A DNA stretch of 64,000 nt. Source: Tribonema minus. Lineage: Eukaryota > Sar > Xanthophyceae > Tribonematales > Tribonemataceae. Both the position numbers and the translations under genes were made by a program. Below the pieces are notes generated by a model. It made no database searches, was not told the origin of the DNA, and was given only the letters and a program-made list of their open reading frames with translations. The stretch covers positions 310,001-374,000 of the forward strand of contig JAFCMP010000013.1 in the NCBI GenBank assembly GCA_017506865.1, in the 5' to 3' direction. Positions within the stretch are counted from its first letter, which is position 1. Every line of letters starts with the position of its first letter. Of this stretch, positions 1 to 64,000 are shown in pieces.

Positions 1-1266
1 GTCAGCAACGCGTGGAGTGGGACAAAGTGCAAGCCCTAACCCTCTTTTTAACCCTAACCCTATCTCTAACCCTATCCCTAACCCTAACCCTGACCCTAAC
101 CCTAACCCATGTGTCGATGAAATGTCGCGCCGAGAGAGTGACCCCGCTTACAGAGCACGACTAACCCCAAGCCCTGAATCAATGACATGGCGTGCCGAGA
201 CACTGGCCCCATATGCAGCAAGCATGATATTGATCACCGTCCGGCCATGCTGCGCCCCAGTCGAGAGAAGACGACGAAAGGACAAGCACAAGCCACTGCA
301 GGAATGCACAAGGAAGCCTGGCAACCGTCATGGCAAAATTTGGGCACTCAGCCTAACTTCAACTTCACTTTGCTCCGAACTTCACCTGGGCCTGACCCCC
401 ATTCAGTCAGTTACAGCACGCAGGCCGCGCGCCGCAGCTTCCCATGGACAGTGTGCGCAGCCGGGGGCAGCATCAGAGCTGGCAACACGCTGCGTTTAAA
501 GCTGAACACACCAACACTCTACAGTAACTCACTGACGCATATCAAAAACGAAGGGCACGACTACGCAGACACGGGGCTTCAGCTTCACATAGCGCAGCGA
601 GTGGTGTATGGTTGCATCAAGAGTCTGCGATGCACTGCGCTTAAAGCGTAAAAATGGCTTCACCTGCGGAGCAGCGGCGCTTGAGAGCCAGCGCCTGTCC
701 TCAACCCAGGCACGGACAGCAGCATGCCCAACCCCTGTTTGGTACGGGAACATGCAGCGAAACAGAGCAAAGGCTTCAGCAAATGGGACGAGGAAGGCTG
801 CCGTGACAAACCCCAACCCTAACCCTCACTCAGCCCCCAAAACTAGTTCAAAATTTAGCGGCGAATAGGGCACGCACTGCAGGGCTGTAAGCGTTGTGAA
901 AGCAGCGTTTTGTTCTCACTCATGCTCATAAGCACTGATTGCTCGTGCTGAGCGCTGACATGGGCTCACGTGGGCGCACAAAAGCGCCGCCCGATACGGC
1001 ACTTGGTGCACAGTACAGTAGATGGCGCAGGCCACAGCAGGCGTGCATCGCATGCATCGCTGACGCCGGTGCGTGTGAAACTCGCCTTCTGCACATCGGA
1101 GCTAGTCCCGCTGCGCCACGCAGCAGCAGGGCCGGAGCGCTGCTGCGCCTGCCACTCGCAGCAGAGCTGACACGTGCCACACGCAATTAGCCCCGACCAC
1201 CTGAGGCACGCGCTGCAGCAGGTTGTACACGAGCGCCCCGTAGGGTGGGGCCCGCCTCACCGCACT
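1..1266. other. non-coding, with telomere-like CCCTAA runs
   Basis: About 80 bp of imperfect CCCTAA units lie at 35-110, with shorter runs near 811-826. Short overlapping ORFs on both strands have no recognisable domain. Unique sequence on both sides shows this is interstitial, not a chromosome end. No gene seen. Confidence 0.6.
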
Positions 1267-1269
1267 AAC

Positions 1270-1505
1270 CCCACCTCCCTACACATGAAGCTCCTGGCGG
1301 CAGCTGACGGCCGTCGAGAGCGAGCTGGCTGCACGAACAAGCAGCGTTGCGAGCGCCGATTGCGTCTCCCCTGCCTATGGAGCTCCTGGCGCCCGCTGAC
1401 GGCCGTTCAGAGAGCGAGCTGTCCGTACGACACGAAATTGTTATAGATCGCTGATCGTGCCTTCCCCTGCCCGCAGAGCTCCAGGCGTCCGCTGAAGGGC
1501 ATTCC
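1270..1505 (-). repeat. three tandem copies of a possible COG1 terminal-exon boundary
   Basis: Related segments at about 1283-1325, 1376-1420 and 1471-1503 (roughly 93-bp spacing) share agctcctggcg...gctgacggccg. Read on the minus strand, the copy furthest downstream gives an acceptor (gccgtcag) and a short in-phase ORF of 12 codons ending in TAG near 1267. That would be a plausible last COG1 exon with two upstream echoes. Weak as a coding call, clear as a repeat. Confidence 0.45.
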
Positions 1506-1602
1506 GAAAATATTATTCCAAAATAATGAAAAAAATCAAAAAATGATTAAGGAAACAAGTGTCGCGAGCGCGAATCGTGTCGAGCGCTGATGCGCCACTC
1601 AC

Positions 1603-4600
1603 CTCCGCGCACGACCGCGCCGCGCGCTCCATCAGTGGCGCGTACGTCTGCCTGTCAATGGGGTCAATCGCCCCCCCAAACACATCCACCAGCGGCTCCC
1701 CCGCCCCCCCCTCCTCCCCCCCCTCCCCCCCCGCGCCCCCCCCCCCCACCCCGGCATCAGCTCCAGCACCATCGCGTCCATCAGCAGCTGCAGCAGGACC
1801 GGCTCCGGCAGCGCCTCCAAACCGTCCCCCTCCCCCCCCCCCTGCAGCCCCCTATACGCCGCCGCCAGCTGCCGCCGCGCGCAGTCCAGCAGCGCGCCCC
1901 CCGCCGCCGCGGCGAACGCCCCCTCCACCCTGGGCTCCGCCGCCGCCGCCGCCGCCGCCGCTGGTGCCGCAGCAGCGGCAGTTACAGCGGCGGCGGCGGA
2001 GGCGCGCCAGCTGCCGGAGCGCCGCTGCTGCTGCTGCTGCTGCACGGCCGGCGGCAGCAGATCCGCCGCGCAGCTGAGCGCTGCTGCTTCCGCCGCGAGC
2101 GCGAGCACGTAGCGCTGCAGCGCCGGCGTCGCGGCGGCGGGCAGGCGCACGCGCTCCTCGACCGAGTCGCCGTCCAAGTCGGAGTCGAGAGTGAGTCTGT
2201 GCTCGTGCCAGGTGGCGCCCTGGCGCTGCGCCAGGTGGCACGCTGCGGCGGAGGCGCGCGCCGTCTGCGCCAATGCCTGTCGGGGAGGTGGTGTGGCGGC
2301 AGCGGCAGCAGCGGCGGCAGCAGTGGCAGCAGCGGCAGCAGCATGGGTGGATGGTGTCAAATCAAAGGAGCGCTAGGATACCTGCATGTGCACCCGCCGC
2401 AAACAAGACAGCTCAAATTACCATCTAGCAAGTCAAGCCGTATACCTTCAAGTATCCAGTAGGAAGGTAACAACGACTGCCAGGAATGCTGAACCCTTCG
2501 ATAGGATCTGTCGTCTCATACACCCGACGGTGACAGGCAACGCAGAATTGCACAGGTCCCAAAGCGTAAGCGTCCGCGCAAACACACAAACGGCATGCAA
2601 CCCCTCCCTCTGCGAGAGAGTTGAAGCAGTGACTCACCTGTTGAAGTTGCTGGTTCAGACACGCTGCAACGAGATTGGCCCACAACTTCACGCTCCTGGC
2701 CAGTAGGCTCCGCAGCCCCTCCGCCAGATGGACCAGGGGGTCCTGTGAGGCATAATGATGCAAAGCATTCATGAAAACGAGTCAAAAGATCGTAGAGCTC
2801 TAGGTGACAAGGGATGGTTAGCCGCAAGTGCCTTCCACGAATAACTGTGGTCGCCCCTGCTGCAGCAATTGGCCACGAGTCAAACAGTACCACCATGCCC
2901 ACAGTAGTCAAAAAGACTTCTGTGTGCAAGCTTTTGGCGTTCGAGGCATGGGTGTTCATTCATGTGCAGGGGAAGAAGGGGGGGTAGGGTGTGCGTTACC
3001 AAAGGTGACCCCACAAGCAAGCGTATAGGGGTAGGGGTTGGGGTTCAGTGTCAGCGTTGGGGTTGAAGAGCAGTTGACCCAGTGACAGTGCTCGCGTGTG
3101 CAAGGCCTCAAAGAGCGCGTTTGACCTCTACTGCCGGTAGACAAGGGCGGAGACTGCTAACATGTGCAGCACACAGCCGTCCAAACCGGTGCGCTGAGCA
3201 ATGGTGCACTTTGCGCATTCGTGCATGCCACGCTGCAGTAGTTCATTGAAAAATCAGCACAGGCGTGGTATGAGTTTCCAAAGGTGCTGAGTCAGATTCC
3301 CACAGCAGTGATTGCTGCGCATACATGCCGCGTGGCGTAGCAGCAACCGACAATGAAAGCGAGAGCGCAGAGGTCATGGTCAAGAAGAGAGCAGCAACTC
3401 TCGCACTCAATACTACAAATTCTGGAAGGTCGATGCCCTGTCGCGCAATGCCGCACTACACAGCAGTGCGCTATCATGAAAACTGTCAACTTCCTTGTAC
3501 TTCAAGAGGGTGACGTGCCTGCTCCTCCAGCAGCGGCGTCGCCAGCAGCGCAAACTCCACAAAGGTGAGCGACGCGTGCGCGTGCTCTAGCTGCGCGAGT
3601 TTGTCCGCATGGCTGAAGGCCACGGCCTGTGAGTTCGGCGGTTACGGCAGTTACACCAGCAGTCAGTTACACCGTCAGTCAGTTTTTGCGTGAGCGCGCT
3701 CCAGCTGCGCGAGCTCGTCTGCATGGCCAACGGCAACGGCCTGTGAGTTCGGCGGTTACAGCGGTTACACCACTGCCAGTCAGCTGCAGTATGTGAGCAG
3801 ACAGCCGCGGCAGTCCACGGGCATGCAGCTACGACACGAGCGCAGCAGCAGGCGCCGCATGGCCAAAGGCGACGGCCTGTGAGTTTGGCGGATACGGCAA
3901 TTACACCATCAGTCAAAATACTCCGTCAGTCAAGTTACGCGGTCAGTCAAGAGCATGTCACAGCGGCACATGAGCAGCAATTATCATAGCTGAAGAAGGC
4001 TGCTGTTGTGCGAGCTCGTCCGCATGGCCAAAGGCGTTGGCCTGTGCGCTCGGCAGTCACAGCAGTTACACTGTCGGTCACACCAGACAAGTCACGTTAA
4101 GCGGCCAGTCAGGAGCATGCGACGGCAGCGCAGTGGTCATAGCTGAAGTGTGCTGCAGGTGCATGACCTCGTCCGAATGGCCAAGGCAACGGCGTGTGAG
4201 TTCAGCGGTTACGCAGCGGTTCCAACCAGCACCAATACGCTGTCGGTGAATGTTACGCGCGCTGATTATTTGGATTGATTTTGACTGAAGGCGTTGTGCT
4301 TGCGCTGGAGCTGGGCTAGGGGTAGGGTTGGGGTTAGGGTTAGCACAGCCCCAGACCTGCACTAAGCCCTCACGTCGTGGCGAGGCAGCAAACAAAAATT
4401 GCTGGCTGTTACGCGAAGTGTCACTTTCATGTCACCTGCAGCGCCTCGCCAATCTCTTCCCCCTCCAGGAGGCCATCGCCGTTGGTGTCCGCAATCTCGA
4501 ATGCGGCCTCCAGCTGGTCCAGCCCCACCAGACTGAGAGTCACCACATACACAGCGCAATGGGTAGGTAAGTATATATTCTTATGCACTGATGTATGTAT

Positions 4601-7600
4601 GTATGTGTGTGGGCACACAAAGATGGCATTCGGCTGGTCCAGCCCCACAGTCTGAGCATCACCACATGTATACACAGCACAATAGGTAGGTAAGTATATA
4701 CTTGTGAACGTATGTATGTTTGTCAGCACACAAAGACGGCCTTACCAGACTGAGCGTCAACACACATGCACACACAGCACAAAAGGCGGTTGTGTATATA
4801 CATATGCACGTATGTATATATGTATGCGTGCACACAATTGGCCTCTAGTCACCACATGGCACACAACACAAGAGATGTCTATATATATATACATGCACAC
4901 GTATGTGTGTGGGCACACAAAGACGGCCTTTGGCTGGTCCAGCCCTGCCAGCCTGAGCGTCAACACACATGCACACACAGCACACTAGGTGGGTGTGTAT
5001 ATCCATGCACACGAATGAATGCAGACATCAAGCAGCCCACCGCATGACAGGCCTCTGAGGTCCACATGATGTTGTACCAACCTAAGCCCCCCCGCACACA
5101 CACACTCTGTCCTCCCAGCAAACTCACCGCAACATGACCCACTTAAGCCGAAGAGAGGCACCAGCCCTGCTTCACAGACTTTCCGCCCATTCTCTCTCCG
5201 GGGGTGTCTCGCTTCAAGCACGGACACACTTTGCACACTTTACACACGTCATTTCAGTGATATGCCACACCAGTCAGGCGTCCATGTAAGCCTTGCTGCA
5301 GAACTGTGAACCTCAACTTGAAGATCTAATTACACCTCAGGTGTGTAACGCAACGTCAGCGAGGAGTCGCTGAGCCTCAACTCTCCAACTTCACTTCAAC
5401 ATTCAGCATGCGGTGCAAACTCACCCCACCGCTCTGCCCGCGCCCCCCCCCGCGGAACCCTCCTTGGGGGCAGTTACGGCCTGCCGCAGCCCCCTCCCCC
5501 TGCGCCCCTGCAGCAGCCACGCCAGCCGCGCAACGAGCAGCACCGCGTCGATGGCGCCGCCGGCATCGGCGCTGTCGCCGCTGTCATTGGCGGCAGCAGC
5601 GGCGGCCAGCTGCTCTTGCAGGAGCGTCAGGTGGCCGCGAAGGTGGACCAGCAGCGCTGCGCAGCGAGGCGGCAGTGCACGTGGCAGCGTGTGGTTATTG
5701 AAGTTTGCACAGAAGTTGGTAGTATATTGATGCATGCGGACGGGGCGTGATGTTGCAGAGCGTCAGGTGGCCGCGCGGGTGCACCAGCAGCGCTGTGCGG
5801 CCAGGCGGTAGTGCACACAGCAGCATCATGCATGTACTTCTTGCACATTGCTGTCATGAAGTTGACAAGCTGCGCGGCAGACAATAAATGGCAAATAAAA
5901 ACACTCGCGGTGATGACCACGCTAACCCAAGCTGCCAGACGTGGGTTACTGATTAGAGGTGGTTGAGCACCGCAAGCAGGTGCATTGGCGCCTCTGTACC
6001 CTAATTCTAACGCTGACTCTAACCGTAGCTCTTGCGCCAAGCACTTCTGCGGTCAAAGTGATCAATAGCTGGACACAATAAGACGACTGGAGGAACACTG
6101 CGAATACTCACCCTAACCCTAACCCTAACACTAACCGAACCCTACATCAGGGGCTGAACTGGTGAGCGACGCAAAATCGTAACAACTGAGCAACACATGC
6201 CCTAACTCCAGCCCTACTTGCTGTACAGCCCCCTACAATTGGGCTAACATGAGCTGGCTGCCATGTAGCCATCAGCAAGAGCGCGTGTCAGCGCTTTGCA
6301 ACCGCTTGCTCAGGTGCTTTCACGACTGTGTGGACAACAGTAGGGCTGCAAAAGATTCCGCGGCAGATAAACTTGTGTATTGGATACTTCGAAGTAGATG
6401 AATAAACAGTGTAGATACGTGTGTAGTAAACGGAGAGTCACCTGCTGCGAGGTCGGCGCTCTGCAGGTAGAAAGAGGAGCGCAGAGCTGCGCCAGAGGTC
6501 TCGTCCCCCTGCAACGGCGCAGCGAAGACGTGCAAGCAAAACAACAAGGGTTAGGGGTAGGGTAAAGTTAGGGTAAAGTTGAGGTTAGCGCACCATGGCC
6601 GCGTGAATTCACCAATGGCAACGGACGTGAAACGTCACTGATAAAGAAAGGTCCGCCGTGTGCTGCGCTTGGCGCAACAAACAACAATTTTTTTTCTTCG
6701 CTTGGCACACCACACCACACACCAGACGGACCAAAGAAGTTGAAGAGAAGCGCTGCTCTCAGTGAGCGCTTCTGCGCCAAAACTAACAACGGCAGCTAGT
6801 GTACAGCATCAGGTGTACACTACTAGTACACTACCAGTACACATCTAGTGTACGGCCGGCGAAGTGGTGTCTTAAATGAAAAGCGGGCTGCGGCCGTCCC
6901 CGGGTGGCGAGGAAAGCCCAAGCGGCAGCTTAGGGTTAGGGTTAGGGTTAGGGCTTGCGCAGCCGCCGCGGACAACACCGCCATCGGCTGGCTGTCGCGG
7001 TGCCATTTGAGCACTGCTGCTGCTGCTGGCGCTGCTGCTGAGAACTGCTGCTTGATGCCGCCGCAACTGCAACGCGTGGCTGCGCAGCGCACAGGCGGCC
7101 GAGTGCGGCTCGCCATGACACGCTTCAGAAAGGCACACATGCTTGTTGCTGTCTGGACCGGACCCCACGCTAACGATACGTGTACACTGGAAGACGACTG
7201 TGTGGTGGTGGTGTTTGCTGCTTCAGCTTCAGAGGCACAGTGCGCAGCAACGGACGCCATTGATTCAACTTCTGTGTCAGGCTGATGTCCTTGGCGAGCG
7301 CTGCTGCAGCTGCAGCTGAGCGCTGCTGCTCGTTGCTGCCCCATCCGCAGCACCCTCCAAGTACGCATGCCGCTGAGAGCCGCTGAGGTATGCGGTCCAA
7401 ATTCAGGCCAACAAAACACGCCTCTCACCTTCTGCGCCAGGCTGCCGATGTCCCTGGACAGCGCCGCGAGCCGCGACCGCTCGACGGCATCCGCATCACA
7501 CAGCCCACAACACGCACGCCGCTGAGGACCGCTCACGATTGTCCCAACTGAGGTACCTCTACGTTACTGCTACGTACGTAGTCAAATTTCAGACCGACAA

Positions 7601-10600
7601 AGCCAAAAATAACAACAATATATACGCGCCTCTCACCTTCTGCGCCAAGCTGCCGATGTCCCTGGATAGCGCTGCGAGCCGCGACGCCAGCGCCCTCGCG
7701 ACAGCATCCGCGCAAACGACAATATCGTCGGCTCGCCGCCGCCTGCGACCGTGCGGAGCGCTGCTGCTGCTGCTGCTGCTGAGCGTTGCCTTGTGGCCGT
7801 GATGAGCGCTGCTGCTGCTGCTGTTGTTGTTGAGCGTTGCTGCCCTGTGGCCATGCCAGTCGACGCTGTTGGCGCGCCGCCGGTGCTGGCTCTGGAGGAA
7901 GGTCGGCAGGGGGTTCGCCTCTGGGGGCTGGCGTGCGCGGGGGGGGGGGGGAGGGGGGGGGGGGGGGGGGGGGGGGCAAAACGAATGAGAGGGGCCGGGA
8001 CATTCACACAGAGGTGATGCCAGGGCAAGGGTGGGGAAAGCGGAACATCGTCTGTTGCTTGTGCTAAACACATGCTGTTCCCGCCATCTCTGCTTCAGGA
8101 CCAGCACGTGCTTGCGGTGGATTACCAGTTAGTTAGCCGTGCATCTGGATCTGGCAAGGCATGCGCGCTGATGCACCTTGACTGTACAGTTGATGTATTG
8201 AATACTTCAGGATATTCTGAGTATGACATGCGGTGGATTACCAGGTGGGCGTGCATCTGGATCTGGCAAGGCGTGCGCCGTGATGCACGTTGACTGTATA
8301 GGCGATGTATTGCCAGTATATTTCATGAAGAAGTGTGACATGCCGTGAGTAGTTCTGACTGAGCAACTCAGTGCACATGGCGGCATATGCCATCCGCTTT
8401 GCACACGCGCAGAAATAGGTCCGTGTGGGCGTGTGTGCTGACATGTGCATTGATCTGACACCACAGCATGCACTAACTGTAATGCAGTCTGCAGCTGGGA
8501 GATCCTAAGAAGGTGCAGCAGAATAGTATGTGTACAACAGCGAAATGCAGAAAGTACAAAGTGAATTGTTCATTGAACAATTGTCCAATCGAACAATTGT
8601 CCAATCGTTCACAATCATTCGATCATTCGTGAAGATGCTGCTGTGGAGGGGGGGGGGGGGGGCGCTGTATGGCCGTGGCATTGTGCGGTGGAGCAGTCGT
8701 TACAATTTGTGATGCAACTTCAAGTCATCCTGTAGCGAGCACCACAGTAGTAAGTTATCTAGGGCGACACGCCAAATGACCATGCAAACGGTGGCGGCTG
8801 AGCAGTGCCATTCGTTGCAAGAAATGCCTCGTCCTGTAGCAAACATAATATTGATGAGGCACTTGCGGCTAATCATCCCTTGTCACCTAGAGCTCTACGA
8901 TCTTTTGATTGGTTTTCATTGATGATTTGGGATCTCGGACTCGCGTGGCGTAAACTAATGCAAAGTACATACTTGTGGGTTGTTGGTGGTAGTGTGAAGA
9001 GGGGGAAGCCTGTTTGCGTTTGAGTCTCTCTTTGGAGAAGGAGTGTCGCATTGAGTGCACATCAAAAGAGAGGGCTCGTCGCGCCCCTAGCGAAGCGAAA
9101 TACATGAAAGTACATACTCGACCACCATCTCCGCTGCCTCGCTACCGGGAGAGAATGAACAAAAAGTACATGCATGGAAGTATGGAGCAGCAGGCGCCGC
9201 GCACTGCGTTGGACAACTTACTTGGTGCTCCAGCATATCCGATATGGCCGCGTCTATGTGCGCCAATGCCTGCGCCTTGACCTGTGCCATTGAGCTCTTC
9301 ACCATGCCCTGGCCCAGCTCGGCGAACGTCCTGCAGCGGGCGAGCATAAGTCGGTTACGCCATCAGTAACTGACCGGTAACTGCTCATCGCGTTAACCGA
9401 AATGCGTACTCGCAGTGTAGCCCGGGCGGCACAAATATGCAAATATCATTACAAGTACTATTGTACATCACGTACTTGAAGGTGCACGAGGCATTGAGCT
9501 TTTCACCGTGCCGCGACGCAATGCAACCCGAGCGGCACGATATGCTAACATACTTCAAGTGGTACCACATCACATACTTCAAGGTGAACATGCCATTGAG
9601 CTCTTTCACCATGCCCCTCTGACCGAGATCGAACATCCTGCATCAGGTGAACTGGAATATAGACCATACGACGACATTTACACAAACAGTGACTGCTTTC
9701 ACGCATGGTGATGGTATGGTATAGTGGTGGTGGCGTGGTATAGCTTCTCTCGTCGCATCGATGCGTCGTCGCTGTTTGAGCAAGGTACAGGGGGAAAACT
9801 CACATGCTAGAAGTATGCAGCACGCAGTCTGGTGCTGGATTCAACAGCGCGCGCCAAAACCCTGACCCTAACGCTGTCACTCAGGTTGTGGTCACACCTC
9901 CGCTGACACTTGGCCTCAGCAATATCACAATGCCAGCAAAAGGAGGGCTTAGAGCAGGCGCCTCCTGGGACAACCGACTTACGCAACATCGCGACAGCAT
10001 CACCAACAGGAAGAACCAGACTACTTGCGTCAGTTATTTACTTCTGAAGTATGCATGAAAACGAATCAAAAGATCGTAGAGCTCTAGGTATAATAATGTG
10101 TCAGCAATACAATAGTGAGGCAGTTGAGTCATCCCGCCGTGAACTTGAAAGTATCATGCACGCACTGTGCACGTGCCACCTGCACTCACGGTGCCAGGTG
10201 TTCGCCATCGTGTCATGAACTTGCAGTTATCATGCACGAATCCTACGCGCACCACCTGCACTCGCGTCGCCAGCTGAGCAGCTGCAAGTGCAGGTCGCCA
10301 CGGTCCTGAGCGATTCCGTAATCGCTTATGTGCAAGCGCAAATGTGGGCTTTGCCTGGAGGTTATATGATTGTGGGCAGCAAATCCTCCCCAGTTGTCAC
10401 TAGGCGCTGAGGATGTAATCACTCCACGAAATGGCCGCACGGGGGCAACACCCTATCTTCAACAAACTTACATCCGTTGTGTACTTCAACTCGCACCCTG
10501 CGTACTCAACCGCAGTCATATCGAGTAACCACCTATGTCCTGAGGATCAATGTATGACCAAGGCAGTGGCCGCTTACCTGCTGAACAGCAGCGCCCACAA

Positions 10601-12082
10601 ATCCAGCCCCGCATCATCATACCCCCCCCCCACAGGGGGCCCACGCGCCCCCCTCCTCCCCCACCTGCCCCCCCCCCCCACCACCCCCGCCCTCACCAGC
10701 CCCACCTCCACCGCCCCCCTGTCCACCAGCGCCGCGCACGCGACACCCCACTCCGACCGCCCGCCAGTAGGAGCGTGACCGCCGCCGCCGTTTCGTGTAA
10801 CCGTCCACAGGGCCTCGCGCACCGCGGCGAGCTCCGCGGCGCCGTGCGCGCCGCCTAGCACTGCCGCGGCGCGCCTGTGCACGCGCGGCAGCAGCGCCGC
10901 GAGCCACTGCGACAGCACGCGCCGCCACTCGCCCTCGCCCGGTGCACCGCCGCTGCCGCTGCCGCCGCCGCCGCTGGTGCCGGCGCCGCCGCTGCCGCCG
11001 CCGCTGCCGCCGCCGCTGCCGCTGCCGCTGCCGGCGCTGCCGCTGGCCTCCAGCGCTGCTGCCACGCGGCTGCGCAGCGTGCCGGTGACGAATGCGGCGT
11101 GCACGTCCAGCAGCGTCGCGCGCAGCAGCTGCACGGCAGCGCACAGCGCGCGCTCTCGGGACCGATCGGCGGGGACGGAGCCGTCGGCAGCAGCACCGCC
11201 GCGCGCGCCGCGCAGCGCTGCCGCTATCGCCGCCTCGCGCGCCGCCAGGAAGGTGCGGAACGCGTGGTGGTACGCATCTCCGCTGTCGTTGCCGCTGCTG
11301 CTGTCCCCGTTGCTGCCGTGCGGCAGGTGGTCGTGCAGCAGTACGAGCGCCGCGAGGGCGTCGACGGCGGCGGCGGCGGCGCTGCGGCTCAGCAGCGCGA
11401 GCGCGGTGTGCGAGATGCGCGCCGGGAACTGCAGCATGCACGCCCACTGCGCCTGCACAAACGCCGCGTCCACGGAGCCCTGCCGCAGCTGCTGGACGAG
11501 CGGCACGGATTGGTCGGCAGCAGCGGCGGCGCCGCCGCGCATGACGGCTGCGCAGCGCATGAATATGGTCGCCGCCTCCAGCAGGTGGCCTGCGTCGAGC
11601 GCCGACCAGATGGCTGCAGGCGCATTGAGCATGAGTCGTACCGTGGAGTCTTGGTTAGCGCTGACTGCCGAAGAATCTGACTTGCCGGTTTGGAGCGGCT
11701 TCCTGGGGGGGTGTTGATCTTCGAGGTGATGGGGTTCCAGTACCTGAGCCCCCAACTTCAACAGGTGCCTGCAGTCCGTTGGCAGGGCGTCTAGCAGCGA
11801 GAGCACCTCGGAGGTCAGCTGCTGCATTGCGACGACGCTGTCGGCGGACTCAATGAGTTCGTGGTACCGCGAGGACACCATGCCCCTCAACTCGGCTTGC
11901 TTGACGCCCACATCTTCGGCTGCCTTGACCAGCAGCGCACGGGCATCTTCCGCGGTAGCATACTCCAGGGCTCGCTCGATGGGCACCGTGACATGTGTGG
12001 ACGGAGGCTCGGGTGAGGCAGCTTCGCTCCTTGCCTGTTTGCGGCCCGCAGCGGCCTGAGGCAAGCTTGGCATCATGGCCAT
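1603..12082 (-). CDS. COG1: COG1, conserved oligomeric Golgi complex subunit 1, with an inserted EF-hand pair (multi-exon)
   Basis: COG1 is a subunit of the COG tether, which guides retrograde vesicle traffic at the Golgi. Exons in coding order, with matching phases: 12082-10578, 9330-9222, 7927-7637, 6508-6442, 5656-5425, 4532-4436, 3626 to 3519 or 3501, 2742-2638, 2276-1603. The start could also be 12142. Exon 1 holds the Vps51/COG1 N-terminal signature (VSSRYHELIESADSVVAMQQ). Exon 5 has LLVARLAWLL, as in COG1. Exon 8 has KLWANLV. Exon 9 has an RLPAAATPALQRYV segment like the metazoan LPAQPS region, then AIDPIDRQTYAPLMERA, like the C-terminal IDPFDLDVFTPHL region. Exon 6 is a canonical EF-hand. 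Exon 9 changes frame inside a poly-G stretch near 1690-1760, probably a homopolymer error. The product is about 1080 residues, close to the usual 980. A short terminal exon (about 1305-1267) may follow. Family call firm; exon ends 3 and 7 and the C-terminus less so. Confidence 0.85.
2771..2959 (+). repeat. dispersed repeat family A, copy 1
   Basis: A near-full copy beginning atgaaaacgagtcaaaagat and ending near gttcgaggcatgggtgttc, almost identical to 18225-18409. It lies in a COG1 intron. The complementary strand keeps an open frame (LFDSWPIAA, HLRLTIPCHLELYDLL) shared with copy 2, so the family may derive from a coding transposon. Confidence 0.8.
3640..4255 (-). repeat. four upstream echoes of the COG1 exon 7 acceptor
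   Basis: The acceptor plus exon start at 3590-3640 recurs at about 3705-3770, 3850-3925, 4010-4085 and 4165-4250, with a period of roughly 140-160 bp. Each copy keeps an acceptor-like cactcacag or similar, then gcc-gt-ggcc-ttggccatgcggacgag, in minus-strand sense. The copies diverge in frame and lack the rest of the exon. Confidence 0.85.
4436..4532 (-). other. EF-hand exon inside COG1
   Basis: This 97-nt exon encodes a canonical EF-hand calcium-binding loop: Asp, Asn, Asp, Gly and Glu fall at loop positions 1, 3, 5, 6 and 12 of DTNGDGLLEGEE. The acceptor (ctctcag) accepts phase 2 from the preceding COG1 exon (ends 5425). The donor leaves phase 0, which fits the following exon at 3626. That next exon (ADKLAQLEHAHASLTFVEFA) looks like a partner EF-hand with a degenerate loop. 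There is no start codon and no independent gene is needed to explain it. In plant and animal COG1 this position, between the ARLL segment and the SLW segment, is a variable linker (from memory). Confidence 0.75.
4556..4990 (-). repeat. tandem repeat echoing the COG1 EF-hand exon acceptor, with tetranucleotide microsatellites
   Basis: Roughly 110-150-bp units near 4625-4670, 4735-4790 and 4921-4985 repeat the minus-strand sequence gacgctcag, then ctgg..gggctggaccagcc. That is the acceptor and first codons of the EF-hand exon. Between them lie atgtatgtatgtgtgtgggc microsatellites. Confidence 0.8.
5741..5832 (-). repeat. upstream echo of the COG1 exon 5 acceptor
   Basis: The minus-strand segment ccgcacag then cgctgctggtgcacccgcgcggccacctgacgctc copies the real exon 5 start at 5656 (gctgcgcag then cgctgctggtccacc...). 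It diverges after about 45 nt. Confidence 0.75.
7268..7500 (-). repeat. two downstream echoes of the COG1 exon 3 end plus donor
   Basis: In minus-strand sense, gacatcggcagcctggcgcagaag followed by gtgagaggcg is repeated at about 7430-7495. A more decayed copy lies at about 7268-7325. Both sit in the intron downstream of the real exon 3 end (7637). Confidence 0.8.
8115..8345. repeat. 117-bp tandem duplication in a COG1 intron
   Basis: Two adjacent copies (about 8115-8228 and 8229-8345) share ggtggattaccag and gcatctggatctggcaaggc, followed by tgatgcac.ttgactgta. No coding content. Confidence 0.8.
8847..8919 (-). repeat. dispersed repeat family A, copy 2 (partial, inverted)
   Basis: A reverse-complement fragment containing acttgcggctaatcatccct and ctagagctctacgatctttt, matching the 5' half of the family. 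It lies in a COG1 intron. Confidence 0.75.
9490..9655 (-). repeat. two upstream echoes of the COG1 exon 2 start
   Basis: In minus-strand sense, ctgatgcag then gatgttcg..., followed by ggcatggtgaaagagctcaatggca (near 9590-9650), copies the exon 2 acceptor and start at 9330. A weaker copy (cacggtgaaaagctcaatg) lies near 9495-9545. Confidence 0.75.
10055..10089 (+). repeat. dispersed repeat family A, copy 3 (35-bp fragment)
   Basis: Only the conserved first 35 bp (atgaaaacgaatcaaaagat and on through cgtagagctctagg) are present. Confidence 0.7.
10140..10275. repeat. short tandem duplication in a COG1 intron
   Basis: Two copies of a roughly 75-80-bp unit containing tgaacttg..agt.atcatgcacg and gcaccacctgcactc lie at about 10140-10212 and 10216-10275. 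Confidence 0.6.
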
Positions 12083-12142
12083 CTTGAGCGATGTAAGTGT
12101 CGACCTGCCTGTTGTCTCGCCTGCCTCAAGCTCTGTGCGCAA

Positions 12143-13420
12143 ATGTCAAACCAGAAGCTGAGCAGCTGATATCTCACGCATCAGCAGCACAGCGCCTCTC
12201 TCTCTCCCCCTGGGAGCTGCAGCAGCTTCTAGGGTTCGCTGAGTACTTTGTAAGTAGGGTTAACTTCAAGTGCAGGCGTGTTTGAAAAAAGATTTTTTTT
12301 TTTTTTAATGAGATTGTAGAGCTTCTGGTACAGTGGCGATGAGTTCGAGGTAACCCTAACCTAACTTTAAGGTCAGGCCGCAAACGTACCCAAGCTTTTA
12401 TATGTTACATACAATGTCATGTGGACATGGCCGCCGGCGCAGAGCAGGCGAGCCCTCTGCAGGCTACAGTACCCCTAATTAGCAAACCTTGCCCTTGGCT
12501 CAGGTTTTGGAGACTCGCAGTTTTTGGAAGTAAGCAGCGTGCAGTTAACTGTTATGCAAGTCAAAACATCGTAATACATGCATCAACTACAAAATACAAT
12601 AATTTCCATCGGTAGTGCCTGTGCACTGAAAACACCATCGCGAGCCCGTGTCAAAAGAGTGCCGCCCGTGTCAACAGATTGCCACTGCAGTGGTTAAAAC
12701 CTTGAAGGCGCTTGGCTGGACAGAGGCGTACGTGCGACAACACCAGGATGCCCACGAAACATTCATGGTGAGCTGCTGATACTACAGTAACTAGTGATAA
12801 TATGTGCTGACAGACTGAGTGTGCGGGCTTCATCATGATTGTCTGACAGTGTGTACTCAGGATGCACAGTGCATGTCAGTGAACAGATCACTTTCAGTAC
12901 AACAGACCTTGTCATGTGTTACTTCAAAGGCCATGGCGCACCATCCACTGGCGTTCAACAGATGTTGTTTGCATTCAACTTAACTCAATTGAAGGGCAGG
13001 TTGCTTGCGGCCACAGTCAGTTTTGAGTGGTCAGTGACGCACCTAGTAGCACACAAATGGATTCCAGGAAGTGCCTGCCGTGCCGCGCCCCAGAACGACT
13101 CGGACCTTCATAAAAGCACCATTATGATAGTGATAGAAACGTGCCTGCCCTGGTATCCAATGTGTGCCCCTGCTTAATAAGACCCCGACACCTGCAGCTG
13201 CAGCATGTAATTATGATGCCTCAGAGTCTGTCACTGTGCCCGTCTGTTGCAACATGTTGACACATGTCTGAATGAGGCGCCTCTATGCAATGCGAGCACT
13301 GCGCACCAGGCACTGGCGACAGTACTTGGCAAGCTTGCATCAACTCTTATGTCTTTGATATCCCCCCCCCCCCCCCCCCCCCCCCGCCCGCCCCCCCCCC
13401 CTCCCTGACCATGATGATCC
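12143..13420. other. intergenic stretch upstream of COG1
   Basis: Apart from the USP-like fragment at 12691-12767 I see no supported gene. There is a short poly-T (12293-12306), a fragment of dispersed family A near 12308, and a poly-C tract at 13363-13400. The COG1 promoter should lie in the first few hundred bases; no clear core element stands out. Confidence 0.5.
12691..12767 (+). pseudogene. isolated exon-like fragment resembling the USP7/40/47 ubiquitin-protease catalytic core
   Basis: A 77-nt stretch between a good acceptor (ccactgcag) and donor (ATG then gtgagc) encodes LKALGWTEAYVRQHQDAHET. This resembles the segment of ubiquitin-specific proteases (USP7, USP40, USP47) that reads roughly FGW...QHD-x-QE. 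I could not find the flanking Cys-box or His-box exons within several kilobases. It is therefore either a relic, a captured exon fragment, or one exon of a gene whose other exons I failed to recognise. Family assignment rests on about 25 residues. Confidence 0.35.
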
Positions 13421-13515
13421 CCCCTTACACTGTCCACATTGAATTTCAGACTCTTCAAACGACTCTTTGAATTTAAATAATAGTATGCAATCATGGGGGG
13501 GGGCAGGAACCCGGT

Positions 13516-14997
13516 CTTGGCCCCCAGGCGATTTCTGTTGCACTGTCACGGTGGAGTCGCTGCCTAGGCTCCGGCAGTGCTGACCGGCGCAACCGATCAA
13601 GTCGGACTGATGCGCGGCCTTCAATTTGGCATTGCTGACCATCATGATGTCTGGACAGCAGCGCAGTGAGCTGGTGGTATGGCCGCGTTGAACATATTAT
13701 TGATAATATGTCATGACATTGCGCTGGCGTGGACACACACTGTACCGCGTACCTACCTGCTGTCGGTGGCCTGGCAGAAGAGAGTCGACAAGGACCAAGC
13801 ACGACCTCCCGCACCCTGGACAAACAGCCAGGAACTGTTGCTGGTTCAGAATCTGTCAAAGTACTGTAGCAGTTACTGCAACAATGCCCTTGGCACACCC
13901 CGGGCCCCACCGTAACGGTTCTCCAGGGAGGCCCATCTGGGTCTGTCCACTGGCAAATCAGATTCTGTCACCCGAGAGAATCTGATTCGTCCATCATTTT
14001 TGAAATGCTCCGGGACCCGTCCACCAACTGATAGACTAAGTATGTCTGTGCTGATACCCCCCCCCCCCCGGGGCCCTCGCCCACCATCCCCCGGGCCCCT
14101 GCACTCACCGTAACGTGTCCACATTGACTTTCAGACTCTTCGAAAGGCTCTTTATGCAATCATGGGGGGGGGACAAGAACCCGGTCAACATGGTCCACGT
14201 ATTGATGTGGTGCCACCTGATGTACTTCATTGTGGCTTGCCCCTCTTCTGACAACCTCCAGTCTGATTTCTATGAAGTGGTCGACTCGGTCGTGCTGACG
14301 TACTCCGCGTGCTCGACGCAGCGGACGTCGCTGCGGACTCTTCCCATCAACAGTGCTCAAACCATGTTCAACTTGACCGAGTTCCTGTCCCCCCCATGAT
14401 TGCATGAAGGAACCGTTCGAAGAGTCTGAAAATTCAATGTGGACAGACCGAGTGTAGGGGGGATGGTGGGGGAGCTTCAGGGGGGGGGGGGGGGGTTCAG
14501 CACAGACACATCTCAGACTGCTGGTGGACGGGAGCATCAAATTTTCAACACTGATAGACGCATCTCTTGGGTGACAGATTTGGACAGACCCAGGTCAGCC
14601 TGAGGGCCTCCCTCCTGGAGAACGGCGGGTGCCAGGGCATTCAATTTGTTGCAGTACTTGGACAGAATCAGCAAATGGCTGTTTCTCCACTGGCAGCGTG
14701 CAGGAGGCACCGGGTGGTGCTTGGTCCTTGTCCACTCTCTTCTGCCAGGCCACCGACAGCAGGTAGGTACGCGGTACTGTAACCTGTGTCCACGCCAGCA
14801 CAATGTCATGACATATTATTAATAATATGTTGAACGCGGCCATACCACCAGCCCACCTCGCTGCTGTCCCTGATATGGTCAGCCATGGCATTGCCAAGGC
14901 CGCGCAGCAGCAGTCCGACTTGATCATTGTGCCGGTCAGCACTGTTGGAGGCAGCAACTCCACAGTGTAGCCGAAATCGCCTGCGGGGCCAAGATTT
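13516..14997. repeat. long imperfect inverted repeat, candidate mobile element
   Basis: The left arm at about 13516-13990 is repeated in reverse complement at about 14557-14997. Both carry catattatt.ataatatgtcatgacatt and tacctacctgctgtcggtggcctggcagaagagagt. An inner pair is also inverted: 14116-14194 against 14345-14446, sharing cagactcttcgaa and gcaatcatggggggg. A third copy of the inner sequence is at 13429-13515, outside the left arm. Both arms keep a similar ORF (ILLIICHDI, TYLLSVAWQKRVDKDQ) of no recognised family. Confidence 0.7.
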
Positions 14998-15980
14998 CAA
15001 TAGAGGCAGAGTGAGCTCACAGTCACCCCTTCAAGTTGGAGGGGTAAGAATACAGTACGACCAAGAGTTTCACAACAAAGTATGGATGCACTACTGCAGC
15101 AGCATACACGAAGCGCACGTGGTATTGATGCCGCAGGACGTGGTGCGCTGGTGCTGTAGGTCAGCCGCAGTTTCTTGTTGAAACTGGGACAGTGCCAGTG
15201 GGGTGGTGGTGATTGTGATTGCATCGGCAACAAATTCATCGCAACAAATTCATCACTGTCTAGTGATTGTATATGGACTGTCAGAGAGAACAATGTGAGG
15301 TTGCTGATGAGACCACACACGTCAAAAGCAGATGTCGGTCGGCGGATACAAAAAGAATTTTCTGGGTGCACTGATGTGACACGCTGTGGCCACTGATGTG
15401 ACACTATGTGGGTGGCGATTCCGATATTAGTCGTGCTCACAGAGCTGGTGGGCACTGACGGTGGAACAAAGTTCGACACGGATCAAGAGTAGAGCCGACG
15501 TAGTGTGCTCTCGAGATTCCTGAAAACTACCGCTGACCTTGCAGTGCCAGCCTGAACGCCATCGCGAATCCCCTGGGGCAACCCACTGGCTGTACGTGAA
15601 GCCGCATCCACGGCTTGAGCCCTACGAGCCGCCTGACAACACTTGTCAGGATAGCGTGGGCGTGCAAGCGGAGGCGAAAAAACTAGGCGCAGAAGCTGCT
15701 GTGTGGCCACTCGGACGACGATGGTAATGCTGAAGAAGCAGATGGGCAGGACCCCCTCTCTGGCCGGAGCTTATTTATTTATGTAAGTCTTCCGAAACCT
15801 GGTCTTTAGAACTTCAAGTGGCGGGCTTTTAAAAAAAAAAAAAAAACAGAAGAGCTCCTGGTTTACAGCGACACACATACGGGGCAGAGGGCGCGCGACG
15901 GAGGACTTCAGGTGGCGGCTCGAGCTTGCTGAGGGCACCGCGGCGGTGCGGCGGCGGTGGCGCCACAGCGGCACGGCGCA
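14998..15980. other. spacer between the inverted repeat and the metalloprotease gene
   Basis: Short ORFs only. An open stretch on the plus strand at 15541-15725 follows a plausible acceptor (ccttgcag) but resembles nothing I know. A poly-A run lies at 15831-15846. The promoter and 5' UTR of the metalloprotease should lie just before 15981. Confidence 0.4.
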
Positions 15981-18519
15981 ATGGGAAGGTTGGCTGCTCG
16001 AGCCTTCTCCCTGGCGTTGATCACAACTCGAGCGATTTTTGCAGCGGATTGTGGAGGTGGCGTGGAAGGTCTGCTGGGACCAAACAAGCAGTCCTGCTGT
16101 CCATACAGGTCAGCAACCTGGCTCCCTGATCACCATGCCTTGCTCGCATTAGCCACACGATCACCGGCGGTCACGATCCCGGCGCGTCTGGTAACAGCAT
16201 TTTGGGTGTGTGGTGTAGCGCGAGGCGTGGTGACTTGTATAATTGCGCCGATCTCTGAGTGTAAGTGTTACATACAACATTCCTGTCCCCTGGCATATCT
16301 CGGATGCGCCAGGGGCTGCTCATGAAGTCTCAGCGCATCGCCTCCGCTGCTCCGTTCCGTTGGCGCCGTGACCATATCTGTTGTAGCGACGAGAAAGCAT
16401 GCATGTCATCAGGCGCATGATGGCCATACATCGAACGTCAAGGCATCGGCGAGTTGACTCGTGTTTTAATCTGCTGGATCGGTGCCGCTGAACGAACCGG
16501 GCCTCAGAGAGGCACACACGATGTGCCCCCGAGACTGCACTCCTGATCCAACGTACACACCGGTTGCGCAATGCCAACTTTCGAACTTTGTACTCTGTAC
16601 GTGTGCCGAAGGGTAGATGCTGATTGCCTACTACTCCGCGTGGTCGCATTCAAGCCTACCACTGACTTGCACCTCCTGCGCGTTGGCGACACTCGGTTCT
16701 TGGATTGGAGCGCAGCTGCGGGGAGTGCGGAGGCTATGGGTGTGCAGGTAGACCCGGAGGTGAGATCTAACTTCCATTTTCATCGCCCACTTGTTCGCAA
16801 ATCATGCAATCGCCCAGAGAGTCATTCGTCACAAGCTTGCGCTGCACGACTCAGTAGAGCTCAAGCAGGGCCTGTAGCCCTGCACTTACAGCAGTGCCAT
16901 GCTGTTTTAAGGATTCAATGCTGCTTTATGAGCTCAATTTGGCTGTGGCGCGCAGGCGGTGAGATGTTGCACACACGGCGAGCGCTGCAGCAAGACTGGG
17001 CCTGTTGCATGGAAGGCACACCGGTGCAGTTGTTCAACAAGCAATTAAGCAGAGCACAATACCGCTGTATCCTGGCGGCAAAGTTGTACTACGAAGTATT
17101 GCATGAGACGAGTGACTTCAGCAGAGCTTGGCACCCTCAGTCTGCTGGCTTTGGCGCAAGTAACTGTGGGCTCAGGTTCATGGGACCAGTTTGGGGGGGG
17201 GGCGACTTCTGGAGCACGGTGCACGGTACAATGCTCGTGAGGAGGCGTTGTGCGGAGCACAACTTTCAGTTCTGAGGGTCCGCTCGAAGCCAAACCTGTG
17301 TTTTATTTGAGCAGAGATTTTGAGCGCCGCGACATCCAGGGCTACGTTTGTGAGTTGCACGTTCTGTGCACAAATTTTGGGCCTTTGGAAGCTGCGTGTT
17401 ATGTGCACGAAACGAGGCCCACATTTCGGCGCATGATGCGACCCATGCTCATGCGTGTTGGGTGTGAATGTTATCAACGAATGCACGCCGCACGCGGTAT
17501 GACACGGCGCGCAAAGATATGCCCACTGTTGGCGATCACTCTTGGCACATTGTGTGTGACTGATAACCGATGAGTGCATGCCGCTCCGTACTTCTTGTTA
17601 ATTCTCGCTCAGGGCGCGAAAAGGGCCAGATGAATGGTATCTAACTTGAAGCTTGCTGTACGGAATCCAAATGTCGTGTGACAGTCTGAAAGTGTCTCAA
17701 ATGACAACCACACTGTACATGCATAGTCCGACTGTTGGCGCATACATGCCAACGCTACATGCAGTCAACCCACATGCAGAACGTGTGTTGATGGTATCAA
17801 TAAGTCCATGCCGCAGCGAATCGGCCGCGGACTGAGCAGCAGCAGTCCCGAGCACGCGTGAAAACAGAGCTTTTGTGCAAGTTGCGGTGCGCGCAGTTGA
17901 GCAGTGCCCCCTGCCCTCAACGAGATGCGGCTCAGGGGGACAGCGATGAGCATTGCCACAGCAGCTTTTTTCTTCGGGGGTGGGGAGGGGGCGGGGGGGG
18001 GGGGGGGGGGGATGCTGCAGAGGGGGCGAGCGGTGACGGTCGGTGAGGGCGCGCCACGAGCAGCACCGCTCAGCACCACACGCGCCGCCGACTCTGCCAA
18101 CGCGCGCGCGCGCATGCAGCTGATGCAGAGGTCGCTCCCGTCGTTATGCATTCTTTGTAGTATGCAGAGTGTGTATACCGCGTTTGTACATAGAAGTACT
18201 TGAAGTATACATGTACTTTGTTGTATGAAAACGAATCAAAAGATCGTAGAGCTCTAGGTGACAAGGGATGGTTAGCCGCAAGTGCCTTCCACCAATAACC
18301 GTGGTCGCCGCTGCTGCAGCAATTGGCCACGAGTCAAACAGTACCACCGCATCCACCAGTCAAAAGACTTTGTGTGCAAGCTTTTAGCGTTCGAGGCATG
18401 GGTGTTCAGTATTGGAAAGGTCTCACGTGTTGTATAATATGCTGAGTTTTATAAATATCGCCGGCGTGCAAACATGGAGGGGAACCTCAGCAACGCTCTG
18501 CGCGCGCAGCCATCTGAAG

Positions 18520-18556
<37 letters not shown>

Positions 18557-21500
18557 CCCCCGCCCCCCCTCTGCCCAGGCGCCGATGCTTGCTGCGAATC
18601 CGAAATCTACAGCTCGAAGCCCCTCTGCAGCAAGGCCGGCAGCGCCCCATGCGTACGGGACCCCCCTTCGGACCCCCCTAAAAAAACGGAGCCGCTGCCA
18701 AAACCCCCCGCACCGGGGGATGGCACCACGACCGTGACGTCATATAGCGACGACGGTTCATCTATTGCGGATGCGCCCAAGCACAACCAGCCGAGCGCTG
18801 CTGCGCAGAACTTCAACATCCAGCTGATCGCGGCCGACGGGACGCCGGACAAGTACCACGAGTACTTTGCAAAGGCGAAGGCGCGGTGGCAGGTGAGGGG
18901 CGACGTTCCCCCTTGTGTATGAGCGCTGCTGTGGTTGTTGCTGGACCGGGTAGGGGAAGGCACGGTGGCAGTTGGCGCTCTCCTCTGTATCGGAGTGCTG
19001 CTTCGCATGCCGCTGCTGAGCCGTGCGGATGAGGCGCGGTGGCAGTTGACGCTCCCCCTTTACATCTGAGCGCTGCTGCGGATACCGCTGCTGAGCCATG
19101 AGGATGAAAGCGCGAGGCTGGTAAGTTTATCTTGCGTGGGAGGACTGCTGCGGCTGCTGCTGCAGACGATGATGCAGCTGCCGACGGAGATGTGGTGGCA
19201 ATCGACGCTCCCCTTTGAATCTTAGCACTGCTTCGCATGCTGCTGCTGAGCCGTGCGGACGAAGGCGCGAGGCTGGTAAGTGCATCTCAGCGCTGCTGTG
19301 GCTGCTGCTGCGGACAATGATGCGGCTGCCGAGCCGTGCAGGCGAAGGCGCGGCGGCAGGTGACGCTCCTCTTCCTGTCTGAGCACTGCTGCTGTAGCTG
19401 TCGCAGACGCTGCCCGGCGCGCAACCGGCCATGTCGCGACACCAGCGTGTCATGCGAGGAACGGCCTCCACGTTGTGTTGCACGGTGGAGTCTGGCGCTG
19501 TTCTAGATGTGCTCAAGTCGGTGACGTCAGCCAATGGCTGGATTAGCGGCAAACTGTGGTCGCGCGCGTACTTCAATCGCTGAGGCATTGTGCGCCTGCG
19601 CTGCCTGTCTGCACGCACGCAGTGCATGTGTACTTCAATTACTGAAGCGTTATGAACAGTGCATCTGCTGCATGCTCTTGCGCACGCCGCAGCAAGTCAT
19701 AGTGGGCGACGTGTTGAGCGTCCCTAAGTCACACCGCCGATCAATGGCCAATTCGTGCGGCAACACGTTGAGGTTGGTCGCCTTGCATGCGTATTACAAT
19801 CAGTCGAATATCACGAACTGTGCGCCCGCTGCTTGCCCTCTCGTGCATTGCAGCAAGTCATAGTGGGCGACGTGTTGGATGTCCCCAAGTCAACGACGCC
19901 AGTCAATGGCTGGTTTGATGGCAACTTGGGCACCATGGGCAGCGGCGGTCAGCGCATCGTCGCCACTAATGAGTACTACGGCAACGTGGATGACATCGTG
20001 ATTGGCTACAAGATCACCTATATAGGTGAGGGTCGGTTAGAATCAGGGTTAGGGTCAGGGCTAGGGTGATGGTTCAGATTTAGGTTAGCGTTTGAGTGCT
20101 ATGGCCACGTGGACGATGTTCTCATCGAATACAAGATCACCTAGAAGTATGCAGCATGTAGCTGAGGGGGGCGGTGTTTTCTTTGTGAAACGGGGTATGC
20201 TGTGCCGTCAGGGTTAGCTTGAGGGTCAGGGCTAAGGTTATGGTTAGACTTGAGCCTAGGGTTAGAGTGCAAAGTGCCGTGGCCATGTGGACGGCAGTAA
20301 GATTGGGAGCTCGTGCGGCACCTGGGGGCTTCACATGGCGACTTGAAGTTCTAAACTTCAACTTCAAGCTGTGAAACTTCGGCTACAGGATCACCTGTAC
20401 ACGCCAATGTGACATCAGTGTTTGGCAATGTTCACGTCGTGCACTCAGACCCAGGACAGATGCTATTCATAACACTGGGAGGGGCTGCAGCTGCTTGAAG
20501 AACCTTGAAGAACTTTGTTTGACAATTTAATCTGACGCACCCTTTGTTTGACAATTTAATCTGACGCACCAACACACGCTCCGCTGCGTTGCAGACGGAA
20601 AGAACGGCGTGCACGGGCAGGCCGGCTCGACGTACGTGCGCGGCGGCAACGTGTTTTACCGACGCGTCGTTTTGATGAACGTAGCAAGAAGTTTCAGAAC
20701 CAGAGTGCACTGCATGATAACTCGACCTTTGCGAACGCCACTGATTATTTCCAACGCACCAATGCGGTTCCGCTGCGTTGCAGACGGAAAGAACGGCGTG
20801 CTTGGGCAGGCCGGCTCGACGTACGTGCGCGGCGGCAACGTGTCCCACGACGCCAGCCAGATGGACATCCCTATCTCCGGCACGATGGAGTTTGACTCGG
20901 CTGATGCTGATGAGCTGATCAAAGAGGGGGTCTTCGATCAGGTGGTGCTGCACGAGATGGGGCACGTTCTGGGTGAGTCGAACTTCAAATTACATTTTTG
21001 AAGCTGATGACGCTGACGATCTGGTCAAGGAGGGTGTCTTCGACCAGTTCGTGCTGCACGAGACGGGGCACGTTTTGGGTGAGGTGTTGAGTTGCAAACT
21101 TCAAATCATAAGCTTCAAGTTGTTTTTTGTGCGACTCGGCTGATGTTGGTGAGTTGATCAAGGAGGGAGTCGTTGACCAGGTCGTGCTGCACGAGATGGG
21201 GCACGTTCTGGGTGAGTCGCTGAGCTGCAAACTTCACATTATAAGTTGAAGTTGTGGAATGCACGACCCCGCTGAAATGCCGGCGAGCTGATCTTGACCC
21301 GAGTCGTGCTGCACAAGAGGGGGCGCGTTCTGGGTGAGCTGTGAGTCGTGAAGCTTACTTGAACTTCAACTTGTGAACAAACTCACATGCACCTCAACTT
21401 GTGAGCACACACAATCTTTGATGTGTGAACTTGAGAAAGCGTAAGCGCAGCATCATATGACGATTTCGCAGGTGCTGACGAGTGCGTCAAGAGCCGGCCC

Positions 21501-24500
21501 TTCGACCAGTTAGTGCTGCATGGCGCGGGGCAAGCTCCTGGGCACGTGTCACAAGTTGAACTTGGCATACATACACTTCATGTTTTCAAGTATTTCAAGT
21601 CGTGACTCTGCGCATGCCGAGCAGCCCGTCAAGGAGGGAGTCTTCGACCAGGTCAAGCGAGATCGAGCACGCTATGTGCGGCGACTTGCGAGCCGCTCCT
21701 CATGCCCCCAAAGCCACGCTGACGTGTAGTTTACACCTCACAGTCGTATATCTGTTCTGGCTTAGTCTTATCTGAAAGTCACACCTTTTCTCTTGCTGCA
21801 AGCATTGGCAACTGGCCCACAACACTCAACCGTTGCGGCGGCGTTTTGTTGTCTCAATTTTTAATAGTACCGTATGAAACTATAATTAGCCCGTGGGGCG
21901 AGTTTTTTATGAGAGCGAAAAAAGGGGGGTGGGGCACCATTAATATTCGGAGAAGAAAAGGGTGGGGTGCATTAATGTTTGAGCCATGTTAGCTCATCTA
22001 ACCACCATCATGAGGTGCCAGCATGCTTCTACGCCGCTCCTGAAACCAGTTCAACTTTCGGAAGCTACTATTCAGTTCACAGTTCCCGACCACACTTTTT
22101 CTGTTTTTTTCGGAAAACGCATCAGCGCGCGCGCCACTTTGAGCTGATACAGCTTGCAACGCAGGCGGACTTGATCAGAGCCGTCTTAAGTAATTCCATA
22201 GATGTGCTCGTGATCAGTCAGCCTACCAGAGGGCCGCACAGCGCGTGTTGTTTGTGGTGACTGGTGCGCATTCCAGGTGAAAAGTGCCTTCACAAAACGG
22301 GGAGAAGCTAATGTTTTGAACCATGCGCTGCCGACGTGAGCGCTGCTAAGCAAAGTGGTAGCCTGCCAGTGTGAAATAGGGACCATAGAAGCCGATTTTC
22401 AATTGGTGCTCATGGTCAAAAGTTATCACTGTCGTCGCCAGCACCTCCGTCTCTGTGCAGTACTAATCGTTCGAAAATGAGCGCGAGAAACAGCCCGAAA
22501 CGACGCAAGAGGGCTGAGCACAAACAACGATGCAGCAGAATGGAGATACCGCGCAATGGCGATGGAGCTGGGAGGCTCTCTACATCTGTGTCGTTAGGCT
22601 GAGACATAGCGGTGGCGGCTCTCAAATTTGCGTGGAAATCCACCGAGTCGTTCGCAAACGACGACTGCTTGAAAAGTGGAGCGAATTTGAGTACAACGAG
22701 GCAGAAGAGTGGAGATACCGCGCGATAGGGATGGTCCTGACAGGCTCGCTGTATCTGTACAAGTAGTCTGACATACGGCGATTGCAGCTCACGAAATTGC
22801 ATTCAAAACCATCAAAGCGGCTGCAAGTTACGGCTGCCTGAAAATCGAGGTCGGCAATTTTGAGCGCAAATTTTTTAGTAGATTGAAGATAGCACGCAAT
22901 AGGCATGGAGCTGGCACGCTCACTGCAAATGTGCTGATAGAGTGGTACTGAACGATTGCGTTGCACCAATTTGCAGAGAAATTCATGGCGGCGATCACAA
23001 GTTATGAATGCTTGAAAAGTGTGGGCGGGAACCGTGAACCGAATAGTAGCTGCTGCCTGTCGGAGGCCTTTTGTGGGTTTGCCTACATTGTTGGCTGCCT
23101 TTCTGTCTGCTCTGCGCACACATAGTGTGGTGATGTAGCATGAGTCACTGAGTTTGCATAGTACACGTTTGCAGAGGGTACATGCTGCGTATGCATGTAA
23201 GAATAAAGGGGGGTGGGCACATTTATATGAGCGAAAAAATTGGGTGGGGCGTCATTTTATGAGGGCTCGGAAACTCTTGAAAAAACTCGCCCCATGGGCT
23301 TAATTATAGATAATACGGTGTTTATTGTTTCAGCTCATTTCTGCTTCTAGATGAAATTTCATTGACCTAAAATGTGCACCTGCTCTACAGGCATTGGTAA
23401 CTGGCCGACAACGCTCAACCGCTGCGGCAGCTGCGAGGTCAAGCACGCGACGTGCGGCGACGCGTGCGAGCCGTACTACACCAGCGGCGCGACGGGCGCG
23501 TGCCATGCTCAGCAGCAGTTTGAGAAGCTCGACCTGGGCGTGGGGCCAAATCTGCTATTAGGTCAGTTTAGGATTGTAGGATTCATTATGTTATACAGTA
23601 TACATTATGTGAGTTTAGGATACATGACCGAACCTACGCCAATGCAAAGGCGCTCCGTGGTGGCGAGCGCTTTGTCTTGGGTGATCTCGGAGTTGCATCA
23701 GGTGAGCTTAGTGTTTTATGTACTAGGTGAAATAGAATTCATGACCGGACCTGCTTAATTGGGTTAAGTTTAGCATTCATTATTCACTAGGTGAATTTGG
23801 GATTTATGACTTTGCTTCGATGCATTGTGGTCGTGCAGTGGAACCTTGTGGCTCTTCAACTATCAGGCGAGTATAGGATCTATGACTTTCAAGTTTAGGA
23901 TTCATGACTCTACTTCGATGCGTGGTGGTTATGCAGTGAAACCTTGTGGCTCTTCGACTATTAGGCCAGCTTAGGATCTATGACTTTTGAGTTTAGGATT
24001 TGTGACTCTATTCCCATGTGCGGTGGTTGTGCAGTGAGTCATGGCGCTGCGGCCACACGACCTTAGGATTACAATTACGGCTGGGTTAAGGTTGGGTTTG
24101 GGTTTAGGTCAGAGTTTGGGTCTGGGTTAATTAGGGATAGGGTTTGTGGAGGTTTGCGACGGCAGCAGTGAGCGGCGGCAGTGCCCTGCGCGCATCTGAC
24201 CAGGCCCGGCTGCCGCATGTAGTGACCATTGCCGACTGCACAAGTGGCCAGTGCTGATCGCTGCCATGTGTGCACATCGTTGCCAGGCTCGGCAACCTCA
24301 GGCGTGCAGGCTCATTATATGGCCGCCGCCTTGCCTAGTGACCATAATTGACGACACGAGGTGACTGTTGCTGAGTGCTGCCCTGTGTGCGCGTCGTTGC
24401 CAGCTCGGCAACCCCACGCCCATGCCGACTCATCATTCTATGGCAGCTGCCTTGTAGAGTGACCATTTCAAGGTGACGATCGCTGAGCGGTGCCCTGTTG

Positions 24501-27500
24501 CGTCGTTGCCAGGCAACTTCACGCTTATTCTATATCGGCTGCCTTTTGTAGTGACCGTTGCTGACTACACAAGTGACCACTTCATAGTCAACACATTTTG
24601 CTTCAAAACCCGCACCTACTATAATTTCAGATTCTATCGAGTATACATTATCGTAAATGAATTTGAGCACAGCGCGGCGCCTGACAGCCGCCGCTTTGCG
24701 CCTGCCATGTGCGTGGTAGCCTGTTGCAAGGCGTGCTCTGTTCACTGGGCCAGGATTAGGGTTACGGCAATTAAGGTTAGGGGTAGGGTTACAGCAAACC
24801 GTTGCCTGACAGCCGCCGCTTGCGTCTGCGATGTCTGTCCTTGCCGCGCTACAGAAACAAAGGGGGGAATTTCCACGGAGTGCACGCACTGGTCAGAGGT
24901 GAGCTCACATGTCCATTTTTGTTGATTGCCCCCAACTGATTACAACTCGTTTTCTGTGAATTTTTTCAAGACTTGTTGTAATTCTGAATGCTAAGTACCT
25001 CCATTTCTGACTCCTAGCCTAAAACCTAAGCACCATCTTCATTTTTGTTGACTACCCTAACCCTAACTGAGTAAAACTCATTTCTGTGAATTTTTTTTGA
25101 ACTATTGTAATTATGAATGCTAACACCATTTCCGACTTCTAACCTAGAACCTAACGTCATCTCACTCCTAGGTCCCATAACCTGGGGGTTCATGTCTGTC
25201 CCCTCGAGTGCACAAACGGCATCGTGCGTTTGGCTGTATCGCCAAGGAGTTTTCAGGCGACTGGGCACCAAGCGTTTTTTCAGTTTTTGCGCAATGCTGT
25301 ACACAACTTCAAATGCCTTGACGCAGATGCCTGTGCATGTCACAATGCTCCGAACTCACTCACAGCCAGGGTGTACACTCTACACAATAAATTCTGATGT
25401 AACCTCTTTTGTGCATTCGCTGTAGCAGCAAAAGTATGTATCATGCGCAACAGACGGACTTTTCATTCATGGAATATAGACGGACTTTTCATTCATGGAA
25501 TAACAGGAATTCACGAACGTGGGTGTTTGCGCCAGTGTGTGTGTTCATTTTCGTGCACCAAACTAAAAAGAACTATGGTTGGGGCATATGCTGTCACTGC
25601 GACTGTTTGAAGTCTGGATTGAACTCTGTTTGTGCGCCACCTGAGCGCATCACCTGAGCGCTGCAACCGCGTTTCCTTGTACATAGAGTCTATCAAAGCA
25701 GAAGTGCAGTACCTGGTATGCCTTGGCGAGCTGTTTTATGGCACTCTCTGCTTTGTTCTTGCTGGACTAACGAAGCCTTGTCTCACACATGCATCCCTAC
25801 TGTAAATACGACTATTTTGCAGCCTGGAGCCCTGTTTGCATGACACTGACACTGCTACCATATTTCTTTTCTTGCAGGAACAATTGGGGAACGAGCTGAT
25901 GACAGGGTGGCTAGATGGCAACAACCCCCTCAGCACCATCACCATGTGAGTTGCCGCACAGAGTGACTCGTGCGTCGCTGCACATAGAGACTTGTGATTC
26001 ACTGCACATAGTGACTCATGACTCGCCGCACACAGCGATTCGTGACTCGCTTTGTGGTCAATGATTCAACTGCCGTCAATGTCCATTAAAGCGACAGTGA
26101 TCGGGTGCCTGAAGCAGGACACCTCGATGGGCCAAAATTCCAGGAATTTTTCGCTCATCATCCATCGTGCTCATTCATGTAGTCGTTAACGTGGCCTGCT
26201 TTCAGTAGGTGACGCCGCATGCTGACATTACTTGAACAGCGATTAGATTAGAACTATCATGTCGGCGAAGTGACCGCTTCACTCATGAGGATGGTCCACT
26301 CTCTATGAAGCAGCTAAGCCCGTACCTGCGTGCAAGTCTTGGCTGCGTTTTTCGCGCTTTCACTGGAAGGCGCGCAGTCACAGATGCACGGCATCTGCTT
26401 TAGTGCTCTTCAAGGCCTCAAGATTAGTGCTCTTCAAGGCCTCAAGATCTTACATAGCGCGCTGCTGCCATACGCATGCATTGTGACTGAAGTTACGCAC
26501 GCACGGTGACTGTAGTTGCTACCGAGGCATGGTTCCACACCTGGACAATATTTACGCACAATCGCTGCAGTGGTGCACCACACCTAACCCTAACCCTACG
26601 CCTAGGGTTGTGCTGATCATTCCCATGCATTGCTGAACATGACACAGATGATACATAGATGATGTCAATGGTGTCAAGGGTCAGGCGTCCTGACTAACAT
26701 GGACTTTCCGCCACGTCCTGGCCATCATCAGCATGCATCGCCTGACATCATGCATGCATCAATGGTCACACGGGCCAGGCATTTGCGTGGGCCCGTTTTT
26801 AGCGACTGCATGCACGCGAGACTGTGGTTAGGGTTAGGATTAGGGTTAGGGTTTGGGCTAGGTTGCCACATGCGCGACAGTGTCATCTTTCTTTTTTCTT
26901 ACCCATGTACCGCATGCAGTGCGCGTCTCCTGCACGGGACGGGCGCGCATTTGTGCGACGCCCGACTTAATGCTGTCCTTACTCAGTGGTGGTCAGATGC
27001 ACTCGTTCTTGTCCCCTGGCACCCTGCTAAAAACGGGACTGGTAGGGGTCCGGCCGACGGCGTGCATCCCCCCTCCGCATGACCTAATCCTACTTGCTCA
27101 CTGTGTGCATGCATTCTCTTGCTGCTTTCTGTCATCCTCAGCGGGGCCCTGCACGATTTGGGGTACCAGGTGAGGACCCTGAGAAGTTCAACAACTTGAA
27201 GTCACAACACGAAACGCGCCATGCTTTACCCTGTGAAATTCAACAACTCGAAGTCACAACATGCAACGTGCCAAGCTTTAGGCGCAGCGTTATGCAGGTG
27301 CACAGCGCAATGTGCGCTTGTACAGATCTGTCCTGTTTGATTGCATACCCACATCAGGTCTGAACAGTCGTTGTGGCAGCGCTCGTGCTGGTCCCCACTG
27401 CCAGCTTTCACACGACAGCATGACGTAGGCACGGTCGATGCACAATGCTGCAATGAGTGCACTTTGAAGTACTGCTCGTCCACTACCTGCCATGTGCCCC

Positions 27501-28115
27501 GGCGTGCCGTTTGCGTGCGCTCACGTGCTGCGTCATGTGCTGCATTGCCTTGCCATTTGCTGATGGACTCAGCACGTTCATGTTGAAGTTTTCCATCTTG
27601 AAGTTGGGGCTGGTGTTGCCCCCCCTGCCATGCAACTTGCAGTTTTGACACGCCTCTCTGATGGCAATACGGCGTGCCTCAATGACCGCGCAGCCGCCCC
27701 TCTGCGCTGCTCTGTCTCGCAAGTGCAACTTGATGTTATGGCACGCCTCTCAGATGGCAATACGGCGTGCCTTCCTGACCATCACGCATTCTGCGCGCCA
27801 CTGCTCTCAGCGCTGCTGTCTCACAAGTGCAACTTGAAGTTGCGGCACGCCTCACAGATGGCAAGACGGCGCGCTTTGCTGACCATCACGCATGCTGCGC
27901 ACCACCGCCCTCTGCGCTGCTGCCTCTGAACCTCGCCTTTACCCTGGCCCTCACCCTACCCCTCTCTGGACCCGCAGGTCGACTACTCCGTCGCGGATCC
28001 TTTTGAGATCCAGGCGGCCATGGCAGCGCTCAAGCTGATCGCGCCGCGGCAAAACCTCTACGACCGCTACGGAGGCGTGATGCTGCGGCTAAACCCCAAG
28101 CGGGTAGACTTGTAG
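15981..28115 (+). CDS. secreted leishmanolysin-like (metzincin) zinc metalloprotease with an N-terminal Cys-rich module
   Basis: Ten exons: 15981-16108, 16716-16747, 18579-18892, 19854-20025, 20784-20972, 23391-23561, 24855-24898, 25878-25945, 27142-27169, 27978-28115. All phases agree and they total 1284 nt, giving 427 residues plus stop. Residues 1-21 form a signal peptide (ending AIFA). Residues 24-80 carry a CGECGGYGC...ACC...C...PC module. The protease domain has HEMGH at 272-276, so His272 and His276 are zinc ligands and Glu273 is the catalytic base. It continues GIGNW, then THWSE with His347 as the likely third ligand, and ELMTG with the Met-turn Met358. The order HExxH, distant His, Met-turn is that of M8/leishmanolysin-type enzymes. 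It probably acts outside the cell or in the secretory pathway on protein substrates. No pro-domain Cys switch was identified. The intron between exons 5 and 6 holds a TIR element. Confidence 0.9.
17594..17712 (+). repeat. dispersed repeat family B, copy 1
   Basis: Contains attctcgctcagggcgcgaa, gatgaatggtatctaacttg, ctgtacggaatcc and gacagtctgaaagtgtctca. It matches the copies at 62260-62440, 63201-63381 and 63770-63938. Located in a metalloprotease intron. Confidence 0.8.
18225..18409 (+). repeat. dispersed repeat family A, copy 4
   Basis: A full-length copy of about 185 bp in the intron before metalloprotease exon 3, over 90 percent identical by eye to copy 1 at 2771. Confidence 0.8.
18940..19375 (+). 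repeat. about five downstream echoes of the metalloprotease exon 3 end plus donor
   Basis: The exon end gcgaaggcgcggtggcag followed by gtga recurs near 18970, 19028, 19188, 19258 and 19335, each followed by tgacgctcc.. or taagt.. The intervening sequence repeats gagcgctgctgcgg..tgctgagccgtg. Confidence 0.8.
19500..19790 (+). repeat. two upstream echoes of metalloprotease exon 4
   Basis: At 19685-19775, gcagcaagtcatagtgggcg and on through gtccctaagtca copies the real acceptor and start at 19851. At about 19508-19560, caagtcggtgacgtcagcca and the following atggctgg is an older copy of the same exon start. Confidence 0.85.
20095..20400 (+). repeat. downstream echoes of metalloprotease exon 4 end
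   Basis: gtgctatggccacgtggacgatgttctcatcgaatacaagatcacct at 20095-20143 copies the exon 4 3' end. Weaker copies are near 20275-20300 and 20380-20400. TTAGGG-like runs lie between them. Confidence 0.7.
20572..20660 (+). repeat. upstream echo of metalloprotease exon 5
   Basis: About 80 bp (ctccgctgcgttgcagacgg through cgtgcgcggcggcaacgtgt) almost identical to the true acceptor and exon 5 start at 20766-20850. It retains a usable acceptor. Confidence 0.9.
21003..21665 (+). repeat. five downstream echoes of metalloprotease exon 5 end, including its HExxH codons and donor
   Basis: Copies at about 21003-21090, 21137-21220, 21284-21330, 21470-21560 and 21612-21660 repeat gatcaaggagggagtcttcg, then accaggtcgtgctgcacgag and atggggcacgttctgggtga. 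The first two keep a full donor. They still encode HETGH and HEMGH; later copies are decayed. Confidence 0.92.
21800..21845 (+). repeat. upstream echo of metalloprotease exon 6 start
   Basis: gcattggcaactggcccaca followed by acactcaaccgttgcggcgg copies the exon 6 start at 23391 from 1.5 kb upstream. The TIR element lies between the two. Confidence 0.85.
21870..23322. mobile_element. non-autonomous DNA transposon-like element with about 40-bp terminal inverted repeats
   Basis: The left end (about 21888-21915: ccgtatgaaactataattag, then cccgtggggcgagtttttt) is the near-perfect reverse complement of the right end (about 23280-23322: aaaaaactcgccccatgggc, then ttaattatagataatacggt). Sub-terminal ggggtgggg..cattaat motifs also recur at both ends. 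The interior holds three roughly 165-bp tandem units and no transposase. It sits in a metalloprotease intron. No clear target-site duplication was seen. Confidence 0.75.
22541..23025. repeat. three diverged tandem units of about 165 bp inside the TIR element
   Basis: Units start near 22541, 22711 and 22874. They share gagataccgcgcaat.g.gatggagctg, ctg..acat.cggcgattg and gactgcttgaaaagtg, with substantial divergence. Confidence 0.7.
23780..24040. repeat. three roughly 105-bp tandem units in a metalloprotease intron
   Basis: Each contains atgactctacttcgatgcgt, then gtggtt.tgcagtg, and the first two add accttgtggctcttcgacta. None matches a coding exon. Confidence 0.7.
24140..24580. repeat. about four tandem units of roughly 110-130 bp in a metalloprotease intron
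   Basis: Units share gtagtgaccattgctgac, cacaagtg, ctgagcg.tgccctgtg and cgtcgttgccaggc.cggcaac. Confidence 0.7.
24916..25160. repeat. 121-bp tandem duplication after metalloprotease exon 7
   Basis: Two adjacent copies share tttttgttga, ctcatttctgtgaatttttt, ttgtaattctgaatgctaa and ctcctagcctaaaacctaa. Confidence 0.75.
25946..26056 (+). repeat. short tandem array starting at a splice donor (metalloprotease exon 8)
   Basis: Units of about 22-25 bp (gtgactcatgactcgccgca, cacagtgattc...) begin immediately after the exon 8 donor GTGAGT. There are four to five copies. Confidence 0.65.
27649..27925. repeat. three roughly 95-bp tandem units before metalloprotease exon 10
   Basis: Units share cacgcctctcagatggcaat, acggcgtgcctt.ctgacc and ctctgcgctgctgtctcgca. 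Confidence 0.75.
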
Positions 28116-29912
28116 CGAACGGGCCGGGCCTGCAGGGGAGGGGGCTCCGGTGCTGAGCGGTGACAGCTCCGACTGCCCGCAGGCGCATACCGTAGATTAC
28201 CATCTCACACTCTCAGGCGGTGGGTGCGGAGGGCCCAGGTGGCGAGCAGCAGCTGCGTGGTGCATACCTACGTGCAGGGCGTGTACTGACGTGCATCACG
28301 CGGTTGCGCCGATGCCCTTGTGACGCACACGTTGGGGGGGGAGGGGGGGGGGGGGGGGGGGCTGCAACCTCAGCGCTCTCAAGGGGTGACCCCGGAGACC
28401 TCTGACGAGCGCGTGGGACAGGCAGGCCTGCGCTGTATCCTAGGCAGGCCAAGGGTGGGGCGGATGGCAAGTAGGACCACCTATTCGCTCCTCAGGGGCA
28501 CATTGATTTGCCGCGTCGAAACGTCAGAGCCTGGCCGCCGTCGCCGACACCTGTTGCGCCTGTGATGCTCCGCTTCAGTTTCTGAGTGGAAGTTGTCTGT
28601 GGGGGGCGACTAGGGGGGAACGAAGCATCGGACACAGTGCTTATAGCTCCAGTAGAAGTCCCGCTGTGGGTACGAGATAATCTGTTTCATGTGGCAGGTC
28701 CTTAGTCTTATTGACAAGCGTGTGCGTTGAACAGTCTGCGGAGTAACGTAGGGCCGGCTCTTGTGGGAGTTGGGAGTGAGAGGGAAAGGGGGGGGGGGGG
28801 GGGGGTTGGCGGGCAACAAAGATGCTTTTTGAGAATCTATGACAAAGAGGATGCGCCGCGCATCCCAAGCACACTGCAGCAGTGCGGCGGCGCAACCACC
28901 GTCGCTGCAAACAAACACCGCGCGCACCGCGCCGCCAGCAAATTTCCCTTTGTGTGGTATCAAGCCCTGTGGTATCCCCTTCATTTGCACCCACCGGCGT
29001 TGCTGAGCGGGCGGGCCGAGCCGAGGCCTTTGTGTCAGAGTGTTTTTCCCTTGATGACCTCATACATACATGGCATCTGTCCTTACCATCTCGGCGACTG
29101 GCGTGCCTGTCTTCATGCTGCTGCTGTTGCCGGTTGCTCTTGCTGCTGGTTGGTTCCGCGCTGCGCGCTTGTCGTGCGCTTCGTGCGCTTCGGAAGTGCG
29201 TGCTCGTGCGCAACATGATGCACAGAGTAAAGAGCGCGCATGCATTGTCGAAGCGCGTCGTTGCGGGCACACATTCTCAGATGTCGCAGGTGGCGCAACG
29301 AAGACTTGTGCGCCCGTGTATCCATTACCTGCGCGTTTATACTAGCGCCCCACATGGCGCGTGATGACACACTTGGTGGAGTCCAAAAAGGGGGCAGACA
29401 GATGGACGAGAATGTGTGGGGGGGAGGGGGGGGGGGGGGGGGCTTAGAAGTTTGCAAGAGATGATGCAAGAGGTGCATGTACAATATCAGATTCTGGTGA
29501 GGTACCAGCTTGACACAAACACACAAGCATCAGAGCTTTCTTGTGCCGCTTGAGCGTTCTTTCATGTATCTGAAGGACAGTGGTGCCCTGCCCAGGGCAT
29601 GTTGTGATCATTTTTCAGAAAATGGGCTCCCCCTTGCGCAATGTGCTTGCCAGGAAGTTCCGCACACGGTGTCTCTCAGTCGCACACAAAGCAGCCCAAT
29701 ATATTATTTCGTTGCGTCAAACTTCATGCGCCACAAGCAGGGAGCAAGCACGAGTTTTTTTGGTGAGATCGCGCGCGCCAATTTAAAAAAAGTTTGTCAC
29801 TTCCGACGAGAACCAGGTTCAACTTGGCTTCGAAGAACGGCGCCAGAAATTCAAGAGTGCTGTGCTGCACTGCTGTTCCTCGCGCGCAGACCTCATTGTG
29901 TGTGGTGCAGAG
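28116..29912. other. intergenic region between the metalloprotease and the ATPase
   Basis: Contains three poly-G tracts (28337-28360, 28788-28806, 29418-29441) and overlapping short ORFs on both strands. A minus-strand open stretch at 28610-28990 has no recognisable domain. The ATPase promoter should lie in the last few hundred bases; no motif was recognised. Confidence 0.45.
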
Positions 29913-32900
29913 ATGTTGCCATCAGGTCCAGTCAGGCCTGCCTTCGGTTGGGGCGATGCATCCGAAGAGAAGCATGTTTCCCCCAAATCTTCGCAGCAAG
30001 CTCAAGCTCGCGCACCTAGTATCTCTGAGGCTTTCGTGGAGCGCCAGCAGGAGCTCTCCACCCTCTCCGTTAGGCTGGTAAGCAGATCCATCACTCCTTG
30101 TCGCATTGTGCTGCTAGGCTTGGACAAGTCTTCGGCCTTTGTCAGCTGCTGCGGCTCATCCAAACATGCATCGACCTGTGTGCGCTGCCCTCTGATCTCA
30201 GCGCCATGAGATGGTCGTGGAGCTCGCTGAGCGTCTCAAGTATGGGCTCGAGCTGCAGAATTACCACCTGCTCACTACAGAGGAGCTCGCCGGTCGCCTC
30301 TCCACCAGTGTCACCAACGGACTATCTTCGGCAGCGGCAGCGCAGCGCTTGGAGGAGCAGGGCCCCAACGCGATCCCCCCACCGTCCAGTCGGCCCCTAT
30401 GGCTGCGCTTCCTGCTGTGCTTCTTCACAGGGTTCGCTCCACTGCTGTGGACAGCAGCTTTCTTTGTGTTCCTGAGCTGGAAGCCTTTTGGTGCGCCGCC
30501 CACCGACGTCTACAGCTTGGTGCTGGCGATCGTACTCATTGCCGATATCCTGCTCTCCGGGATCTTCACCTTTCACCAGGTCAGCTGAATGATCAACATG
30601 CATTAGGTTGTGTCAAGCACTAATTGCTGTTGAGCTGTATTGTGCTTCTTCTCAATCCCTTGGTAATTCACTAGCCTGGCAAGCCTAGCGCTTCGGCTGG
30701 ACTAGAGCTTTACTTTGCCCTAGTCGAGCTTGCTGACGTCGTAAGTGCAGCCACAGATCGGAGCACGCGCGCGCGCCGTGACCCTAACCGCAATCCAAGT
30801 CTTATTTTCAACCCCCATGCGCAAATGTTCAACAGATGCAAGACATAAGTCGTCGCGCGTGCTGGCCAGCTTCGGCCATAGCCCGTGTGGATTCACTCCG
30901 ACCTCAGTGCTCGCGGTCGGGCTTAACCTAACCCTACTGGTGCTAGCACGATGACAGCATAAGCGCGGTCACAGATCTCAGCAATCAATGTACCGCATCC
31001 GTAACTCTAACCCTAACGTAAACGCTGTCACACACACCATCGCACCCACTGTACCTCAAAGCTTGACCCTAACCCTAACCCTCGCCCTCACCTTAACTGT
31101 ACATACCCTCTCACTAAGTAGCCCTTAGGCTGCCCCTCTGCTAAACCTACCCCTCATCCCGCCTGTACCCTCTCTCTAACCCTAACCCTGACCTTGATAC
31201 CCCATGCACGAACCACCCTCGCCTTCCAACAAGCGCAGGACTCAACTCAAACCCTAATAACCCCAACTCCTACTCATCCTTCAACAAGCGCGCACGACGT
31301 CAAGACGTCGCGCGTGCTAGCCTGCTTCGGCCCTAGCCCTCGTTCACTCACCTCAACCGTGTTGGGATTCACTCTGACCTCGGTGCTGGAGGTACATAGC
31401 ATCAGCCTGGGACTCTCCCTGAACCTAACCCTGACCTTTACCCTAGCCCTCATTCCCCCATCCAGCAAGCGCAGGACTGCAAGCATGGTCGTAAATCATA
31501 GCACCCTCTGTACCCTCTCCCTAACCGCAACCCCAATCCTAACCTTACCCCTCACCCTTCCCACCTGTACCCTCTACTCTAAGCCTAACCCTAATCCAAA
31601 CCCTAACCCTACCCCTCATCCCCCATGCACTCACCACCCCATCATCCTCCAACATGCGCGCAGGACGTCGAGACGTCGCGCGTGCTGGCGGGCGTCGCGA
31701 TGCTCGTCCCGCCCGACTGCGTCGTCATCCGAAACGGCGGCGCCGCGCGCGTGTCAGCGCTCAACCTTAACCCTACCCCTAACCCTAACCCTCAGGACGT
31801 AACCCTAACCCAAACCCTAACCCATCTTCCAACAAGCGCGCAGGACGTCAAGACGTCGCGCGTGCTGGCGGGCTTCGCAACGCTCGTCCCGCCCGACTGC
31901 GTCGTCATCCGCGACGGCGCCCCCGCGCGCGTGTCAGCGCTCGACCTTGTCGTCGGTGACGTCGTCGTCGTGCAGGCGGGCTGCCGCGTGCCCGCAGACA
32001 TGCGCGTCGCCGCCGCCGCCGGCCTCAAGGTCGACAAGAGCACGCTGACGGGGGAGTCGGAGCCGTGCCGCGTAACCGCCAAAACCGCCGGCGCGTCCAC
32101 GTCGCTGCTCGAGGTGCGTTGCGACGGCTGCGGCGGCGGGCAGTAGCAGCGCGTAGCTGAGACGCTCGATGCGACGATTGCGCACTGCTGCTGCAGATGT
32201 TGAGCAGCGGGCTGCGGTGCAGTAGCAGCGCAGCTGGGGGATTCGCCGCAGCGATTGCGCACGGCTGCAGATGTCGAGCAGCGGGCTGCGGCGGCCGCTG
32301 CGGTTCAGTAGCAGCGCGCCGCTGAGACGTCTGGTGCCGCGATGCTCGCGTGCTATCATGGATGTTGCGCGGCGGAGGGTGCATGACGCGTGCTTCACGG
32401 ATCAAGTGAGACTTCAACAACGACGCCAGTGGTGAGGCAGCGTGCGCAGATTCCCTGCGGCGAACGCCAGCTTGCAGGGTGGAAAGCACGTTCATGAATG
32501 TTCCACTCACAAAGCTGTGAGCTGTCATGAGATGCAGTAGTCTTTTGCTCTCTTGCGTCGTACGTGACGCGCTGGTCAGCGCTTGCAGTGCTCTCAGTTT
32601 TGGCGACTGTGTGGAGCCTTCCTGTCCGACTGAGCTCGAGCCACCCTCATCACAGGCCTTGACACCCCTGTCAATGGGCTCAACCATTAATCTGCCCCTC
32701 CTGCCCCCCCCCCCCCTCCCCACCCTCACAGGCCACAAACACCCTGCACATGGGATCCAACGTCTGAAGGATGAGGGCACCGTTCTGCTCCACCTGGCTC
32801 GAATTGCTCCCATCACAGGCCTTAAAACCCCTGCCAATGGGCTCAAGCGTTCATCTGCCCCTCCTGCTTGCCCCCCCCCCCCCCCCTCACAGGCCACAAA

Positions 32901-35900
32901 CACCCTGCTCATGGGATCCAATATCGTAGAGGGCGAGGGCACCGGCATCGTCTTTGCCTGCGGCGCCGACAACCAGCTCTCCAAGATAGCCAAGCTGGCG
33001 AGCGGAGAGTCGGCGCAGACGACCCTGCAGCAGGAGATCGGCCGTTTCGTCGCCATCATTGCGGGCTTCGCGGTGCTGACGGGTGCCGTTGTGGTCGTCT
33101 GGTGGGCGGCGTTTCTCAACACGCAGCACCCCGGCTTCATGTCCATCGGCACCATGATCGCCAACGCCATCAGTGAGTCGCGCCAGAGAGTCGTGTCAGT
33201 GATTCGTGTCAGTGAGTCGTGTCAGTGAGTCGTGTCAGTGAGTCGTGGCAGTGATTCATGTCAGTGAGTCGTGTCAGTGAGTCATGTCAGCGAGTAATTT
33301 AAGTGAGTCATGTCAGCGAGTCGCGCGCCGCTCGCGCGCTGTTGTCGACGCCAACGATCACCGCATCGTCTGCGAGTAGAGCTCGGATTGCCACCACTTG
33401 CCAAGGAAACGCAGAAGAATCTGATCATAGTGGTTCTTGCATGAGGCGCATCCACAGCAGTGTGTGAGGAGGTGGTCATCAATGCATGCAACATTGCGGC
33501 TACTTTGCCATGCAACGGGCTTGCAAATGTTCAAACACAAAAGCGCAGACCGCGCGGCGCGAATGAAACGTTCCACAAATCCATTCATTCATATCAATCA
33601 GCATACTTCGCAGTATTTCATATCACCCCATACAGGCGCTTCCACTCACCCGTTAACTGCCAACACGCGATTGAGTCCTGCGGCAGGCGGCAGCGATGTG
33701 AAGTCAACTTCTGAAGGCATACCTACATACCCTAGGCACGCCGCTTTTCCTTCTGATTTGCACGGTCGACGCGCTCCGTTCTTGCGCTGCGCAGGCGTCG
33801 TTGTGGCGTTTGTCCCCGAAGGTCTGCCGCTGGCGCTGAGCATGGGGCTTGCCATCATCGCCAACCGGTGAGCATAATTTTTCTTGCAACGTTTTTTCAG
33901 GTTTCTTGTAAGTATAATTAGGGTTAGGGTTAGGGCGCTGGCACTGAGCGTGGGCGTTACCCTTTCCGCCAGCTGGTGAGCTGTAACTCTCTGTAGCCGT
34001 ACCCAGATTTCAGGGCGAAAATTGGGGTTATTGTTGGCTTCACATTTGAGGGTAGGGGTTAGGCCGCTACCGCTGAGCATGGACCTTGCTATCATAGCCA
34101 ACCGGTGAGCAGACACATTTGCTTATTTCGTCAGAACGTTATTCTCTCACGAGCCAAATTGCAGAAGATCTCAAGCTGACCTCAGAAAGATTCTGGCCAA
34201 ACCCGCAATATCAGGTGCACCACTTCAAGTCTACACTTTTTGCAAGCCCTAGTAACATTGCCCCGTCTCAAAAGCCTGAGGGGCGGAAGTTTACAATCAT
34301 TGCCAGGTTGCAGGAGAGGATTGGGACGCTCAGGCTGGCGCTGAGCCCATCATTGCCAACCGGTGAGCAGAAAAATACTCGGACCACTCGCTTCTCATCG
34401 GCATGCGCAGAGTTTGGTCAGGTTCTTGTCAAGTTCACAGTGAGGGTTAGGGCTGGGCCGCTGACGCTGAGCGTGGGCGTTGCCCCTTGTGCCAACTGGT
34501 GAGCTGTTAGTTACTCTCCACAGGCGCAACGAGGGTCTTTAGAAAGCTAGAGTTGGGGTTACTATCAGGTTCACATTTTAGGGTAGGGGTCAGGCCGCTG
34601 GCGCTCAGCATGGGGCTTGCCATTCAGTACCATCTGTCGAGCAAGTTCAATGGCGGAAGCGATCAATGGTGCTGCCTCTGAGAACACGGTGGCCCGGCTC
34701 AACCGCCCGGACCGTTCCTGAGACCATTCCTTCCTGTTATACTATTGCTGCAGTGCCGACACGTACTGCCTCATTGAAGCTTTGTATGTTTACCTTGAGC
34801 CCCGTAATTATCATCCATGTTGTTCAACAGTACAAAGCGTAGTACTCTCTGCTTGCGCTGTTTTGACAATTCTCGTTTTGGCGCCGGAAAACTCAGACCA
34901 TTCATGTCGAGCTTGCTACTTTTACCCAGGCACTCTTTTGTTCTCGCACACTATGGTGCTGCACCCCGGTCGTTTGTTACTGCTCACCACCATCAAATGC
35001 CCCCGATTAACGTGTTCTGGTGTGTGCCGGCCGGATGATTTTGTTGCTACAAGGACTTCATGTCTTGCGCCCGCTGGTCATTCTGTGCTGCCCAGGGTTA
35101 AGGATCTCAACTTCAACCTAACCCTAACCCTACTCCTGACCCTAGGGCGGGTCCCACGTGAAGGCCCTCGGCGAGCTGCGAAGGCCCTGGCGCTCGTATC
35201 TCTGTTCACTCCCTGCCTCCGTACTCGCTTCGTGCTGCCTCAGACTGTGCTCCGTGCACTCCATCCTGCTCAAGCGCCTCGGCACCATAGAGACCCTCGG
35301 CTCCGTGTCGCTCATCGCCTCCGACAAGACGGGCACGCTCACGCAGAACAAGATGAGCGTTGCTGCGGTCATCACCGCCGCAGCAGCGCTCAGCACCGAC
35401 GACGCCGCCGCCGTCGTCACCATCGGCAGAGAGGAACTGGACGGTCTTCTGAGCGATGACGCGCGCCGCTTCGCGCCGCTGCTCCGCTTCGCGCCGCTGC
35501 TCCGCGTGGCGGTGCTCTGCAACCAGTCGCGCCTGCAGTCGAGCGACAACGAAGCAGCGGATGATGCTCAGCAGCAGCGTGAGCGCGATACACAGGACGC
35601 TGGCCTCGATGACATTGAGACCGGCGGTGCGTTGACCACTGCGGCCGCTGCCGCCACTGCTGCTGCTGCCGAGCAGCAGCGGCTGAGCGTCGTCGGCAGC
35701 AACGGCATCGACCAGGCGCTGCTGAGCTGGGCGCACGCCGCCGCCGCCGCGCAGCCGCTGCTGCGCGCGCACGCGCAGGAGGCCCTCGTGCCCTTCTCGT
35801 CGGCGACCAAGACGTCGTGCGTCGTCGTGCGGCGCCGCGGCGGCGGCGGCGACGGCGGCGGCGGCACCACCGACGGCAGTGGCAGCGGCAGCACTGCCGG

Positions 35901-38900
35901 CGGCATCGACGGAGGCGGCGGCGGAGGCGACGCGGTCGCGCAGGGCGCTGCCACCGCCGGCGGCGCTAGCACAGGCGATGCGCCTGACGCTGCCGCCGCC
36001 GCCGCCGCTGCCGCCGCCGCTGCCGCTGCAGCCGCGCCGCCGCTCGCCGTCCTCGTCAAGGGCGCGCCCGAGCGCGTGCTGGCGGCGTGCGCGACGCGCT
36101 ACGACGCGCGCGGCGCGGCGGTGCCGCTCACGGAGTCAGCGCTCAGCGCCATCACGGCTCAGGTGGAGGCGGCGGCGAGCCACGGCCAGCGCGTCGTGGC
36201 GCTTGCCGAGAGCGCCGCGCTGCCGCCCGCGCAGTACCCCGAGGGGTACGTGTTCGCCGCAGACCCCGAGCCCAACTTCCCGACGACGGGCCTGACGTTC
36301 GTCGCGTGCGTGGCGGTCACGGATCCGCCGCGCGCGGGGGTGAGCGCTGCCATCGCGGCGCTGCGCGGCGCCGGCATCAAGATCGCCATGGTGAGAGCCT
36401 GGGGAGTCGCTTGCTTAGTGTTATGCCTAACCCTAACCCTATCCCTAACCCCAGCCTAGCCCTTACCCTAACCCTAACTCGTGGCGCACCCGGGGCTTGT
36501 CGTGAGTGCCACTGATGAGGGTTAGAGAATGTAGAGGCAGCAGCACATTTGGCGGGCCTCCGCGCTGAGCTGCGCGACGGCGCCATCGAGACTGCCATGT
36601 TGAGGCTCAGCTATTGGTGGCCGCCGCATGTGCTCATTGTGCCTAGGGATACTGAGCATGATGTGTGAAGGGTATGTATCAGAAAGTCGAAATATTGAGC
36701 GAATTTACGTCTGCGGGTGTGCGGCGCCAGAGGGTGAGCACTGCCACTGCAGAACGTCGTATCCTCGGAGCCAAGATTGCAACAGCAAGTACGGATTTTG
36801 GCATGCCGCCGGCGCGGCGAACCACAACGCCTGCGCAGGCCTCATACACAGTGCCAGCACCAGTGCGACAGCTTCAGCAAACATCGTGTGACCGAAGCGG
36901 CCTGCTGCTCCAGGAGCACTGGTCGCTCGTCCTCTCAGCGAGCGGCACAGACTTGGGGTTAGGGTTAGGTTAGGGTTAGGCACAGCGTCGATGCCTTCGC
37001 CACCGCAACAGCCGGATTGCGAGGTGTGTTGTTCACGCGACCTGCAACCTCACAGTGCCGAGGGCAGGTCGCTGAGCGCTGCTGCATGCGCACCAGGCGG
37101 CCACCATCACAACCCCCCGCTGCCCCACTTTCTGTAGCAGTCACTGGAGTGGGACTCACTTGTATCCCCGTTTTTTCATTGATGCATACGATGGTGAACA
37201 GGACTTGTTCCTCACCCTGTCAGTACGATGTATGGCGCACTCATATCCCATTAGTGTCTTATCCTGTCAGCATGAGGTATGGCACACTCATATCCCATTA
37301 CTCCACGAATGCAATGGTGAACAGACCTTGTTTCTCGTCCCTGTCCTCCGTATGACGTAACGGCTACGCAGGTGACGGGTGACGCTCCCTCGACCGCAGT
37401 CGCCATCGCACGCCAGGTCGGCATCCTCAGCGGCGCCGCCGATTTGGACAGAGTCACGCAGTACACCGCGGCAGCGCTCAGCACCAGCAAGTCAGCACGG
37501 CTCAGCGCCATGGACTTCAGCTCCGTGTCTTGTTCGCTTGCGTCGGGCGCGGCGTGCGGCGGCGGCGGCAGCGGAGAGTTACTGGGGCAGCGCGCGGCCG
37601 AGTTCAAGTCGGATGCGCAGCGGCGCTTGGAGAGGGGGGCTGATCATGGGGGGGAGCAGCAGCAGCAGCAGAGCTCAGCAGTGCTGCTGGTCGGTGCGGA
37701 GGTGGAGACGCTGTCGCGCGAGGGCTGGGACTTTGCGCTGGCGCACCGCGAGCTCGTGTTCTCACGCGCGACGCCGGAGCAGAAGCTGCTGCTCGTGAGG
37801 GAGGCCATGAAGCGGGGCGACAGGTATGCATGTATGTATGGTCTCTTCTTCTTGCTTGTCTTACTCTTGTCTTACTCTGATTGACTTCGTGCTCACAAGG
37901 GAGGCCATGAAGAGGGGAGACAGGTATCCATATACTGCGAAGTATGTTGCATTGCTTCATCAATCCGTCTGACATGCACCGAAGTGTGGTGCTCTTCAAG
38001 CCATGATGATGACAATCTCGCAAGGACAGAAGCTGCTGCTTGTAAGGGATGCCATGAAGAGTGGTGCATTTACGGTCCTCTATTTGTTCCCTCACTGGCT
38101 TGACGCTTCTACTCACGAGGGACGCCATGACGCGGGGCGACGGGCATGTATGTATGGCCCTTAGAAGCTGCTGCTCGTGAGGGAGGTAATGAAGAGGGGG
38201 GACAGGTATGCATGTGTTGTCCTTGAAAGCTGCTACTCGTGAGGGAGGCCATGAAGAGGGGGGACACGTACGCATGTATGCTTTTTTGTTTTCTCACTCG
38301 GTTTGACCTGCGTCAAAGTGTGGTGTTCTTCAAGCCATAGTGTTAAGAATATTGAAAGGACCGAAGCTGCTGCTCGCGAGGGAGGCCATTAGGAGGAGTG
38401 ACAGGTACTGATACATACGTGTAGTCTTTCGCACCCTGCTTTGACCCTCTGTCAAGGCGTGGTGTTCTTATTTTGAGTCTAGCAGTGTGATGACAAGCGT
38501 GGTGCGTGAAGTATGACTTTGTGCTGTCAAACAAACACTTCATTGTTTCAGAGCACACTATGATAACAACCCCCCCCCAATCCTCACTGCTGTAACTGCC
38601 GTAACTGCTGCAGAGTGGGGGTCACCGGCGACGGCGTGAACGACTCGCCCGCGCTCAAGAACGCCGACGTGGGCATTGCAATGGCCTCGGGCTCGAGCGT
38701 TGCCCGCGACGCCGCGGACATTGTGCTGCTGAGCGATGACTTTGCCGCCGTCGTGCATGGAGTGCGCGAGGGGCGCCTCATCTTCGCCAACCTCCGCAAG
38801 GTGAACTTGACGTTTGGAGAAAAATGCAAGAAAGAGCTCATCGTGCTGCTGAGCATGACACGACAGGGCGCCTCATCTTCGCCAACCTCCGCAAGGCAAA

Positions 38901-40239
38901 TCGATGTTTGCTAATGCAGAATGTGCAGAGTGTGCTGCGTAGTTCTCGCGCTGGGCATGAAAATGGCTCAGTTGACGACTTTGTTCTTCTGAGGTACCAC
39001 CTGCAGTGGAACGCTCGCTAAGCACCAGATGTCCTTGCCTTTTGTTTTTGCCAGTGGCCGTCCGGCGCTGTCACATGGCACTACATGACAGTGCCACGCT
39101 CTCTTTCCCAACCCCCTGCCCACGCTATTGGTAGTGCCTTGCGATACCTGCCCTACGGGTGCCTCAGCTCATGTTGCCCATGATTCTGTCACTCATTGTT
39201 CCCGTACCTTAAGCTCAAACTTCAGCACTACTTCCCTCAGCCATTCCCAGCGCAGTGCCTCGCAGCGTAGCCCTACCAGTGCTTCGACCCGTGATTCTGT
39301 CGCTTGTCGTTCCTGTCCCCTAAGCTCAAACTTCAACACCCCCTCCCCCCCCCCCCCCCCAAGTTCAAACTGTAACACTCCCCCCCCCCCCCCCCCCGGC
39401 CCCCACTTCAACAGGTCATCGCGTACCAGATCTCCGCCGGGTGCTGGTCCGAGCTCCTCCCCGTCCTCGCCACCTTCTTCCTCGGCATGCCGCAGCCGCT
39501 CTCCTCGCTGCTCATGATCCTCATCTCCGTCGCGACGGACGTCTTCGCGGGCGTCGCCCTCATGAACGAGCCGCCGGAGCCGCGCATCATGGCGGAGCCG
39601 CCGCGCGACGTACGAAAGGCGCGTCTCGTAGACGCGCGGCTCGTAGCCTACGCCTACCTCTTCTACGCCAACCTCATCTCCGCGGCCGCATTCATCAACT
39701 ACTTTGCGTACATGGCGGCGCGCGGCCCCACCATCAATGACCAACTTCAAGTTGAAGTAGCGGAGTCGCCGTTCCCCGCCGGCTACGCCCCCGGCCAGCT
39801 GCTGTTTGCGTGGGACTGGGGGCAGGGCGGCGGGGCGCGCGCCGCCGATCAGCTGAGCGCTGCCAACACGGCCTCTTCCGTCTTCTTTGTTACGCTCGTG
39901 GTGGGGCAGATGGGCCACCTGCTGAGCATCCGCCGCAAGGCGCCTTATTTCGTGGAGGCAGTGCTCAGCGGCAGCGGGCTCTCTGAGCGCTGCCGCGCGG
40001 TGCTGCGCGAGGTCCGCGTCGTGCCGCGCGTCGTCGCCGCGTGGCTGGGGTCCTACGCTGTGGCGCTGATTCTGACGGAGGTTCCTGCGATTCAGAGGGT
40101 GGCCGGCACGGGGTCGGTGCCCGCGGTCAACTGGGGCTACGCCATTGGGTTTTCAGCGTGCGTGTTTGTGATCGCGGAGGCGCGCAAGTGGGCCATACAC
40201 CTGTACTCCACTTCCGTCATTGGCCGCACTGCGTGGTAG
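29913..40239 (+). CDS. P-type ATPase of the Na+,K+-ATPase (type IIC-like) group
   Basis: This is an integral-membrane cation pump. Nine exons: 29913-30077, 30202-30579, 31844-32113, 32893-33172, 33795-33867, 35244-36390, 37372-37823, 38614-38800, 39415-40239. Phases match throughout and sum to 3777 nt (1258 residues). Motifs in order: an N-terminal cation-ATPase domain (about 56-180), actuator-loop TGES at 250-253, VPEGL in M4 at 371-375, DKTGTLT with the phosphorylated Asp416, KGAPERVL of the nucleotide domain near 660, VTGDAP at the start of exon 7, TGDGVNDSP at 926-934, and M5-M10 from 985. An Ala/Gly-rich insert of about 100 residues sits in the N domain before KGAPER, which makes it longer than the usual 1000-1050. 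In M5/M6, several cation ligands known from animal pumps are not conserved, so the transported ion is uncertain. The ATG at 29913 was chosen because it is in frame and near the expected N-terminus; 29862 is an in-frame alternative. Confidence 0.93.
30836..31775 (+). repeat. three upstream echoes of ATPase exon 3 among telomere-like runs
   Basis: At 31663-31768 about 105 bp of exon 3 (gacgtcgagacgtcgcgcgt onward) is repeated with its acceptor; it could encode [20 protein letters not shown]. Older copies are at about 31295-31350 and 30840-30890. CCCTAA-type runs separate the copies. Confidence 0.92.
30990..31835. repeat. dense cluster of telomere-like CCCTAA motifs in an ATPase intron
   Basis: Perfect or near-perfect CCCTAA units occur in short runs near 31000-31090, 31175-31195, 31420-31450, 31530-31620, 31765-31795 and 31800-31825. 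They are interleaved with the exon 3 echoes. Similar shorter runs, in either orientation, occur near 4315, 6107, 6548, 6930, 20040, 24765, 25055, 26825, 33920, 36425, 36955, 43040 and 47148. Confidence 0.85.
32645..32870 (+). repeat. three upstream echoes of the ATPase exon 4 acceptor with its poly-C tract
   Basis: Segments at 32645-32705, 32706-32800 and 32805-32870 each have tcacaggcc..aaacaccctg..atgggatcca or a close variant, in two cases followed by the poly-C tract. The real acceptor is at 32892. Confidence 0.85.
33173..33335 (+). repeat. minisatellite built from the ATPase exon 4 splice donor
   Basis: Starting exactly at the donor GTGAGTCG, the unit gtgagtcgtgtca (about 13 bp) is repeated roughly nine to eleven times with small changes. 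Confidence 0.85.
33932..34640 (+). repeat. five downstream echoes of ATPase exon 5 end plus donor
   Basis: Copies near 33935-33980, 34060-34110, 34325-34370, 34450-34503 and 34590-34630 repeat gccgctggcgctgagcatgg, ggcttgccatcatcgccaac and cggtgagca. Four keep a donor-like ggtgagc. TTAGGG-like runs lie beside several of them. Confidence 0.92.
35115..35205 (+). repeat. telomere-like run plus upstream echo of ATPase exon 6
   Basis: After cctaaccctaaccctactcc comes gtcccacgtgaaggccctcg, similar to the exon 6 segment encoding [10 protein letters not shown] at 35259. The copy is diverged. Confidence 0.5.
37893..38420 (+). repeat. six downstream echoes of ATPase exon 7 end plus donor
   Basis: Copies near 37898, 38026, 38113, 38160, 38226 and 38360 repeat gaagctgctgctcgtgaggg, aggccatgaagagggg and gacaggtatgcatgta. 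Several keep the full AG-GTATG donor. Confidence 0.93.
38860..38900 (+). repeat. downstream echo of ATPase exon 8 end
   Basis: gggcgcctcatcttcgccaa then cctccgcaag is an exact copy of the exon 8 end. The donor GTGAAC is replaced by GCAAAT. Confidence 0.9.
39340..39414 (+). promoter_or_regulatory. poly-C polypyrimidine tract and acceptor of ATPase exon 9
   Basis: Two long C runs (39343-39360 and 39380-39397) precede the acceptor cttcaacag at 39414. The same arrangement precedes ATPase exon 4 (32870-32892) and metalloprotease exon 3 (18521-18578). For minus-strand COG1 exon 3 it appears as poly-G at 7939-7976. Confidence 0.7.
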
Positions 40240-42248
40240 GGAGTACAGAAAATTTCACACAGGTCTATACAGATTTCACACATGCAGAGTTCACATAGTT
40301 CTGGAGTGGTGGGGTGGGTGGGTAGGTAGTGGGCGCCCAGCTGTCGTCGATGCAACGCATCTCGACGTGAACCCTGTACGTGTACGACTCTGTACTGTAC
40401 TGTACACTGTACCGAGATGCGTCGCATCGACAACACGGCCGCACAGTAGCGTGTACTTCATGGAGGTATGCGCTTCCTTGTCTGGGTTAGAGTGTGCAGC
40501 AGCGCTCAACAGAGTTCACGCCCCGTCGCTCGCTGGCACTTGCCACGCGAATATCTGGGTCTGATGGTGCTGCCAAGCAGCGATCTGCTCCAAGGTTCAG
40601 GTTTTCTTTGCTCATCTCAGAGTAGCCAGTACATTCTCTCTTCAGCTGAGCCAAGAGCGAAAAGCCAAAGTTTTGCATTCCCTATGCCTAGTGCACATGC
40701 TCGCGAACATCACTTGCACAGCAGTGGTGTATTGCGCAAAGTCTCTCGGGGGGTAGCACAGCTGCAAGTACTGCACGCTCCCTTCTGTTTTCCTTTGGTT
40801 GGTGCATTCGCTCTTGCGTTCACCACTCCCCCTATCCAGGTTGTGCAGCCCCCTGTCCCCCTATCCCCAGCAATGCTCAGCGTGTCGATGCCAACCGGCG
40901 CAGACAGACCTTGTCTCGGAATCCCAAGTGAACTTGCTGCTACATCAAATGCCGTTTACATGTGCACAGTGTGCTGGCTGTAGTTGCAGTGATGATGAAA
41001 TGGCTGTGCGGTACCCTGCCTGGCGAGAGTGGATGATGCTCAACACGTCTGCTCACTGATGCCGTCCAAGGTGTTGGTGGCTTTACCGAATGCAGTGCCC
41101 CTACGCTGCCTGTCCTCATGCCTCAGCGCTGTATCTGCAGTGCCCAATGAAGGGGCATTCAGCGAGCTCTACAGCACCAGCCTTGTCCAATGCCAACAAA
41201 TCGCGTGACGGAAGGACTGCCATCTTTTCTTTTTTTGTGCCCTTGCCCACGAAAATTTGTGCCTGATGATGCCTGATAGAGAAAATTATACCTCCCCTGT
41301 TTTGATAATGAGACGCTCTTGGTGGGCCTGAAGTTGTGAGAGCAAGAGTGCAGGGTGCATTCATGCCTTTCACCTGCTGCTTTCGTTTGGTGGCTCTACT
41401 TGTCTGACGTGCACAGGAAATTCCGTAGACAACCGGGCAGCCGCCAACACCGATGCAAGCAACACACCTAACTTAAAGCCCAACCCTGCTGAAAGGCACC
41501 TTGCCCCTGCATGCCGTACTAGCAGGCCAGATGCATTGCATGCAGCCGTATGATGCTGAGCGACTTGACTGTTCAGGCGTTTCCAGAACGACGCGGATGC
41601 AAGTGTTCAGCAACAGCTTTCAATCCATGGGCTCGTGCAAATCTTGAAATTGTGATGACGCTCAGCTGCCCCGCAAACATATCAATGACGGGCGTTCACA
41701 CCATGCCTTGATCTGAGCCGCCGCCAGGTCTCAAGAATTCGTGACATGCATGCAGAGGCTGCCAACTACGGCAACAGCACAAACACGCTGACACATGTTG
41801 ATTCTGGCAGCCTCTGTGGATTGTCACAACAGGAGATGTGCACTGTTGCGCGTCTGTCAAGCAGCATGCCATCCTGATTGGCAATGAATCACTTGTGGCA
41901 TCAGCAATCGGGCAATGGCAGACGACGCGTTCACTCCCGCGGTCCAGAATCCAACAGCACCCAGTCACACCCGACAACTTGAGGTTGCAGCGTGCACACT
42001 CATCTTCTCCTGTATGCCGAGGGAGGCACCGTCTGCATGTGTGACGAGGTAGGCACGCCTTCCACTGCCATGCACCAGCTCAATGACAGCCAACAGCACT
42101 GCATGCTCGAACCATCTGCGTGTATGCCAAGCGAGGCACGAGCCCGAATACGCCGCACCCAAGCTCAATTCGCCTCTCCCTCACAGTGCCGCGGCGCCTC
42201 CAAGCGCGCGCAGCTGCAGCCCTCACTTCAACTTGAAGTTGTCCCCGC
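40240..42248. other. intergenic region between the ATPase and the KCTD/SPRY gene (convergent 3' ends)
   Basis: No supported gene. It contains a hairpin at 40346-40433 and a repeated segment near 42000-42140 (tgtatgcc.ag.gaggcac). The rest is unremarkable sequence with short ORFs. Confidence 0.5.
40346..40433. repeat. hairpin-forming inverted repeat
   Basis: gtcgatgcaacgcatctcg is followed about 45 nt later by its reverse complement with one mismatch (cgagatgcgtcgcatcgac). The loop is made of gtac/tgtac repeats. It lies about 110 bp after the ATPase stop, so it might act in 3'-end formation. Confidence 0.7.
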
Positions 42249-43667
42249 CTACCCCCGAGGCGCGCGGCGGCGCACCGCCAGCAGCTCGTTCGGCAGAATC
42301 TTGACCGCGTCGCCCGCATCCTTCATGACCACCGCCAGGCGCACGGACGGGCACCGCGGCGGCAGCACGCACGCCGGCTGCCCGCCCTTGACGTCCACGC
42401 CGTCGACCGAGAAGAAGAGGTATCTGTTGATGTCGAGCTCCACGCCGACGACGGAGCCCGCGCGTATCGTCACCCCCTGATGGTCCCAGCCGTCGCGGCC
42501 GCCGGCGCCGGTGGGCGCGCACGTGAAGTGATAGGGGAAGCTCGCGCCGCACGCGAAGAAGCTCCCGTCGAGCGCGTGGAGGTACCGGCCGCGCGCGTGG
42601 TTGTGCGAAGCGGATTGGTCGATGGCCGCGGGGGCGACGCCGATCATGAGCCCCGAGTCTGCGCTGCGAACGATACGCACGAAGAGCTGCGTGCGGGTTT
42701 GAGTTCTGGCCTCAGGACCGTGGCATTCCAGCCCTCCGCGCCCGTTTTCGTCGCGACGGTGCCCTCGTCGGTCAGAGCGTAGTTCATCCCTTGCGCGAAT
42801 GCCGGGGGTAGAGGGGGCTTTTGGGCGTCGGTTACTGCGGTTACAGCAGCCACGAGGGCTTCGAGGCGGTAGAACGCGGCCTCTTCTTTGAGGGCCGCTA
42901 GCTCGGCTTTTGGTAGCAGCTCTAGATGCAGAGGCACGCCCCTCAGGAAGTTGAGGATGCGGTCGAATTGCTGCAGGCAGGGGACGCACAGGGATAAGCA
43001 GGCGTAGGTGACAAAGAACGACGTGGTAGGCTGGCCCGCTTAGGGTTACAGTTAGGGCTAGGGTTAGGCGCACACGAAGACCCCTGCCATGCTGTGGAGC
43101 ACTTAGTTCGGCGCTTTTTGCGACTTTGAATTCATGGGGGTATCATTCTTCAACCGTCAGTGATATTGAGTTGTCCTCCTGCGCAACTGTTGCAAGTCGA
43201 AGCACACAGCTCAAGCATGATCAGTGGTGCTGACAAAGCCGCGTAGGTGACTGCGAACAACTCTATGCTGCCGCCACGGTCATGCTGCTTGAATTCATGA
43301 ATTCACGGCCGAATAGCTGGCATGAGGCTCGCGTCTCACACCACGCACAACCTGCTGAAGCTGATGTTAATTGATGTTGATAGTTCTGGCTGCCACGGCA
43401 ACAGCAATCACCACGAGCGCCAGCCTGACTGAGTCACAACGCGAAGAGCGCTTCTCCCGCCGCGCGTGTAGAACTTCAACTTCAACACCACCGCCGCACC
43501 TGCGAAGAACGGTCTATGAAGTAGCTGCCACCATCGCTCAGCTGCACCCCCTGACGCCCTGCCAGCAGATTGCGCAAGTAGCCGGGGGCGCTGCGCAGGG
43601 TGGCCGGCGTCGTCTCAAAGTACGCGCCTCCCGCGTTCAGCGTGACGGTTGCAGGCGGCCCTGGCAT
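42249..43667 (-). CDS. KCTD/BTB-T1 domain plus SPRY-like domain protein
   Basis: Two exons are visible: 43667-43500 and 42970-42249, joined in phase 0. Exon 1 encodes the potassium-channel-tetramerisation type BTB fold (VTLNAGGAYFETTPATLRS, then FIDRS). Exon 2 continues the BTB end (FDRILNFLRG), then a linker, then a SPRY/B30.2-like domain (GLMIGVAP, RYLHALDGSFF, SVVGVELDINRYLFFSVDG). Such proteins usually act as adaptors, often for cullin-3 ubiquitin ligases, but this partner is inferred only from the family. The reading frame changes near 42690-42720. Either there is a 32-nt GT-AG intron (just after WNAT) or a small sequence error; without it the ORF stops at 42644. The product is about 290 residues. 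A start upstream at 43721 is also in frame. Confidence 0.72.
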
Positions 43668-44639
43668 GTCAGTTACGCCTCGCTGCGGACCGTTGGGGTG
43701 TGCCTGCAGGTGCAGAGGCACGTGACAGCTGCGCTTCAGCGGATTTGAATGGCAAAGCGCGCTGGCGCTGCTTGTAGCATTGCTGTTCGGTGTTGCAGTC
43801 TATGAGGTGTTGTGTCAGCAGCTCTCAAATGACCACTTTCATGAATGACAGAGTTGAAGAAATGGTAATGCAGTTCAAGTATACAATATATCAGAGCCAA
43901 ACCACAATCATGCCATTATGTCCATGCGCAAGTTGCAGTGGAACAACCACAAGCCCAACCTTTGATTAGCACGGATCAGTGGGGTTGAAGAAGATAGCAG
44001 CGCCATTTTTTATCAAAGTGGTCACTGCAGGCCTCTGTAGGCAGTTTGAGCCGGCTCATGACAGAATCTGCATGGGCTCATGTCACAGCAACTTGACATG
44101 CTGGGCTTTGCAACACTGGTCGAGCTGATTTGCCACAGATGGAAGAGGATTTGCTATTCAGTAACTCTGATGCTCCGCACAATTCTTTCCCATGGCGGAA
44201 AATGCGTACTGCGCCCCACTCCAGAATATCTGACGTGAGGTCACGAGGTCACTCAGACCATCCATGCAAATGTGCATCACAGGCAGCCAGATGCCCGTGC
44301 GGTGATTGCCTATTGCAGCAGCAAACACAACGCATTGGCATTTTTGCCGCAACGTCTTTCAGCAAGTGCACGCACCTTTTTTCGGCGATGCCAGTCCTAA
44401 AGCACGAAGCAACCTCACAGGTGCAGCAGGCGCTGCTAGCACCGATCGAGAAGTGGTCCGAAACCTGGATGGCGGTCGCGGTCGTGCTTGATCCACCTAC
44501 AAAGAAGGCTGCGCAACAAACAGCGAGGCGGGAACAAAAGTTCACAATTTAAAAGAAGAGCTTTTAGTGAAATTCAAATCAAAGTTGAAGTCATCCAGAT
44601 CTTGGGCACCACTGCAACAAGTTTGCCAAAAACCGACCA

Positions 44640-45065
44640 CGCGTTGAAGTGCACTTAAGCGCGCTCGGTGCGCGTTATAGTTCGTTATAGCGCGCTATAG
44701 TGCATTCTCCACGCAACGGGCACGTTATAATGCGTTATAACGCGCTTTAGTGCATTCTTCACACGACGACAAAACGCATTATAGCGCGTTTCTGGCACAT
44801 CCCACTGCCAGGAACGCGTTGTAACGCGTTAAAGTGCGTTATTCACTCTCAGCAGGATGAAACCTCACACACGGGCAGAGCGCGTTATAGTGCGTTTTTT
44901 TGCGGAAAACGCGTTATAACGCGTTTGAACGCGTTATAGCTCTCTTTAACGCACAAAACTGTGGAAAGGTGCACGCGAGCATGGTGGCAGAAGTGCACAT
45001 TAACGCACTCGAGTGCGTTCGAGTGCGTTCGCAGCGCGTTTTAACGCGTTGTTGCGCGTTGTTGG
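44640..45065. repeat. array of AACGCGTT / GCGTTATAACGC palindromic motifs
   Basis: Over about 430 bp the motif gcgttata.tgcgtt or cgcgttataacgcgtt recurs more than a dozen times in irregular spacing and both orientations, which are equivalent because the motif is palindromic. Several units contain the MluI-type ACGCGT core. No ORF explains it. Confidence 0.8.
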
Positions 45066-46439
45066 ATTTTGCCGACTTTCGAGATCTTGAATGTAATGTG
45101 GCATTTCGCCCGAGTTCTGGCTGCAATTGTGGTTCCTAGGCGGGGCACTGCCATGGGGCAAATCAGCTGGTGGCTGCCTCTGGGAACTGTGCAAGGCGCA
45201 ATCCGGAGCGCAATCTGCAAACGGTTTTCATTGCAATGGGCACCCTCTGCACAGACAGCATTGAGCAAGTCAAGTGCGTCGAATGGGTACTATGGCATAC
45301 ATTGTAGATCAAACCTGTGCTTTACCGGACACCCACGCTGACGGAGTACGTGTGCATATATGTGCCGAGGTCAAGCAGCTGCCCCAGCTTCGCACGATTG
45401 GCGATTGCTGTCGAGCGGCTGTTCAGTCATGCATCAAAGCCGACCAAATATACGCCGCTGTGCTGGCACAAAAGTCACAGCACTGACATGCGCAACCGTT
45501 GTGATGGACATGGCATGGCGCGCACTATGCACAAACAGCCAAGGACACTCGTCCGCTGACGCCGCCCAAATGCGGCATGCATCGCAAACTATGGTGATTG
45601 ACTTCAGCAGTGGCAGAGTTCAGCACACAACACATAAAGACAAACAACACCAGGAGCAGCAGCGTACGGCTGCATTTATAGCATTGTTGTGATAGAGTGT
45701 GTTTGTGTGTGGGGGGGGGGCAACTTATTGCAACTTGTGTACACAGTACGGCGCCATACATACCGCCATACACTGTGCATATATACTGGTCATGATGCGA
45801 GGTGTCGACAGCGAAACTGTCCTCTGCCCACGGCAAGAACGACTGCCAACCCCTAAAGCCGAGACCCAAATCATGCTGTGTCAGTACCGGTATTGTGAAG
45901 CGCTCTCTCACGAGCTGAGGCAGCTAGAGCGACACCAATGGTAGGGGCGACGATCGTCGCCTGCGGTGCCTTCCTTGGTTACACCCATCCTCGAAAGCAA
46001 GCCGCAGCGTGCATATCATTTGGGTGCACGCGCTCTCTGCATCTCACAGCATCAATGAGTGGCAGTACAGTGCAGGCTCACCGGCCTGTGCTGTTGTCAG
46101 CTTCGTAAACTGTCAAAAATTACATCTGATCACTGTAAGTTGCTCATTGGCCAACTACCAAAAAACATGATGCTGTGACTGTTCACGCCAGCTGCTGATT
46201 GGTCAATCAGTCACACTTGGACATCACCCTTTAACCGCCGTCCACCTTCTCAAAGAAGCATGGAAGGAAAGCATAACTGCCCCCCCCCCCCTCCTCACGT
46301 TACGATACACAAGCGGCGGTCAAACACGCGTGCTCGACCTCCACACACTGCAGCTCTGCAGCAGCTGCGCGCACTCGGATGCTACTTGAAACATGCGCTC
46401 TGCAGGGCGCACTGCTACTGCGCCGCGAGAGACGCGCCA

Positions 46440-46830
46440 TCATTGAAGCCTGAGCTCCGTGCTGGCCGCAATTTCTTTCTTGCATTGGGTGACAGCGGCG
46501 CGCTCAGCGACCGCCGCCGCCGACAACGACTCTGTGCTGGCCGCATTGCATTGATGACACCTGGGCAGGTACCGAAATGCGTTGCATGCACGCCACCTGG
46601 GCGCACGACAGCGGCGCTCAGTTGGCCACGCGCACACGCGGAGCGCTGCCATCACAGCGTGTCCCAGCCCTTGTCATCGGAGCCTGAGCTCTGTGCTGGC
46701 CGCATTTTTTCTGCATCGGGCAACAGCGGGGCGCCCAGCGACACGCCGCCGCCGCCGCCGACTCTGCGCTGGCCGCATTGCATTGGTGGGCAACGGCGGG
46801 GCGCTCGGCGACGGCGGCGCTCCGCGACAC
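46440..46830. repeat. irregular tandem repeat downstream of the PfkB gene
   Basis: Blocks near 46450-46495, 46530-46560, 46680-46730 and 46765-46800 share gagctc.gtgctggccgca.tt and gggcaacagcgg.gcgc.cagcga. They lie just after the PfkB stop codon and may include echoes of its last exon region, but I could not align them to coding sequence. Confidence 0.5.
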
Positions 46831-46843
46831 GCACACACTGCGA

Positions 46844-49800
46844 TCACAGCGTGTCCCACCCCTTGTCGTCGCCGCCGCAGTCCACGAGCTCGCAGCGCAC
46901 GCAGCCTTCCTCGCCGCCGCACACGCCGACGAGCGCTGCCTCGAAGGCGTCAGGGACGCTGCGCCCGGAGGCCCAGGCGGCGAGCAGCGCCGCGCTGAGC
47001 CGCGCCACACCTGCCGCGCCGGGGTCCGGGATGCGCGCGTGGTAGCGGTAGAAGGCGCTCACGCGCGTGCCTGGCGCGGAGCATCATCACATAAGATTTA
47101 TGAGATTACTGAGATTAGTGACCAGTGTCAGTGGTGCATTTGTCCGGGTTAGGGTTAGGGTTAGGCTTTTGTGAACGCAGCACTGCATCAGGGTGACGTC
47201 GGTTTGAGGCCGGTAGGCATCGATGAGATTGGTGTCAGCGATGTAGGCTAGGTGGCTTACGTGAACGCAGCACTGCGTCAGGGTACGCGACAGTCTATAC
47301 ATATAGAAGTACATATGTATAGCGATGTCGGTTGTTGGCCGGTAGTCATCATGAGATCAGTGTCAGCAATGCATTGTCCAATGGCTCCTGTGACCGCAGC
47401 GCTGCGTCAGAGTGTGCGATGGTCTGTCGACGTCGGTTGGAGGCTACAGTACAGTACAGCCAATGGGCGTACCTTTCGCTCCTGCAGGTGCTGCCTCCCC
47501 CTTCCCCTCCCCCTCCCCATACCTCTCGCGGTCAAAGAGCACGGGGGGCAGCATGCCGTGCGTGGCGGCGATCCATGGCAGACGAGGGTACAAGCGGAAC
47601 AGGCGCGCAGCAGCGATGCGTAGGCTGTCTTCCATCCATGTGCACGCGAGCGTCTCGTCGATGTTCGCTAAGCGCAAGAGGTCGCTGGCGTCCATCTGCA
47701 GCGGTTGAAGTTGAAGTAGGAGACAGGTACACATGAGGATCTCATTGATGTGGCTAGGCGTAAGAGGTCGCTGGCGTCCATCTGCAGCAGTTGAAGTTGA
47801 AGTTGAAGATAGGGGTGGGGTGGGTGAGGCAGCCATCAGGATGGGAAAAGCATACATGACCTTGTGATCGGAACAAGGGTACAGGCGGAACAGACGCACG
47901 GCGGCGATGCGCAGGCTGTCCTCCATCCACGTGCACGCGAGTGTGTCTCGTCGATGTTCGCTAGGCGCAATAGGTCGCTGGCGTCCATCTGCAGCAGTTG
48001 AAGTTACAGAAGAAGATGGGTGGTGCACGTGAGCGTCTCATTGATGTTCGCTACGCGCAACAGGTCGCTGGCGTCCATCTGCAGCAGTTGAAGTTGAAGG
48101 TGCGGGGTGGTGCAAGTGAGCGTCTCCTAGACATTCTTTAGGCGTAAGAGGTCGCTGGCGTCCATCTGCAGCAGTTGAAGTTGAAGATTAGGTGCGGGTG
48201 GTGCGCGTCAGCGTCTCATTGATGTTCGCTAGGCGTACTAGATCGCTGGCGTCCATCTGCAGCAGTTGAAGTTGAAGTTGGAGATAGGAAGTGGAGGGTT
48301 AGCCAATCGCAAGGGGGAATAGCTCCCGGGACCACATGACCTTGTCATTGGCTTAGAGGGTACGGGGAGTTGCGGCAGCTCATGCTGCGGTGCACTTAAG
48401 TATGCGCATGCAGGCAGCAGTGTCAGCGGCCTGCAACATGCAAGTGGCAGCGATGCGTTCCCAGTGCAAAGACAAGCCTGGCGCTGAAAGCACAGCAAGT
48501 TGCGCCTGTGCGCATGTCTGCAGCACCGTGAAGCACCACACCTTGGCTGATTTCTCTGCTTGTTTGAGTGAAAGAGAATGCATCGACAATGCATGGGCAC
48601 AGTGAGAGCGGAGTCAATGATGCCTGTGGCACGCGTTTGCGCCACTGCGCCGTGGCTCTTGGCTCCGTTTTTACCACATATGTAATGCGTAAAGGTGCAC
48701 AAATGCGTAGAAGTACTTGAAGGTGTTGTTGAAGTTGGAAGTTCAGTGTGCGTGCGAGAGGGCGCACAAACACCGGGGCGTATCGACCGTGAACGCCTGT
48801 CACAGCATGCGGTCAGCATCCCTATTCTGATAGCCATGAGAGTGATGTGCCCAATTGAACTCCGTACTTGAACTTGTGACACATTTTTTTTTGTCTCTAA
48901 CCCTAGGCCCGCCGCAGTGCAAGCGGCGTTGATCTCTGAATGTTATGAACGACTGTTGAAGTCCACCTGAACTATCGAATTTTGTGAAAACATCCCTTGT
49001 ACACACTCGCACCTGACGAACGCACATTCCGACTGCGCATTGCCACTCATATGCGCCAAATGCTGGTGACGTTGCACATCACTGTGAACCGCGTGCTCAG
49101 GTGCTGCAGCAGCGACTTGCCTTCACCAACTTCACGTGACCCGTGTTGAGCGCTGCAGCTGCCCCCGCCACAGACCCCAGCATGACCGGTACATCCCCCA
49201 TTTTGCTTCCTTGCAGGACCCCTTCTAGCAGCTGTTGGCAGCGAACCGCGAAAGACGTTGCTGATGTGTGTGAGTGAGCTGCTGGGTGCTGTTGAGTGTG
49301 CCAGCTTGCGTTCTGGACAGTAGAGTCACTTGCACATGCCTGCTACATGTAGTTCAACCGGGTGAACGCACTGCTGGTGCAACTGTGATGAGAAAGATCA
49401 TCGCGGCTTCGAATGCAAGCTTCTGCTCCCGCAGAACACGCTGTGCCATGGCCGCATAAGTTGCAAGCATGTAGGATACGTGATGATAGTGTAATGAAGG
49501 ACTCAAAGTGCACTAGCAAGTGTGACTGACATGCGATAAAAAGCTTGCACACAGAAGTCTTTCTACTGTGGATATGGAGGCACTGTTTGACCGTGGCCAA
49601 TGGCTGCAGCAGCGACAACCACAATTATTGGTGGAAGACACATGTGGCTAACCACAGCTTGTCACCCAGACCTCTACGAACTTTTGATTCCTTTCCATCA
49701 TTAAATAAATATATACAATGTCACCGTACTATACCCAAGCTGCCACATGTGCGAGCAGAACGCCATTCAAGTACTTAATGGGCTCATGACGCCCCTCCGT

Positions 49801-49916
49801 TCTACAACCAGCTCTGAGCCATGGCTGTGCATATTGCCAGGAGGCACATGTAGTACGTACACTCAGAATCTGTTGATATCTGTTGTCATGCTGCCATGCC
49901 AAACCAGTTCATACCC

Positions 49917-49951
<35 letters not shown>

Positions 49952-51682
49952 CATGGCAACCTATATCACATTTCCGTATACATAATTACGCTCGCGTATG
50001 ATATATCACTATACAGCTATTGTATATTGTTGTTTTTGATCTGCTATCATTCTCGTGCGCCAGCCCTATGCAAACGCAAGCTCTCTCTATGCCGGCCTGC
50101 ATCACCTGTCCGTATATGTCGTGCGAGAGGCCTGCTGGGAGATCGCCCATGATCGACAGGCTCGCCAGCTCTGTGTCAGCAGTGCTCTGCACGACCTGCT
50201 GCGCCAGCGACGCCTGCTCCGCGCCTGATATCTGCGCGCGGCAATGATACGCATATCTCACACGTGTGAGCGAATCGGGCGAGCCAGATAGTAAGTCCTC
50301 GGTCAAGACGCGGCGGTTGTTTCATCGCAACAAAGCTTGCTCTGCGCCTTTCATCAGCGCACAGCACGGCAGCGGCGGCGCCATTGACAGACATGTCAGG
50401 CATGTCAACGAATGAGGCCAGCCAGGCAAGCACGCGTCGATCCTGACGCGATGGCTGGTTTTTTTCTTTCCGAATTGCAGTGACACCTGCTCCGTCGCCT
50501 ACAGCAGCATAGCCACTGCAATACATGCACTGGAGAGGAGAGACGACAAGCTTGTGTCGCTCGACATGGGATGGTCGCTCAATAGCAAGAAAGGACTGCT
50601 CCGCGCCTGCTGCAAGCGCGCAGCAACGACAGAGCCTTTACAAGTCACCACAGCAAATCTGACAAGCCTGCCAAGCATTCGTTGCTCGAGACGAAATGGT
50701 TGCTGGATGGCAAGAAATGTCTGCTTAACATCTGTTGTGAGCGCGCAGCGCGGCGGAGCCATAGAAATCCATGTCGGCAAAGCAGGCCAGCAATGCGAGT
50801 GCGACACTCTCGAGACGCAATACGGTTGGTGCATTGCATTGCAAAGGCGCGACCGCCTGCTCTTGCAGGGTGTCAGCTCATGGGCTGAGGGCCCACATGC
50901 ATCCTGCTTGAGGCGTATGCATTGGTGTCTAGTCCACATGAATGCACAGTTGGTCAGTGGACGCCGTTTCTCTGGGAATGCATCGTGCACACATAAGCAC
51001 TTTCCTGACACCCACAGCATCATGCGGGACCAACTGCCACTTTTCTTGAGCAGAAGCATCGGTCTGCGGCAAAATGAGCCCGTCTTCAGCGGCGGTGATG
51101 CGCTGTTCGCAAATGTGCTTTGAAACCTACTGAATGGCTTGTTGCCCTAAATGCCACACTATAGCCGCTGGCCGTTCCCGACACAGGATCACCTGATGAG
51201 TTTGCTGACATGATGATGTGCTTCGGAAGAGTTTGCCAACCACTCACCTGTGTACTGTCAGGCTCCAGGACAGTGGTCCTCTCTCCCCATCGCTGATCCA
51301 GCAGCATGTACCTGGCTCTCGTGGGAGACTCCGTCCATGTAGACAGCAGCTCGATGTTTGCATGTCTCAGTGACAGCGCATCGCACAGCGCCTGTCCCGA
51401 TTTGCCACCGACCAGCTGCACCAGCTTGACATCGCTGCACAGCGATGCCAGCGCTGCTGCAAGCTCCTGCCCCTGCCCTCCCGCTGACTGCTCTGCCACC
51501 GTGGCTGTGTTGACGGCGCCTGGCTGGAAGCCCTGAGGAGGGGCGAACGTGAGCGATCTTTGGAGAAGGGCACCGAGGCCGATGACCAGATGACTGCTAC
51601 TGGCCCCAGCGGCCATTCCCACGACATCATCGGGAGCTAGCAAACAAAGGATCAGAGCCACTGCGCATGATGGAAACTTCAT
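46844..51682 (-). CDS. PfkB-family carbohydrate kinase-like protein, possible pseudokinase
   Basis: Five exons in coding order: 51682-51248, 50231-50106, about 49247-49121, 47695-47523, 47057-46844. Exon 1 has an N-terminal hydrophobic stretch (possible signal or targeting sequence), then the PfkB start HLVIGLGALLQ, the sugar-binding GGQGQELAAAL, and a TRARYMLL...TTVLEP segment typical of 1-phosphofructokinase/tagatose-6-phosphate kinase relatives. Exon 2 continues IMGDLPAGLSHDIYG. Exon 3 has VMLGSVAG...VKLVK, exon 4 MDASDLLRLA, and exon 5 the C-terminal PfkB region (FYRYHARIPDPGAAGVARLS). The expected GAGD motif, with the catalytic Asp, is replaced by GAAGVA. The exon 3 donor is GC (AAG then GCAAGT). 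The phase between exons 2 and 3 does not fit as drawn, so a small exon or an error lies there. About 355 residues. It is head to head with the BRCT gene. Confidence 0.78.
47735..48275 (-). repeat. five upstream echoes of PfkB exon 4 acceptor
   Basis: On the minus strand, cttcaactgctgcagatgga then cgccagcgacctcttgcg recurs with the acceptor at about 47755-47800, 47960-48010, 48050-48100, 48145-48185 and 48235-48280. The copy near 47870-47965 extends much further, through MEDSLRIAAVRLFRLYP. Confidence 0.93.
49584..49698 (-). repeat. dispersed repeat family A, copy 5 (inverted, diverged)
   Basis: Reverse-oriented sequence containing ggccaatggctgcagcagcg, attattggtggaag and cttttgattcctttccat. 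It lies in a PfkB-gene intron. Confidence 0.75.
49914..49951. repeat. poly-C plus CT microsatellite
   Basis: A run of C (about 49914-49927) followed by (CT) dinucleotides to 49951, in a PfkB intron. Confidence 0.85.
50310..50780 (-). repeat. three upstream echoes of PfkB exon 2 acceptor in roughly 130-250-bp tandem units
   Basis: On the minus strand, ggcgcagagcaagctttgtt (near 50330-50370), ggcgcggagcagtcctttct (near 50580-50610) and a decayed copy near 50710-50760 resemble the exon 2 start ggcgcggagcaggcgtcgct. Each is preceded by a gcgcgc-type acceptor context. Confidence 0.75.
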
Positions 51683-51954
51683 TGCTGGCAGCCTGCACAC
51701 TGTGAAAAAATCTCAGGAGTTGAAGATCTAAAGTTCAAGTTCCCAGAGCTGACTTTTTTTCGCGCGTAAGCACACAGCGGGAAGAAGCATCAATCAAATG
51801 GCGGAAGCCTGCAGATATTCAGCCGCTAGCTGACTGCTTGACCTGGCGCTTGGGTGTTGGTGGCAGTTGGTGTGCTCGACTTCAGCACAAACCCTCACTT
51901 TCTCACAGCTTCCCGGACAGTAGTTCAGCCAGTTGCTGGCTGGCAGCAGCAGCA
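51683..51954. promoter_or_regulatory. divergent promoter region between the PfkB and BRCT genes
   Basis: The two predicted start codons face away from each other, 272 bp apart, so this segment should hold both promoters and 5' UTRs. I recognise no TATA box or Inr with confidence. If the BRCT protein starts at 51838 the gap is only 155 bp. Confidence 0.55.
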
Positions 51955-54691
51955 ATGGAGGACATAGGCGAAGGCGGCACTCAGCTGCAGGATGATGTGG
52001 AGAGCGGCGATGACGGAAATGGCACCGAGATCGATGAGTCCGATGGCGAAGGCGCCCAGCGATTTGAATGCACGGCACAAAACGGCGGCACGCAGCGGTT
52101 CAGCGACATGTATGACGGCGGCGCTACACAGGTGGACGCGCCAACAGAAAACTCGCCGGCGAGCAGAGGTGCTGCAGCAGTTGGCGGTGGCGGTGTTGGC
52201 GGCGATGCCGATGGGTCTCGCCAGTCGGCGACACCCATGCAGCAGAGCAGGTTCATGTTCAACACCACGGCGCTGGACTCGCTCGAGTCTGAGGGGAGCA
52301 GTGCGCGAGCATCGGCAGCACTGGCCTCCCCAACGAGCGCAACGCGTCACAGCGGCCGCGCAGCAGCAGCAGCAGCAGCAGCAGCGGCCTCCAGTTCCCC
52401 TGTCTTCGCGCAGGAGTCCAGCGGCAGAGCGTACTTCGCGCAGGCGTGGAAGCCGAAGCCGCTGCAGTCTCCGGGTGACCAGGAGCACAGCTCCTGCAGC
52501 GCGTCCATGATGCTAGCTACTGCGCAGTCGCCGCCGCGCCTTGCGCATGCTGCATGTGCCGCCACGCCGGGCGCGCCAGCAGCGGCTGCGCAGCTGCAGC
52601 CGGCCACCAGAGCAGCGCCGGCAGCAGCAGCGGCGGCGGCAGTGGCGGTGACGCTGCGGGCAGCGGAAACAGCGCCCGATGTGGCAGTGGGCACTGTTGC
52701 GCCGACGGCGGAGGCAGCAGCAGCAGCGCCGGCAGCGGGCACATGCACCAAGTCGCCGCGCGCGCCTTCCATCCCCCCTCCTTTCACGCCAGATGCCGGT
52801 GGCGTGAAGAAATCTGGTGCCGGAGCGGCAGCGGGCGGTGGCGGAAATGGCGGCGCATCGGCAGTGCCGCCTACGCCAGCAATCGCTAGGAGCGGTGCCG
52901 CTGACCGCACGATGATCGAGTCAGATGACGAGAATGGCGGCGGCGGCGGCGGCGGCAGTGGCGCCAAGGCGGGCGCAGATTTTGCCAATGAACAGCAGCT
53001 CGATCATGCTGATAATGCAGCAGTAGATGATGGGGGGGGAGGAGATCGTGCCGCGCAGTCACATGCTGCTGCCGCAATGGAGGGCGGCAGTGCCGCGGAG
53101 TCTGCGGCCGGTGATGCTCAGCAGCAGCAGCAGCTGCAGCAGCAGCAGAGTGCTGGTGGGGTGGTGGAGCATGGAGCTAGCAATACGCGCGCTTGCGCAG
53201 CGCAGGAGCGGCCGGCACCGGTGGAGGCAGCAGCAGCGCACACCGGCGCAGCAGCGGATTCCAGTCAGCGGCTGGCGGAGGGGGAGGATGGGGCCTTGCG
53301 AAGCGGAGCTTCACAGCAGCAAAGCTCAGAGGCTGCAGCAAGCAGCAGTGCTCACCCTCATTCAGAGGAACAACACTCCGATGCTGAGGCGGCGGCGGCG
53401 GCGCAGAGCATCGGCAGCGGCGCTTCATTGCGGCCGCCAGAGCATGCGGCCGCAGCGGCGGAATCACTGCCATCGCCGCCGCTTCCAGACAGCCCTCAGC
53501 AGCACAGCCACGGCGACGCGACACCGCTTGCAGATAACTCACCGCGGCGCGGCGGCAGCGGCAGCGCCAGCTGGCGCGCGCAGGAGCAGAGCGTGCCCGT
53601 GACGCCGGCGGCGCAGGCGTTCGCGTCGCTGCGGCTGGACGGCAGCAGCAGCGCTCAGCCCAGCGCCGAGCAGCGCCACCAGCACGATGCCGCCAGGGCG
53701 TACTTTGCCGCCGCGGACTCGCACATCGGCGCGGCACGGCGGCGTGTCGGGGAGCGCTGGGGCGGGGGAGGAGAGTCACAGGACGGCACCAGTGCGCGGC
53801 CCGCTCCTGCTGGCGCGCTGCGGTATGTGGACGGGGCGGGGGATGCTGGGGGGCGGGCGAGCGGGGCGCAGCAGGGCGCTGCCGGCACAGAGCATGAGGA
53901 GGCGCAGCATGCAGGTATGCAATCGGCTGGTAGCAGCGGCGCCGGCAGCAGCAGCAGCAGCAGCAGCAGCGGTGGCAAGGGGGCCGGCGTGCATGCGGGC
54001 CCTTTGTCAGCAGAGGCGCCGGCGGCAGCAGCGGAGGCAGCGGCAGCGGCGGCAGGGGCGGCAGCAGCGGCAGCGCACGACCTCAGTGCACCACAGCGCG
54101 ACACCCAGAGAGCGCACATAAACGACGCTTCTGATGCTATTGCGGCATCATCAGCGCAGCAGCTGAGCTCTTCTGCTGCCGCCGCCGCTGCGAGTTCCGC
54201 ACATCCGAGCCTTGCGGACACGGCGGATCTGCCCAGCGCTGCGTCGCGGTCGCAAGCAGCTGCTGCCGGACCTGTGCCCGCCGCTGCCGCGGCCGGTGCG
54301 CAGGCCAGCTCCGAACATCCGAGCCTCGCGGACGCCGCCACCCTTTCAACGGAGGCGCTGCGGCAGCTGGCGCATGTTTATTCTGCTGCTGGCGGCGCCG
54401 CTGGCGCGCAAGCGAGCGCGGAACGCTGCAGCGTTGCGGGCGCCACGCCTCTGGAGGAGTCTGCTGCGCAGCAGCAGCAGCAGAGTGGCAGCGCTGCGGC
54501 CGCCACCGCTGCCGCCGGCGCTGCTGAGCATGCCAGCGCGGCGCTCGAACAAGGGGGCGGCAGCGCTGCCGCCGCCGCTGCTGAGCATGCCAGTGCGGCG
54601 CTTGGACAAGCGGGCGGCGGCGAGCTGCAGGAGGCCAGTGTGAAATCGCACGACGAAAGCATCACCGGCCTGCACTATGTCGCCAGTTACA

Positions 54692-54723
<32 letters not shown>

Positions 54724-57700
54724 GCGGCGGACTCCCAGCACCCCGCCGCCGCGCACGACAGTCCGGAGCGTCACAGCCAGGTGGAGGCATCCCCTCAGCA
54801 GGGGGTGTCGGGGGCTGCCGCGGAGGATGAGGCAGCGATCAGCTGCGACGATGCTGCTGCTGCCGCCGGTAAGAAGCCCAAGCGGCAAGGCGCCGCAGCT
54901 GCCGCTGCCGCGCTGCCGTTCAGGAGCCCCATGCAGCACAGCCACGCGGAGCACGGGTGGACGGTGACGGGGGAGACACCGCAGCCGATTGGCCGCGCTG
55001 CCGCCGCTGCCGACAATGCGCCGCTGCAGCCGCCGCCGCAGCAGCAGCAGCAGCAGCAGGCACCGGATGCGCAGCCAGCACCTGCAGCAGCGGGCCCGCC
55101 CGCCACCCCGGCATCCATGCCGCCGCCCGCTCCTGTGGCGGCAGCGCCCGTCGAGAGCGGCGCAGCCGAAGCCAGCCTGTCGGAGATGCCGCAGCTGTCG
55201 CCGCCGGCGTACCGCTATGTGCTGCGGCAGGCGGACTTTCTGCCGAGCCAGGACAGCCGCGAGTCGCGGCAGGCGCTGCTGCTGTCGCCGTACGCCGCCG
55301 CGGCTGCTGACGCCGAGGCTGGCGCCGCCGCGGCGACGCCCGTTGACGCTGCGGCAGCTCCTGATGCTGCGGCTGCTGTGCCGCTGCCACTGCCACAGGC
55401 GCCTCCGCTGCTGCCAGCAGTGGCCGGCGGTAGCGGCATGCGTGGCGAGGCGGCTGCTGCTGCGCCGCTGCTGCACTCCGATGCAGTTCCTGGCAACAGC
55501 GCCGCTGAACACGGCGACGCCGGAGGCAGCAACAGCAGTGCGCGCAACGGCGGTGCGCCAGCAGCAGCGCCGCCAGCGCTGCCAGTGCAGCCCGAGGCAG
55601 CAGCAGCAGCAGCAGCAGCGCAGGTGTCATCAAAACCAGCAGCAGTCGCACATGTCGGCAACGAGCACAGCCTCGGCAACGGCGGCGGCGCGGACGGCGG
55701 CACCGACACCATCTCGCAGGCCAACAGCAAGGCGGACAGCTTGTCGTTCCTGGCGCGGCTCGGCAAGCCCGCCGCCGCCGCGGCGCCGCCGCCGCCGCCG
55801 CCGCTGCCGCCGCCGGCCGAAGGCGACGTGTTCGCGCAGGAGGAGAGTCCGAACGGCCTGAGGCTGCCGCGCGCGGAGCGGCGCCGGGCGCGCAAAGCTG
55901 CAGCCGCGACGGCGGCGGCGGCGGCGCCGACCGCGGATGTTACGACCGCGAGCGCAGCGCCCGCTGCTGAGGCGGCGGCGTCGCCCGCGAAAGAGGGGGG
56001 GGACAGGGGGCGGGCGGCGGGGGGGCGGAGCCCCCCAGCGTCGAAGGGGGGGTGGCTGCGCGCCAGCAGCAACGCTCCGCGCAGGGGGCACAGCGGGGGG
56101 CTCGATGTCAGCAAGCTCATGTCGGGGGTGCAGCTGCCGTCGCCGCCGCCGCCGCCAGCGCCGTCACCGCCGCGGCACCGCCAGCGGCTCAGCGTGAGCG
56201 AGGCGCAGTTCGATGACGCGGACAGCGGCTTTTACAGCGATGGTGGCGGCGGTGGCGGTGGCAGTGGATGGTTCGGCGGCGGCAGCGATGGCGATCTGGA
56301 GTACAGCCACTCTGTGGAGCCGGCAGCAGCGGCGCCGGCGAGTGCGCGGCCGCAGCATAACGGCCATCACGCCGCCGCGCAGCAGCGGCGGGCGCGTGAT
56401 GATGATGATGACGGCATGCGGGGGCCTGCTGCAGCATCGCCTGCTCAGCAACAGCGCCGCGACGCGCACGCCAACGTGACCAGTCGGCGCAGCCGCGCCG
56501 ACAGCATCGGCGGCAGCGCTCCCAGCACCAGCAGCGGCGGCAGCAGGCACGGGCTCGAGAGCGCGAAACCTGCTGTCGCGACAGCGCAGAAACAGCGGGC
56601 ACCCGCCAAGGCTCGCAGCGACAGGGCGGCGGCGGCTGCAGCGGCAGCGGCGGCCGCGGCGGCGGCAGCGCAGGCGGCGGCAGCAGCGGCGGCGGAGGCG
56701 GCGGCGGCGGCCGCGGCGGCGGAAGCGGAGGAGGCGGAGGAGGGGGGCAGTGAAGCTGAGGTTGACGACGATGAGACGCAGGACGAGGACCTAATGATGC
56801 TCAGCACGCAGCAGCTGCTGCACGTCAAGCACGCGCTGCTGCGCGACGTCGCTTCCAACAGCACCGCTCAGCAGGCACCCGCCTCCTCTGACACTGAGTC
56901 GGAAAGTCACCGCTTAACGGCGGCGGTGGCGCGGCGGCCACAGGCGCAAGCGCACCGCGGCGCCGCGGCTGCGGCTGCACAGGCGGCAGCAGCGGAAGCC
57001 GCGGCTGCTGCGGCCGCGGCGACGGCGGCAGCAGCGGAGCGAGATGCCGCCCAGGCAGCGGAGCGCGCAGCAGCAGCTCTGGAGGCTGAAGCGGCGGCAG
57101 CGGCAGCAGACGCTGAACCGGCAGAGGCAGCAGTGGCGGACGCTGCAAGGGTCAAGTCGCCTGTGAAGCGCGCGCGGCGGCAGACGGCGTCTGATGCGCC
57201 CGCACGCAAGTCGCCTGCGCACAAGCACGCGAAGCGGGATACAGCGGCAGCAGCAGCGGCAGCAGCAGCCGCAGCGAAGCGTGATCAGTCGCCCGTCCCT
57301 GCAGCGGAGGACCACAAGCGATCGGTGTCGAAGGCGGCGCTGACAGCAGCCAAGAAGCGCACAAAACGCGCGGAGTCATCGGCCGCTGCTGCTGCACCGG
57401 TCGCAGAGCAGACATCGCGGCAGAAACGCGGCACTCAACCAGCGGCAGCGGCGGCGCAAATGCGAGTCGGGGCAGCAGATGAGCACGACGACGGCAGCGG
57501 TCGCGGCGGCCGCGGCGGTGGCAGCGCGGACGAAGGCAGCGACATGTGGAGCCGCCCTGTCGCCGCTGCCGCGCAGCCAACGCCGCGGCGCAAGAAGCTC
57601 GTGACCATCGGCAGCGGCGGTGGCGCGCGCACTGAGCTCACTGGTAAAAGCGGCGGCGGTGGTGGTGGCGGTGGCGCCAGCAGTGGCGGCGGCGGCGGCG

Positions 57701-60700
57701 GCGGCCGTGGAGGCAGCAGTAGCGGCGGCGGCGGCTGCGGGGATGGCGACAGCGCGGCAGTGGCGGCGCGGCAGCAGAAGCGGCGGCGGCTGGGGCCCAC
57801 TGCGCCAGCGTTGTTTCTGGCGTCCCCTGCGTTGTCGGTGAAGCCGAAGGTGTCCCGCGCGCATGCGCAGCCGAAGCGGCCTAACATGATGCTGGGGAAC
57901 TGGCAGGCGACCGGCGGGGGGAAGGCTGGCAGAGAGGGGCCTGCCGCGGAGAGCTCGAAACCCCCAGGTGATGATGTCATGCGCTGCTGCCACGCATACA
58001 TATGCATGTACGCAGTCGATTACGGGGCAAGGGGCAGTGCTTGGCCGGCCACCGTGCCTCTATTCGTGGTTTGAGGTCTGCGGTGCTACCTTGTAACTTC
58101 AAGTACCCAGTTGATGCTCTGTACGTGCAGCACTTGAGCTTCTGATGCAATGGTGCGCCAGGGTAGCATAGGGCAGATGTCGTTTCGGCACGTGTCATTT
58201 GAGCCTGCTTCTTGTTGACAAGGTCCATATTGCGCAGGCCATTGTAGGATTCATGGCGATGTATATGCACTTCAAAGTAGGTACTGCTCAAGTAGGTACG
58301 TAAAAGCACATCGGCGGCCATTTGGCGATGTCGTTTGCACGAAAAGTGTTCGTCCCAGCGCGTCGAGAGACGCTTGTCACAAAGTACACAGTAGTATAGA
58401 GTCTGGTAGCAAGCTTGACATGAATCATCTGGGCTCCCGCGCCCTAAGCAAATGGTACATTTGATTCTTGAACTGACCTGCTGTGCATCTACGTATGCGC
58501 AAGTGCAGGCACAGGACCCGACCGCGCCTCCATGGACCCCTTCGGCTATGCCGAATTCGACTCGCAAGCTGCCGCCGCAGCGCCGCCGCCGGCGCCCATG
58601 GTGGCCGCAAAAGTGGCAAAAGCCGGCGCAAAGGCAAAGTCCACTGGCAAAAAGTCACGCAGAACCACTACCGGAGAGAGCGATTTTGCCGTCGACGAAA
58701 CTGCGCCGCCCGCACCGGCTGCTGCTTTGAGGAAGCGGAAGGCGGGGTCTGCAGCGGCGGCAGCTGAGTTGAGCGCTGCTGCTGCTGCTGCTGCCGCCGA
58801 CGACGCGCGCGGCGCGCCGCCGCTGCAGCAGCAGGAGCCGCCATGGATTGCGACGGGCCAGCCGCCTGCCGCGGCGCCCGATGCGGCGCCAAAGCGCAAG
58901 AGAAAAGCGGGGAGTGTTGCTGCTGCCGCCGACACTGCCGCCGCTGCTGGCGCAGATCAGCCCGCGGCGCCGCCTTCGCCTGCTCCGCCGGCGCCGCCGT
59001 CGCCGCTGCCGGCGGCACATGAACGGCAGCCGGGGAGCCCCGGCGGCGTGGGCCCTGGCAATCTGCGCGCGCGCGCCGCCGCCAAGCACCCGGACCTGTT
59101 TCAGGCGCGCCCCCCGGCGGTTGAGCCGGAGAGGGGGAAGGAGGGGGCGGGGACAGAGGGAGGGGGGGGGAAAGGGGGAGGGGGGGGGCGCCGTGGCAGT
59201 GCAGCATATCAAACGTGCCGCTGGATCAGCTTCAGCGCGAGCTGAAGCGCGCGCGCCGGGGAACGAGCGTGGAATGCTCTCCAGAACGGTCTGCGGGAGG
59301 CGGCGCGGAAGGCGGACGGGAGGCGGGAGAGGCTCTCAGAGGGGGAAAGGGGGCAGGCGCAAAATCAGAGCATGCGCCGCCGCTGCCGCGTGCGAGAGCG
59401 AAGGGGGGCGCAAAGGGGAAGGCGCGAAAGGCCGCGTCAGCGGCGCTGTCAGCAGCAGATGCTTCACTGCCAGCAGTGGCAACGACTGTCGAGGCCTCTG
59501 CGAGAGCCGCTGGCGCCAAGCGGGGCAGGGCGAGCAGGGAGCCATCGCCAGCGTCGTCGCAGCGCAACGGCGCCGGCGCCGGCGGCGACGACGCTGGCGA
59601 GAATCTCGTGTGGGCGGACCTGTGGCACTGGCTGCAGGACGCGCGCGGGTGGACGATGCGCAGCGGGCGGGGGCTGGTGACATGGGTGTACCTGCCCCCC
59701 CGGGGGAAGGTGCGCGGGGGGCGCGAGGGGGTAGACTACTTCAACAGCGCCGACGCCGTCCTGGCGCACGTGCGCGGCGCGCCGCCGCTGCTGCGCAACT
59801 ACTTCGCCGGCCTCCAGGAGGGCGCCGCCGCAGCAGCAGCAGCGGCGGCGGCGGTGGCGGAGGAGGGTGCGGAGCCTGGCGGCGCGTGGCGCGCACGCGC
59901 TGCCAGCGCAGCCAGCGCGGAAGCGAAGCCACGAGCCGCAGCGGTCAAGAAGCGCGGCCGCGGCAGCAGCCGCGGCGGCAGCGGCGGCGCCGGCGCCGGC
60001 AAGCGCCGCGCAGCCGCAGCAGCGGTCAGCCCGCCGCCGCCGGCTGCCGCTGTGGAAATGGAAGACGCCGCCACGCTGCAACAGGCGCCGCTCAGTGACT
60101 ATGACGACGCAGTTGACTATGGCGGCGGAGGCGGTAGTGATGACGGCGATGGTTTTGGCGATGCTGGCAGTGGCGGCGACGTCGGTGGTGGCGACGGCGG
60201 CGAAGGGGAGTTTGGCGGAAGTGGCGGCGGCGGCGGTGGTGGCAAGGGCAGCAAGGCTGCCGAAGAGGCCACGCAGGCGCAGATGCACCTGTATGTGGCT
60301 TACGGCATGTCAGAGCTCGCAGCGACGTCGCCGCTGCGCGCGCCACAAAACGACCTCAGCACTGCCGCAGCTGCGCCGCCGTCGCCTGCTGAGACCGCTG
60401 GTGCTGCTGCGGCCGCTGTCACAGCGCCTGCTGCAGCTGAACCAGCCCCTGCCGCCGCCGCTGCTGCTGCTGCTGCACAAGCTGGCGGCGGCCAAGGCAC
60501 GCAGCGGCGGACAACAGCGGCAGCGGCAGCAGACGCAGCTGAGGGAGCGGCAGCTTCTGAGCAAGCGTTTCACAAAGCAGCAGCAGCAGCAGAGGCGACG
60601 CCATCGCAAGCTGCGCGCACCGCGGCAGCGGAGGGCATCATGGCCATTGTCGCTCTGGGCACCCCTTCCGGCACCAGCGCTGCGGCAGCCGCAGAAGAGC

Positions 60701-63120
60701 CCGCTGCCGCTGCCGCTGCTGCTGTTGAAGATAGCGCTCAGCAGCATCAAACCGTAGAAGTGGCAGAAATGGCAGTGGCAGAAGCGGCGAAAACCAGCGG
60801 CGCCGAGGGCAGCCGCCGCGGCGGCAAGCGGCGGAAAGCCGCAGCGGCGGAAGCGCCAGCAGCGGCAGAATCAGAACGCAAAGCAGCTGCTGCTGCAGGA
60901 GCGCAAGCGCCGGCTGACGCGGCAGTTGAGATGGCGGAAGCTGCCGCAGCGGAGGTCCCTGCTGCTGCCGCTGCCGCCGGGCGCGGCGCAAAGCGGCGCA
61001 GGGCTGCGGAGGCGCCTGTGGCGGTCGAGGCGCCTGTGCCCGCTGAAGCCCAAGGTGCCGCCGCCACTGCTAAGAAAGCACGCAGAAGGAAGCGTGCGGC
61101 GGCGGCAGAGGAGGCGACGCCAGCTGCGGCAGCTGTGGAGGCGTTGCCAGCGGCGGAGGCGGCGGCGGCGGCGACGCCTGTGGCGGCAGCTGCGGCCGAA
61201 ACACCAGTTCCCGCTGCAGTGCAAAGCGCCGCCGCTGCAGCCAAGAAACCGCGCAGAGGGAAGTGCGTGGTGGCGGCAGAGGAGGCGTCGCCAGCGGCGG
61301 CGGCGGAGGCGGCGGCAGCGGCGGCAGCGGCGGCAGCTGCGGCGGAGGGCGCTGTCGCTGCTGCCGCGCCTAAGCGACGCAAGGCGGCGCCTGCGTCGGC
61401 AGTGCCTGCAGCTGCGACAGAAGAGGGGGGCACGCAGCCTCGGCGAAAGCGCGCGCGAGAAGAGGGGAGGGGCAGGGGGAGACCGCCAATCACCCCCGTC
61501 GTGTCCCCCAAAGGGGGGTCTCAGTCGCAGAAGACGCCCGGCCGGGTCACGCGCGCGAGCCTGTTTGAGGGCATGTCGTTTCTGATCACGGGCTGCGAGG
61601 ACGCGGTCGTGCAGAAGCTGGTGGAGACGCACGGGGGGGCGGTGCTCAAGGACCTGGACAGGGCCGCCGCGGCGGTTGCGGACGGGCAGGAGGTGAGAGT
61701 CACGTGTTGAAGTCGTGTAAATGTTGACGTTGCATAAAAATGTTGAAGTTTCATAAATTATCACATGTTGAGGTTGGGTAAATAGCCGGAAGACTGATGT
61801 GAAAGGAATGTCAGTCCTGGTGCCACAAAACGCGTGGCTGCTGCGGTTGCAGGGTGAGCGTCACATTCTTGAAGATAGTCTGCAACCATGAGCACTTAGT
61901 GCTAGCAAGGGGTGCAAGAGGGGCGTACTTGAGTTTGGTACATGAGGTTATCAAGCAAGTTTTTGAACACTGTTTGTTAGTTTGTTAAATTTGTCGAATC
62001 AGTGACATAGAGGAGGGTTAGCTTATGTTTGTGTGTCATTCCGTGTCCTACTTGTCGGTTCAATAACGCCAATGCCGAGTGCACGTAGCAGAAGTGCCAG
62101 ATGTCCGTTTCTAATGCGGACTCTGCGTACTTTTGCTAGTTCATCTGTCCAGGTGTATCGCTGCCATACCCCCACTGCCCCTGCTTGAACTAGGCACTGT
62201 CACACTTGGCAAACTACACGGCCAATCAAATCAAATCCAGTACTTCAAAGTACAAGTACAGGGGGGGGGGGGCACATGGAGGAGGACGTAGGGGAGGACC
62301 CCGAGATGCCATTTGGCAGCGGCGGCGTTTGAGTGGTTGTCGTTTCGACACTTTCAGACTGTCATACGACATGTAGATTCCTTACAGCTAGATGCCAATC
62401 ATCTGGGCTTTTTCGCGCCCTGAGCGAGAATTAATAAAAAGTACAGGGGCCTCTCAACTGCTGCAACGCTTTGAAATTGCGCACTGGCAGGTAGACTAGT
62501 CATCTTGGGCATTGAATTGAGCACTGTCAAAGTTGGCAAACCTGCACTCCCAATCGAGTCAAATCCAATACTTTGAAGTAAAATGGCCTCTCAACTGCTG
62601 CAACTCTTTCAAACCGCACACTCGCACGTGGTCATTTTGGGCATTGAATTGAGCACTGTCACACTTGGCAAATGCACGGCCAATCATACCCGTGTACCCG
62701 CAATAAAACGGCTTGTACACCGCTGTGACCACTCAACGCTGTGATAATTGTGCGCTTGCAGGTGGTCATCTTGGGCATTGAATTGAGCACCGTCACACTC
62801 ATGTACCAAAAATAAAGCGGCTTGTGCACCGTCTGACCGCTCCACGCACTCGCAGGTGGTTATCTTGGGCAGCGAGACTGCCTACAAGCGGCTCAAGCGA
62901 AAGTGAAGACAGTACACTGCTGTAATCACTTCTGAGTTAAAACAGTGCACTGCTGTAATCATTTCTGAGTTAAAGCGCTGTGATGGTTGTGCGCTTGCAG
63001 GTGGTAATCTTGGGCAGTGAGACTGCCTACAAGCGGCTTAAGTACGTCTGGGGGATAGCCATGGGCTGCTGCGTGGCGCACCACAGCTGGGCCACCACGT
63101 GCAAAGAGCGCCAGGAGAAG
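51955..63120 (+). CDS. giant Ala-rich BRCT protein, 53BP1/Crb2-like DNA-damage mediator candidate (3' end outside window)
   Basis: Exons: 51955-57967, 58509-59119, 59200-61692, 63001-63120, with agreeing phases (over 3079 residues); the rest lies beyond the window or is unrecognised. An upstream in-frame ATG at 51838 is possible. The N-terminus is acidic and has a TQ cluster (GGTQLQ, GGTQRF, GATQVD), the type of site ATM/ATR kinases phosphorylate. A long disordered body of Ala, Gly, Gln and Ser follows, with degenerate repeats such as HPSLADTADL / HPSLADAATL. Near residues 2344-2410 is a W-L-GW domain (DLWHWLQDARGW ... GVDYF) of a type I recall from stramenopile proteins. From about 2993 comes a BRCT fold (FEGMSFLITG, GGAVL, VVILGSETAYKRLKY, then CCVAHHSWATTC). 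The exon 4 donor is GC. Function in chromatin or DNA-damage signalling is inferred from BRCT plus TQ sites. Confidence 0.75.
58418..58460 (-). repeat. dispersed repeat family B, fragment
   Basis: Inverted fragment aatcatctgggct...cgcgccctaagc, in the intron between exons 1 and 2 of the BRCT gene. Confidence 0.55.
59120..59199 (+). other. 80-nt G-rich intron in the BRCT gene
   Basis: The upstream frame would stop at 59245, whereas removing 59120-59199 (gttgag to ggcag) restores one frame with phase 0 on both sides. The segment is dominated by G runs, unlike the kilobase-size introns elsewhere. A frameshift in the G-run is the alternative. Confidence 0.6.
62260..62440 (-). repeat. dispersed repeat family B, copy 3 (inverted)
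   Basis: A full copy in reverse, starting with poly-G and cacatggaggaggacgtagg and ending gcgccctgagcgagaatta. In the BRCT-gene intron before exon 4. Confidence 0.85.
62470..62915 (+). repeat. four upstream echoes of BRCT-gene exon 4 acceptor
   Basis: gcgcttgcag then gtggtcatcttgggcattga and attgagcactgtcacactt recurs near 62488, 62610 and 62750. A closer copy at 62855-62905 (gtggttatcttgggcagcga, then gactgcctacaagcggctca) almost equals the real exon at 63001. Confidence 0.93.
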
Positions 63121-63200
63121 GCAAGTTCAACATGAAGTATTTTCAGAAGCACGCCACAACTTCAACTTGAGGCTCACGCCTGCACCTCAAGGCCTGTGAG

Positions 63201-63381
63201 TACTTTTTATGAATTCTCGCTCAGGGCGCGAAAAAGCCCAGATGATTGGCATCTAGCTGTACGGAATCTACATGTCGTATGACAGTCTGAAAGTGTCGTA
63301 ACGACAACCACTAAAACGCCGCCGCCGCCAAATGGCATCTCGGGATCCTCCCCTACGTCCTCCTCCATGTGCCCCCCCCCC
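63201..63381 (+). repeat. dispersed repeat family B, copy 4
   Basis: A forward full copy ending gtcctcctccatgtgccccc, almost the exact inverse of the copy at 62260-62440. It lies just downstream of BRCT-gene exon 4. Confidence 0.85.
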
Positions 63382-63769
63382 CTGGATTCTGCCATGTGTG
63401 TCATGACACGGCCAGAGTACGCCATGTGGAGCGCTGCCGACAGAGCCGAGCGTGTGAGTACTAGACTGCCCAGACTGCTTTAGAAATGCGCATTCCATCA
63501 ACATTCCAGCGCTTTACAGCCGTGAGTGTTGGACACAGAGTAAAACCAGAGTAACATCGTGGCCTGATTTAGACTTGTGGTGCCCATTTAGTCAGCCAGT
63601 ATCTTGCGTGTGCTATTGATGAAGTTGTCTACCTTGTGCAGTAGCTCTGTATTCATCAGCAGTACTATCATAGGGCGCAGTGCAGGCAAAGCTGCTGCGT
63701 TCAAGCAAACTTCACGATTGCATAGGACACCCGGCCTCCCTCGAGGCCTTCAAGTCCACAAGCACCTTT

Positions 63770-63938
63770 CATTAGTTCTTGCTCAGGGCGCGAAAAAGCC
63801 CACGATGAATGGCATCTAACTTGAAGTTGCTGTACGGAATCTACGTCGTGTGACAATCTGAAAGAGTCTCATGACAACCACTTAACGACGCCGCCACGGC
63901 ATGTCGAGATCCCCCCCTACGTCCTCCTCCATGTGCAC
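63770..63938 (+). repeat. dispersed repeat family B, copy 5
   Basis: Forward copy (ttgctcagggcgcgaaaaag through gtcctcctccatgtgcac), slightly diverged, near the window's right edge. Confidence 0.8.
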
Positions 63939-64000
63939 AAAGACTATGCAACCATCAGAAGGGTTTGGCCAGCCATGTCAATGGGTACGGCCATATCATG

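Follow-up and report, generated by a model that had tools for sequence, protein, structure and literature searches.

Intron lengthening is usually ascribed to transposons or neutral insertions. Direct local repeats and their array dynamics are familiar from tandem exon duplication and from minisatellites. The repeats described here are of the same direct, local kind, but their units straddle one exon edge, with one junction presumed to be used; a mobile introner-like element would place one sequence family in many genes, and the copied pieces here are gene-specific exon edges. Small tandem duplications are frequent and, according to the abstract of Schimmel et al. (2021, PMC8355091), linked to breaks with 3' overhangs. 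The duplications in Tribonema minus resemble the products of such staggered-break repair in being small, local and tandem, but that abstract mentions no junction bias or exon anchoring, and most young pairs here are spaced, not contiguous. In the abstract of a 2016 study (PMC4974935), a tandem duplication over an intron-exon boundary carries splice signals along, and a new intron arises in one gene. Intron-exon boundaries are crossed here as well; however, existing introns are lengthened, at many boundaries, and the copies are apparently unused. Interstitial TTAGGG repeats have been ascribed in abstract to break repair (Santagostino et al. 2020, PMC7215372). The motif also occurs inside chromosomes here, but its tie to the copies is weak and limited to a few arrays. 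No description of junction-anchored intron growth was found in the titles and abstract openings searched, subscription journals being mostly outside their scope.

The counts cover a 293-kb sample, namely the window (the whole 64-kb stretch of DNA presented above) and 18 other loci. The sample is partly non-random, since loci L001-L008 were picked via an AAA-domain search and L031 was chosen as a paralogue. Contig C1 (GC 0.70, gene-dense) and loci L001 and L005 (poor gene models) were left out before counting. Exon models came mostly from our own gene finder, run at a stricter setting after its initial settings had over-predicted exons; hand-set models replaced the automatic ones for the ATPase (exons 1-8), the metalloprotease and the paralogue L031, and all models are predictions. 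The gene finder predicted as exons 14 stretches that resemble a longer neighbouring exon; these are apparently copies, and were treated as such and excluded from the counts. Boundaries were tested with an 80-base probe centred on the boundary, requiring a direct copy at most 1.5 kb away that spans at least 10 nt on each side, with inverted copies as control. The ratio of junction to mid-intron probes with copies is called J/I.

The P-type cation ATPase gene of the window (29913..40239, + strand) matches six Pfam families, among them E1-E2_ATPase (2.5e-37). Its eight hand-set exons (29913-30077, 30202-30579, 31844-32113, 32893-33172, 33795-33867, 35244-36390, 37372-37823 and 38614-38800) join into one open frame; the last exon runs from 39415 to ~40239, its end being uncertain. 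The exon 3 acceptor and exon start (real junction 31843/31844) are copied upstream at 31258..31329, with further copies of the acceptor at 31643-31698 and 30838-30874. The exon 4 acceptor region (32811-32944) has an upstream copy with 85% identity at 32648..32782. A 13-bp minisatellite of 11.8 units of TCAGTGAGTCGTG (33170..33323) begins 3 nt ahead of the exon 4 donor (33172/33173), and thus the donor site itself was amplified. The exon 5 end and donor (33826-33874) recur downstream within 33936..34623, in four copies found by BLAST (34063, 34334, 34457 and 34594) and a fifth seen by eye at ~33936. Six downstream copies of the exon 7 end and donor (junction 37823) lie at 37890..38407, and one of the exon 8 end (junction 38800) at 38866..38910. 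Copies were thus found at all five ATPase exons (3, 4, 5, 7 and 8) for which the sequence-only reading had proposed them. A paralogue on contig C515 is without intron 4, 127 contiguous residues spanning exons 4-5; this may be a gain or a loss.

On the same strand, exon 20784-20972 of the putative metalloprotease gene has an upstream copy of its acceptor (20564..20654, 92% over 91 bases) and three downstream copies of its end and donor (20997..21338, weaker pieces to 21654). Further + strand copies are those of the end and donor of exon 18631-18892 (downstream, 19340..19391) and of the acceptor of exon 19854-20025 (upstream, 19654..19731). The gene matched no Pfam family; an HEMGH motif is visible, which we take to be that of a metalloprotease. 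Copies had also been proposed at its exon 5, where none was found, and at exon 4, where they were seen by eye only. In the COG1-like gene on the - strand, where upstream is rightward, the acceptor at 3626 has four copies (3703..4231), acceptor 4532 two (4625-4695, 4924-4994) and acceptor 5656 one (5754-5824), while the donor 7636/7637 is copied at 7416..7477 (93.5% over 62 bases); copies named earlier for this gene are thus confirmed at these four boundaries. An N-terminal piece of this gene matches Pfam VPS51_Exo84_N (27.8 bits). Also on the - strand, the acceptor at 47695 is copied five times within 47747..48288, a region that holds an 87-bp tandem array. The gene starts with a PfkB-like part (PfkB 22.9 bits, under Pfam's 25.8); this acceptor was recovered where exons 2 and 4 had been named. 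The putative BRCT gene, of which exon 4 had been named, showed no boundary copies in the gene model, which has few introns there. The interval 18940..38900, to which the pattern had been assigned, takes in just two of the genes named. Intron-only arrays occur as well (98-bp tandem array at 23796..24037, + strand, and 24908-25154), so duplication occurs away from junctions too.

Introns do carry decayed copies of the adjoining splice boundary. A direct copy was found by the 80-base probes at 16/66 window boundaries, against 1/66 for inverted copies, and an exon-only search adds boundaries 20972, 23390 and 32892 (19/66). The window holds 28 copies by probe and 27 by exon-only search, weaker self-BLAST pairs standing outside these counts, which compare with an earlier tally of ~60. 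In the 18 other loci 57/290 boundaries have a direct copy (inverted control 4/290), and among self-pairs with an offset below 800 bp 332 are direct and 4 inverted (299,798 bases). The echo pattern is therefore real and also present outside the window, and the copies are local and in direct orientation. Copies do not lie equally on both sides of an exon in the 293-kb sample. Outside the window, acceptor copies are 36 upstream and 1 downstream, and donor copies 52 downstream and none upstream. The side, earlier described as always consistent, follows a strong rule with three exceptions in the window, where acceptor copies are 16 upstream and 2 downstream and donor copies 9 downstream and 1 upstream. 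Two of these exceptions belong to the predicted exon 46656-46763; its donor end is similar to the donor end of exon 46848-47070. This rule is forced when a duplication crosses a junction and one junction remains used. Indeed, simulations of untargeted duplication reproduced it wholly (acceptor 37:0, donor 0:44); the side rule thus does not support targeting.

One alternative to a junction-biased process is plain local tandem duplication, uniform along the gene, while exons are under purifying selection; junction copies would then stay recognisable for longer, since on the exon side the copy alone decays and its template is conserved. Besides the side rule, this explanation is favoured by the 35 of 136 duplication components that are intron-only, and by the window itself, where probes gave 16/66 boundaries against 88/428 mid-intron positions. 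The latter is a weak excess, with a J/I of 1.18 and a CI (0.71-1.84) that includes 1 but excludes the simulated 0.5. Outside the window, however, 57/290 boundaries compare with 181/2198 mid-intron probes, a J/I of 2.39 (95% CI 1.62-3.79, locus bootstrap); it is 1.53 (1.18-2.09) in introns of at most 1500 bp and 2.80 (1.79-4.44) without C160. Restricted to the ten loci that have junction copies, the ratio is 2.07 (57/146 vs 178/944; Mantel-Haenszel 2.12). Uniform duplication simulated with selection and decay asymmetry gave a J/I of 0.54 and a near/far ratio of 0.64 (0.32-0.59 and 0.41-0.85 in replicated runs); the observed values are 2.39 and 2.4. In two pilot simulations of ten genes, J/I was 0.92 and 0.40 and the near/far ratio 1.3 and 0.5. 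Hand-chosen birth rates of junction-spanning duplications yielded 2.21-2.41 and 2.29-3.49.

A gradient towards the junction persists in purely intronic probes, in which no exon conservation is involved: outside the window, where introns are 600 bp or longer, copies occur for 46/328 probes at 8-128 nt and for 70/1207 at more than 248 nt (p=0.0005, permutation within introns). The gradient is shallow for introns of 600-1400 bp (32/248 at 8-128 nt, 21/290 at 248-428 nt and 32/286 beyond; p=0.0015). Duplication components, leaving out 13 exon-interior and 9 intergenic ones, are 61 junction to 17 intron-only outside the window (78%; uniform expectation 25%, 17-35%) and 18 to 18 in the window (50%; expectation 26%, 14-42%). 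The junction excess is not forced by duplication with one junction kept. These results support a junction bias beyond uniform duplication; uniform duplication by itself is already disfavoured, and we consider it unlikely. Protection from deletion near exons was also simulated and did not restore the junction excess. GC step, GC skew and weak splice sites were rejected as causes, affected junctions showing no significant difference.

Recent events give a different picture, which speaks against ongoing targeting. Of 24 near-perfect tandem duplications with periods of 15-51 in 293 kb, all contiguous, 1.19 would be expected to straddle a junction but none does, as uniform duplication would have it; periods of 60-259 yielded no such duplication in the same 293 kb. 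Among copies with an intron-half identity of at least 0.90, junctions (7/290) do not exceed mid-intron probes (54/2198), although the simulated null ratio is about half. Such age-binning was initially taken to disprove a junction bias; this reading was dropped after the simulations, because mid-intron probes also match intronic copies. Duplication of this kind may have ceased, or old copies may be retained while new ones are not formed.

Copies diverge from their source by 0.109 in the core and 0.170 in the flank, a ratio of 0.64 against 0.67 expected if the exon alone is conserved, as uniform duplication with one-sided decay would have it; these values come from those flank-selected copies in which a core could be recognised (32 of 65), and the core-score cut of 40 favours good cores. 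Most gaps (23/25) are frameshifting, and mismatch rates by codon position are 0.077, 0.061 and 0.177 (99/111 copies). Coding or alternative-exon selection on the copies is rejected on these counts, and the copies decay like unused sequence. Overall BLAST identity was abandoned as an age proxy because it mainly tracks the amount of diverged flank included. It has been considered that extra copies of splice sites or exon edges aid or regulate splicing and are kept by selection. GT is retained in 50/53 donor copies and AG in 30/35 acceptor copies that reach the junction (88/107 copies), but this is close to expectation from ~7% decay per site. Given the frameshifts, splice-site scores that do not differ between junctions with and without copies (p=0.63 and 0.84) and eight loci that do without any copies, we regard such selection as very improbable.

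Some copies fit plain decay less well. At donor 5387 of C100 a copy matches 47/47 exon bases despite diverged flanks, which simple decay does not explain. The donor at 1371 of C160 shows, by eye, a higher-order repeat in which spacers alternate and cores do not. Furthermore, ungapped identity in 53 copies drops sharply past the donor, from 0.96 at -5..-1 to 0.59 at +6..+10 and 0.40 at +11..+15. Such features would be expected if junction arrays were sustained by unequal exchange or gene conversion with the exon edge and no breaks were targeted; arrays would persist and cores stay similar because the exon edge, being conserved, always offers a homologous template. However, extreme core conservation is no general rule: core-selected pairs suggested it, but it was not borne out in flank-selected copies, whose divergences fit plain decay. 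Exchange with and without conversion, simulated with few parameter sets, amplified mid-intron repeats above junction ones (J/I 0.10-0.58), and no junction excess arose. This origin therefore appears quite unlikely.

The exon reach of the copies is short (median 52-56 nt), and 42/45 young pairs are spaced, aligning over less than 0.6 of their offset, with 3/45 contiguous (the dropped locus L005 included). Both would fit an insertion, into the same intron, of exon edges copied from RNA (reverse-transcribed pre-mRNA pieces, for example) or within a limited footprint. Reach is shorter than a uniform model gives when its median unit is 120 or 160 (KS p 0.0007 to 2.8e-7, on 19 to 40 junctions depending on the exon-length cut), but not clearly different with a median unit of 90 (p=0.04-0.13). 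Homology of the flank past the junction was found in 80/107 copies (p<=0.05; the null, other introns, partly controls for composition), so the duplicated units include intron. Copies also sit in the one intron whose edge they carry, and RNA-templated copying seems extremely improbable.

The pattern is confined to a subset of genes and patchy between loci. Eight loci have no copies at 144 boundaries, and duplicated intron bases amount to 0.7% in ten of 19 loci but to 23.4% in the remaining nine. The division into affected and unaffected loci was made by eye once the counts were known, with L003 (1/8) affected and L007 (1/9) and C190 (1/12) unaffected. Within the window, detectable local duplications, intron-only ones counted, make up 21% of intron sequence (6595 of 31206 bases); overall they cover 12% of intron length. 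The proposal that introns are filled with such copies was thus too strong, and that of a main source of intron length is unsupported, with ten loci nearly without. TTAGGG is the telomere repeat. Its overlapping 30-mer matches number 2303 forward and 3123 reverse, and among the first 100 places listed are an array with which contig C2 begins and interior places on C1 and C2. TTAGGG-type hexamers are more abundant in loci with copies (Mann-Whitney p=0.009, 9 vs 10 loci in post hoc groups). Telomere repeats lie at the breakpoints of 14/68 donor and 5/39 acceptor copies, against 186/1835 same-intron windows, an association that is weak because it is concentrated in few arrays.

Taken together, we lean towards the explanation that, in some genes, short stretches straddling a splice junction underwent repeated local duplication, with births several-fold biased to junctions. 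Repeated duplication across splice sites with one junction retained, as first proposed, fits the anatomy, and the idea of a junction-targeted process was not refuted by comparing junctions with mid-intron on the 293-kb sample; it draws on several measures of bias, with the probe excess in the window being weak. The unit would comprise ~55 nt of exon and roughly 10-120 nt of intron, duplicated in direct orientation and in place, with births several-fold above uniform duplication at junctions. Of the junctions that keep the reading frame intact, presumably only the outermost would be used, and acceptor copies would therefore come to lie upstream and donor copies downstream, in the intron, where they decay. 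DNA breaks close to exon edges may give rise to these births through error-prone repair: fill-in of staggered breaks would yield small tandem duplications, in some cases with filler of telomere repeats, and local recombination may afterwards reshuffle the arrays. More tentatively, splice junctions may themselves be hot spots of local DNA duplication in this lineage: a process linked to transcription, to R-loops or to splicing would break or re-copy the DNA at exon edges of some genes, and introns would lengthen at their ends as copies of their junctions are added.

The observations point to a biased mode of intron growth. Since each copy retains its source junction, it records where and in which direction the intron lengthened and how old the step is relative to others, with the exon serving as a one-sided clock. 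For gene finders the 14 such predictions are a warning that junction copies are mistaken for exons. If the junction bias holds genome-wide, intron growth would be tied to transcription or splicing damage.

Tribonema minus is a xanthophyte belonging to the PX clade, and the assembly harbouring the window comprises 158.2 Mb in 554 contigs. Self-comparison of the window revealed 99 direct versus 13 inverted pairs less than 500 bp apart. The junctions of the P-type cation ATPase gene (29913..40239, plus strand) are fixed, because its eight hand-set exons join into a single open frame encoding P-type ATPase domains. The end of exon 7 with its donor is repeated six times downstream, that of exon 5 five times (four copies detected by BLAST, one by eye), and the acceptor of exon 3 three times upstream. 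A 13-bp minisatellite is located at 33170-33323; its unit includes the exon 4 donor site, giving about 12 donor-like sites in a row. Uniform probing (80-base probes centred on exon boundaries) detected a direct copy at 16 of the 66 window boundaries and an inverted copy at 1/66, and the number of boundaries with a copy rose to 19/66 in total when an exon-only search was added. This bears out the sequence-only reading that introns carry copies of the adjoining splice boundary. Its BRCT gene did not follow: zero junction copies were found at the boundaries of this gene in the gene model used here. Several spaced direct repeats occur at 62185-63936, near and after the last predicted exon of a long plus-strand gene; these are possibly unannotated exons with junction copies, corresponding to what had been called BRCT exon 4.

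Junction copies extend beyond the window. The outside sample consisted of 13 stretches picked by place and eight short loci retrieved by searching for the AAA family, annotated with a gene finder written for this analysis, so that exons are predictions; 18 loci remained after leaving out stretch C1 and loci L001 and L005. Part of contig C1 (60001-80000, L009-L010), excluded from the counts, has 70% GC, is dense in genes and poor in introns; within the assembly, its relatives lie on C346, C40 and further contigs. In the 18 loci direct copies were found at 57/290 boundaries, 181/2198 mid-intron probes and 11/346 exon-interior probes (inverted controls 4/290, 25/2198 and 8/346, respectively). Their distribution is patchy. 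Copies are present at 14/22, 18/29 and 8/18 boundaries of C100, C160 and L030, and at 0/144 boundaries of C10, C25, C40, C50, C75, L006, L029 and L031, where 3/1254 mid-intron probes matched. Locus L031 (701001-710500 of contig C515) is a paralogue of the window ATPase gene; it showed copies at 0/8 boundaries and no self-match below 2.5 kb was reported. Its exons 4 and 5 are not separated by an intron, and its exon 6 contains an in-frame TAG. L007 and L008, two genes which we take to be FtsH-like from their predicted proteins, are alike in exon lengths. One of them has copies at 1/9 boundaries and the other at 4/10, and copy load can therefore differ between related genes.

The position of the copies relative to the exon had been described as always consistent. 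This rule is strong outside the window (acceptor copies 36 upstream and 1 downstream, donor copies 0 and 52), but not without exception within it (16 and 2, 1 and 9). In-place duplication of a unit crossing an acceptor would, with the frame kept, leave the downstream acceptor in use, and the reverse would hold for donors. Simulated untargeted, uniform duplication yielded the same sides (upstream:downstream 37:0 for acceptors, 0:44 for donors). In this model the side rule is a matter of geometry; it therefore backs duplication across junctions and is silent on targeting.

The copies decay free of coding constraint. Exon-copy mismatches at the three codon positions were 135/1760, 108/1759 and 311/1758 (99 of 111 copies, those ending at most 6 nt from the junction), close to the 1:1:2 pattern expected if all positions drift in the copy but only third positions in the exon; 23/25 gaps in copies shift the frame. 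For 32 of the 65 copies found via the intron flank (core score at least 40), divergence was 0.170 in the flank versus 0.109 in the core, a ratio of 0.64 (expected 0.67). An anomalous subset of exon-found copies, with identical or nearly identical core and strongly diverged flank, could be explained by gene conversion or array reshuffling.

Raw rates do not allow a fair comparison of junctions with other sites, because intronic copies also score as mid-intron matches and decay is slower where an exon serves as the template. A null model was therefore simulated in which duplication was uniform, exons were under selection, and decay and deletions acted on the sequence. Replicated runs of this null model gave junction/mid-intron ratios of 0.32-0.59 and near/far ratios, for intronic probes close to versus distant from the junction, of 0.41-0.85 (two ten-gene pilot runs: 0.92 and 0.40; 1.3 and 0.5). 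Computed on predicted exons, the observed junction/mid-intron ratio was 1.18 (0.71-1.84) within the window. Outside it, the ratio was 2.39 (1.62-3.79 when loci were bootstrapped), or 1.53 (1.18-2.09) when introns were limited to 1500 bp and 2.07 in the ten loci having any junction copy. Purely intronic probes, from introns of at least 600 bp with neither side conserved, matched more often at 8-128 nt from the junction than at distances above 248 nt: 46/328 versus 70/1207 cases outside the window (p=0.0005 by permutation) and 18/85 versus 34/320 within it. Introns of 600-1400 bp outside the window showed a shallow gradient (32/248 at 8-128 nt, 21/290 at 248-428 nt, 32/286 farther away; p=0.0015). 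Connected components numbered 61 junction versus 17 intron-only outside (25% junction expected from repositioning) and 18 versus 18 in the window (26% expected). Adding junction-spanning births at hand-chosen rates gave ratios of 2.21-2.41 and 2.29-3.49, one setting reproducing the observed levels (junction 0.199, mid-intron 0.087); the excess entered, of the order of ten over background, is tied to the simple model used. None of the settings tried for exchange, conversion or deletion protection reproduced the observed ratios. Other evidence speaks against the bias, which was not seen among the freshest duplications: 0/24 near-perfect tandems (period 15-51) cross a junction, with 1.19 expected, and near-perfect tandems of period 60-259 were not found. 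Copies whose intron half is nearly intact were no commoner at junctions (7/290) than mid-intron (54/2198). The arrays may stem from a past episode.

Break repair near exon edges would be the likeliest source of the junction copies. Among described processes that were found, two come closest: the small tandem duplications that arise where breaks are staggered (PMC8355091) and the insertion of telomeric sequence into breaks (PMC7215372). For exons of at least 150 nt, duplicated units extend into the exon by a median of 52-56 nt. This is shorter than uniform duplication predicts for median unit lengths of 120-160, but a median unit of 90 gives no clear difference. Inspection by eye revealed no microhomology flanking three clean mid-intron tandems of the window (periods 24, 26 and 29) at their edges. 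Contig C2 begins with a long TTAGGG array, and TTAGGG was therefore taken as the telomere repeat. Repeats of this type are richer in affected loci (p=0.009) and weakly associated with copy breakpoints. Interstitial TTAGGG repeats occur as well: genome-wide, 30-mer matches number 2303 forward and 3123 reverse, counting overlapping matches and contig-end arrays. In human cells the first exon-intron junction reportedly bounds promoter R-loops (PMC5705216); for the bias seen here this offers no more than a lead.

Intron length had also been proposed to come mainly from duplication. In the nine loci classed as affected, 23.4% of intron bases lie within detectable local duplications, compared with 0.7% in the other ten; with 11.7% coverage overall, a role as main source is unsupported. 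In affected loci the median intron measures 808 bases when more than 10% is duplicated (n=63) versus 475.5 when none is (n=32), and length correlates weakly with covered fraction (rank correlation 0.19, p=0.06). In these loci, duplication plausibly lengthens introns.
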